The position numbers and the translations under genes are program-made. From Pocillopora verrucosa (Eukaryota; Cnidaria; Anthozoa; Scleractinia; Pocilloporidae), in assembly GCF_036669915.1 (NCBI RefSeq), contig NC_089316.1, forward strand, positions 27,658,169-27,722,168: a stretch of 64,000 nucleotides of DNA, given 5' to 3'. Of this stretch, positions 1 to 64,000 are shown one piece after another; the stretch's first letter is position 1; each line of letters begins with the position of its first letter. A model generated the notes under the pieces. The model ran no database searches. It saw nothing but the letters and a program-made list of their open reading frames with translations, and was not told where the DNA came from.

Positions 1-180
1 AATATACTTGTAACTGGTAGGTATTGTATCCAAAACGGATTGATTTTTTTTTCCATCTATTTTAATCATGTGGGAAGACATCAAGAAAAGTCCTTTCTTA
101 GCAGAATTGGTTTCCATCCAATGTTTAATGTTATACCCACAGTCTTATCATTTGATTTGCAATTTTTGTTTCGGTACCAG

Positions 181-3011
181 GTCACACCCCGTTCTGGTCT
201 GTTACAGGCAGCCGTTATTACTTTGTACACTCTGTATCTGACCTTGGTCTGGCATGTCCACTGAACCTTGGTCTGGTGCTACTTGATAAATCTCTCAACA
301 ATTCTATTTGGATCTACTCTTCTTGGCTAGTACATGTAACCATCTTCCTGAGCGTGACCTTAACTAACAATACATATGATGCCACACATGTTTGCTAGAT
401 GATATCAATAAACTTGTATTTAACAATCAGTTTTTGTTTCCCCCCGTGACACTATTAGCACAATCGCTATAATGGACACAGCCAGGTTCGAGGCTACCAC
501 TTGATCTTCTGTTGTAATTCATGTTGTTACATGTATTGTGCTTTGTTGTTTTCCCTACATGGCATGCTGTAACCCAAGTGGTTCACATTATCTCCAGTGA
601 TAATCTGGCCACCTGGTTCGGCAATGGAGGACAGTCATTGCTGCAGTGCGGATAGTCTTGTTGATGTTTGTGTACCGCTGGTATGTAAGGAAGTTTACTC
701 ATGACTTATGATTAATATGTAGATTGTGAGCTCAAATTGTCTATTTGGTGAGAGTTGATGAGGGAAGGCTCTGATTCAACAATTTCCTAACGCAGAACAA
801 GGTAATTTATATTAATTGTTTTATCATACTTGTTAGTTTTGTTCCTTTGCAATTATAAGGTTAGTATAACCCTGATATTTAAATGTGACAAGGAATCATT
901 TATTTAGTGTTTTTCTTAGTCCTGTTTGCTTGGAAAGATTGGTTGTAGTTCACTTTGTTAATCAAAAGATATTGAATTTTGTAACTTTTTGTTTGATTGG
1001 TTTTTTTAGTTTACAAACACCAGCTCAAGCCCCTTCTCGACACAGCCAGTAGCAGCATGGAGTTTCTTGTGGGTCTTCTGGTAGCTTTAATTGAGTTATT
1101 TTGGCCACGCTTGGTATCTCCCCTAGAGAGGCAAAGCGTACATAATCTTATGTTTATTGCAAGGCTGATGCAAGTGACACTAATGAATAGAATTCCAAAC
1201 TTCTTATGATTTGATCTGATGTCACTAGTTGTTTGTTTTGGAGGTATCAAAGAAAGGGGAGTGCCGTGTGAAACACATTATTTTATGCCAAAAGACGCCA
1301 GGTTCTACTTTTTTGGTCAGTTGTTGATGTCACACTATAGAAGGTAAACAGAAGACAAGAAACATTCTTCACAATCATTTGGTAGAGGCTTGCCTTACAA
1401 ATTTTGCTGGACAAATACTTTTCTTCGCTTGCAGAACTTATCTCGAGAGGTTGGATTTGGCACATCATGTAGACAGTGCAGGAAATCCTTTTTTTTTCCT
1501 CAGAAGAGAGAGCAATTTGTACCATTTTGAATCAGCGAAATTAGTTCTAGTAGATCTGAAGATATAAGGACAATCATTTGAGTACAATCATCTCAAATTA
1601 TCACAGTGGCATCCACTGACCCTTAATTTAAATCAAAACTTTGCTTGCATAAATGATCTGCTCATCATGGAAAAGTTGAGGAATGTTCGTTTCTGTGAAA
1701 TGGGGGCATTTTACTGTTTGAATTACTGACTTGTGCTCAAAAGAGCTGCCACATTTGGGAAGCAAGCAAGCTGCAAAAGATGATCTTTCAATTTACAAGG
1801 AGACCCTGTTCATGGAAAGAAGGAGTGGTGGAACAGCAGAATGGCAGAATCTTGAAAACAGAGAATGCCTTGTTGTATGAAACAAAGGTCTCACAAAAAT
1901 GGAATGATTAACTGATGATTAACTCATTGTCATCAGATCTGGATAATATTTTGATTACTTTCTTTATATCAATCTTTTTAGGAGACACTTCTTCCAGATT
2001 ACTCTCAAGGTTGGTGCTGAGCCATATTTTTCTTTTGTTTGCTGTGTGGAAATAAAAATTAAGCATAGTGGATTGTTTTTAATGACAGCTTTTAGAAGGC
2101 TGAATCGACTCTAGACATATATAGGAGTTTATTTCAGAATTAATCATTTGTAAATGAATGTAACTTTAGTTCATAGACACAACAACAAGGCTGAGATGCC
2201 TACACATCAAATTAGTGGTATCCTCAGCTAGGTTGTGAGCTGTTTTTTTCCTTTCCATCAGGTTTGTGAGCTGTTCTGTTTCCACCTTTTCTCTAAGTCC
2301 CTCAGGTTCTTTTTTGATTGAAATTCTCTACCTTTTCTTATTTCCTTCTATTTTCTCATAAGATGCGGAGAGTGGACATGCTACAAATGATGAAAACAGG
2401 GTGAAAATCCAGCGTGTTTATGATGATGAGAGCACAGCTGTGACTTATAACTACAGTTTCTTTCACTTGACCTTCACCTTGGCCTCACTGTATATTATGA
2501 TGACACTTACCAACTGGTACAGGTATGTACACCATGTAATTTGTTTACATTATGAATCTGTGAGCTTTTCTCTCTTTTTTTTCTGTAACTAAGGTTAATA
2601 CCTCCATCAGTTACATTGTTTATTATCTCTTCATTTTTCCTGTAATGTTTGTTCAGTCCTGACGGTTCTGACTTCATTGCTATAGCCATAACACAGTTAT
2701 GTAGTTTGTCATTTCTCTGTTAATGATATTTTACTAAAAAAAAGGCAATGACTTCAATACCCTGTCTAAGGATGAGTTCAATCATTTTTCTTTTGATTCC
2801 TCTTTTTTCAGCTAAAAGCCAGACTGTTCACTCCATTGATTTATATTTCTGTATTTTTTTTCTCAGCCCAGAGGGTTCTGACTTTACCACCCTGACTAGT
2901 AACTGGGCCACTGTGTGGGTCAAAATCAGCTCCAGCTGGGCATGTCTTGCTCTTTATCTCTGGACTTTGCTAGCCCCAGTCTTGCTCCCAGACAGGGACT
3001 TTGGACATTAA
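181..3011 (+). CDS. SERINC: SERINC (serine incorporator / TDE1-TMS) membrane protein, 3' part, 5' end outside window
   Basis: SERINC proteins are multi-pass membrane proteins of the TDE1/TMS family, linked to serine-lipid synthesis and membrane lipid handling. Three terminal exons join in phase: 1982-2009 (28 nt), 2363-2522 and 2867-3011, ending in TAA. They encode an acidic linker (RVYDDES), a helix containing MMTLTNWYR, and a final helix with WVKISSSW and LLLPDRDF-like residues, all typical of the SERINC C-terminus. An upstream segment from 181 encodes [19 protein letters not shown], a hallmark of the family. Just after it (about 238-245) the frame shifts: the expected WS-M-TEP residues continue only in the +1 frame, which soon stops. 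I could not place the middle exons (about 270-1980) with confidence. The family assignment is secure. Whether the copy is functional is uncertain. Confidence 0.75.
2657..2723 (+). other. Possible alternative (or relic) last exon of SERINC
   Basis: Between the last two SERINC exons, a pyrimidine-rich tract and CAG at 2651-2656 are followed by sequence that starts like the real last exon: PDGSDF here against PEGSDF at 2867. The codon phase fits the upstream donor at 2522, and the frame ends at TAA 2721-2723 after 22 residues. Using it would remove the final transmembrane helix. It may be a partial exon duplication rather than a used exon. Confidence 0.35.
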
Positions 3012-3164
3012 ACAACCCATGCTTTGGAGCAGACATCCACTGCAGCTTTGTAAAATTACAGTTAAATTTGGGTTTTCACTGAGAAAATTGACACTATTAA
3101 TACTTGTGAAGTAATTTGAACAATACATGTGTTATATTCTCACTGTTTTGCTTCACAATTTATA

Positions 3165-3376
3165 TTAACCCTTTAACTCCCAAGATCTCATTTGTAATTC
3201 TCCTTACTGTCTGCCATACAGTTCTTGGGATGTTAGTTTGAAGAGTTTGGTATTGGATCAAGTTTTAATCCCCTAGTTGGTATTTTTCTTTATTCTCAGT
3301 ACTTTTCTGCAAGATATTGTATGAATATTGTAAAGAGAAATTCTGTCTTAATCACTCATGAGAGCTAAAGGGTTAA
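3165..3376 (+). mobile_element. MITE family B copy 1 (TTAACCCTTTAACTCCC termini)
   Basis: About 212 bp begin with TTAACCCTTTAACTCCC and end in an imperfect inverted copy, AGCTAAAGGGTTAA. A related copy lies in reverse orientation at 22303-22514; the two share internal blocks, for example TTCTCCTTACTGTCTG. There is no coding capacity, so this is a non-autonomous inverted-repeat element. Confidence 0.7.
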
Positions 3377-4483
3377 GGGAGTTATTAAAGCTAATCTGTT
3401 GTAGATAAATAAATTAAAAAACTATTGTTCAACATCACCTTTTTATTCATGTTCAATACTGCTTTTTGTTTTTGTTTTTTAATTTACAATTGATACAAGT
3501 GGTAGCATACACAGTGATACAGTGATGTACTGTTTAGCTGTGTGTGAAATGTCTGATGATAAATTGAACTTCTTTAGGATAACAAAAGAATTTTGAATTC
3601 AAAGTTTCCTTCATCACTAAGGCTTGGATAGGTCATAAAGAAGATCTGCAAAACTCTCAGTTTTAATTAAGTTACTCTGTTTACATAAGCTTTTGATTAA
3701 GACTTGAGATACTTGATGTTCAGTTCCTTTTATATTGATAGCGATCTGGGATATAGTTCACTCAAATATAAATGAAGGTTAAGCTTGGTTTGATAGTCAC
3801 CTTGGTTACTTACTATTAACGCAGAAGAGCTTGAGATTTTTAATGAAGGCCAGGAGCGTTGAATACTTGCGTTGGGAAAATTTGACTTTCATAGTCCTTC
3901 ATTAGTTTTTATTCTGTTTAGTTTTCTCAGTGGATGTGAGCAAGCTCAAACCTTTCCTTGTTCTGTAAACTAAAGTTCAGCTATAAAATGTATACAAATG
4001 AATTGGTAAACAAGTTGGACTGATCAATGGGTAGTACCTGGTCTATTTTTAGACGCCTCTATATCTGAGTGGACTGTTCGTGAAGTAAATGTTTGACTAA
4101 TTTTGGATTTGAAAAATGGAGCCATCTTGTAAGTTAAAGTGTTGTGGAATGAATTAAAGCTGTTAGCACCCATAGCGTTGTGAGATAGTGCTCTTAAAGA
4201 CTGACGGTGATGCTGTTTGTGTCGACGTTATTGTGAACTCTCTTACGGTTTTCTTGCACTACTGCTCTTAAATCTCAGTATGTTCGCCATCTCTTATCCT
4301 CATAGGCTTGAATAGCACAGACCGCAAATTATCAAGTCTGTTTGGAATCAATTTAAATTTATTTAAAAAGAAATGTTTTGAACGAGTATTGTCACCTTCT
4401 TGTGCTCAGGGAATAATGCATCGTTCAATACAAAACGTTTTGAAGAGTTGAAAAATAGAGCATAGCTTCCTCTTCCATTTCTA

Positions 4484-4500
4484 CCCCCCCCCCCCCCCCC
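4484..4500 (+). repeat. Poly-C run (17 C)
   Basis: An uninterrupted run of 17 cytosines. Its true length is hard to sequence and may be wrong in the assembly. Confidence 0.9.
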
Positions 4501-5389
4501 AACTAAAAGTACCACTTTCATCTAGATCGCGTCAAGCATTTGAACGAGTTCCTTTCCCCTAGTTCTTCGCTCCCTTTACAATGGGTTAAGGCGACAAAAA
4601 AAAGCTCATCAACGATATATTAAGAAGTTTTTCCTATAAACCTCTTTCAACAACGATTTGGAAGATCGACTTGAAATCACAACTTCTTTCAAATTGATTG
4701 TTTTTTTAAATCGTCTCGTTTTACATGATATGTATGTGAATAATTTAAGAACAAAGGCTTTAGGTTTTACTGTAGACTATTAGAACATTCGATAGTACGA
4801 AATAAATTAGAATTGGTTTTAATTAGACCGCAGAATTTTTTGAAAGAGGAGCTTTCGGTGAAATGAATATAAATTATTGGTAATATATTGGTTACAATAT
4901 ATACTTATGAAAGCGTCAGTCAAATCAGAAGTGCGCGCAACAGGCGTGAACAAATAGATAATTTGCCACATGCTGAGAGAGGAGTCACAGCTTCCATTGT
5001 CAGGAGAGTTGTCGACATTTAGTGGAGATAACACTTAAGGTAAGTACGTCTGATATCTTTAGGCCAAACAACAGTGTGAGTTACGGACGAAGTATTGTCA
5101 TTTGAAAAGGAGATGGCAGATCACCGTAGTAATAATAATAAGATACGGTTTCTAGATACTCTGGATGGAAGAGGTATTAGTGTCCCAAATTTGACTGAAT
5201 CACTCAGTCGTTAATCTGTTTTTTTTTCCTCTTCAACAAAGACTTGGGAAAGTGGTTAAATTAGTCAAAGAGAAATCGTGATCCGCGTTCTTGGGCTTTT
5301 ATAGGGAAATCTCTTACTTGAGTCTTACAGTAAATGATATTTAATATGTCTGTTTTAATTCAGTCGGCGGTCCTTTTTATCAAACTTGG

Positions 5390-7256
5390 ATGAACGGGAA
5401 TCAAATGAATAGTTACAATTGTCTTAGTGTTTTGTTCCTCATCCATTTGGTGCCATGGAACGCAGGTGAGTATTTGTAAGAATTACGTAGCCCATATTTT
5501 TCATAGGCTATACAGTACATTTTTCGATTGAGAGGTCCAAATCAAAGTAACCTCTGGCCAATCCAGAGAAAAAGATAACATCCCATGGAACCCCCTAAGA
5601 ATTCGGTGTAAAAACAAGCAAAGATAACATCGGCACGGGAAACACCAAATATTTGCGATAGGTTTTCATTTTACATCTGGTTGGTGGAGACAGGAATACT
5701 GCTTCTAGATCAATTAAAGAGGAGAGTAAGGCAAAACCAGAGCAGTCCCGGTTTACTGTCTATACTCTGGTGAAACTCGCTCTGATCAGAGGAACTCTTC
5801 TGCGTGTTAGCAATGTACTAACGCCTAACTCTCTGAAGACGGTGCATTACATAAGTGATCTCAACTCTGAGATCAGTTTATTTCCGGAGCCGCGATTGTA
5901 AGGTATACCACTGCCCTGCCAGGTAGTTTCATACATTTTTTTCTCCCTTGATGTAATGTACCGTGGCCTGTTTCAGCCGCTCAGAACATCAGCACCACAA
6001 GGCCTAGCACTAGTTCCCTGGACCTTGTCGTCACTCCGCTTCCATGGCCGCATGGAACCGAGGATGTTACCACGATTGCCTCAGTTACCATGGGTAATTC
6101 CACCCAAGCTCAAGAAAATTTAACAACAACAACTGCCCCTTCCACATCCAATCATTGTAAGTTTTCGTCGCGACTGGCATTTACATCTTTTTTTTCATTT
6201 TTTTTTAAATCTGTTCTTCCAATCCTTTGAACGGTTAATTTACACCTTTAAGTTAGGGTTCTTAATTTGTAGCAAGCTCTTGGACAACACCCCCTGTAGG
6301 CTGCTACCGAGACTCTTACGTAAAACCACGACCTCTTCCGGAACTTATTGCAAACTTCCGAGGCACTATCGATCGCAAAGATGTTAACAAGACCGTGATA
6401 GCATGTGCTGAGAAAGCCCGAGAGAGAGGCTTCAAAGTCTTTGGAATCCAGTACTACACGGAATGTTGGAGTGGTCCCGGGGGCGAGAAAACCTTCGGAC
6501 GGGACGGTTCATCAGTGGACTGTGAAGATGGAGTCGGCAAATCTGGAGCCAACTTTGTTTACAGATTTGGGATTATGGTTTGTGTGAAACTAAATTTTCT
6601 AATCATTTCTCGGTTTATCAGTATGATTTAGTGACCATTAATAATTGGCTACTTTCCAGAATTGTCTTCTCGTCCAATCCGTGTACAGCCGCGCCGCCTG
6701 TGTTTCCCCGCCATTTCTCAAGTGACGATGGAGTCTGGTGCGAGCATCCCTATGAGTCATTTGAAAGTCGGGGACAAAGTGCAGACGCTGGGAACTAATG
6801 GAGAGAGCAAGTTCAGCGAGGTTATTACTTTTCTGCATAAGGAAATCGATGCTGAGGCACAATTTTACAACCTCAAACCAAGACAGAAACAGCATTAAGT
6901 TGTCCGCACATCATCTGATTTTCAGAAAGGAAACAAATACGTCATTTATATCCGCTGTTTTTGCCTCAGAAATTAAAATGGGAGATTTACTTATACTGAA
7001 TGGAAGCGGCCCAATTTTCGACACAGTTACACAAATTACACATATGACAATGAAAGGTGTGTATGCCCCCTTAACAAGGCAAGGCACTTTATTTGTTGAT
7101 GGCGTATTGGTATCGTGTTATGCACACTGGCCTTCTCATGATGCTGCACATTTAGTTATGGCACCGATCAGAACAGCTGACCTGCTGAACAGAGCCTGGA
7201 AAAAACTGACCAGCTTAATCGTTTGGTTACCTGAGTGGCCGGGAAAGATTCCTTAA
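5390..7256 (+). CDS. Secreted Cys-rich domain plus Hint (hedgehog-type autoprocessing) protein, frameshifted
   Basis: Exons 5390-5465, 5977-6156, 6273-6577 and 6689-7256 join in phase. Residues 1-25 are a signal peptide (hydrophobic CLSVLFLIHLVPW). A Ser/Thr-rich linker follows, then a WSC-like Cys-rich domain (GCYRDSY, ANFRGTID, FGIQYYTECWSGPGG, GANFVYRF). The last exon encodes a Hint domain: CFPA at its cleavage point, SAHHLIF as the conserved His box, and the C-terminal SCYA. Hint domains release their N-terminal part by self-cleavage. One frameshift lies at about 6870-6895: the first frame ends at TAA 6896-6898, and the HHLIF half reads in another frame to TAA 7256. The frame is intact on both sides, so this is either a recent lesion or an assembly indel. 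The acceptor at 6688 was chosen over 6660 because only it keeps CFPA in frame. Confidence 0.75.
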
Positions 7257-7640
7257 AAGGAGTTCATTGGTACCCTTCCATTCTTATGTCACTGACGAAC
7301 ACCCTGATAATATAAAATCGCGTGAAGCTCTGCAGGTGTTCTATTATAGTGGATTTTCCAAGCCTCCTGGCGAGATGGTAGTATAGGGCAAGTTTACTGC
7401 GGAAAGATAACGCTTTTACTGGGGAACGCTTTGAGAAACTTCCAGAAAAGAAGCAAATATACAAAGAATCAATTACCTCATATAAACAAAGCCTCAAATA
7501 GATTTAACGACTAATGAAACTTGGAATTGTAATTTTATTCACTTGTTGCTTGAAATTGTCTAACAACTAACAACCTTGACATACATGGGCATTAGTATCT
7601 AATGCAATACTTGGATTTAAAAAACGTGAGCTTGTGAATT
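7257..7640. other. Convergent 3' flanks of the Hint gene and STT3A
   Basis: No coding sequence is supported. The gap separates two converging genes and should contain both 3' UTRs. The sequence TTTATT at 7534-7539 is AATAAA on the minus strand, about 100 bp past the STT3A stop, and is the likely STT3A polyadenylation signal. Confidence 0.6.
7534..7539 (-). promoter_or_regulatory. Probable STT3A polyadenylation signal (AATAAA)
   Basis: A canonical AATAAA on the minus strand, about 100 nt downstream of the STT3A stop codon. Confidence 0.5.
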
Positions 7641-13999
<6,359 letters not shown>

Positions 14000-14721
14000 C
14001 TTATCCGTGAGTGTTAAAGGCTCAGGATAAAAGGAAAACTGCAAAGCAGAGTTCTTACAACTTGTAAAAAATTACAAATTGAAGGAGGCCACGTTGACCG
14101 AACTTTTGTTCACGAAATTCAATATGGCGGAGAGAAGGAACAGGAAGTCACGTGGGAATTTATACAGTCGATCCAGTTTCCCTCCTTCTCCACAAAGTCA
14201 CGCAATAATTCTTAAGATTTATCCCTTTTTGCATTGTGGGCAGTTTCGTGTTTTTTTCTCGACAAGAAATGTCCTCTTCAATCAATGCTTGTCGTCAATA
14301 ATATCAGAGGGACAGCATTATTTTTTCTCAAGTTAGCAGTAATATATATAATCTACACAATAAATTTACTTTACTTTGTATCAAAGTTCTTATTCAGATT
14401 AACATAAAATTCGAGCTGAAAAGTTAAAAAAACATTGACTTCATGGCTCTTTTCATCATTTCATTATTTAACCTAAATAAAGAAAACTTCGAAACCTTTT
14501 TGTCACGCTTTCTTATCCGGGACCTGTTCGCGCTAACCTCTTATTAGGCATGCTCTGATTGGATAAATAGCCTCCAAATTTGGATATAGATCGTTCTTCC
14601 AATTACAAAAATCGTTATATTAGAATAAACTCTTCAGCAGTGTTTTGGAAGCGTGTAGCTCTCGTGAGCACGAAGTTTGCACTGAAATTATTGTCCTTGT
14701 GTGAGTTTTTCCGGCGAGGAA
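14000..14721. promoter_or_regulatory. Shared bidirectional promoter region of STT3A and SMCHD1
   Basis: The two start codons diverge across 722 bp, so this interval must hold both promoters and 5' UTRs. On the plus strand, ATATGGCGGA at about 14122-14131 resembles the YY1/TISU motif. Its ATG opens a roughly 70-codon frame with no recognised similarity, read here as incidental. The minus-strand frame upstream of the STT3A ATG also stays open briefly. No TATA box is evident. Confidence 0.5.
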
Positions 14722-17700
14722 ATGAAATCGTCAAATAAAGACGATACTTCATCTTCTGAGCAAAGCGACGAGGATGCAGCCGTTTTTATTTATGATCGTA
14801 GAGCTGGCAGCAGGCCGGAAGAGAAGATCCAGTTAGGCGGCATATTCAATTTTAACACTTTCAAAGAAAAGACCCGAGTGGTAAGTTAAAGTTGTTGAAC
14901 TCTTGAAGTTTTTTGAAAGTGTTCTATTGTTGTTGAAAGTCATTTTAATTACAGGTAACCTGTTACTATTTAAAAGATGTAAATTTATTTTACAGGCTTT
15001 CAATATCCCAGAAAACGAAACATTTGTGATAGTGACAACAAATCGACAGGAAATCCTGGATGACAGGACTTATGGTATGGCAACACTAAACATCTTGAAT
15101 GATGATTATGTGTTTCAGAAGTAAATTCAACTTTCTTTTTGAACTCGTTTTTAGAGGAACTTGGTGCCGTTGCATCTTGCTGTAAGATCAATTTTTAAAA
15201 TGTAACCTGACATTTGTTCATACCTCTTTCCGCTAACTTTTGTCATTTGACAGAAGAGTTGGTTGATGGTAATGAAACACTGTATATCTTGACATCGTCC
15301 AACCAAGAACTGAGTGCTCCAACGGAGGAGAAGGTGGAATATATCCCTCATTATGACACTTTGGTCAAAAGTGGCATGTATGAATATTATGCTAGCGAAG
15401 GACAAAACCCATTACGTAAGTATAATCAAATTGTATTATTTAATTAGCAACTGTAGAATATATAAAAAACTCCTTTTCTATTCTTTTAGTCAGGGTTAGG
15501 GAATGACTCTACCTTCAATGCGACTTACATTTTTCTCATAATATCTTTCATAAATGTAATTATTGTTTTTATCAAGTATAATGATAATAATAATGATACT
15601 AACCGCAATAATTTTGATAGTAATGATGATCACAATTATAGTACAGGCAGAGTCCAAACACTGACCCTGACCCTAAGCAATTACTGTTACCTTCGTTGGT
15701 AAAATTGGTTAGGGTCTTGGATAGAGAAAACAATGACAAAAACAATACATTGCCGTTGAGAAAACAGATTTGTTTTACAATAGTATGGGGCTGTGCGGAA
15801 ATTTTACCCCTTAGTTCTTTACAATCTAGCGATCTTTAGCTCATGATTTAAGAATTTCTTTTTTTTGGCCAAATGTGATGAAATGTAAATGTTTTTCTTT
15901 TATATTTTTTTTGTTTTGTCTTTTTATTTGAGAAAAAGACATTGGTAAATGAGTTTGAGATACCAATGGTATTCTGGACTTAATGTGTTGTTTGCTTTTA
16001 TTTCAGCATTTGCCTTTGCTGAACTTGTAGACAATGCTATGGCAGCTACTGCAGAAAATGATGGATCCAGAGAAATTGAAATTAGATTGGTATGGCTTTT
16101 GGCTTCTAGTATGATAATAAAAAATATGTTTTAAAGTTGTCTCAAGTTCCACCATGCTGTACAACTGTGTAATCTTTTTTTATGTTTTTTTTAATTTTCT
16201 ATTTGATTTTAATAGTGATCCTTGCTTGCTTTCATGATGCTTTATTACACAATAAGATGCAAAACCAACACAAATACTAGGTGACTAACATTTTCTGGCA
16301 CCTCAGGCAATTCACTTGTTTTTAATTCATATCATTTCTTGCTTTCACATCAGTGACACACTCAACAGTGCCTCACATGCCCCTTTTATCTTCTTACCAT
16401 ATTTTGATATCATCAGTAATCTATTGGGTAATAGACACACAGCAACTTGGGATGTATTTGTTAATTTCTCACTTTATTTTCTCTTAGAATGGTTTAATGA
16501 TACAGACATGTATTCCCTATACTTTTTTTTCTTTTATAGATGTTTGATGATTCCGTTGGAAAAGCTGTAGTGTGTGTCCTTGATAATGGAGCTGGCATGA
16601 CATCAAAAGAACTCAACAACTGGGCTATTTACAGGCTGTCAAAGTTCAATCGCCAGACTGGAAAGAAGGTGTAAGTGAACAATTCAATACAAAGCTCACT
16701 TCAGTTTCAATCACCAATACCTTTGGATATTGTAACATGAACATTGTAAATCTTTGATATCACAGTGTAGGAGATGTGCCAAGGTCTTTAAACAGTGATA
16801 TTTCTTACTTTGGTGTTGGTGGAAAACAAGCCATATTCTTTATTGGAGATGCCACAAGGGTATGTACTTGATCATTTTACTACAATTTTGTCATTGTTGA
16901 TGTGATAACAGAGATACAAATGTTATGTTAGGCTTAAAATTACTTCATATCTTGGAATGCGTGCAGTGGGTCAGGTCACAACAACTAAACTAAACTAAAC
17001 TAAACCAGGCATTTCTGCAATGATTGCTATGATACCTTGAGATATGAAAGCAAGTTGATTATGTGAAATGTAGTTTCCTAGATAATCAAGGATGATAATT
17101 CTTGTTATTGTTGAATAATTGAAATTAATGCTACTGTTGAATTAGTGCAACTATTGATAAGTGATAATAGGTACTAATGATTTATTTTTTAAAACATTGA
17201 ACTGTACTTTTTCTCTTAAATACACAAGACAACTGTAATCTACATACTTAGCAGTTTCCATCCCATAGACATTTGTTAACAGGTGTTGAAGGTGACTATT
17301 GGTTTGTACTTTCTTGTTACCTCACATCCTCAGGATATAAAAATTTTGTTTTTCAGATGATTACTAAATCCAGAGACTGCAGTGATATTCATGAACTTTG
17401 TATTTCGCAAGCTGAATTTGAGAGAAGAGAAAAAAAGAAACAGTCCATCTATGGGGGAGCCATTCTCAACAGGAGGGTAAGTTAAACAGAAAGAATTCAA
17501 AAGCTCTCATACTGAAAAATGTTAAATTATATCAGTAAAATACTGAAAGAGGACTAACCATTTGCTCTTAAAAGCATGAATTAATATGATATTGTGAAAT
17601 AAAATTCTTGTAGGCTGGAGATCACCAACACATTCCAGAAGATGAAGAAAGTGTGAAGAAATTAGTAGAGGAAGAGGTTCAGAAGGAGAGTTTCACTGCA

Positions 17701-20700
17701 GTAGTTATTACAGGAATAGCTCCAGAACATATTCTTTATTTGAAGACACATTTCAAACAATGGTGCAGACAACTGGCGTAAGTAAAATATTTTAATGGAT
17801 AATTAAATGGTTGGGATATAAGTTATATTTGATTCTACTGCTTTAGCTTGCACAGTTTTCATCTCATGATCACATGGTGAATCTTGTCATGTCTATAATA
17901 TTCTAAAGGCACATATATCACTACTACATTCATGGTCCCCGTGGAAATGAGAAGCCTGTTGGAAGAGGAACCACTGCAAGTCCTTTCAGGAATATTGATA
18001 TTCATGTAAGTTTGTTTGGGAATGTTTCTTATTTTTAACAGTTGCTCTTTTTAAACCATGGTGTTGGACTAAGTAAACCATTTTACTTGAAATACATTTT
18101 AATCTGTTATGAGAGTAACAGATCATTGTTTGACACAGACTGAGATCCTGTAATGGACTGTCTTTTCCAGCCTTGCTCATGTTATTATAACTTGAAATAA
18201 CAAAGTGGAATTAAATCAAAATCCTGTAACCGTGCAAAAGCAAACTGAACAGAAACATACATTGGGTTACAGTTCACTTAATAAAGTTTTAAACTTACTA
18301 TGTTGTTATTTGCATTATGATATAAAAGATGTATTTGTTCAAAAAAATAAATAATACTGAACAATGGAAAAATTTGAAGTTAACATATATTGGAACAAGT
18401 AATTAAGGCTGTTAGAATATAGCAGTTTAGAGGAAGACATTGATCAGAGCTTGATACCATTCATTATAGGTTTCTCTGATTGAAAGAGGTAAACAGGCCA
18501 AGAGAATGCAACTACGAGATATTGATGATGACATGCAGACCCAGTACATAAGGACAGCAGCTTCTGTGTTTGAATTCCGTGCTCGTGCTGAATCAGGAGG
18601 AGTGGTAGAAGGTGTGCTGCGCTATCATCCATTCCTTTATGACAGAGAAACATACCCGACTCTTGAAGGAGAAATTCCAGGTAAAATTTGCCAGTGAAGA
18701 CCCATCAATATTTTGATACCATTATCTTCAGTTGTTTACCTCTAACTGATACCAATATCCCTCTATCAAATTTAAGCTTAGTCTGTATCATTCCCTAAAC
18801 AGTTGTTGACAATGCTGAAGAACTGGCTGATCCATTGGAAAAGGACAGCAGAGCACCCAGAGGAAGCCGTCCAATATTTGAGTGTTACTGGAATGGAAGG
18901 CTCATTCCATATACTAACATTGATGTGTAAGTTTGCCATTAACAATTTGATTAGCTGTCATAAAGTGACAAAGCAGTTACTCTTCTGATGCCTTTATTTT
19001 ATTATCTTGGTTAGTCTTGAATGGTGCCAGCCTCCAAAGAAGTGGACAATTCCCTTGGAATGTTATCACAGGTGAGTATCTTACAAGATTTTATGTTCTC
19101 TAGACTATTTAATGAATTGCAGATTCTAAAACCAAGTATTGAGATCACTGTCATGGTGCTAGGATGTGAAAAAATATCAAGCATACAAATGCAATTGGAA
19201 TACTACTATCATAAAGATTAAAACTTCTGAAATTCAATACAATTTCTTGTTTTTTCTGTTTTGTGTCTGTCTTCAGAATTGTATATTTAGTAATGATCCA
19301 ATCCAAATATCCAAATATTTTAATATTATATAAAACTTAAAAGTTTTCATCAACTTTGCAGATTTTCCGGTTGTTTGTGGACAAATGATGCATTTCAAGT
19401 CAGCACAAACAAACTGACATTTATGGATTTAGAGGTCAAAATTAAAGACAAGAACACCATTTTCAGCAGGGTCATTCTAGGACAGGTATATTATAGATGA
19501 AGTTAAAATAATTTTGATATAATAACAGTCACTTGTTGATGAAATTGTTGCTACATTTCTGTTTTAAGGAGCAAAGAGTCAACATTTCAAGAGCATTTTA
19601 TGATTGGGTCAGAGAATGTCATGAAAATCATGACAAACAGGTACATAAGAAAAGCATCTCTTATTTATTCACATGTTGTTGTTGTTTTTTTAATTTATAT
19701 ATCTTGTTTTAAATCCACTGACCTCTAATTGTTAAATTTAGGTCAAGTTCTTAGGGTTTCAAGGTCAAATAAAACGTCCTGACCTGCCACAGAAGCGAAA
19801 CCAGAGTCCTTGGTGTGTTTTTAATTCTATTGAGTGGGATGGAAAGATCTTTAAAGTTGGACAGCTGGTGAGTACCATGTTAAAGACCTGAATTTTTACA
19901 CAAGAATAAGATATCCCTGCTCATACAGTAACTCTATTTAATGCACTTCCTAACAATAAGAAAGAAACAAATTATGGTTACCATAAAATATACATGTAAT
20001 AAACATGTCCTGCTATCATCACTTGAAAAATTTCAAAAGTGTTTTCATAGATCTGGAGGACACATATTTTACACCAGGTTCTTCCAGACTTTTGTTTGAC
20101 TACTATTGGCTTGTGTTCAGCTCTCCTCCACTGAGAAAAATACCAGGAAGGAGCCACCAAACACAGGCCTTTTTTCAAAAACATAATTTACAATTTGTTC
20201 TTTGTTGTTGTACTCTAGCTACTAGGTACCTTCAGGTCAAAAGGATTTTTCAATGTAATAAAAGTAGGTAGAAAGAATATTTTTCAAATGTTTTTCTTGA
20301 CTAGATAAGGACACAAAGAACACTACCTTTGATTTGTGGGACGGTAAAGAGATTTCTTCTTTTTGGTGATCATGATGGAGATGTATTTGCTACTGGAGGA
20401 GAAATGGAAATAGTGCAGGTTTGTACTGTTTAAATGTTCAATATTGTCATGCTTAATAAAATATGATATGACACTGTCTGTGTTCCTCAACAGGAGCCAG
20501 TTTCTTTGTATGGTGATACCAAGTTCTTCGCACTGGCAAAGCTAGATCGAATGCTGAACCCTGCCTTGATCAAAAAGTTTATTGATGAGGAAGAAGCAAA
20601 GTAAGACTCAAAACAAATAACTCTTCTCTTTACCATGAAAAATTTTACCTGCAACACTTCAAAATCACCATGAGAACTTTTTCACAAACTTCTAGAAAGT

Positions 20701-21857
20701 GCTCTTAACAATGAAGATGAACATTTGATCTGAATTTTGCATGCATTACTTTGATGAAATCTTCACAGTGATGTTCATTGTTTTCTTTGTATCGAAAATC
20801 TGAGGCTCATATTACTTATTCTTTGTGGAATAGAACCTAATCTCTGCTTGGCTGTCCCCCTGGAAAAAACTTTTAGTGTTTATTGGATCTTTGTTGTGTT
20901 ATCCTCAGTGGGCAGATGCAAAATAGTGCTGGAAAAGTGAAGCACTTTGACCATGCAAATTTGGGAAACATATTTAAACCTATGTATCAATCATCTATAG
21001 TTCCCCATCTGAATTTGGCTAAATCTTACTGCCAAGGAATTCTTTGTAGTCCAGCTTTGACAAATAACTCTGTGACCATTAAGTATACAAAATAATTGAC
21101 AGATTTAGAGGTTTCAACAAAATATCTTTCTTGAGCATGTTACTATAAAACTCTGCAACATCTTGACACAATGTTTCATTTAAGGTTACCAAGTAAACTG
21201 GTGTTAGAGTGGCCAGAGAACGACAAACTTGAACCTAACTCTAAAATACCAGCTGGAACCACCATAGGTATGAACATTGTACTGATAACAGAGTGAATCA
21301 TCATAGGTATGAATGCTGCCCTCAGGAAAACATGAATCAGTCATCATGTACCATAATCAATCTCAAGAGAGAATTTTGCTCAAGCAGGGTTTACAATAAT
21401 TTGCTTCCTGCTGAAGTCTTTAAAATTTCTAAAACTTCTCCTAACCCCCCCCCCCCCATTATGCCAAAGAATTTGACTCTAGACACCACCCCTCTATAAG
21501 CTACTTCATACAAGTAGTGTAATGAATTTGTATGTACAACTGTAATGTGCAGTCTACCAACAGCTGTTACTCTAGTTATAACTTGAAAACATAATTTGAT
21601 TAAGAAATATATTTTCTGTGCTTCTAACTGCTCAAACAGTTCTCCAAGAGAAGGTGAAAAAAAGTTACTACTTGAGTTCCGTAAAGGGTAAAAAAAGCTG
21701 ATGTTTTGAGCATCAGCCCTTTGTCAGAGCAATTGACAATCGTTCTGATGAAGGGCTACCACTCAATATGTCAGCTTTTTTTATCCTTTACAGTGGCCAA
21801 TTTACGTTTTCAACTCAGTCGTTTACACTAAATTACCTGCCATACTCTCCCACCAAG

Positions 21858-21893
<36 letters not shown>

Positions 21894-24800
21894 ATTACTT
21901 GAGTATGTCACAATTTCTTGTGTTTTTTTTTATGGTAGAGATATTCAGATCATATGGTGTTTGGAGTATGTTTCTTTTTACAAAATCAGTCTTAATAAGT
22001 CTTTAAACATTTGACCTTTCTGTTTTTTTTTAATGTTTTGAAAATAGTTCAGTCTCTTAGAGAGAGGCCTTCAGCTTTATCCACCTCAAGTGTACAAGTG
22101 CAGTGGTTATGTGTTGGAAATTTTTAAAACACTTTTTTGTCATCATTTGGACAGGTGCTATTAGGGTTGATATTCACAATGGTAGAGGAGAATCAGTCAA
22201 CAAAGTGCCTGGTGACAGGAGAAGATTGTTGGTTGAACTAAAGGTCATCTGGCATGGTATGTTGCTATGCTGAGTGACTGCCTCAAGGTCAGATATATTA
22301 GCTTAACCCTTTAACTCCCATGAATGACCAAGACAGAACTTCTCCTTACAATATAAATACAATATCATGCAGACAAGTGGTGAGAACTAATACAAATATC
22401 AGTCAGGGGATTATTAGTTGATCCAAGACCAAATTAACAAAACTAACATTACAAGACTTGTATAACAGACAGTAAGGAGAATTACTATTGAGATCTTGTG
22501 AGTAAAAGGGTTAAGCTATGATGTCTTGCCAAGTCAAAAAATAGATATATTGTCTTGCTAAGCCACAGATAGAGAAGTACTTTTCATAATATTGGTATGG
22601 TTCTGTAGGGAGACTGAGAGCAAGCTGCCTGGTCCATTTCACTCAAAATTAGTTCTCCTTTTACCTGGCAGTGGGAAACATTGGGCTGTGAGCCTTCTCC
22701 ACTCTGTTTTTTCCTTGCCAGGTCTATCTCATCTTCCAAGGAGATGTTTAGGGCCTTCCAGTATTCATAGGGGTCCTGGAAAACCTGGAAAGTCCTGGAA
22801 CTTTATTTTGACATTTTCCAGGACTAGAAAGTCCAGTAAAAAGACTGCAGGTTCTTAACTCAAGCAATAAAGTTTTCATAGTTTATGTTATTAGAAATGT
22901 GTTAATACTGTAAGTAGAATTGATTTTTTAAATCTTGGGAATGAAAGGTTTTAAGCTGAAATTTGGTGACCTGGAAGAATCAATATGGGTCCTGGAAAAT
23001 TCCTGGAAAATTCTAGGAATAGTACTGGAAAAGTACTAGAAAAGTCCTTAAGATTTGTTACTAAAAAAGGGTATGAACCCTGTTCTTCAACTTTTCAATG
23101 GTCTGCCCCTTTTATGTTCCCTTGCACTGGTTGTTACCATTTTGAAAAAAAAAAGGAGCAAGCAAATAATTATGTGAACAAGACATATCTTTTGTTTTAA
23201 TTATCACTCACAAAATCTTCTTTTGACTCATAGGTAATGACAAAGATGGTGATAAAGTGATAACCAACCATGTCTGCCAACATGGAGGAAAGAACTGGCC
23301 TTACTGGTTCAGAAAAATGGGTACTAACATCTTTTTTTATCTTTATCACTGATTCTAGAGTACAGTATCTCCAGATGTTTAATAACATATCACTAGTAGT
23401 CACTGAAATATCAATTATGATTACTTGTTCTTGCAGAGAATATTACACATTTAGGTCCTCATACTCTCCAACTTCAAGTGTTGTTGGGTGACACTTCAGC
23501 TGGTTCTTCAATCAAGAGTCTTCCTTGTCACCGAATCAAGTTCACTGTAACAGGTGAAGTGGCTCTCTTTCTTCTTTCTTGTTCTCTAACCTGAAGTATA
23601 GCAAGATTAATTGGTTAACCTTTGAACCTAGGAGTTAAAAAACTCCTTAGTGTGTGGCTGCCAGAGTTTAACTCAAAGATATTAGAGCTGGACCTATGCT
23701 TTTAAATTTAAAGAAAAAAGAAATAAGGTTTTGTTTGTATGATTTTGAGAAATATTTTTACTTCTTGAAAATCTTGAAAATGGCCATGCCTTTCTGTGAC
23801 TGCAGTCTCAACTACAACAAAGGCATGTTTGATGGTGTCTTTGTTGGGAACTTAATTGTTAGTTTCTAACATTTGTGAATTGAGCTGTCAGCAATAAACT
23901 ACTGCTTAGGCCAATTAAATGCCTGTCAAGCAATTTGTTTTTGGGTTTTTCCTTTGCTGTAGTAGAATGACAAAGCATGACAAAAGCACTATTTTAGATT
24001 AATTATTGTTTGCAGTTATATTCTCATTCATCTCAGCAGTGCCTTTCCAGCCTTGCCATACCAGCATTTAGTCCAGAATCATATTTCTTTTGCTAACATG
24101 GCTCTTTTGCTTATTAATATTATTGTTTAGAGGCTCACCCAAATAAATTTACAGTTGGAATGTTGGAGACACCTCTTAGAGTTGGAGTACCTTTCCAGGT
24201 ATGGAAACATTTTCGACTAATTTGGTTTCACTCAGGATGAAATTTAATATGGTTGGACATTTTGATCTGGCAGCTGTAACCTTTTTCTAATTACTCTTCT
24301 TTCATACTTAAGATTCCCCTCAATTTGTTGGATGAATTTAATAACCCGTCCAAATTAACAGAGGAGTTGTGTCCAATTTTAAATGCAAGGTAAGAACTTC
24401 TGCTCAACAACATGTCACTGAAACACCATAGTATTCCAAGCTATCATGATTTTGGTTGCAAGGGATGATTAGGAAAAATTTGGCAACTAAATTTGTGGTG
24501 CACAGTAAGTTACCCATTGGCTGTGTTTGGCAGTCATATAGCAAGTTAAAATATCTTGGTAACTTTCTTTGACATGGTCTGAAGTCAAAGGGAAGTCACT
24601 TAAAAGTTTCATTTTCATCAAAAAGTTGCTTCTTCCTCCTTGGCTGCCAAATTGTGAGGCCTTGAGAAGCTGTGTGAGTCTCCAAATCAAATGCCACCCA
24701 TACTGCTCAGTCCTATGATTTACTGTGTGGCTAATGACTTAGTACAAGTTGTAATGATGTATTGGGTGTATTTTTCTAGAGACTTTTGGCAGCCATATCA

Positions 24801-27800
24801 TGATTTAAGGTCACCATATGGCAGCTTTGAAAAAAGGTGAACTTGGAGCCCTGTCAAAGATTCACCATTTTCTGTAGGAAACTTTGATATAGAGATCATC
24901 CTTGATTCTGACAAAAACCTTTTCCCTCTCACCAAACTCCAACTACTTGCTGAATCTCAAGTGTCTTCAGTTTTGACAAAAAATGCCACTAATTGTTTCT
25001 CAAGTTAAGTGGTGTATTCAAGGCTTATTCCAAGCAGGTTTAGATTGTGAGATTGAATTAATTGATGTTGTGATGATGTTTTTCCTATCTGTGGGAATGA
25101 GTTTGTTACTAGCTGGCACTAGCTTCTGGATTAAAAAAAAAAAGAATGGTTAAGTTAACCTTAGTCTTCTCCAGACCAATGGGTAATGTGGTTAAAACAG
25201 AATAGTTTTGTTTGGCAGTGGTCTGGAACTTGCTCATCAAGGGACATCAGTGAAAGGAAACAGCCTGATTGTCAAAGGTGTAATTGCCTTAGGCTCTGTT
25301 CCGTCACATGCAGGCAAGGTGAGAGGTGATTTACATTGTTTTTGCATCAGTTGATGTATCAACAAAGCACCTAACAATTTCTCTCTTTGAATTTCAAACC
25401 TTGCTCAGTTGGCTTGATACATACTGATTTTATGTTTTTCACTGATGAAACTATCTATAGTCCCAAATTTAAGGTGAGCTGTTATCAAAATGCTGTCTGG
25501 CCTACAAAATAATAACTAGATGGAAATAATTTTCTTTCATTATTGATGAAGGACTTCAATCTAAAGATCACCCTGCCGGGTCTTGAAGAAGGTTCACAGA
25601 GCTTGAAAATCAGGTTACTACCAGGTGAATAAATATTTGCTGGATGAGAAGTATAATGAGGAATATGTGGTAGAGATGAATTTGCTTTAGCTCTGATATT
25701 AGTAATGGCCTATGTTACTCAAACCTGTGGTCAGTTATGATATATTTTTCTGCTGCCTTATGTGAATGGAAGGTGGGTGCTTGAGGTGTTCAGAGTCTTT
25801 AGGTTAGGTCAGTAGTAATCCCCAGATAGTATGCCAACACCCAATCCCTGCAACTTGACCACAAGAACCCATTCAAGGCAACTGTTGATGCCGATTAGAT
25901 CTGTGGAAGGAAAAAAGATAGTGGATTGTGTGTTTAAATGCTCGTAAAACAATTTTTACAAAACAGCTTGAGACTGTTGTAAAACAGTGACTGCCAAACA
26001 GCTTGTGAATTATACAATGATGCTAGCTGTAATGGAGGTGCAAAGTTCCATTTGAGAGTGTGCCCTTAAGACTGAAAACCTCATGACAATTTGACTTAAA
26101 ACTGAAATCATGGTTTTCAAGTGGACTTCTTTATTATTTTGTAATTTTTGTTGTTTCCATAAACACTACAGTGGCTATAGTAGTCTGTAATTTCTCAGTT
26201 AGGTGACAGTTGCTAACCAGAGCATTATGTATCGCACAGGTCCTCCTGAATCATTAGTAGTTACTCCTGACAGTGATGACATCACAGTTGAAAACAACAG
26301 CTCTCTTCAGTTGCAAGTGCAAGTCCAAGATAAAGCTGGCAACCTTACAGTTCAGCCTAGACTTAATGTTGTCTGCAAGGTACTATTTTAACCAAATTAT
26401 TAGTTGTGTGTTTCAAACTGTGGTATATAGTTTTTCAAATTTTATACAAAAAATGTAGAAAACATTTCTGATTATGTCTCATATGCCTAAATGTGTACCA
26501 TGCCCACCTTGCTCAAACTTCCAACACAGAATATCTCCATAATTCATGACGTTCAATAGCTTTTGGTGGCTGGTCTTTACTGAAATTTGTATCCTCTATT
26601 GTCTTCTAATGTATGTTTGAGCAGGCTGACCATGCTCCAGTTTTCCATGTAGAAGATTACTTTGTATGATCTTCATGCTTGCTCTGCCAACAGTGTTCAG
26701 AGAAGTGTAACCTTGTTTATGTATCTGGGTAATGTGGTGAAATGATTGAGCTTTTAACAATAGAGGCCCATTGGGAGTGTTCTGAAGTTTCCATACACAA
26801 TTAAAGTATTGACTAATTTGTCTTTTACAACCTCTGTTTCAGCTCACAGGCACACCAGGTCTACCCACATACATTGGAGACTGTAGCTCTTCAGGGAAAG
26901 TAACATTAACAGGTCCTGATATCAGTCTAAAGCAAATCACCAAAAGTTCAAAACTCAAAGCCAAGATTGAGCTACAGGTTTGTTATAATGTTGCATTTCA
27001 GTCTCTTTGAATCAACTACACTACAGTTTTACTTAAACCACTTATAACATTTACATGTTACTAGCATCACAAGGAAGTACCTGCTGTGGAAAAGAATATT
27101 GTGGTGACACCCAGCAGTAAAGCAGCAAAACTGGAAGTGTTTCATGAACCAGTTGATGGCAAACTAAAGAAGAAAGTAGAGGATGGACAAGAGTTGCCAT
27201 GTGTAGTAGGACACATGTTGACTGGATTAAGTATGTACTCTGTTACCATGATCATAGTTTGTTGAGTTAGTCCTATTTTGTGTGAACGAGCCTATGCAAC
27301 ACAATCCTAATCAAAATATATCAAATTTCAGTTATTAATTGCATGAAATGTGTGCTGCTGAAAGTTTTGTCAGGGTCAAAAAGTGGAAATCAGCTACATG
27401 AAGAACACTTCTATAAATACTAACATCATGTGGCAGAAGACTAGAGGCTGAGAACAACTACAGCTGAAATAAGTACAAATTCATTTGGCAAGCATTTCAT
27501 TTTACAAGGCTTGTGATTTATTGTGTTCTTTACACATTGACAGGTTTTAGAATTCTGGATGAAGGTCAGAGAGAGGTAACCATTGACTACTCATTAGCAA
27601 GCAGGTTTAAGGTAGGTGGGAAAAAAGAGCTGGGTGAGGTTGGATTGATTTTGACCAGAGGAATACATGTGTTATTGTCTTGATAATAAATTTGAATCAT
27701 TCAATAATGTTTCTTTGATATATTTGTAGGTGAACTGGACTCCTAAAGTCTCTAAAGATCTCATCAAACAAGGAATTCTTCCAGACATTAAGGTACAGTA

Positions 27801-30800
27801 TCTTTGTTATGAGCAATTAATTATGATTTAATTATGATAAGTTTGGTTTTTCAGAGGTGAAGCTTTTTTACAATATGTTGTGTTCTCTCTGTTCCATGAC
27901 AGGCACCTTTTTCTTGTGATGAACCAAAGTATTGTCAAGTTAGCATGACTGGTGGAGCAGGACTTGAGTTTTCTTTCACAATCAAGTAAGCAGTTTTTAT
28001 AGTTTTTTAGCCACACATTTGTTAAGGGAATGTTTTCTTGTTTCTAAAGTAATTAAGATTCATCTTCAGTGTTCTATTCACAAAATTAAGGGCACAGGCA
28101 AACCATTTTACATGTTGGTCATCTTTTAATGATAAATACCTCTTATTTCTGGTCATACTTTGTCAGACCACTGGCTGATGTGCCAAGCATCCTCAAGTGT
28201 TTATGTGATGAGCCACGCCTCAGATTAGGGGAACCATTATCATCTGATATCATCCTGTCAGCAACTGACAAACATGGCAACAAAACAGGCAAGGTAAGAA
28301 GATTTGTGCAAAGACACTGCAAACCTATCACTACTGGCTCCCTCAAATTCCTTAAGTTGTTTATATCAAGAAGATCCAGTTAAGGACAAAATTAGTGATG
28401 AAGAAATCAATTACATTAGATGATGTAATTTTATTCAATAGATGACCTACCTTGTAGATACCCTTAATTACTGTATTTTAGTTCATACTTTAATTCAAAA
28501 AATTAATTAATTAAATAAATAGAATTATGAGTGTAGTTAATTATTTGATTACACATTTATTTGTAGTTACCAAATAACGTGTTACCAGAGTTCCATGTTT
28601 CCTCAGATGGATTAAAAGAAAGTGAAGTACAATTAGGATTCACTGCTGTAAGTGTCTGTTGGCTTTTATTTTAAGCTCTTATTTAACTGTTATGCCACTT
28701 CAGGCTGTAAAGTCATCAATCTGTTTACACTCTCCTTCATTTTTTTGTGTTACTGGGTGGCTAATTTAATATTAACATTTTTCTGTAGGATGGTAATATA
28801 GTAATCAAGAACATTCAGTTTGAAAATGGCCCCCTTGGACACAGAGAACTGTCCATTACATGGAAGGAAATTAAATGTTATCAAAGAGTTGAGGTAGCTA
28901 CAGTTAAATCAAAACCATTCACATGGGCACCTTTCTTGGGTTTTTTTTTTTAATGCACAGTCATGTAACTAAAAGTTAGATTCAAATAGTTGATTATCAA
29001 AGTAAAGTTCAAACTTTTCTTTATTAGGTATAGTTTCTTTGGAAACATGACATCACTGCCATGGGGAAGATCCAAGACTTTTTGATATCTCTTATAGTTA
29101 TAATTAACTGTGTCTTTTGATTAAAGGGGGTAAGTTTCTAGAGAAACTGAGGTGCTGCTTCAGTGAGGGGGAGTATTAGACAATATAATTTGGTTTTATC
29201 ACCTGAGTTGATAGTGTACATTAGCCACTGGAAAGAGCTTCTAACCTGACATTTTGAGCATTACCCCTTCGTCATTTGCTCTAACCAAGGGCTAACCCTT
29301 GAAACAGCAGCTTAAAAATCTCTACAGTGTCTATACTTTACATTCATCTCAGTTGATGAAGCCAAATTGTTTTGTGTTTTGTGATGTTTGTTTGTTGTGA
29401 TTGCTTTTCACAGGTTACAGCAGGTCCCCCTGCCAGACTCAAGATTCTGGATATTAACCATTCAGAGGTGCTAAGAATTCTTTTAATCTTATATATACTT
29501 TTGTTGTGTTAGAGATGAAAACAAATTAAATTATGTTCCTCTATTAACATTTGTTAAACTGTGATGACGATGTTGTCATTAAAGTCATCCACATGAACCA
29601 TTTACTGTGTCAGGAAAATGCTTGAATTGTTAGCTGTTGATTGGGAAGTCTCTTTCCAAGTTTAAATTATCATAATTTAGCTTTGAAGTCATTTACTAGT
29701 TTTCAATACTGACATTTAAAATTTCAACTTGTCTGTTGTGTATGATTTCATGGCAGCCACTGTCAGTTTATAATGACACTAGAATGCCAGTCCCACTCAA
29801 AGTGCAGTTATGTGATAACCTTGGAAACCCTTCAGATGAGCCCAATGTTAAGGTGGTCCTGAACTGTGACAGAGGACTTAAGGTGAGAATATGAAATAGA
29901 AATGGTTAACACATAGCAACCATGATAATACTTCAACTAAATCCAAATGTAAATGTTTTATTTTTTATTTGTACATAGTTGACTCCAACACCTGCTGTTC
30001 AGAAGACAGATGACAAAGGTCAAGCTTCCTTTGGTCTTCTCACTGTTAGTGCAGTAAGGTATGTGGCACAATGAGACAGACTACTGTGGTCCATTCTTAA
30101 TTTTTCATCACATACAGACATAACATTAAGTGAAAAGAGTAGAACTTGATATAATCCTGCAATATCTAACCCAATGTGAGCCAGGCATTCAGAGTAGGAC
30201 ATCTGTGAGATGAACTGTACTTGACAAATGAATTCTCATGACTTTCTCTTCACAAAATACATCTTGATCATCAATGAAAAATTAACGTTTGTTCTTCAGG
30301 GGGATGTATGGAATACGAATCAAAGCTCTCTTGGGAAGAACAGCTTTAGATGCACCAACAGTGAATATTAGGTAAGTTAAGCCCAAAGGAAGTGATTCAA
30401 TCTTGTTTGTATCAGTTTTTTGATGTACTTTGTTATTTTTCCTTTTTTTTTGATTCAGAGTGGAGCCAGACCCATCCAAAGCTGTTAAACTCACTGTGAC
30501 ATTTGACTCCAAAGCTCCATGTGTGGTTGGAGAACTGTTACCAGGTTAGTTATGAACCTATTTCTTCGAAATAGAGTTTTGATCTTTATTTATCTTAATT
30601 TTCCTTTCTAAATTTATAACTGTTAGGTCTTCTAGTTTTTTAAACTTAAGAATGGTAATGAAGGTGTGCATTTGTTCTTTCAGTTGTTTCAGCTCATGTT
30701 GTAGGAGAGGATGAAGCTGTTATGAAAGCAGCAAGTGCTAAAGATATTGTTTTGAAGATTTGGCACACAAAGGATGGTCCAGTATCTGACAAACCCCCAC

Positions 30801-33800
30801 CTCGGGTAAGATGGTCTAAGTACTTCTACGAGAATTAGTTATGTGCTGTGGAGGGCTCTTTCAAAGACATTTGAAACTCAAGAAAAAGGTCATCATGACA
30901 GAGGATTTTTTGGTTATTTTAACAGGTCCGGGAAGTTTGGGATAGGTCAACTTTGTGTTATTTGGGTTATTGCATGATCCTGTTTATTCTCCTTCAGTTG
31001 TATTGATAATTTTTATTTTCAAGGCTACAACTTTGTATCCATCAAAAAGAAAAAACTCAGATAAAGAAGGCGAATTCTACTTCAGGTTTGTTTTTTGCTC
31101 AAGTTAAGTGGTTTTATTTGACACATTTTACATCCGTTTTCCTCAGTGCTTTTATGAGAGGTTTGCAATGCACTTTAATCATTCTTACATCACTGACCAT
31201 GTCTGTGTTGATCCTGTAGAGACCTGAAGGTGCCTGATGTGTCTGGACCATATTGTATGGTGATACAGTTTGGATCAGTAGGAGTTGTCACCCTCTCAAG
31301 TAAACCAGTAAGTGGATGTACTATTTTGTGGAACATAAATTGTGATGAGGATTCAAATTTAAGCCAGAATTTTATACAAACAATGGCATGTCACTTTCAC
31401 TTTCTGGTTAAAATAAACAACTCTGTAAAGTAGGGTGATAATGCATCATATATTTACAGATCACGTTTACAGCAATGCCTGGTCAGCCTGTGAAACTTGA
31501 ACCAGAATCCATTCCAGCAACACCAACTGTTTCCAACACTCAGAGGACTAACAGCCGAACACTGGTGAAGACACTCAAATTACAGCTTAAGGTAAGCTTC
31601 ATGAACTTTTCCCTTGCTATCATTTGTATGAGTTTTATTCAAAAATAATTTCAATTGCATTTTGGATTGAATAAGAGAGGATAACTTTTCCATTGACTGA
31701 GTCCTAATTATAATTCTAAATGGCACTATAAAAACATATAGTTATCTTTTTTATAATATCTATTGAAATTCAACTTTGTGCTTTCAATTTTAACTTTCTG
31801 CACTGGTTAAAATTATTTGATAAGCTCAAATCCTATGATCCCATGTCTGCATTTACTTCATTAGATCTGTTTGCACCAAGTGTCTAGTTTGTTTTAGGAT
31901 CATCTCATGATATTTGAGTTGATCTTATATTATGCTGGAAATCAGTTTAAAATGGCTGCTTTAAACTTGATGGGCTTGAGTTTGTTTTTTTTTTAGTTTT
32001 GTTGGAGTTTGGCTTTTAAGTATTTTTCTGAAGGATAACACTACATTATTAAATGCACAACCAAAAATTACCATGCTGTACATGGAGGATGATTGCCTTC
32101 TGATACTAAATTGTTCATGTTAAAGTGCTCTTAACATTGTTTTCAGGACAAATTTGATAACCTAACTGGTGAGAATATCCGGGGTAAAGTTGTTATTACA
32201 GTGAGCACTCCATCTGAAGGCATCGACGAGATCCCTGCCCTAGCTGGGAATGTGTACCGCATGGAAGTACCCCTCCTCAAGGGCACAGCCAATGTCCAGA
32301 ACTTACTTATACAAGAAAACACTGCAGGCAAAGATGGACAAGAATACCTGCTTAACTTTGAGACTCAGATCCCAGCTAATGCCTCTCCTCATCCTATTCC
32401 ACCATTTACTCTTGCTTTCTTGTTTTACAATGGTGAGTTCTTTCTAGTCTGCATTGTGTGAAGTTATTAGAATTTGAAACAACTGTTGTCTTTCTCTGGC
32501 AAGGAAACATTTGAGTTAGTTTGCCCATTCTTGAATTTTATTTGGTTACCTTTAGTGAGTGTGTTGTACTCAAAGTGTTGAAGATCCAAATTAAAGGGAA
32601 CTTTTTGTTATGTTGTATTATATTTTGAAGATGTCAGGAAACAACAGCAAATGGCTCAGCTGACAAAAGAGAGAGATCACTTATTTGAAACAATTCGAAC
32701 TTACCGTCTTCTGTTTGAAACTACACGGCAACTTATCAATGAGATGCAAGGTTAGAATTAGTTGGATTTGGTTAATGGTCCATTTATAGATTTTTATATC
32801 CAGGTGTTAACAATGGTCTATTATGTTGATAATTTAGAGTATTTTATATTAATTTTTTATATGTATATACACTAAAAATAGCATTTCAAATTCAGTTTCA
32901 GTACATGAAGCATCCTTACATGAACAAAAGATTAGAGGAGAACTTAGAAAGCAGAACATTCCAGCCAGTACCTTGGCAACAGTGAGAGAAAAGACCCTTC
33001 TCTTCTTGCATTTAAATTTTGTTTTGTTAAATTTGGCTCCATGCCTTCTGTTCCCTCATGGAAACTTAATCGCATTGATTAATAATTATATTTGTGTGTT
33101 TTTAGCCTGCAGCTGTGACGTCAGCTATAAATGATTTCTCCAGGAAGCGAGATCAGATTGCCAGCACTCCGCGGAGACAATGTCTTTTACATCCAGGACC
33201 ACGAGGAGACTCAGGCATCCTGGGAAAGGTTTGTTGAACTGGGAAATAACATACTTTTGAGACTGTAATCTTACACCTTTGTGATATCTATGGTTTGACT
33301 TTCACTTCAACATGTTCATAAGAGAAAATCTTTGCTAGACCTTCTTTTGTCACTGACTTGAAATCAGGATGGTTGTTGGTTCCTCAGTAACAGCGCAGTT
33401 TGTGTGATAAACAAGAAAGGGTTCTATTTAGCAGAAGGTTTGGTTACAATTTAGTACTGTGCCCCCCTATACAGGTTGCTCATTTAGCAGAAGGTTTTGT
33501 TACGATTTAGTATTGTGCTCCCCTCTACAGGTCGCTTATTTAGCAGAAGGTTAGGTTACAATTTAGTACTGTGTCCCCCTATACAGGTTGTTCATTTAGC
33601 AGAAGGTTTGGTTACAATTTAGTACTGTGTCCCCCTATACAGGTTGTTCATTTAGCAGAAGGTTTGGTTACAATTTAGTACTGTGTCCCCCTATACAGGT
33701 TGCTCATTTAGCAGAAGGTTTTGTTACAATTTAGTACTGTGTCCCCCTATACAGGTTGCTCATTTAGCAGAAGGTTTTGTTACAATTTAGTACTGTGTCC

Positions 33801-36316
33801 CCCTATACAGGTTGCTCATTTAGCAGAAGGTTTTGTTACGATTTAGTACTGTGTCCCCCTCAACAGGTCATTTATTTAGCAGAAGTTTTTGTTACAATTT
33901 ATTACTGTGCCCCCCTCTACAGGTCGCTCATTTAGCTCAAGTAGTGGATGATGATGTAGCACGGGTTTTGTCATGGCACATGGCTTCTGATATGGACTGT
34001 GTTGTCACTCTTACCACTGAAAAGGTTTGTTCAACTCAAACTGCAATAAAGGTGTTAAACATTTGTTATCTGGCTCTTCCAAAGCAATCGAACCTCAAAG
34101 TGCATTAGTCAGAAGCTTCACCACTACTGAGCAAGTGATAACCAGTTGTTAAAGGCAAGGTTCATAATTATTTGTCTGACTCATTATATATTGCAAGGAT
34201 CAGCAATGTTGAATCAGTCTTGTTTGAAGATAGAGTAAGCAACTTGGTGCTTCAAGAAAAGAAAGATATCTCATAGAGTCTACGTCCTAGTTGGAAAAAA
34301 TAGCAACTTGAAATACACATCATCAATATACTGTATGTTGAATTTGCTGTAAGTTGTACAAATTGTTGATTAGCGCACGATATCTCTAGCTTGTAACTGT
34401 ATGGACTGTTTCAGGCCAAGCAAGTGTATCGTGATTCAAATGGTCAGCAGCAGGTTCTTCCCTTAGATTCCATATTCAGACGAAGTTTACCAGAATGGAA
34501 CAGGTGAGCTACAGCTTCAACGCTTAATATGATTTTTTATCGTTTACCAGTCACTTATCTTCATTGCTTATTCTGTGATCACTGGTTTTCTTACAGACCG
34601 CTGCCACATGTACGAGGTTCAAATAACTACACTCCCACAGGGAACCCAGTTTATGCTCGAGATATGCTGCTATTCCCTGCAGAAGGAGACAACTGCAAAC
34701 TCGGTAAACAAGGACACCTAGTAACAGTGTTTAATCATTTAAAAATAGAAAAATTATATTAATGGCAACTGAGGGTTCCTCTTAACGTCTCTGCTCATGA
34801 ATACAGCACTACGAGTTTAATTGGAAAATGTTATTTGCTCATTTTTCGTAAGCCATTCTCCCTTTACTATGAAATAAATGTATGTGATGATAGTTGTATT
34901 TTGAGGAAAACTGCTAGAAAGTTAAAACCTCTGAATTCACAAATGGAGGTGCCCTCAGTTGAAGTAACTCTTTTACCTTCTAGTGTTTGGTATGCTGCTT
35001 GGCGACACTTTGATCCTCGATGATCTGGATTGTGCAAATAAATACAGACAGGAGGTGAGTAGCATGGGAGATGTGTGCAGTGCTAACACTTTAAGTTAAC
35101 TCTAACTCTTTTCTTACTGTTTACATCATTGTATGGAAGGTTGTGAAGTACACTCACTGTCCAACAATTTTGACGAGGAGTGGGGATCGTATCAGGAGTA
35201 ACGGTAAGCTACAGCTACTAGACAGAATATACCAATTAAAGTAGTGATCTAACCCCAACCCTAAGCTTACCTCCAAGTAAAGCAAAGGATTTTTTCATAC
35301 AACGTCATGTTACTAGAAAATTTTCATCCGTTGAGTAGCTGTTCTCTGATCTGTTGCCAAATACAGCTCTTTAGCACAAGAGTAAAGTGGTAAGTTTGTA
35401 AAGTACTGTGGTGCTGCGTCGGTGGGAGAGTATAGCAGGTAATTTAGTGTTAACAACTGAGTTGAAAACGTAAATTAGCCGCCGTAAAGGGTAAAAAAGC
35501 TGACGTTTCGAGCGTTAGCCCTTCGTCAGAGCGATAGATTAGATTAGGCTAAGAAAAGACTATTGACAACTTTGTCTTCTTTGTTTAGGGAAGTTTGGTG
35601 GTCTTCAGAATAAAGCTCCTCCGTTAGAGAGAATGCGTGGCGCTGTATTTGCTGCACCACTTCCCCTTGCTTTTCATTCATTTACAACACAAATCGGTGA
35701 GTAATTCTGGGCAGGTTAGTCATTTGTTTAATATCTTAGGTGAGAAAGGAATGCCCACTACCCAACACTTTCATGTGGTGTGTTATTTTGTATGCTTGCA
35801 GAACAACTACAGCAATTTAAACAAGCCGTTCTGAAACATGCTCAAGCCAAAGAGGAACTTTCCGTAAGTTTGGTACACGTCGTAAAAAGGGTATTCGCCT
35901 CGTATGATTCCTGTGCTAGCAGCAGTGCTAATACAAATTTAATTTTGTTACCATAGCTACAGCTACAGCACGGACAAACTGAGGAGATGAAAGTCAAGCA
36001 TCGCGAGTGTAGAGAGGCAGAAACTCAACTGCGCATGATTGAAGAGCGCCTTGGTATGACACCAACACAGTATAATATGCCTCCAAGTCCTGCCACTATG
36101 TTACTCACAGAGCTCAGCACACCACCAGCAAGGACTGCTACATCTCGTCGCGCAGGCGCGCGAGCTGCAGCAGCTGCCTCTGCGTCTCCAACTTTGTTGA
36201 ATTCAGTTGTAAATGGAACAAATAACACCTCTGCAAATACGAGTTCTCCGCGAACAAGACGAGGCGCTCCCGTTGCTACCGAAGACATCCGTTTCAGTAA
36301 GCGGACACGGCGATGA
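14722..36316 (+). CDS. SMCHD1: SMCHD1 (SMC flexible hinge domain-containing ATPase), complete, 55 exons, 2032 aa
   Basis: SMCHD1 is a non-canonical SMC protein of chromatin; in mammals it acts in gene silencing. Every exon-exon phase agrees and the total is 2032 codons plus stop (human 2005 aa). The order is an N-terminal ubiquitin-like region, a GHKL ATPase, a long middle of beta-sandwich repeats, a coiled coil, an SMC hinge and a basic C-terminal tail. Exons 1-17: 14722-14880, 14996-15074, 15254-15415, 16007-16089, 16540-16670, 16766-16859, 17357-17476, 17614-17777, 17909-18005, 18470-18680, 18803-18926, 19015-19071, 19362-19485, 19569-19640, 19742-19867, 20305-20418, 20494-20600. The remaining exons are listed under the middle and hinge entries. 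The start is the first in-frame ATG after the promoter; the reading frame is open upstream back to at least 14701. Confidence 0.96.
15254..18005 (+). other. SMCHD1: SMCHD1 GHKL ATPase domain (exons 3-9)
   Basis: The ATP-binding motifs of the GHKL fold are intact. The block [20 protein letters not shown] precedes [11 protein letters not shown] (catalytic Glu at about residue 139; human E147), then DNGAGM (176-181) and FGVGGKQA (220-227). Next come FTAVVITG and [10 protein letters not shown] from the transducer-like part. The sequence therefore predicts an active ATPase rather than a dead relic. Confidence 0.92.
15698..15808 (-). mobile_element. MITE family C copy 1 (GGTAAAATT...AAATTTTACC), hAT-like
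   Basis: 111 bp in an SMCHD1 intron, in reverse orientation to the copy at 41228-41364. It shares the terminal string TATGGGGCTGTGCGGAAATT and an internal block. The flanks CCTTCGTT (15690-15697) and CCTTAGTT (15809-15816) match at 7 of 8 bases, consistent with an old 8-bp target duplication. Confidence 0.75.
21650..21895. mobile_element. MITE family A copy in an SMCHD1 intron
   Basis: Long hairpin: a left arm with CCGTAAAGGGTAAAAAAAGC and a mirror arm with GCTTTTTTTATCCTTTACAG, then GTTTTCAACTCAGTCG, and an outer end with AGTTTCTTTAGAAACTTACC. No open frame. Confidence 0.75.
22303..22514 (-). mobile_element. MITE family B copy 2
   Basis: The reverse-oriented relative of 3165-3376, with TTAACCCTTTAACTCCCA at one end and AAAAGGGTTAA at the other. 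It lies in an SMCHD1 intron. Confidence 0.7.
22770..23060 (+). repeat. Low-complexity CTGGAAAA/GTCCTGG-rich repeat
   Basis: Many imperfect copies of GTCCTGGAAAA and related strings on both sides of a 100-bp gap, inside an SMCHD1 intron. It looks like a degenerate tandem or interspersed repeat. An open frame across it is incidental. Confidence 0.5.
29121..29370. mobile_element. MITE family A copy in an SMCHD1 intron
   Basis: Starts AAAGGGGGTAAGTTTCTAGA and continues with the family's GGTGCTGC, TTTTGAGCATTACCCCTTCG and TCAGTTGATG blocks. More diverged than the copies at 35400 and 57784. Confidence 0.65.
33426..33922 (+). repeat. 56-bp minisatellite built from the exon 48 acceptor of SMCHD1
   Basis: Acceptor-like ACAG/GT boundaries end at 33474, 33530, 33586, 33642, 33698, 33754, 33810, 33866 and 33922, an exact 56-bp period. 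The last one is the real exon 48 acceptor. Each earlier unit carries a pyrimidine tract (CCCCCTATACAG or CCCCTCTACAG) and then a copy of the exon start, GT(T/C)GCTCATTTAGC, in most units. Past that the unit diverges from the exon and reaches an in-frame TAG after about 11 codons. Confidence 0.95.
35400..35550. mobile_element. MITE family A copy in an SMCHD1 intron
   Basis: Contains GTGGTGCTGCGTCGGTGGGA, AACAACTGAGTTGAAAACG, then AAAAAGCTGACGTTTCGAGC and GTTAGCCCTTCGTCAGAGCG. It appears to be one arm of the hairpin element, truncated on the right. Confidence 0.7.
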
Positions 36317-38817
36317 AAAAAGAAGACTTTGCATTGTTATTAGCTTCTTGATTTTTTCTTTGAAATTGCCATTCTAATTTAAAACGTTTTATTTCAGCGC
36401 AACTAATTTGTCCTACACAAACAAAATTGTGCAAATTCAGAAATCCAGTCATAACTTAGATGTAATTTGTTTTAAACGCGAGCACACCACATAAATCTAC
36501 CCATACATGATTGTTCGATAACTTCCGCCTTCTTGCGTCAGTCACCAGTCACATGTACACTTGGACCCGGTTGTTCAAAGGATGGATAACCCTATCCTCT
36601 GGATACATTTCAATCCAATGGATAGTGCAGTGCATTGCACCAACATTTATCCATTAAACAGCATTCTTTGCCCTTTGAACAACCCGAGCCCGTAGTTTTT
36701 AATTGTTCTAGACTTGTTCTGAATGAAAATAATAATGATTCCAGTTTGATGTACATCATGTTAACTTATACCATGTACCCTCTATGAACTTAATTTCAAT
36801 ATTTATGAGAATGCATATGAGGATAGTTGCCTTGAAATTTAGTAGATCTGAGTTAAATATACTTTTTATGTTGTCAACCCAATATTTATTACTACGATTT
36901 GGAGCAGTGTTTTTCTCACTCTGCGAAATGCAATCACTTGTTTTTGAGTTGCAGTTCCTTGGTTAGCACTTAACCAAATAAGACAGTGATGCTGCTCACT
37001 GATCAGATGGGTTAATACATTTTGTTTTTGGTGCTTTTCACCTAATTGCATTCATATTTGTAACTCTTAAAACAACAGTATGGAGAATTTTATTATGATA
37101 AAATGTATGAGGCTTAAACAGCAAGAAACATTAAAGTGAACTTTATGTAGCTGTAGTGGTACCTTTTTCTCTCTAGAAAGTGCCTGTTGGAGATTTAGAT
37201 GGCCATTTTTCATTTAAGAGGATGGCTACCTGTAAGTTTGCCATTTCTTAACTGGGCAATGAAAGACAGTCCACTGGTGAAAGTATTTATGATGTTAAGA
37301 TAGAAAGAAATTTGAGAATAGCTGGTTCTGCAAGTCAGTCTCAAGCATTCTCCTCATGGCACTCTATTTATTGCTTATTATGAAAATAAGAATCAATATT
37401 TCTAGTCACTTGTAAGGTATTGAGAGGTTTTTAAATTTCATGAAATTCTAAAACTTTCAAGACAAATAGTGGTGTTTTTTAATTGTTGATGCACCCACAT
37501 TAAAGGGTTTTCCATAATTAAAGGTATTTTGAAATCCTTTAAGATACACACCATCACCATGTCATATTCTATCAACATATTTATTGACATATCAGTGGTA
37601 GAATTTGTGTTTACAAACTGACAAAATATGCCTCTTTGTACCTACAACATCAAGTAACAAGATCAAACATGTATGGATGTGACTCAGAAGACAATCCTCA
37701 CACTCCCTCACCCTTGAAACAAAAACATGATGTACAGTTTCTAATAATAACTTGTCTTGGTTTCTTCTTACAGTTGCATTACAAACTTGTCAAAAGCTCC
37801 TTAGGCATGTTAATAATAAGAAAAAATGAAGGCAATAGGGCAGTCAGTGCTTCCAACAATCACCAGAGTAAACCTCTGGATACAAGGCTTAGTTTTGCTT
37901 AGAAGGTTTAGGGTTACTGTCAACAAACTATGGTACCTTACAGAAACATCTTCCTATGCACTCTCATTGTAAATTAACCATCGAAAACTATATATCACTG
38001 AAACTTATAGAGTCTAGATTATGAAAATAACAAAATTTCTCTTACTTTTTGTTATGGTGGGTGTGCATTGGCTTTTAAACACAAAACTAATAGGGTTTGA
38101 CTTAACTTTGATTTCTTTGGCTGGCCCAGGCTCCCTTGCAGCTATTGTCTTTTTGGCTGTTTCATATAGACTCTTATTTCTAAACATTTTGCAAAATGTG
38201 CCAGAAATTCCCCTTTGTTGTGCAGTGCAAGACATGATGTACACAATATATACACATCAAGATCCCAAAAGCCACTGGAAAATGTCAGCACCTGCTGGAG
38301 GCCTTTCCAATTTGGAAACCTTTCCCTTTTCAATTCACGTGCCCCTTAAACATTCTTTCAGCCATATCTCCCCCTCTTTTTAGGATTTTGCTAATTCTTA
38401 TCATGAAATTAAGTATTGCTGCTTTCTCCAACTAAGGAGAAAGTTGACTAAATTTCTGAAAATTGAGATCAGATTTTGTTGACAATAACCTTGAGAGATC
38501 AGATTCATCTAAATGCACACAGTTGATGTTCACATTACTTATGTTGTCAAAGAACCCTTCCTTGGATAAAGAAGATGAAAATTTCAATGTAGAAGAGATG
38601 TTTCTTGTACAAACCTGCTATGTCATGCTGTTTGCATCTACAATGTAATTAACAGGCAGCTGCATACCTTTTTACAAACACAACGTATTAACTTACAAAG
38701 TATTGCCAGTAGAAGCAATATTCAGTTGGAATTAAGACAGTTAAGCTCCAGCACTTTGGATAAATAGCAGTTTCAAGTGTCTACAAATATACAGAAAATA
38801 GTCAATCTTTCTTTTAA
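36317..38817. other. Non-coding stretch between SMCHD1 and SF3B6 (convergent)
   Basis: Should hold the SMCHD1 3' UTR and the SF3B6 3' end. One hairpin repeat (36565-36691) lies here. Open frames of 60-120 codons occur on both strands but have no recognisable similarity or splice context, so I do not call them. Confidence 0.5.
36565..36691. mobile_element. MITE family D (CCGGTTGTTCAAAGG hairpin)
   Basis: About 127 bp with terminal inverted repeats CGGTTGTTCAAAGG and CCTTTGAACAACCC, and inner GGATAACCCTATCC and ATGGATAG blocks. A non-coding inverted-repeat element; only one copy is seen in this window. Confidence 0.65.
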
Positions 38818-40166
38818 TCACTTGTCTTTGCTGATCCCATATTTTTCTCGCATCTTTTCTAGCTCTTGCTTCTTCTTTTCCTTGTCCAGTTTTTGGAAAG
38901 CCTATGAGGCAAAATAATTTCAAAGATTGGTTTAACATAGTGGGATGGTTTGGTTTGGGAATTGACCTACCGGTATTTGTCAGTGTCTAAAGGATTATTC
39001 ATTTTAAGAAATTTAGTGTATTTAAAGTTCTTTTAACATAGTGGGATGGTTTGGTTTGGGAATTGACCTACCGGTATTTGTCAGTGTCTAAAGGATTATT
39101 CATTTTAAGAAATTTAGTGTATTTAAAGTTCTTTTTCAGTAAGGTGCACTGACCTTTGTGGACTGGTAGTAAAGAACAACTAGATAACGGTTGCACACAT
39201 TGAAGCCTGATAGGTGGTCGCATGCATTTTTGGCATCAAAAATATCCTCATATACAACAAATGCTGTTCCTCTTGTCTCAGGTGTATTTCCACTAAGAGA
39301 GAGAAGAGAAAAAATGATAAAGTACACATCCAAAACAAGACAACTTCTACACAAGCAACAGCCTGTTTAATACTCTGATCAATCAACTTTTTATTCATAC
39401 AAACAACTTATTTCTTGGATCAGAAAATAGTAGGTTACTTACACTCTGATCTGTCTGATTCCTCCATATTTTCCAAATATATCATACATCTCCTCTGTTG
39501 TTATCTTGTAAGGAAGATTCCTGGGATAAAATACACAAGGTTATGAGTTGATCACCTTCTCAAACTAATTTCATAACACTTCCTGTGGCAGTAGTAAGAA
39601 AAGGAGTGACAAAAAAGGGACACAAACACACCATGAATTGTCATTCCCTGTGTTGAAAGAATCTTCTGGGTATAAGTCTGATAACTGAATTTTTATATAG
39701 CAATTAAACATTAAACAGAGTAATTCTTCTAATTAAACTTAAAAGATTTCTTTTCCACCACTTCGTAGCTACAATTCTGTTGCAAGTGGGTAAGGCTACA
39801 TGGATTCATCAGATAATGGAGGCAGATTTAATCAATTGTCCATAAATCATTATATTACCTGACATAAAGGATTCTGTTCACTTCCGGAGGTAATCGAACC
39901 TTAAAGAGAGGAAAATCTTGTGAGAAACTTGTTTCCTCGTGAATGATACAGCTAGAATAAAATACTTAAATGACAAATGTAATTCACATATCCCAAACAA
40001 CAAGCTTTACAGAAAAGGATTTAATTTGAGAGAGACCCAATGATGGAAAAAGTAGAATTAAATGAATAAGTCAGTAACAGAGAAAATCTTTTCCAGATTC
40101 AAATGAAAGTAAGCCATAATATGAAGTTCAACTCACATTGGCCTTCCTTTGATTCTGCAGCGCCAT
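38818..40166 (-). CDS. SF3B6: SF3B6 (SF3b14/p14), U2 snRNP branch-point protein, complete, 123 aa
   Basis: SF3B6 is the small RRM protein of the SF3b complex that sits at the branch-point adenosine in the U2 snRNP. Minus-strand exons: 40137-40166, 39859-39899, 39443-39520, 39154-39292, 38818-38901. All phases agree and the total is 123 codons plus TGA (human 125 aa). The RRM shows RNP2 (ILYVRNLP) and RNP1 ([10 protein letters not shown]), followed by the conserved block [20 protein letters not shown]. The C-terminus is a basic helix ([17 protein letters not shown]), as in the family. The start codon lies in a YY1/TISU-like context (CCAAGATGGCGC). Confidence 0.96.
38932..39135 (+). repeat. 101-bp tandem duplication in the last SF3B6 intron
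   Basis: Two almost identical 101-bp units (both starting near AACATAGTGGGATGG, at 38934 and 39035) end just before the donor of exon 4 on the minus strand. The near-identity suggests a recent event. Confidence 0.9.
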
Positions 40167-40286
40167 CTTGGTTCGTCTTCCTTTCGTCACATGAACATAC
40201 GGGAGTTTCAAGAAAGGACTTGTGGGAAATATTTTAAAGCATTAGTTTCAGTGCAAGGTATTCTGGGATGTAAATACTGTGGCAAG
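40167..40286. promoter_or_regulatory. Compact bidirectional promoter of SF3B6 and TPD52-like
   Basis: Only 120 bp separate the diverging start codons, so both genes must share one promoter with very short 5' UTRs. Each ATG sits in a YY1/TISU-type motif: CAAGATGGCGGC at 40283-40294 on the plus strand is a perfect match to the consensus SAASATGGCGGC, and the minus-strand one is CAAGATGGCGCT. Confidence 0.7.
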
Positions 40287-43200
40287 ATGGCGGCTGATTT
40301 GGACAACGGAATGGATTTGTCTGGGTTTATTGTCGACAAAGGAATAGAAGCTGAAAATGATAAAACTGAAGAAGTGGCTGAGATTTCTTTGTCTCCTGAT
40401 TTAGAAGCAGAGGAAGAAAGAAAAGCAGAGTTGCGTGAACAAGCCAATAAGGTTCGAGATTTTTCCTTTGACACGTCACTCACTTGCTGGAATTCACATG
40501 ATTTCTTGATCGTAAATATCAATGTATAACATTATTTGAAATTACGAGCAATGTATGTTATCAACGGTAGATATTCCAGAGATCTGAAGGTTTTTCCAAG
40601 GGAAAACTCTGGATAAAAGTGTCGAGAAAAAGAAATCGAAATGTCGACCATTTGAGATCCATCAAGAAAATACTCACTTAGGGTGTAATTCCAAAGGTTA
40701 ACAAGGAATGATTCTCATGGAATTTCAGCAGAATTTATCCCTCCTTTATCAAATATTTCTGTAAATCCGCTTAAACTTTGGTGAAAATTTAGGAACAGAC
40801 TACTGTCATTCCAGTTAGGGTTATCTTAATTTTTTTTAGAATGAGGAGTGGTTGATTCATTATTGAAATGTTCATTTTAAGATTCACCCAGTCTGACATC
40901 AAATTTAATAAAGTGTTGTCATTAACATGTAATTTAATGAGTGGGTGGAGGAGAAAAAAAAATGAAACTTCTGTAATCAAACTGTATTTAAGAAATGTGG
41001 ACATGATAATGATAGCCAATTCATCATTCCTTTTGGTCTATTAACTCTTGTAGATTGAAGAGGAAATTGTTACCCTTAAACAAGCTCTTGACAGGAAAGA
41101 GAAACAGTTAGCAGAGATAAAAAGATTGTTGGGTATCACAGCCTGGTCTCAGTTAAAAGAGGGATTACACAATCAATACCAGAACTTACAAGGAACACAG
41201 ATGTAAGACTGAAACTTTACAAATGACGGTAAAATTTCCGCACAGCCCCATACTATTGTAAAACAAATCTGTTTTCCCAATGGCAATGTATTGTTTTAGT
41301 CATTGTTTTCTCTATTCAAGAACTGAATGCATAATGAAGTATGGGGCTGTGCGGAAATTTTACCCAAATGACTAATAACTGTTATTCCTAGGTTGGAAAT
41401 TTAAGATGATATCTTGGAATTAGAAAAAACTTTTGAACTAAGGTAATCTTTTTGAATGACTGGAAAGTTACATGTGGAATATTGTTTGGTTTTGTCTTAA
41501 AATAGGTATCAAAAGACATCTGACACCTTAAAAGACTTGAATGATAAAATTGTTCATTCCCAAACGTAAGTGATGTTGAGTTGCTTCACTGACTCAGTTT
41601 ATGTGTTACTTCTTTTGAAATATTACAATGCCCTTGTATGGTGTTAATTTGTTGAAAAGATACAGAATTGTAGAATTTTCCTTATCACTAACATGCTTTG
41701 TTTTTTAAATATATAGTTAGAAATGATAATGATGATGGTGATAGAAGTTTGTTAATACAGAAATGATAATCTTAATCGGAACATATGTTAAGAATTTTGT
41801 ATTAATTTCATTCTTTTCTTTTTTTTGTTATTTTTAGTTACAATAAACTGAGCAGTGGTGCCTCAGCAACCAAAACAGTGTTAAGTGATGCAGGATCAAG
41901 GACTGCTAATGCGGCAAGAAATGTTGGATCAGCAACAGCCAAGAAACTGGGAGAAATAAGGTACTATGTGTTTCAATCATCACTGAGTCATGCAGGATAA
42001 TGAGCAGCTTGAAGTTACTTGTCCTTGAAACAAATTCAATTAATAATGGCTAACAATATAATTTGGAATAAGAGAGATTGTAATTAATTATGATAATTTA
42101 TGTCTAAAAGATAATTAATTGTGATTACTTAATGACAGTACAGAGAAAGGTTACCCTGCATGAAATATGTTGAAAGTATTACTTTAATTGTCATTTTAGG
42201 GGATCCTCGATGTTTCAATCTTTGGAAAGCAAAGTTGTGTCTGCTTCTTCAACTCTTAAGGTATGGCACATTGATTATTTAAAATTGATGAAAATATACT
42301 TCAAATTTCCCAGGTAACCGCACTCCACTTTCTGTTGTATTTAATCACCAATTCAGGCTCTTTTGGCATGTCACTCATTCTTGGTTTTTGAAGGGTGGAT
42401 AGCTTGTTCCACTGTATACTGTAATTACTTATTTGGACAACACTCTCCCAATTGATAGATATATCATTAGGACAGCTTTTGAAAAGGTGGTTTATACTGT
42501 CCCAAGGGATAAGTATGAATGAAACAAACCATGCTTTGAGTTGGCGGCAGATGTAATCAGTGCATAGCAAGTAGCCTTAACAACTGGGACTCTGAATTAG
42601 GAATTGTCAAGAATTCATTCTATCAGAAAATTTTAATGTCTGCGTCAGCCGTTTGTTAATAAAAACTATCCAGAAGGTCTGAAAATAATTTTGTGTGAAA
42701 TATAACAGTTCTGAGCTATGGTAATGTAATGGAAAGTCCAACAGGAGGAAAGCGCAACAACTATTAAAAATTTATCCAGTTTTTCAAAGGACAGGTTATC
42801 CTATTAAGATATTTAATCATTATTGATGAGGAGCATATGAACATTTCTATCATTCATCTGCAAGGCGGCATTAGTTCTTGGCAAATGTGTTTTGTGAAAT
42901 CATTTGATCAGGAGAGCAAATAAATAGCCTAGTTTAGTGAAGATATGAATAACTTGAATGATAGTTTTCTATTACAAGATCATACATTTTTTTAATCAGA
43001 AATTAGGCTGCAATACTTGTAGTACACAGGTTACCACTGTCTTTTGTTCTTGAATAATTCTGATATTTTCTGTTTTTTTTTTGTCCTGGAAATGTAGAAC
43101 TTTGAACTCACCTTAACCTTAAAGAAAACTTTCTGTACTTAGTATTATTTAATGAAGGCAAATCTGTTATTCTTTTAATCTCTTGTAGCACTACAACTGC

Positions 43201-43537
43201 TGTTTAGAAAATCGTATTATTTTTATTATTTTGAAACTATTTTATTAATTAGGGTAATGTTATGAAACTGATTTTGTTAGCATTGCTCTGAAACTTATTG
43301 CTTTTGTTTGTTGTGTTCAGTAAAATAAGTTTTTCATTTTGATGTTTATTAGAATGACTCTATGATATATTAATTTAAAAGATGAATAAATACATGAACT
43401 AAATCGTCTTAATTCTAACAAATAATTCTAATATTACTCTCTTGATATAGTTTAAGATGCTGGGAAGCTCAAACAAAGGCCAATTAACCACAAGTCAGCC
43501 TCCATCTTCACCCAATAATGACATCAGTTTATCATGA
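40287..43537 (+). CDS. TPD52: TPD52-family (tumour protein D52-like) coiled-coil protein, proximal-end isoform, 214 aa
   Basis: TPD52 proteins are small coiled-coil proteins of vesicle traffic that bind one another. Exons 40287-40451, 41054-41202, 41506-41565, 41838-41960, 42200-42260, 43451-43537 join in phase (214 aa plus TGA). Family landmarks are an acidic N-terminus, a heptad block (EEEIVTLKQALDRKEKQLAE), the conserved RLLGITAWSQLKEG, then YNKLSSGASATKTVLSDAG, NVGSATAKKLGEIR and MFQSLESKV. An AATAAA at 43582-43587 fits polyadenylation after this end. The last exon (FKMLGSSNKG) differs from the usual family tail. A better match lies at 45500. Confidence 0.92.
41228..41364 (+). mobile_element. 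MITE family C copy 2, with perfect 8-bp target duplication
   Basis: 137 bp starting GGTAAAATTTCCGCACAGCC and ending with its inverted copy. It is flanked on both sides by CAAATGAC (41220-41227 and 41365-41372). An 8-bp duplication and short inverted repeats fit a hAT-type non-autonomous element. It lies in a TPD52 intron. Confidence 0.85.
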
Positions 43538-45499
43538 GGACTGTCAAATTAATCTCAACCTTAACTTTGCTTAATAGTTTTAATAAATAGTATTAAATCT
43601 TGAGGAAGTAAAGTAGACACAGCACATGAATTGATCCACTGAATCATGTGGCACAAATGAAGCAGAAGGTAAAAATACTTGTATCACTGGTTTCTAAGAA
43701 GTAGCAGAAATTTAAGATTTTGAAGAGGTTTGCTGTCTGAGACAGGATTGTCAATAGAATAGTGTTCAACTATTAACTGAAAAAATAATGTATGTGTTGA
43801 GCTGACTGCTATCACTCCTAACACTGTGAGAATAATTTGGGGTCATATAAAATTCATTTCTCATGTTAAAAGGTACAGTATTTGATAGTAGGAACCATTT
43901 AAAGTGTTTTCATCACTACCTATTTAAGTGAATGTTAATTGAAAGATTTTTCAGAGAAAGGATTTCTATAGAACACATTTCATAGCTGTTTGGTATTTCA
44001 CTGAAATATTTTTATGCTATATAGACTTAGTGAACTGTTAGAAAACAGCCTTGAGGGACAGTATTGTTGTTTGTCAGTAAGAGGAGAAGAGTTTTTTTCT
44101 TCTGTGTTAATAAATATTTGATTTGCTGTAAATGGGAAGAAACTTTGGTGTTCAATTGTACATAGGTTTCTAGGGATTGATGTGAAGAGTTATAATATCT
44201 TTGAGAGATGATTAACTTTACTTTTCATTAACTGATTGTCCAACTTTAATATAATCCTGTGTAAATCTGAATTCCCTGCTTAAAGAGATTAGGGAGAGAG
44301 ATTTCTTTGTAACCCTGCCAGTAATGATAGTGTTCTAGCATAATTTTTAATAATAACTAAAATCTGTATCATAGAGAATGCTAGTGCTGTTCTTGTCTCT
44401 AAACCATAAAAGAACTTGGTTCTTGCAACTGTTTTCTGTCCCGGGGTCCTAGTTGTCTTGTCTGCTCTGTATTTAGTGAAGATAAACTGCTCTTCCTTTC
44501 AATGATGTAACTATCTTCCAACACTTAAGTTGATATCTGTGGTAGGAGACAATCAAATATTTTTCCCTTCATTCTGGGAGAGTCATCTGGCTTACACAAC
44601 ATGATTACTGATGCTTTTATGCAGACATCTATCTCACCAATTTCTTTGAGGTTTGGGAGAAAATGTTCATGTATGCTTGTTTGAACACCTTTATGCATTG
44701 AGAGAGGATGCTTTGGTTAAAATCAGTATATTTAGGTATTTCAATTACATATGTTAGGCAGTCTCCTGTAATGAGTCTGTCGCTAATAAGATTAAAAAGT
44801 AACACTTTTGCTATTAAACAATGGTTATGTCAGCTCTGGTTATTGATTCAGTGGAACTGTGACATGATTTGCCATGTCATTCCCCAGCAACTTTTCCTTG
44901 CCATTTGCAATATTGAGTAAGGTGCTTGATAATTTTACCTTTTCTCGCAATATAAGTATGAAGAAAGGAGCTACCTGTCAGCCTATTTGTATTTTATCAA
45001 GTAATGGAGAGTTGCTGTTTGTAATGCTCCTTTTGTAATTTTGAAAGTGCTGCATTGCTTACTGAGCTGTGTAAAGAGATCACATGTCCAAGAAAGTTGA
45101 CATGGCAGTGAAAAGAAATACATCAGTTTATAGAAAAGTGATGAATTAAAACTAAAAAAAATGGTTCCTTAAGACTCAAGCTCTTTTTCCTCCTGCTTTG
45201 AATTCTGATCAGTTTTCTTTTCCATTACCTAGTAGCAACAGCTCCCATTTTGATATTTTGTCAGTTATATCATAATCAATGGCAAATCAGTTTTACATCT
45301 GCTAATTTTATGCTACCTATGGAACTTCTGCTGTTAGCAGCTAGATATTGGAAACCTTTCCTCCATTTGGCTCATAAAACAAGTTTGTGAGTTTGAAAAT
45401 GGTTGAGAGGTTTGGGTGGAAATAAAAGTTTCAAAGAATGAAGTAGATTGTGTGTCCATCATGTCTAGTAGTTTGACTGTGTTATTTACTACTTTACAG

Positions 45500-45577
45500 G
45501 GAAAGATAGTTGGGCCAAGTTCTAACAGTTTGGATGAGTCTGAACTCAATAAGGGTCCAGACCCTGACATGGAGTAA
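45500..45577 (+). CDS. TPD52: Alternative distal last exon of the TPD52-like gene
   Basis: A pyrimidine-rich acceptor ending CTTTACAG (45499) is followed by a phase-0 frame that codes for GKIVGPSSNSLDESELNKGP, then an acidic DPDME end and TAA. Joined to exon 5 (ending STLK at 42260), it gives STLKGKIVG, which resembles the IKSKVVG tail known in vertebrate TPD52 relatives. This end is 25 residues long, acidic and Ser-rich. I infer alternative last-exon use with the 43451 exon; no transcript evidence is available here. Confidence 0.6.
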   Translation, partial: GKIVGPSSNSLDESELNKGPDPDME

Positions 45578-46169
45578 GACAACAACTTGAGCATCGCATC
45601 CAAGGAATCAGAAATCACTCTATAAGCACCTGACTTATTAATGTGTAGGTGGTAATTAACAGATGCTGGATGACGCTATACTCACATGTGCAATTTTACT
45701 TGCATGTATAATTTTGCATAATTTTTCACTAAATCTATATATTTCTTCTAAGGAGAATTTATAATTAAATTAGGGGCAAAATAGAATAATTTTCTATTAT
45801 AATGATCATTGTGAAATGGAATCCTATCCTGGGAAGAGGTTACAGGACTGTTTTTATGGTTTAATGGGTAGAGTGACTGTGTTGTGTTAATCAGGAGAAT
45901 TACTGACTGGACTGATTTAATTCCAGATGAGTGCAAGTCATTTATTGATACAGACAAGTTAGTAATCAGGGTAAATTCTAAAGGACTACTACAATTGGGA
46001 GAAAAAAATTCCAAAACTGTCTGAAATTGCCAAAAAGTTATTTTTAATATTAATAAACTACTTTTTAAAGAAACAGGATGTCCTTTTTTTATTGATTTAC
46101 GTCTTAAGCAATTTTCATCTTTCCCCACCCCCCCCCCCCAACCTCATCAAGTTTCCAAGGGAAAAGAGA

Positions 46170-46375
46170 GCCCCTTTGTCAAAGCAAATTGATTTGCTCT
46201 GACAGAGAGTGAATCTTTTCCCTCTAATGCTCAGAACGTCCACTTTTAAATCTCTTTATGGTGGCAAAATCACAATATCAACTCAGTTTATATAAACCAA
46301 ATTATGATTTTATACCCCTGTCCCCCACCCACCGCATAGCACAACAGTTTCTTTAGAAACTTACCTCTTTATACA
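46170..46375. mobile_element. MITE family A copy upstream of EFHC1
   Basis: Carries TCTCTTTATGGTGGC, TATCAACTCAGTTTATA, GCACAACAGTTTCTTTAGAA and ACTTACCTCTTTA, the right half of the family hairpin. The left end is poorly preserved. Confidence 0.65.
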
Positions 46376-46741
46376 AATGGCTGAGCCTTCTTATCACTAT
46401 TTACTTAAAGGTAAAATTAAAAAGTACAATTTTGACGAAGAACAAGACTCCACACAAAGAAAAACCCTACTAAATGTGCATTCATTTTGTGGCGGTAAAT
46501 GTCCAGTGTTTATCTACATAAATTTTCCCGTCCTAAGACTAGTTTCCAGTCTTTTGTATAACCTCTCGTGAAAAATCTTCTATCCCATGAGTCTGGTGGA
46601 GCGATACGTGTGCTCCAAACAGAAACTATGGCAACAGGCGCTATCATATAGCAACAGCAGCGGCCATGTTTGTTAGTGATACAATTTGAATCTCAGAGAC
46701 AAGGGCTCGACATAGAATTGAGGGCTATCTTTTAAGACACT

Positions 46742-49700
46742 ATGGCTCTTCCATTCCTTCCTGGTAATGCCTTTACAGATCCAACGGTAAGTGGCGAGTG
46801 AAACGCGGTTTTATCCTCGATATGAAATACTGCAGTGCGAAAGTAACTTTTCTTTAATGTACAAACAAATCCTACTTCACTTTCAGAAAACCAAATTTCA
46901 TAGATCTCAGACACTTGGATGGAAGAATGGCTACTCTCTACCAAAAGCACCCGAAATTGGTATCGGTGGAGACCCGATTCCTGTAAATAAACTGACTCAA
47001 GAAGAGCTGGATGAACTGGCAAATCTCAAACCTTCCTTAACGTACGGACAGAAAGTTCAGGCACCACCAGAAGATTTCGTTCCTGCTCACGTAGCATTTG
47101 ATAAGAAAGTTTTGCTATTTTTCGGATATTTTAAGCAAACTGTCCACGAGTCATCCGGTGAATATTACAGAGTTCGTCCAGTGAAAGTTTATTATTATCT
47201 GGAAGATGACTCGATTGCGGTTGTTGAACCCGTAGTGAACAACAGGTAAGCCCAGCCATAGGTCCTTGCGTGTTTGGGTTTTTGTTAATTTGTAGACCTC
47301 ACCCACCAAAATGTATAAAGTGACAAATGATAAATGATGATTGCTACAGAAGACTTGCTTGTAATTTCAGCTGTAATTTGAAAAATATTTTAGAGACCTG
47401 CCTCATTTGGTAATCAACATTTGTAATTGTTACTCTGAATTATTCCAGTGAGGGTTAAAAGTCACACCTCCTCGCATTATAGTTGTATTATATGGACATA
47501 CTGTAATGAGAACTGAATTTTACTTTCAGTGGAATTCCACAGGGAAAACTCATTAAGCGCCAACGGTTACCAAAAAATGACCTTGGTGAATACTGGCATT
47601 GGAAAGATCTTAACCTTGGGATAAACGTCACATTTTATGGAAAAGTCTTTCATCTTTATGACTGTGATGCCTGGACAAAGGTAAAAAGCTGCAACTTTGA
47701 ACTATATTTGTTATCTGGCACTCTCTTTATTTAATTTTTTCTTAACCAACTAAAATGGTACCTTGTCTGAGTATTAAATTTTGGTTCCATCCCACTCATG
47801 ATCTCTCCTTTAGAAAATGCCTGATAGATGTATTTCTGTTACAACGATTGAAGGATCTGATTCAGAATCCTTACAACTTAAGGATCTCTTAACTAAACTG
47901 ATTCCCCTTGTCAGCACCTTTGGAGTATAGAAAACAGTATGGAAAATATGCATGTGCTGATGTTTGGGTGTAATGGATTAAGTAGGTTTTGAATGGAGCC
48001 AAGGAACCCAACTAAAACTTTGATACATAACAGTGAATTGTCTGGTGTTTCAAACATGAATCATACATAGAGTTGATCACAACAGGTTAGTTGAAGTTAT
48101 TTCAACAAACTGGAAAAGAAAAGCCTGAAAAATAAGAATAACTTGACAGCTTCCCTCTCTTCAACTAAGAATCAAAGTCATCACTCTCTTTTATAACAAA
48201 GTCAGCTTTAGCTAGATCATTCAATTCATTTTAATTCTAATGTCCTTGTTTTCCTGGTGTAGGAATACATGGCCAGTGAAGGAATAGAACTGAACCAGCC
48301 TGAATTACCTGAAACAGATCCCTACACAGAATCACGCAAACAGCCACTACGTAGCTACAAGACTCCATCATCATTTGACAAACTGAAACAGTTCTTAGAG
48401 CTGGATCGAAAAGTCCTAAGATTTTACTGTGTCTGGGATGACAGAGACAGTATGTTTGGAGAAATGCGGCCTTGTGTGAGTAATAGTTAATCTTTGTTGG
48501 ATTAACTTTATCAAGATCCTCCTCAGACTGGAAGATGCATGTAATTGTCAATAAATCAGTGCATGTATTGTTGCTTGACTAACAGCTAGTTCTCTTTTTT
48601 TCATCAGATCATACACTATTACCTTGTGGATGACACAGTTGAGATTAGAGAGGTTCATGCTGCAAATGATGGACGAGATCCATTTCCTGTACTTGTTTGC
48701 AGACAAAAACTTCCAAGAGACAGAAGTAATGTGGAATGTAAGTTAATCCTCGTGATGTGTTAGATAGAAAACCTTCTTAAGGAACTTTATGTACATTAAC
48801 TTCTGAAAATGTATCTATCGCCCTTGGTTAATATGCTGTTAGTCAAGTCAGGGCACTGATAGTTTTTCTAGAAGGTGCTTATTTCATGTTTTTTCTTTTT
48901 TCAATTTACACCTTCAGTATGACCTTAAGAAAAATTGCTAGTGTGAGATTCTAAACATCTCTTGAGATCATTTGAGACATAAGTGTGATACACTGTCCTC
49001 ATTAATTCAGCAATTCATTCTTTGCTGAGGGGTGCACTATTGAAATGCTTTGCAAATTAAGGGGGATATACTAATTGCAGTGCAGTACATTCTTAAAACT
49101 GGAGGCCTTGTGGAAGCATGTATGGTATATCTTTAAATTCTTTTATTATGTTTCAACAGCTTCATTTCCTTCATGTGTTCTGGAGTTGTCTGATCATGAA
49201 ATCAAAGACTGGTTTAGTCCAAGAGACTTCATGGTTGGGCAAACTCTTTTCATTTTGGGAAGGAGATTGTTATTGCATGACTGTGATGAGTTCACAAAGA
49301 ACTACTACAGGAAAACATTTGGCATCACTGACTTCACTTCAGTTGATGTGAAGGGACTACCCAGAGAGCCATTACCAAAGGTAAATATTTACTTGTGTTC
49401 AGTAAGGCTATACCCTCACTGAACATCAGATATGTATGAAATACTTCAGCCAGATAAATTTTCCTGTATTTCTTCTGACAGGGGTTCAATAATCTTCTAA
49501 TTTAAGTTTTCTGTAGGTTTGTTGAGTGCAAAAGTCACAAACAGTGATGATATATTAAATTAGTCTTCCCAGACTGTACCAGTTTTAAAGTAAAATTTTT
49601 ATTGGAATTGCCAAACATCTCATATGGGACTGAAAGTTAATGATGTTTGTGTTCACGCATATCTGTAATTCAAGCAAAATGTTAATTTTCCTTTGTTTAC

Positions 49701-50446
49701 AATAGGATGTTCCACCTTACAATGGATTTGGATCACTTGAAGACAGCTTACAGTCTTGCCTGTCACTTGTACCTCAGCCTCCTAAAAAAGATTTCATCAA
49801 GATGCTGGAAAATGATCACAAAGTGCTGCGATATGCTGCAACAATGGTAATTCGCCTTTCAAAGAATTCAAAGTTATCTCCCCCCCCCTCCCCTCCCAGC
49901 ATGTTTAGTGAATTGTTTGTCACAATGACTTACAAACTTAAACAACAAACTATCTACTTATTTTATTGACTTTAACAACTCACTTAATATTCATTTTTTC
50001 TCTCAGGAAAGCTTCAGACCTGAAGACAAAAACAGGCGTTTTATCATTTACTACCGCTTGGCTGATGATATGTTGACAATCTATGAACCTCCAGTCAGAA
50101 ATGCTGGTATAATTGGTGGAAAATTCCTTGAACGAACTCATGCCACCAAACCAGGTTCATCTGTTGATAATCCTGAGTTCTACACCCCAGCTGACTTTCA
50201 GATTGGAGCTTTGATACAGATCTTCAAGCACCGCTTCAGAATAACTGATGCTGATGAGTATGTATTAAAATATTTAGAATCACATGCTCGAATTTATCCC
50301 ATCGATACCATCAACTCCATCAGAGAAAAGCATGGCAGACCACCCACCACCACAGAGGAGCTGGTGGCATCTGTTCCACAAGGAGATACTGACCCAAACT
50401 TACAGAAAAGACAACCAAGTGGAACAAAAACAGAGTATCAAAGAAG
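46742..50446 (+). CDS. EFHC1: EFHC1-like ciliary microtubule protein (three DM10 domains), 3' end not found
   Basis: EFHC proteins are inner proteins of ciliary doublet microtubules. Exons 46742-46786, 46887-47245, 47530-47680, 48263-48475, 48608-48737, 49160-49380, 49706-49846 and 50007-50446 join in phase and give about 566 residues. The order is an N-terminal LPFLPG...KFHRSQTLG motif, then three DM10 repeats with landmarks [29 protein letters not shown] and [15 protein letters not shown], each followed by a GKLIKR- or GGKFLERT-like block and a YDCD or HDCDEFT box. The human protein (640 aa) ends in an EF-hand. No such exon is visible before CLK. The last exon stops at donor GTACTT (50447); reading through gives a hydrophobic tail ending at TGA 50493-50495. 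Confidence 0.88.
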
Positions 50447-52843
50447 GTACTTACAATACTGGCTGTTGTACCAGTTTTGTTTTCAGTTTTTGTGATGATA
50501 ATAATATACATAAAAAAATTATGCACTTCTTATTAGCTGAAAACTAGTGCATTTTTCATGTAACACTAGTGCAAAGTTGAAACACAAGTGCAAATTACAA
50601 AAAGCAAGCACTTGTTGCAAAATTTTGTCCACACTTAGAAATAAGAACTTGTAAATTTTTCAAAGACTAAAAATTGTACTTTCCCTATGGGCTTGTGCAA
50701 TTTTGTCATCTCTAAAAATAAACTTGTGTTTATTAACTCCAAATTGCACTCTTATCATATTGTTACCTATACTTGTATCTGTAAATTTTGAGTGACTTAA
50801 TGGACATCAAAAATGTCGCAACTTTCTAACATTGCTTCATAATTATTCTTCCTAGGTTTTGTGAGGGATAAACTTAAATGTTAACACAACACAAGATGGA
50901 AAACATCAAGACTACTTTCAAGTGCAAATTTTGTAAATTTTAAATTTATTTGTATCATTGACTTTCATTGTCAGAACTTCAGTCAATCTTCTTCATATAG
51001 ACCAAATAAACAGTCATTATGATCACAAATATTGTTCATAATATTTCAGATTTTTGTTCTTTGACCTGTGTTATTTTTTAGGTATATGTAGTTAAGGTTT
51101 GATATCATTACCTTAACACTAAATGCTTAGAGAATCTCGTACAACAGGCTGTAAGTATTGCATCAAAGTTAAGAAACTAAGACATAGATTGAGTGCATCT
51201 AATAGGTTGAATAAAGACATTGTCTGTTTTCAAGTGGAGAACAACTCATTTTCTTACTTCCTTCAGGGTCTTGCCACCACACCACAACTTAGCTCTAAAA
51301 CTAGCAAATGTTTGCAAAATAATCTTACTCTCCTTTCTCAAAGAAAGGGGGAGGGGGAAAGAGAGACCATACAGCAGAATTGTGGAAATTAAGTCTACCC
51401 ACAGTTCTATTTGACAAAAAGTACATATCCTTATCTAGATTTTTTCTTATACACCTGTGGTATTTTGTCTCCAAACATCTGTAATTCTGCTTGTACTTGG
51501 CTTGGTGACAAATGATTCATTCACCCACATCCTTCTCTTTGCATTTGTTGTTAAACGTAGTTACCATGTCCATCAATTTCATGTTGCTGGTTTTCATTGT
51601 TAAAGTATCTTTATCATCTATTTGAAAAATAAAATTCTTTAAGTTTCATTACTGATCATGTCAAAACATCTAAAGTTATTGGATAAACTTTTTATTCAAA
51701 TTTCTTGTGATTTGGCTTATTTGCAACATACACATGAGATTCATTACTTTACAGTTATGATAGGTCAAACTGCCTTGTTCCACTCACCAAGGATAAACCT
51801 TGATTACCTGTTCCTTAAATTACATCACAATTAATGTTTATGAACAACATAGTAGCTTACTAATACACTGGAGCACAATGTATGCTGGGCAGTTCCCTAT
51901 TTTTTACACAGACTTAGAGAAAAATAACCTTGAGGTTTGCTCATGCTGGGGAGGAGGACATAGAACTATCACCATTAAATTTGTTACTTCAAGGAGAAAT
52001 TCACACACTGGGGGCCTCAATAAATCTCCCTAAAACATCACCATGAATATCATTAATTTAAACTGCCCGGCTGTTGTGCAGAGGTAACCAATAAAGGGAT
52101 TTAAGAAAAAAAAAGCAGTTGATGTCAGAATAGCCATGGAACAAGATAACAAGGCAGTCACTAGAAGGTGGCCATTTGACTTTTAATCAGGTTTGCCGAA
52201 GTTATGGGAAGGTAAACAAATGTTACTCACTAAAGACAACATCAACAACTGGTTCTGATCCATCATTCTTGAAATTTGATATGACCTGGCATTTAGGATT
52301 GGAGTCTATCATTCTTCGACATGAAACTCTTAAAAGGAAGTCTCTAAAAATTAAAAAACAGTCAAGTGTGTTACTGATAGGCTGAAAGTGAATTTTGAGC
52401 CAAGCTACGTAGCATCAGCTGCACAAGTATTCACAACTTTTTAAAGAGAGTGACGTGCAAAAAGCCAATCCCAGTAGATATGTACCAAGATTATTCCTCT
52501 GGTAATTTGTTTTGAAACATCATGGTGTAAATAAAAAATACCACGTGAAAAAAACATTTTCACAGAAATATCAACAAATTTAAAAATTAAATTATTTGCG
52601 TCTGTTTTGAATGGTATCTATCACTAAAAAAGGTTCAACCTCTCGTGTTTTATCTTACAAGCAGAATATAATGCGAGAGGTTGAACGATCTCTAAGTTGT
52701 GTGAGTATAACGTTACATTCAGGTTGTAGCAATGAATTTTGTCAAAAGGGTGTAATTACCTTGCTGTCGCCGTTTTTGGGTCAAAAGGGCAAAACGAAAC
52801 AGTTACTCTAGCAACATGTTTTAGGGAAGCACCTCTGATGGCC
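50447..52843. other. Stretch after EFHC1 with no recognised coding exon
   Basis: I looked for an EF-hand exon that would complete EFHC1 and found none. Only a weak 21-nt exon-like piece (52191-52211, between ATCAG and GTAAAC) fits the phase. The rest is AT-rich intron-like or intergenic sequence. Confidence 0.45.
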
Positions 52844-52852
52844 GCCATTTTC

Positions 52853-54338
52853 GGGAGTTACTACATCACGGGCGACGAGCGGGGATAGAAAAAACGACCC
52901 AAATATGAGCGGTCAGCGGTGAAACACCTTGTATACTTCATATAGAGACATATAATTTGTTGTTCCAGAGACAATCGTGTTGTAAAGCCGAAATGTTAAC
53001 AGTTTACTTCACAGTTTAAGCAATTTTTCAAAAGTGTTGATTGAACTCATATCTTTTACTGCTTTAATAAACAATGGAGGCTTCGGAGAGGGAGTCAGAG
53101 GCATTTGGAAAGGCACCAAGAATAATTATATATATGGTTTGTAGCTAGCTGCGTGACGAAAAAAAAGTATCATGATTTCCGGTTGTCAAAAATGTCAATC
53201 AAATTTGGCAGGAACTTGGTTTTCGAACTGTAGTTTGCTTTTCCTGGAAGATTTTGCCATGGATGAAGACCAAAAGCCAACAATGTTAAGAGATTTAGAG
53301 ATCGACTTTTTGAAAGAACATCTCAATGGCTTTTCTGTTGAAGGCAATTATTGTTTTGGATATTTCGAGGGAAAGATAGATTTTCCCGAGCGTCAATGGT
53401 GCAGAATCGTAACTTGATGGAGCCAACAGTGAACAACATCCCAGAATTCAAACTTTGTGATTTTTTTCTCGGCTTAAACGCTAAGTCAGTTGTTCAATTG
53501 AATAGGAAGAAAAACATTTCGAACGGAAAACAGCATTATTTGCGCGTGTGGATCTTTTGAGAAAAGGTCTCCTAAACGAGTGGTCTTGATTGTAAATATT
53601 TAAGGAATGGTAAATACATTAGCCTTAACATGGCTGTTTCTCGAAGCTCAGTGTTTTCCTACTTGCCTTTTTTCCACGTGAATTGGGGGCGATTGAATAG
53701 ATATAACATGCAGTAAAAGAACTTCAGCTGATAGAAATTTTAAATTTCTCATCTTAGGCTGTGGATACAAAATTCAAGTGAAAAGGAAGCCAACTGTGAT
53801 CAATGCTTTGAACAAGTCAAGATACGTTTTTTTCGTCACACAACAAGTTACATAACGTGAATATCATTCTTCTTGATGCCTTTCCCGGTGTCACCAATGC
53901 CTTTCCCGATGCCTCCGTTGGTTAATAGAGCATTAAAAGTATTGTTCCAGTTAAAGCTAGAGGAAAATTGCTTAACTTTTTAAGTAGCGAAGTGTAACTT
54001 GGTAACATTTCGGCTTTACAACACGATTGTTTTCTGCAACTACAAAACGTACATTTAATTCTTCTTGGTACCTTTCGGATGCCACCGATGCCTTCATTGT
54101 TTATTAAAGCAGTAAAAGATATATGTACAATCAACACTTTTGAATTGCTTAACATTTTATTTAGCGAAGTAAACTGTTTACACTTCGGCTCTACAACACG
54201 ATTGTTTCCTGATACTACAAATGATCTGTCTATATATGACTGTCTATACATGAAGTATGAAAGTTGTTTCACCGCTGACCACTCGTATTTGGGTCGTTTT
54301 TTCTATCCCCGCTCGTCGCCCGTGATGTAGTAACTCCC
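52853..54338. mobile_element. Mutator-like (MULE) element with long TIRs, non-autonomous
   Basis: The left end (from GGGAGTTACTACATCACGGG, 52853) matches the inverted right end (ending at 54338) over about 275 bp: 52853-53127 against 54057-54338. Both flanks carry GCCATTTTC, at 52844-52852 and 54339-54347. A 9-bp target duplication with long inverted repeats is typical of Mutator-like elements. A diverged extra copy of the inner TIR part lies at about 53865-54056. No transposase is recognisable; the longest internal frame (53172-53417, 81 aa) has no known similarity. Confidence 0.85.
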
Positions 54339-54517
54339 GCCATTTTCGGGGACTGCTGACAAGGAGCCAAAGTGACCCTGGGCTCGAGACTGGACGTCAC
54401 GACAGTTGTATGTCATTACCATTATGACATCATCAAAAACCTGTTTGTCCAGTTTTACGAGTACCAGTTGGAGCGCCATCTTCTGATAGTCTCACTGTGT
54501 CAGTTACTAAGAGTAAA

Positions 54518-57500
54518 ATGCCAAGAAACGGTCGAAGAAAACGTTCTCTTAGCTCAGGAGAAGATAGTCTAGTTTCTTATTACTCTAAACATCGATGCCT
54601 AGAAAGAGAATACAGCCCTGTCTCTGAAACTCGCCATTTAAAACGTGGCAGTTCACCAATTCGTAGCCGGGAGCGGAGGCATAATCGTCAATTGACAAGA
54701 AATCGAAGCCGCAGTACCCGACGAAGTGACCGAAAGACAAGAAGACACAAACATCGTAATGATTTTCCTGATAGTCACGCGGTAAGAAGCCACATTAGTG
54801 TTTTTGTTTTTTGTGGTATAGTCAATCGGAGGGTGAAGTTGTACTACTAAAGTGTTCAAACAGTCTTCATCTTAATCAAACAATCAGCTCTTAGTGAAAA
54901 TTGCCATTCCGCTTCAAGACTCTGGAATTATTTGGAGATCGGATACTTGTTACTTGTGACTAACTAATTATATTCGTTCGAAAAATTATGGCTTTGCTGC
55001 ATCTAATCGAAAGTACATGATTTGTTATAAAGACTATTTTCAATGAATGGTCACCATCTTGTAGATTTCAATTGTTTTGAATTCTACACACGCGACATGT
55101 GCTCAGAGTCGAGCGACAAACAGCGAATGGTGGTGTGACGAGTTTCACGTTCAATTTGCTGCCTTTCATCCGAATTTATGAGCCTGTCCTAAATTAATTA
55201 ATTCGATAATAAGCACTTTTTTTAAGGAATCTACCCATCTGCGAATGATTAAATATTCACTCTTAATAGTGGAAATGAGCTTTTCAAAGCCATCCAAAGA
55301 TTGTGGCTGAAAATAATCTGCACATCACTGGGGCAATAGTGGCATGTGATAATATAGCTCTATTACATACCCTATCCATATATTCATGGCTATCTCATTC
55401 AATAATCTTTTGTTTAAGATAAAGCTCTCTTGAAGAAATAACTTATTTTTAACGAGACATTTATCCATGGAAGTATGGAAGCTCACTGTCAAGAACGAGC
55501 TTAACTTTCACAAATGATAATGGAATATTTCCTAAGAGATAGATGCTTTTCCTTCCAAATAAACTTATGTGTTTGCTGTGTGTGTATATTTTGCTATTTT
55601 CTATATGTTTGAAAATGGGGTGGAACTCCGGATGTGATCATGCTGATGCAAATTATGATGTCGGGATGAATTGCGCCCATGCCTTCCTGTGAAATATGTC
55701 TATGAATGATTGAATTGTACGCGTGAAACGGATGCTGCACCGGTTGCACAGAAGCCAACATGTGTGGATGATCCGGGCAGATGCTTTTCAAGTAACAAGG
55801 ATGATGACGACGGTCACCTGATATATCACCAGGGCGACATGCTGCACTCCAGATGTACTAATTTTTCTTGTTTCATTCAGTAACTGGTAGATACATGTTA
55901 CTAAATTATACTTCCTTAGCCTTGGAACTTGTTCTCACCTTCTAGAAATGAGTGGCTGGTAATTTTACTGTACTATTGGCCACAGTATTCTTGTTTGCAT
56001 TGTGAAATGTTGATCACTGTGCTTTTATATTTAACCCTATGTATATCTTCTATTGGGACACAAAATATATTACTAAAACAACTAAAGCTGTAGTATTTGT
56101 TCAATTTTGATTTCCTTTGATAATCTGATCATGGGATAAAGATCAATATAGAAGTGCTTCTTTTCTCAATATTTGACTTGGTTGTTTGGTTTTCTTTCAG
56201 ATGAGATTAACACACTGTTAGGTGAGGGAACATTTGGGAAAGTCTTGGATTGTTATGACAGGTTAGTTTGTTGTGTCAGTAGAGTTTAAGATTCTAGAAA
56301 AACTTCCTTGTTTGTTTCTGTCAAACCTGAAGAACCTTGAGCATTGGAACCATGGTTGGATTGTTTATTTGGTGAGAGGAAGATTAGAGAAACTTAAATC
56401 AGGGTGTAACAGGAAAACTTTCCCATTTTTAGTCTTCACATTTTTCAAATGAGTTTGAAAGTAACATTCCAGCTTCATTTGTCTGACACAGGCTCCTTAA
56501 TTGAGTCAAATCATCCAGAGAGTTTTTGACAAGTATTGTTTTTATCATACATACTGCCAAAATACAGCTGTGTTGGGGAGGGTAGTGGTTTGTTACAACA
56601 CTTATATTCTCATGAGATGGAGCTGTATTTAAAAGACAATAATTTTGTATTGACAGAAAAAGTAATTCATATGTTGCTGTGAAAGTGATCAAGAATGTTG
56701 AAAAGTACAGGTTTGTGCATAACTTATTCTTGGGAGTGTTCAAATATTTTAGCAAGGTTTGTCTTGAAAGAGCTCTTCAACTCTCAATTTTAATGAGGTA
56801 TTATGTCAAATAATTATTTTATAGGGAAGCTGCAAAACTAGAAATCAAAGTACTTGAAAAGATCCAGCAAAGAGATAGGAATGGCAGAAGGTGCAAATGT
56901 TTTACCTTGTTTCACTTTACTGGTTTTGTTCTTATGTAAGAAAAAGTTTCATGTTAACTTCTCTTATGCGATTTGGTCTCTGGGTGTTACTTTTGAACAT
57001 TAAAAAACTGTGAACCAGAAAAATGAAAAGGATATTCTTATTTTTCACCAAAAAAGAAGCTTTGAGAAATCTAAACTGCAAGCAGCAACAGTTACCAGTT
57101 TGTTGTTTGTTAGTGTGTCTAGAACTGATTCATGATTGGTCAGCATATGATTGACACATTAGAGTCAAATCAAAAGAAGGTTTTTGATTTTCACAGTAAC
57201 ATGGTAGTCTCCTATTGATAGCCAAGTTAATTTTACCACTAATCAAATAGCAGTTAGAAAGTGAAGAAAAATAATTACATTGTAGGTTTTATTTCCTTGC
57301 AATACATTGTTCAATACTGTAAGACCCTCACAATGGTAATGATCATAATCACTGACGATACCGTGGTAAATAGTTTTAACATGATCTTCTTTTCATTTCT
57401 TTCAGCTTGTGTATTGTGTTGCTCGACTGGTTTAACCATCATGGCCACATGTGTCTTGTGTTTGAGAAGATGGGTCTGAGTGTGTTTGACTTCATGGTAA

Positions 57501-60500
57501 TTGAGAAGCTTTTGTTTCCCTTTGAGCCACAGCATAATTAAATGTTTTTATGTAGTCTTGGTTAACAACTTCCTCCTCACATGGACATAGTATATTGACT
57601 CTGCTGATATGAATCCTCTTTGTTCAGTGACTGACCATCCAAATTTTTTATTGTTTTAAGTACATATGTTTTTCTGCTTGATTTTTTCATTGTTCCATCC
57701 ACATTAAGTTGTTCATAAATAAAGCTTCCCCAGTTTACAATTGATTTATTATTCTATTATCTCTGAATTATTAACAAACTAATAAAGGGGGTAAGTTTCT
57801 AAAGAAACTGTGATGCTGTGTTGGTGGGAGAGTATGGCTGGTAATTTAGTGTTAACCACTGACTTGAAAACGTAAATTGGCCATGTTTCGAATGTTAGCC
57901 CTTTGTAAATTGCTCTGACGAAGGGCTAATGCTCGAAATGTCAGCTTTTTTACCCTTTATGGTGGCCAATTTACGTTTTCAACTCAGTTGTTAACACTAA
58001 ATTACCTATTAACAAACAGTGCCTGCTTGTTACTTGTTGTGACTACTGTAATTTTCTTTGACATCATCAAACCTTGTGGACCCTGTGAATCTCATTAAAT
58101 TGCTTGGTGGTTGAGCATTAAAAAATGGACCAGTAGGTCACAAGTTCAACTGTTGTGTGTAGCTCTTGGGCATACCACTGTCACCAACAAAAAAACTTTG
58201 TGCATCTAGTTCAGACAATTTGCTAAATTACTTAAATCATTGCCTTCTCTTATTATTTGTATGAATAGAAGGACAACAATTATGAACCTTATCCACTGGA
58301 ACAAGTCAGACATATCTCCTACCAACTTCTTGTTTCAGTAAAGTGTGAGTATCTAAGGCATTGAAATTTAAGTACTGGTTTGAATCCTGCAATTGGCTTA
58401 TTTCCAGAACTTGTACCTTGTGCATACAATCATTATTATAATTTTTTTATATATATCTACTGGTTGTTGAATAGCTTTTGGATCATTACTCACCAATTCA
58501 CACAAACTTATTCAGTCAGAATAAGTGAACTTTAAAACTAAAAACTATTTACAGTCAGGAATCTTCAGATATACATTTAGACTTGAGCACTATTGTTTCC
58601 CCTAACTTTCTGGCTTCCATAGCCAATCAGCTGTACTGACCACACAGGAGTATAACCCAAGAGTTTTGTTGATATATAATACTTATTTCTGATGATTGAT
58701 TTTTAGTTCTTCATGATATGAAACTGAGTCACACTGATCTGAAACCAGAAAACATGCTGTTTGTGAATTCTGACTGCAATGTTACATATAATCCAAGACT
58801 GGTTTGTAAACAAAGTTTTGTTTTCTTGTTATGTACTAGAATTAGATTTGTGTAAATAAGGTTGTCAAGAAAGTCCATCAGAGTTTTTATGAACAGGTAT
58901 TTTTAACCCTTACAATAGTAATTTGTTTTTGTGCAAATATATTTGTTAATGTTGTTGTTGTTGTTGTTGTAGAAACGAGATGAGAGAGAAGTAAAAAGTT
59001 CTGACATGCGTCTGATTGACTTTGGATCAGCAACATTTGATCATGAACATCACAGCACTGTTGTTTCTACAAGACACTATCGTGCTCCTGAAGTCATTCT
59101 TGGTAAGCAGTGTAATCAGAGCACATGATGTGTCAGGGACTCTTCCTCATTAGTGTTATGTTGTGGACTCTTCCTCATTAGTGTTATGTTGTGGACTATT
59201 CCTCAGTAGTGTTATGTTGTGGACTCTTCCTCAGTAGTGTTATGTTGTGGACTATTCCTCTGTCGTGTTATGTTGTGGACTCTTCCTCAGTAGTGTTATG
59301 TTGTGGACTCTTCCTCAGTAGTGTTATGTTGTGGACTCTTCCTCAGTAGTGTTATGTTGTGGACTCTTCCTCATTAGTGTTATGTTGTGGACTCTTCCTC
59401 ATTAGTGTTATGTTGTGGACTCTTCCTCAGTAGTGTTATGTTGTGGACTCTTCCTCAGTAGTGTTATGTTGTGGACTCTTCCTCAGTAGTGTTATGTTGT
59501 GGACTCTTCCTCAGTAGTGTTATGTTGTGGACTCTTCCTCAGTAGTGTTATGTTGTGGACTCTTCCTCAGTAGTGTTATGTTGTGGACTCTTCCTCAGTA
59601 GTGTTATGTTGTGGACTCTTCCTCATTAGTGTTATGTTGTGGACTCTTCCTCATTAGTGTTATGTTGTGGACTATTCCTCTGTCGTGTTATGTTGTGGAC
59701 TCTTCCTCAGTAGTGTTATGTTGTGGACTCTTCCTCAGTAGTGTTATGTTGTGGACTCTTCCTCAGTAGTGTTATGTTGTGGACTCTTCCTCATTAGTGT
59801 TATGTTGTGGACTCTTCCTCATTAGTGTTATGTTGTGGACTATTCCTCAGTAGTGTTATGTTGTGGACTCTTCCTCAGTAGTGTTATGTTGTGGACTCTT
59901 CCTCAGTAGTGTTATGTTGTGGACTCTTCCTCTGTCGTGTTATGTTGTGGACTCTTCCTCTGTCGTGTTATGTTGTGGACTCTTCCTCAGTAGTGTTATG
60001 TTGTGGACTCTTCCTCAGTAGTGTTATGTTGTGGACTCTTCCTCAGTAGTGTTATGTTGTGGACTCTTCCTCAGTAGTGTTATGTTGTGGACTCTTCCTC
60101 AGTAGTGTTATGTTGTGGACTCTTCCTCAGTAGTGTTATGTTGTGGACTCTTCCTCTGTCGTGTTATGTTGTGGACTCTTCCTCAGTAGTGTTATGTTGT
60201 GGACTCTTCCTCAGTAGTGTTATGTTGTGGACTCTTCCTCAGTAGTGTTATGTTGTGGACTCTTCCTCAGTAGTGTTATGTTGTGGACTCTTCCTCAGTA
60301 GTGTTATGTTGTGGACTCTTCCTCAGTAGTGTTATGTTGTGGACTCTTCCTCAGTAGTGTTATGTTGTGGACTCTTCCTCAGTAGTGTTATGTTGTGGAC
60401 TCTTCCTCTGTCGTGTTATGTTGTGGACTCTTCCTCTGTCGTGTTATGTTGTGGACTCTTCCTCAGTAGTGTTATGTTGTGGACTCTTCCTCAGTAGTGT

Positions 60501-62339
60501 TATGTTGTGGACTCTTCCTCAGTAGTGTTATGTTGTGGACTCTTCCTCAGTAGTGTTATGTTGTGGACTCTTCCTCAGTAGTGTTATGTTGTGGACTCTT
60601 CCTCAGTAGTGTTATGTTGTGGACTATTCCTCAGTAGTGTTATGTTGTGGACTCTTCCTCAGTAGTGTTATGTTGTGGACTCTTCCTCAGTAGTGTTATG
60701 TTGTGGACTCTTCCTCAGTAGTGTTATGTTGTGGACTCTTCCTCAGTAGTGTTATGTTGTGGACTCTTCCTCAGTAGTGTTATGTTGTGGACTCTTCCTC
60801 AGTAGTGTTATGTTGTGGACTCTTCCTCAGTCGTGTTATGTTGTGGACTCTTCCTCTGTCGTGTTATGTTGTGGACTCTTCCTCAGTCGTGTTATGTTGT
60901 GGACTCTTCCTCAGTCGTGTTATGTTGTGGACTCTTCCTCAGTAGTGTTATGTTGTGGACTCTTCCTCAGTAGTGTTATGTTGTGGACTCTTCCTCAGTA
61001 GTGTTATGTTGTGGACTCTTCCTCAGTAGTGTTATGTTGTGAACTTTCTTTAGTTGTTTGCTTTTTGTTTTCCCTTTGAGTTAGTGCATTGGGTTATTTG
61101 GATGGACTTGGTGACATGCTTGCAGTAAAACCTCCCAGGGGCCTTGAGTAATGTCTCCAGTTCTCTGTTGATTTACTTGATTTCATCTACAAGTTTCATT
61201 ATTTAAAATCCTATTTTTCCTTTTATTCCTTAGAGCTTGGCTGGACGTATCCATGTGACATGTGGAGTGTTGGTTGCATCATGTTTGAACTGTACACCGG
61301 CTTCACTCTCTTCCAGGTAACTTCACTTAACAGAATACACCTGTAGTATTGATTTTGATAAAGTAATGACTTCATTAGAAACACTTGAAATTGTGTATTT
61401 GTCAGAGGAGATGATAACATAAAGATGACGTATGGTGATGTGAATATAAATCTAGTTGTACCATACAGTATTATAATAAATTGCTTCTTTGGAGTTAACT
61501 ATTGTGAGAATTGTCCATGAATTTGCTCAGTGTATTTCTGAAACTTGAGATAATTCATAGTTAAATTTTACTTTATGTTTGATTGACTTTAGACTCATGA
61601 AAACAGAGAACATCTTGCGATGATGAAGAGAATATTGGGTCCTATACCTTCCCATATGGCTAAAAAATCTAGGTGAGAAAAATTGTGATGGCAACAGTAA
61701 CTTAGTACCATTGAATTGTAAATGTTGGGCCAACCCAGGGTAAACTCTAACGATGATGAGCCCAGTAAGTTCATGTGTTGAATTAATCGTTTGGTTTTTT
61801 TTTCTCTGATTTTATTCTTTTGATTCTTTTAGAAAAACCAAGTACTTTTATAAAGGTAAACTAGACTGGGACGAAAGAAGCTCAGCTGGAAGATACGTGA
61901 GAGAGAACTGCAAGGCGCTTAAGGTACGCTACATATTTATCACTTGTTACTTATGCGTTTGACCAAACATCTGACTTGTAACTACTAGAAACAGGCTTGT
62001 GCTTCCCTGACCAAGATAGGAATAATAATTAAGAATATAAATTCTGCATTGAGTTTGTTTAGCCTGGAGTTTAGATTGAACATATACAGTTAAACTGTTT
62101 TGTGTGATGTCATCGGCAGGATGTGATGGCGATTGTTTTTATTTTGTTGTTGTTTTCATCAGAAATACAAACGTGGAGATGGAGAGACACACGAACTGTT
62201 CTTCAACCTCATCGAACATCTGTTAGAATACGAACCTGATCGCCGGTTAAGCGCCAAGGAAGCCATCTGTCATCCATTCTTTTATGGAATGATAATACAT
62301 TCTTCAGTAAACAGACATTCACACAGCAAGAGTAGATGA
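54518..62339 (+). CDS. CLK: CLK (LAMMER) dual-specificity kinase, about 440-456 aa
   Basis: CLK kinases phosphorylate SR splicing factors. Exons: 54518-54781, 55752-55854 (start uncertain; alternative 55800), 56201-56261, 56657-56710, 56825-56890, 57406-57496, 58269-58344, 58707-58801, 58973-59102, 61234-61316, 61593-61672, 61833-61923, 62163-62339. Exon 1 encodes an Arg/Ser-rich N-terminus. The kinase core shows [24 protein letters not shown] (catalytic loop), [26 protein letters not shown] and the LAMMER-class motif EHLAMM, ending with a subdomain XI block ([17 protein letters not shown]). Exon 2 supplies [14 protein letters not shown], typical of CLK2-like members. The 28-bp minisatellite fills the intron after exon 9. 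An AATAAA lies at 62957-62962. Confidence 0.94.
57784..58004. mobile_element. MITE family A, best-preserved copy (CLK intron)
   Basis: Begins AAAGGGGGTAAGTTTCTAAA and folds into a hairpin: GTTAACCACTGACTTGAAAA and ACGTAAATTGGCC on the left against GGCCAATTTACGTTTTCAAC and TCAGTTGTTAACAC on the right. The outer right terminus is missing. Confidence 0.75.
58950..58970 (+). repeat. CLK: (GTT)7 microsatellite forming the upstream tract of a CLK acceptor
   Basis: About seven GTT units run directly into the TAG acceptor of the exon that starts at 58973, so the repeat itself serves as the uridine-rich tract. Confidence 0.8.
59137..61043 (+). repeat. CLK: 28-bp minisatellite, about 68 copies, in a CLK intron
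   Basis: The unit is GTGTTATGTTGTGGACTCTT plus CCTCAGTA, repeated over 1907 bp with no spacers. Variants include CATTA, CTGTCG and CAGTCG in place of CAGTA, and ATTCC in place of CTTCC. It starts 34 bp past the exon 9 donor and ends about 190 bp before the next acceptor. Blocks of variant units recur, so longer segments have been duplicated inside the array. The 28-nt period leaves an open frame across many units; it is not a gene. Confidence 0.97.
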
Positions 62340-62956
62340 CTATTAACAAGGAAAAACACAAACACTCGGGCATACTTCGCTCGCACGTTATTCTATTACG
62401 CTCTACTTTTTATTTTTCTCCTTTTCTCCTTTGCTACTTCCATGTAGCTGAAAACGTTTCGTTATTAGGAAAGCGGTGAAGTAATAAGAAGTAGAGTGAA
62501 GCGTTCACGAGTACTGTATGTTTACCCCCACTACCTCCCCTCCCCCGTGACAAATAATGACAAGGCAGAATTGTTAAATAATGATTCTAACGAGAGCTGC
62601 GATATTTAACACTTCACATACATGATGTACATAACGGACATAATGATCATACAATGTAAGATGGAAGTTACGAAAAACTGTCAGCCAGTGTATTGGACAA
62701 GTCATTGGCGAATCTTCCAACATAAATCCAGTTTGCAACCTATTTTTCTTTTCGTTCCTACGCGGAAATGAAAATCATTTCATTCTCTAACGAAGTGTGA
62801 ACAACAATATGTCATTGTTTTTAATGTTGCTTATCAGGATGTCCAGACTTATTTTGGTCGCCTTTACGGAGAATTTTATTCAGAATATTTTATGGAACAT
62901 TCATTGTGCAGTGTAACACGTAAGATGCTTATAACGACATATAATGAGAAGAAGTG

Positions 62957-62962
62957 AATAAA
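62957..62962 (+). promoter_or_regulatory. CLK: Probable CLK polyadenylation signal (AATAAA)
   Basis: AATAAA followed by a T-rich, GT-containing stretch about 620 nt past the stop codon. Confidence 0.5.
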
Positions 62963-63802
62963 TTATGGACAGAGAATTTTACACAGTGTTTGTTTTTATT
63001 TAGTGTTTGTTTTTTATTCAATTTATTGCTTTTGACACGTTAATCTTCTCAGAAAGTAGTTTTCTAACTTTTGTTTGGACAAATGTACTTCTTCATCTCG
63101 AGTGAATTTAGCAGGACTAAGCAATAGCTTGCACTTTCCTTGATGTGCTGTTGATGGATACTGAACTTTTTAACAGTTAGAGGGGTTCAGGCGAGTAACA
63201 TTAGATATTGGACTTACTTGAAAAGCTAGGGAGAAGATGGAGTTCAAAAAATAAGAAAGTAGGGGAGGTGGACAGCGGTGTGTGCGCCCAACGGACTTTC
63301 GTAGGTGACTTTAACTGCTTCCGTTTCCTGTATTTCTGGGAAAATCAGCTCTTTTCTTAGAAATATTAAATATTTACACGCAGCCCAGGTCGTGGTCGCC
63401 GTTGTGAAATTTAGTGATCATCTGACAATTTAAAAAAAGCTTCAACTTTAATCTAGTAAATCAAGATTGGCGGCCAATCTTAAATCTGATTTACTGTCCC
63501 TCCGTAGTGGTGAGCGAGCCCAACGAAACAGTACACCAGCGCTGACGCGCGAACAAGTCGAGGGCAATTTCATGTTGCTGTTTGGTACCGTAGACCTTTC
63601 ATCCGCGGACTTGGCTGTTATTCGGTGAGTTAGCAACATAGAATAAACTGCTAAACGTAAGATTTCTGACATTTGCTCTCAAATACAACAGTATTTTGTT
63701 TCAAGAGGCGACGAAGAGCTCATTACGTTTTCGCAGTTTCGTAACATTGTTTTTCGTCCTTACAGATTGAATAAGCACATAAGGGTTTATATTAACCTTG
63801 AG

Positions 63803-63897
63803 ATAGCTTTAAAGCGTTTGAATAAATTCGTTCCTTTTGTTTTTCGTTCCCATAGCTTTAAAGCGTTTGAATAAATTCGTTCCTTTTGTTGCAATGT
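63803..63897 (+). repeat. 49-bp tandem duplication
   Basis: Two near-identical units starting ATAGCTTTAAAGCGTTTGAA at 63803 and 63852. Confidence 0.9.
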
Positions 63898-64000
63898 ACT
63901 ATTTACTTTTGATCAACCAGCCGACATCTTAACTCCCCTTAGAAATTTATAACAGAATTGGGTCTCGTTTCCTTACCTCAAGTATAGTGGTTTTTCAACC

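Follow-up and report, generated by a model that had tools for sequence, protein, structure and literature searches.

The 3' end of the intron that precedes a hinge-domain exon of SMCHD1, together with the first 7–14 nt of that exon, is present as nine tandem copies of a 56 bp unit (33426..33936, forward strand) in the window, by which is meant the whole 64,000 nt stretch of DNA that was analysed. This array is probably a minisatellite of the 'mirage' kind, in which an exon-intron boundary has been duplicated in tandem, with the authentic copy normally used and no regulatory role needed, and it is most likely neutral. Tandem-repeat detection reports a period of 56, 9.1 copies, 92% matches and 0% indels. 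The earlier note had described nine acceptor boundaries exactly 56 bp apart, of which the last alone opens the full exon, and this is indeed the case: the boundaries run from 33474 to 33922, the copy-to-copy spacing is constant across the array at 56, and the exon (33923–34024) follows the final copy. The AGs of the eight decoy acceptors (span 33473..33866, forward strand) end at 33474, 33530, 33586, 33642, 33698, 33754, 33810, and 33866, which makes 33475, 33531, 33587, 33643, 33699, 33755, 33811, and 33867 the first exon-side bases of the decoys and 33923 that of the authentic site. Seven nt of each unit are certainly derived from the exon, while the next seven, ATTTAGC, are present at both edges of the array, at the left, intronic edge (33426..33432, forward strand) and at the right, exonic edge (33930..33936, forward strand).

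In a tblastn search with a human query, the gene is collinear with human SMCHD1 over about 15–36 kb of the window, and similarity traces it over 14969..36133 on the forward strand, with the first exon further upstream. GT-AG introns were resolved at 47 of the 49 junctions between 50 anchors; their splice sites were picked using a generic consensus term, which favours consensus-like sites, and the model omits at least the first exon. The hinge exon (33923..34024, forward strand, with its acceptor AG at 33921–33922), called exon 48 in the earlier note, is anchor 45 of the 50. It matches PDB 6n64 (E 1.7e-11), the match opening at the boundary with IAHLAQ, and the exon upstream of the array (33106..33228, forward strand) ends in the donor AAG/GTTTGT after 33228, so that both the hinge-domain exon after the array and the upstream donor at 33228 are where they had been placed from the letters alone. 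With the hinge exon and the collinear upstream exons both found, the gene is identified on sequence similarity as the SMCHD1 orthologue. The hinge-exon protein finds a single match in its own 353 Mb assembly. The donor regions before the array (33225–33240) and after the exon (34021–34036) are identical at 15 of 16 nt, AAAGGTTTGTTGAACT and AAAGGTTTGTTCAACT, possibly by chance. No relatives were found in the genomic and viral contig collections searched with the neighbouring exon (32147–32431).

The acceptors were scored over −20..+3 with a matrix built from the other 46 introns of the SMCHD1 gene. The authentic site scores 5.34, and the decoys score 4.20, 7.22 (33531), 5.03 (five copies), and 3.19. 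The decoys thus fall within the range of real acceptors, and the one at 33531 exceeds the authentic site and scores higher than 31 of the 46 other introns. CAG at the acceptor is retained in all eight decoys. On its own the matrix discriminates poorly, since 11% of the 688 non-splice AGs within the introns reach 5.03 and 9% reach 5.34.

It is in the sequence 5' of the acceptor that the copies are set apart. The AG-free stretch is 35 nt in the authentic copy, which reads TTTAT, versus 18 nt in each of the eight decoys, which carry an extra AG in TTTAG; in the 46 other introns the median is 39.5 nt. The best AG-free branch-point score, from a generic rather than a fitted matrix, is 3.53 for the authentic copy (17 of 46 introns lower) and 0.73 for every decoy (4 of 46 lower). 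Splicing is described as favouring the first AG 3' of the branch point, and AGs that arise anew in that zone as frequently leading to mis-splicing (PMC7317903, PMC1431707). The exon-adjacent copy would normally be spliced, as the sole copy to have both 35 nt free of AG and a branch-point candidate that could be used, and these two features may plausibly explain its use; the decoys would be bypassed, or rarely used as noise and then degraded. Against a bypass stand the overlap of the decoy scores with those of real sites and the fact that 6 of the 46 real introns are likewise AG-free for 18 nt or less. When AGs are ignored, the best decoy branch-point score, for GTTAC at −29, is 2.84, near the authentic 3.53. 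The distance from this GTTAC candidate to TTTAG is only about 8 nt. Since AGs less than 12–15 nt from a branch point are described as being open to bypass (PMC1431707), the decoys may have lost strength without being inactive.

Use of any decoy is predicted to truncate the protein, as had been claimed, all eight leading to a premature stop. The earlier note had each decoy carrying VAHLA and reaching a stop within about 11 codons. The first part stands for four decoys (33475, 33699, 33755, 33811), while the other four read VAYLA, VVHLA, VVHLA, and VIYLA; the second stands for seven, with 7 codons ahead of the stop in decoy 33531 and 11 in six others, and fails for 33867, which has 22. As the frame is truncated in every case and at least five more introns lie downstream of the hinge exon in the model, decay of decoy-spliced mRNA is a fair prediction. 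The early stops, the CAG kept throughout and decoy scores that go as high as that of the authentic site or higher would suit a set of poison acceptors that tune SMCHD1, with a regulated or copy-number-dependent share of the transcripts using a decoy and then being degraded. This seems very unlikely, given that the decoys have neither an AG-free stretch nor a branch-point candidate like those of the authentic copy and that normal splicing is reported for described boundary arrays, as far as these sources go (PMC3087553, PMC3902484). No positive support for a tuning of SMCHD1 level emerged from the analysis. It is also highly doubtful that the array acts as a copy-number dial, in which competing acceptors would divert SMCHD1 transcripts to decay and an authentic site cleaned of AG and donor motifs would keep the balance; if it did, natural variation in array length would tune a chromatin silencer.

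Only two positions set the authentic copy apart from every one of the eight decoys. At 33902 (forward strand) it has a private T where the decoys have the G of TTTAG, which leaves them 18 AG-free nt in place of 35, and at 33886 (forward strand) it has a private T where the G of the eight decoy units makes a donor-like AAG/GT. Both of the authentic-specific bases do away with a splice motif, whichever the direction of change, and with n = 2 this carries no statistical test. That each of the two positions removes a splice motif is what would be expected if the decoys were slightly harmful noise, taking a few per cent or more of the transcripts without regulation, with the authentic copy selected to stay the strongest. 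The noise would come chiefly from acceptor 33531, either alone or as a possible 19 nt pseudo-exon (33531..33549, forward strand), the inclusion of which would move the reading frame onto a stop codon. Besides the 7.22 of its acceptor, this pseudo-exon has after 33549 a donor-like AAG/GTTAGG that scores 8.18, above 26 of the 46 other introns. A 19 nt exon is usually hard to define, the branch-point context of 33531 is as weak as that of the other decoys, and two unpolarised changes give no test; such a cost is possible, if rather improbable. The array offers a natural experiment on the choice that the spliceosome makes among nine near-identical acceptors, the two distinguishing positions both lying in splice motifs.

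Returning to the array as a normally spliced minisatellite, the copies appear to have been homogenised unevenly. Copies 1 and 3–7 have a mean pairwise difference of 1.73 of 56, copies 6 and 7 being identical; they stand 6.00 away from the authentic copy, 8.00 from copy 2, and 7.67 from copy 8. The low divergence among copies 1 and 3–7, set against 6.00 from the authentic copy, would suggest that one unit type has spread without taking in the exon-adjacent copy. Divergence in copies 8 and 9 is what edge copies might show, but the left-edge copy 1 is homogenised with the rest and the inner copy 2 is divergent, which goes against a simple exclusion of the edges. The single-copy ancestor may have had two ATTTAGC motifs 56 bp apart, the upstream one in the intron and the other in the exon. 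Unequal exchange or slippage between the two would have duplicated the last 42–49 nt of the intron with 7–14 nt of the exon, and later exchange would have spread one unit type through the array.

Chance does not come near to explaining an array of nine copies, but it may explain an array edge at a splice site. Of 200,000 random 56 bp segments drawn from the SMCHD1 gene body, 7.8% contain a complete 3' splice site core (−20 to +3) and 18.7% contain a 3' or a 5' splice site, and the location of the repeat at a boundary therefore needs no selection. An origin of the array from a dispersed repeat is not supported: used as a query, it has a single match in its own 353 Mb assembly, in a search that skips very common words.

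There is a second boundary array in the window, at an STT3 exon (9762–9646, minus strand; E 1.5e-22 to STT3A). An 88 bp repeat (9530–9715) covers the end of the exon and its donor, and the array as a whole, with the exon, spans 9483..9762 on the minus strand. The first donor, which follows 9646, is taken to be the authentic one because read-through past it reaches a stop after nine codons; GT is kept in one of the two decoy donors, being lost after 9558 and retained after 9483 (GTATGT). Two boundary arrays in one 64 kb window, one at an acceptor and one at a donor, would make a genome-wide count worthwhile. In a survey of 262 kb including the window, 20 arrays have a period of 15 or more and a score of 150 or more. 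Four of these are in the window, two of them spanning an exon-intron boundary, and 16 are outside it, of which one was inspected (in L009), with no exon recognised there. This L009 array (8832–8927) is a 30 bp repeat of 3.2 copies, the unit end of which, CTCGTTTCAG, is acceptor-like, and by eye an inverted repeat adjoins it. Of the other two in the window, one consists of two identical 101 bp copies (38931–39135, minus strand) inside a short intron (38902–39153) of a gene matching SF3b p14/SF3B6, and their 100% identity suggests that they were duplicated very recently or are an artefact of assembly. The other, a 28 bp minisatellite of 68 copies with 97% match (59137–61045), lies upstream of an open frame whose match to protein kinases is weak and falls short of the Pfam threshold. 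The window also contains a hedgehog-type Hint module (6765–7256; PF01079, E 1.8e-24) and a DM10 domain (49929–50495; PF06565, E 7.7e-29), the gene of which is presumably EFHC1-like.

The mitochondrial contig C30 (L022–L026; 66,319 bases) bears on the identity of the host. Units of about 17.4 kb follow one another head to tail in it, with COX1 recurring at spacings of 17,407 and 17,411; such a concatemer probably reflects faulty assembly of a circular genome. The COX1 match has 10 TGA codons and is open under code 4 over 519 residues. ARAGORN finds only tRNA-Met in its standard mode, and eight candidates, including Met and two Trp(tca), in its permissive mitochondrial mode. Met and Trp are named as the one or two tRNAs of cnidarian mitochondria, the genomes of which are described as larger in anthozoans than in medusozoans (PMC10261974). 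Judged by these features, the host would fit a cnidarian, probably an anthozoan, and not a lancelet.

The closest comparison for the SMCHD1 array is with the mirages of lancelets, the original report of which is said to be that of Canestro et al. 2002. Mirages are minisatellite-like tandem duplications of exon-intron boundaries, described in lancelet Adh3 and in the globins BflGb6 and BflGb9 (PMC3087553), and also in TnC and PGBD5 (PMC3902484). As in these, the units here lie head to tail across a boundary, BflGb6 likewise repeating the end of an intron with the start of an exon, and the AG and GT signals are kept in many units, as CAG is in the decoys here (PMC3087553). The 56 bp period is inside the 10–72 bp cited in connection with the Adh3 mirage, and the likeness among copies 1 and 3–7, with the authentic copy apart, recalls BflGb6, where the inner units are homogenised and the cluster edges are not (PMC3087553). 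Going by RT-PCR, splicing at the lancelet mirages seems undisturbed; their length varies among haplotypes, and they have been proposed to contribute to the gain of introns (PMC3087553, PMC3902484). In the SMCHD1 array, a decoy that was becoming, or already was, a regular new exon boundary would be a first step of such intron or exon gain, on the model put forward for lancelets (PMC3087553), and the units do carry an acceptor, with a donor-like AAG/GTTTGG or GTTAGG in several copies. The early stop in every decoy frame and the 37 nt between successive units, which is less than the 75 nt of the shortest of the 47 introns, make this extremely improbable. The same gap rules out a chain of micro-exons in which 19 nt pieces are joined from unit to unit, and recursive splicing at AG/GTTGCT was set aside by eye, unscored.

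The array differs from the lancelet mirages in that its host is a cnidarian and that the AG-free stretch is cut short by an AG in each decoy. In IFI6/G1P3, a minisatellite is reported, in a study said to have appeared in Nucleic Acids Res in 1995 (23:1854), to carry multiple splice donors. There too a minisatellite at a splice boundary would multiply splice sites, but these are donors, by the title provided to the transcript, and here they are acceptors. In human genes within segmental duplications, variable internal tandem repeats occur at exon-intron boundaries, and these resemble the present case in having minisatellite units at boundaries (PMC2812944). The human units are about 30 bp on average, with altered transcripts and new introns described in recent paralogues (PMC2812944), unlike the SMCHD1 exon, which has one match in the assembly. 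Among the matches listed in literature searches that were partly directed at corals and cnidarians there is no boundary minisatellite from a cnidarian, a weak absence given that subscription papers were mostly outside their scope. In the literature compared, boundary minisatellites are named in lancelets, and the SMCHD1 array extends them to a cnidarian.
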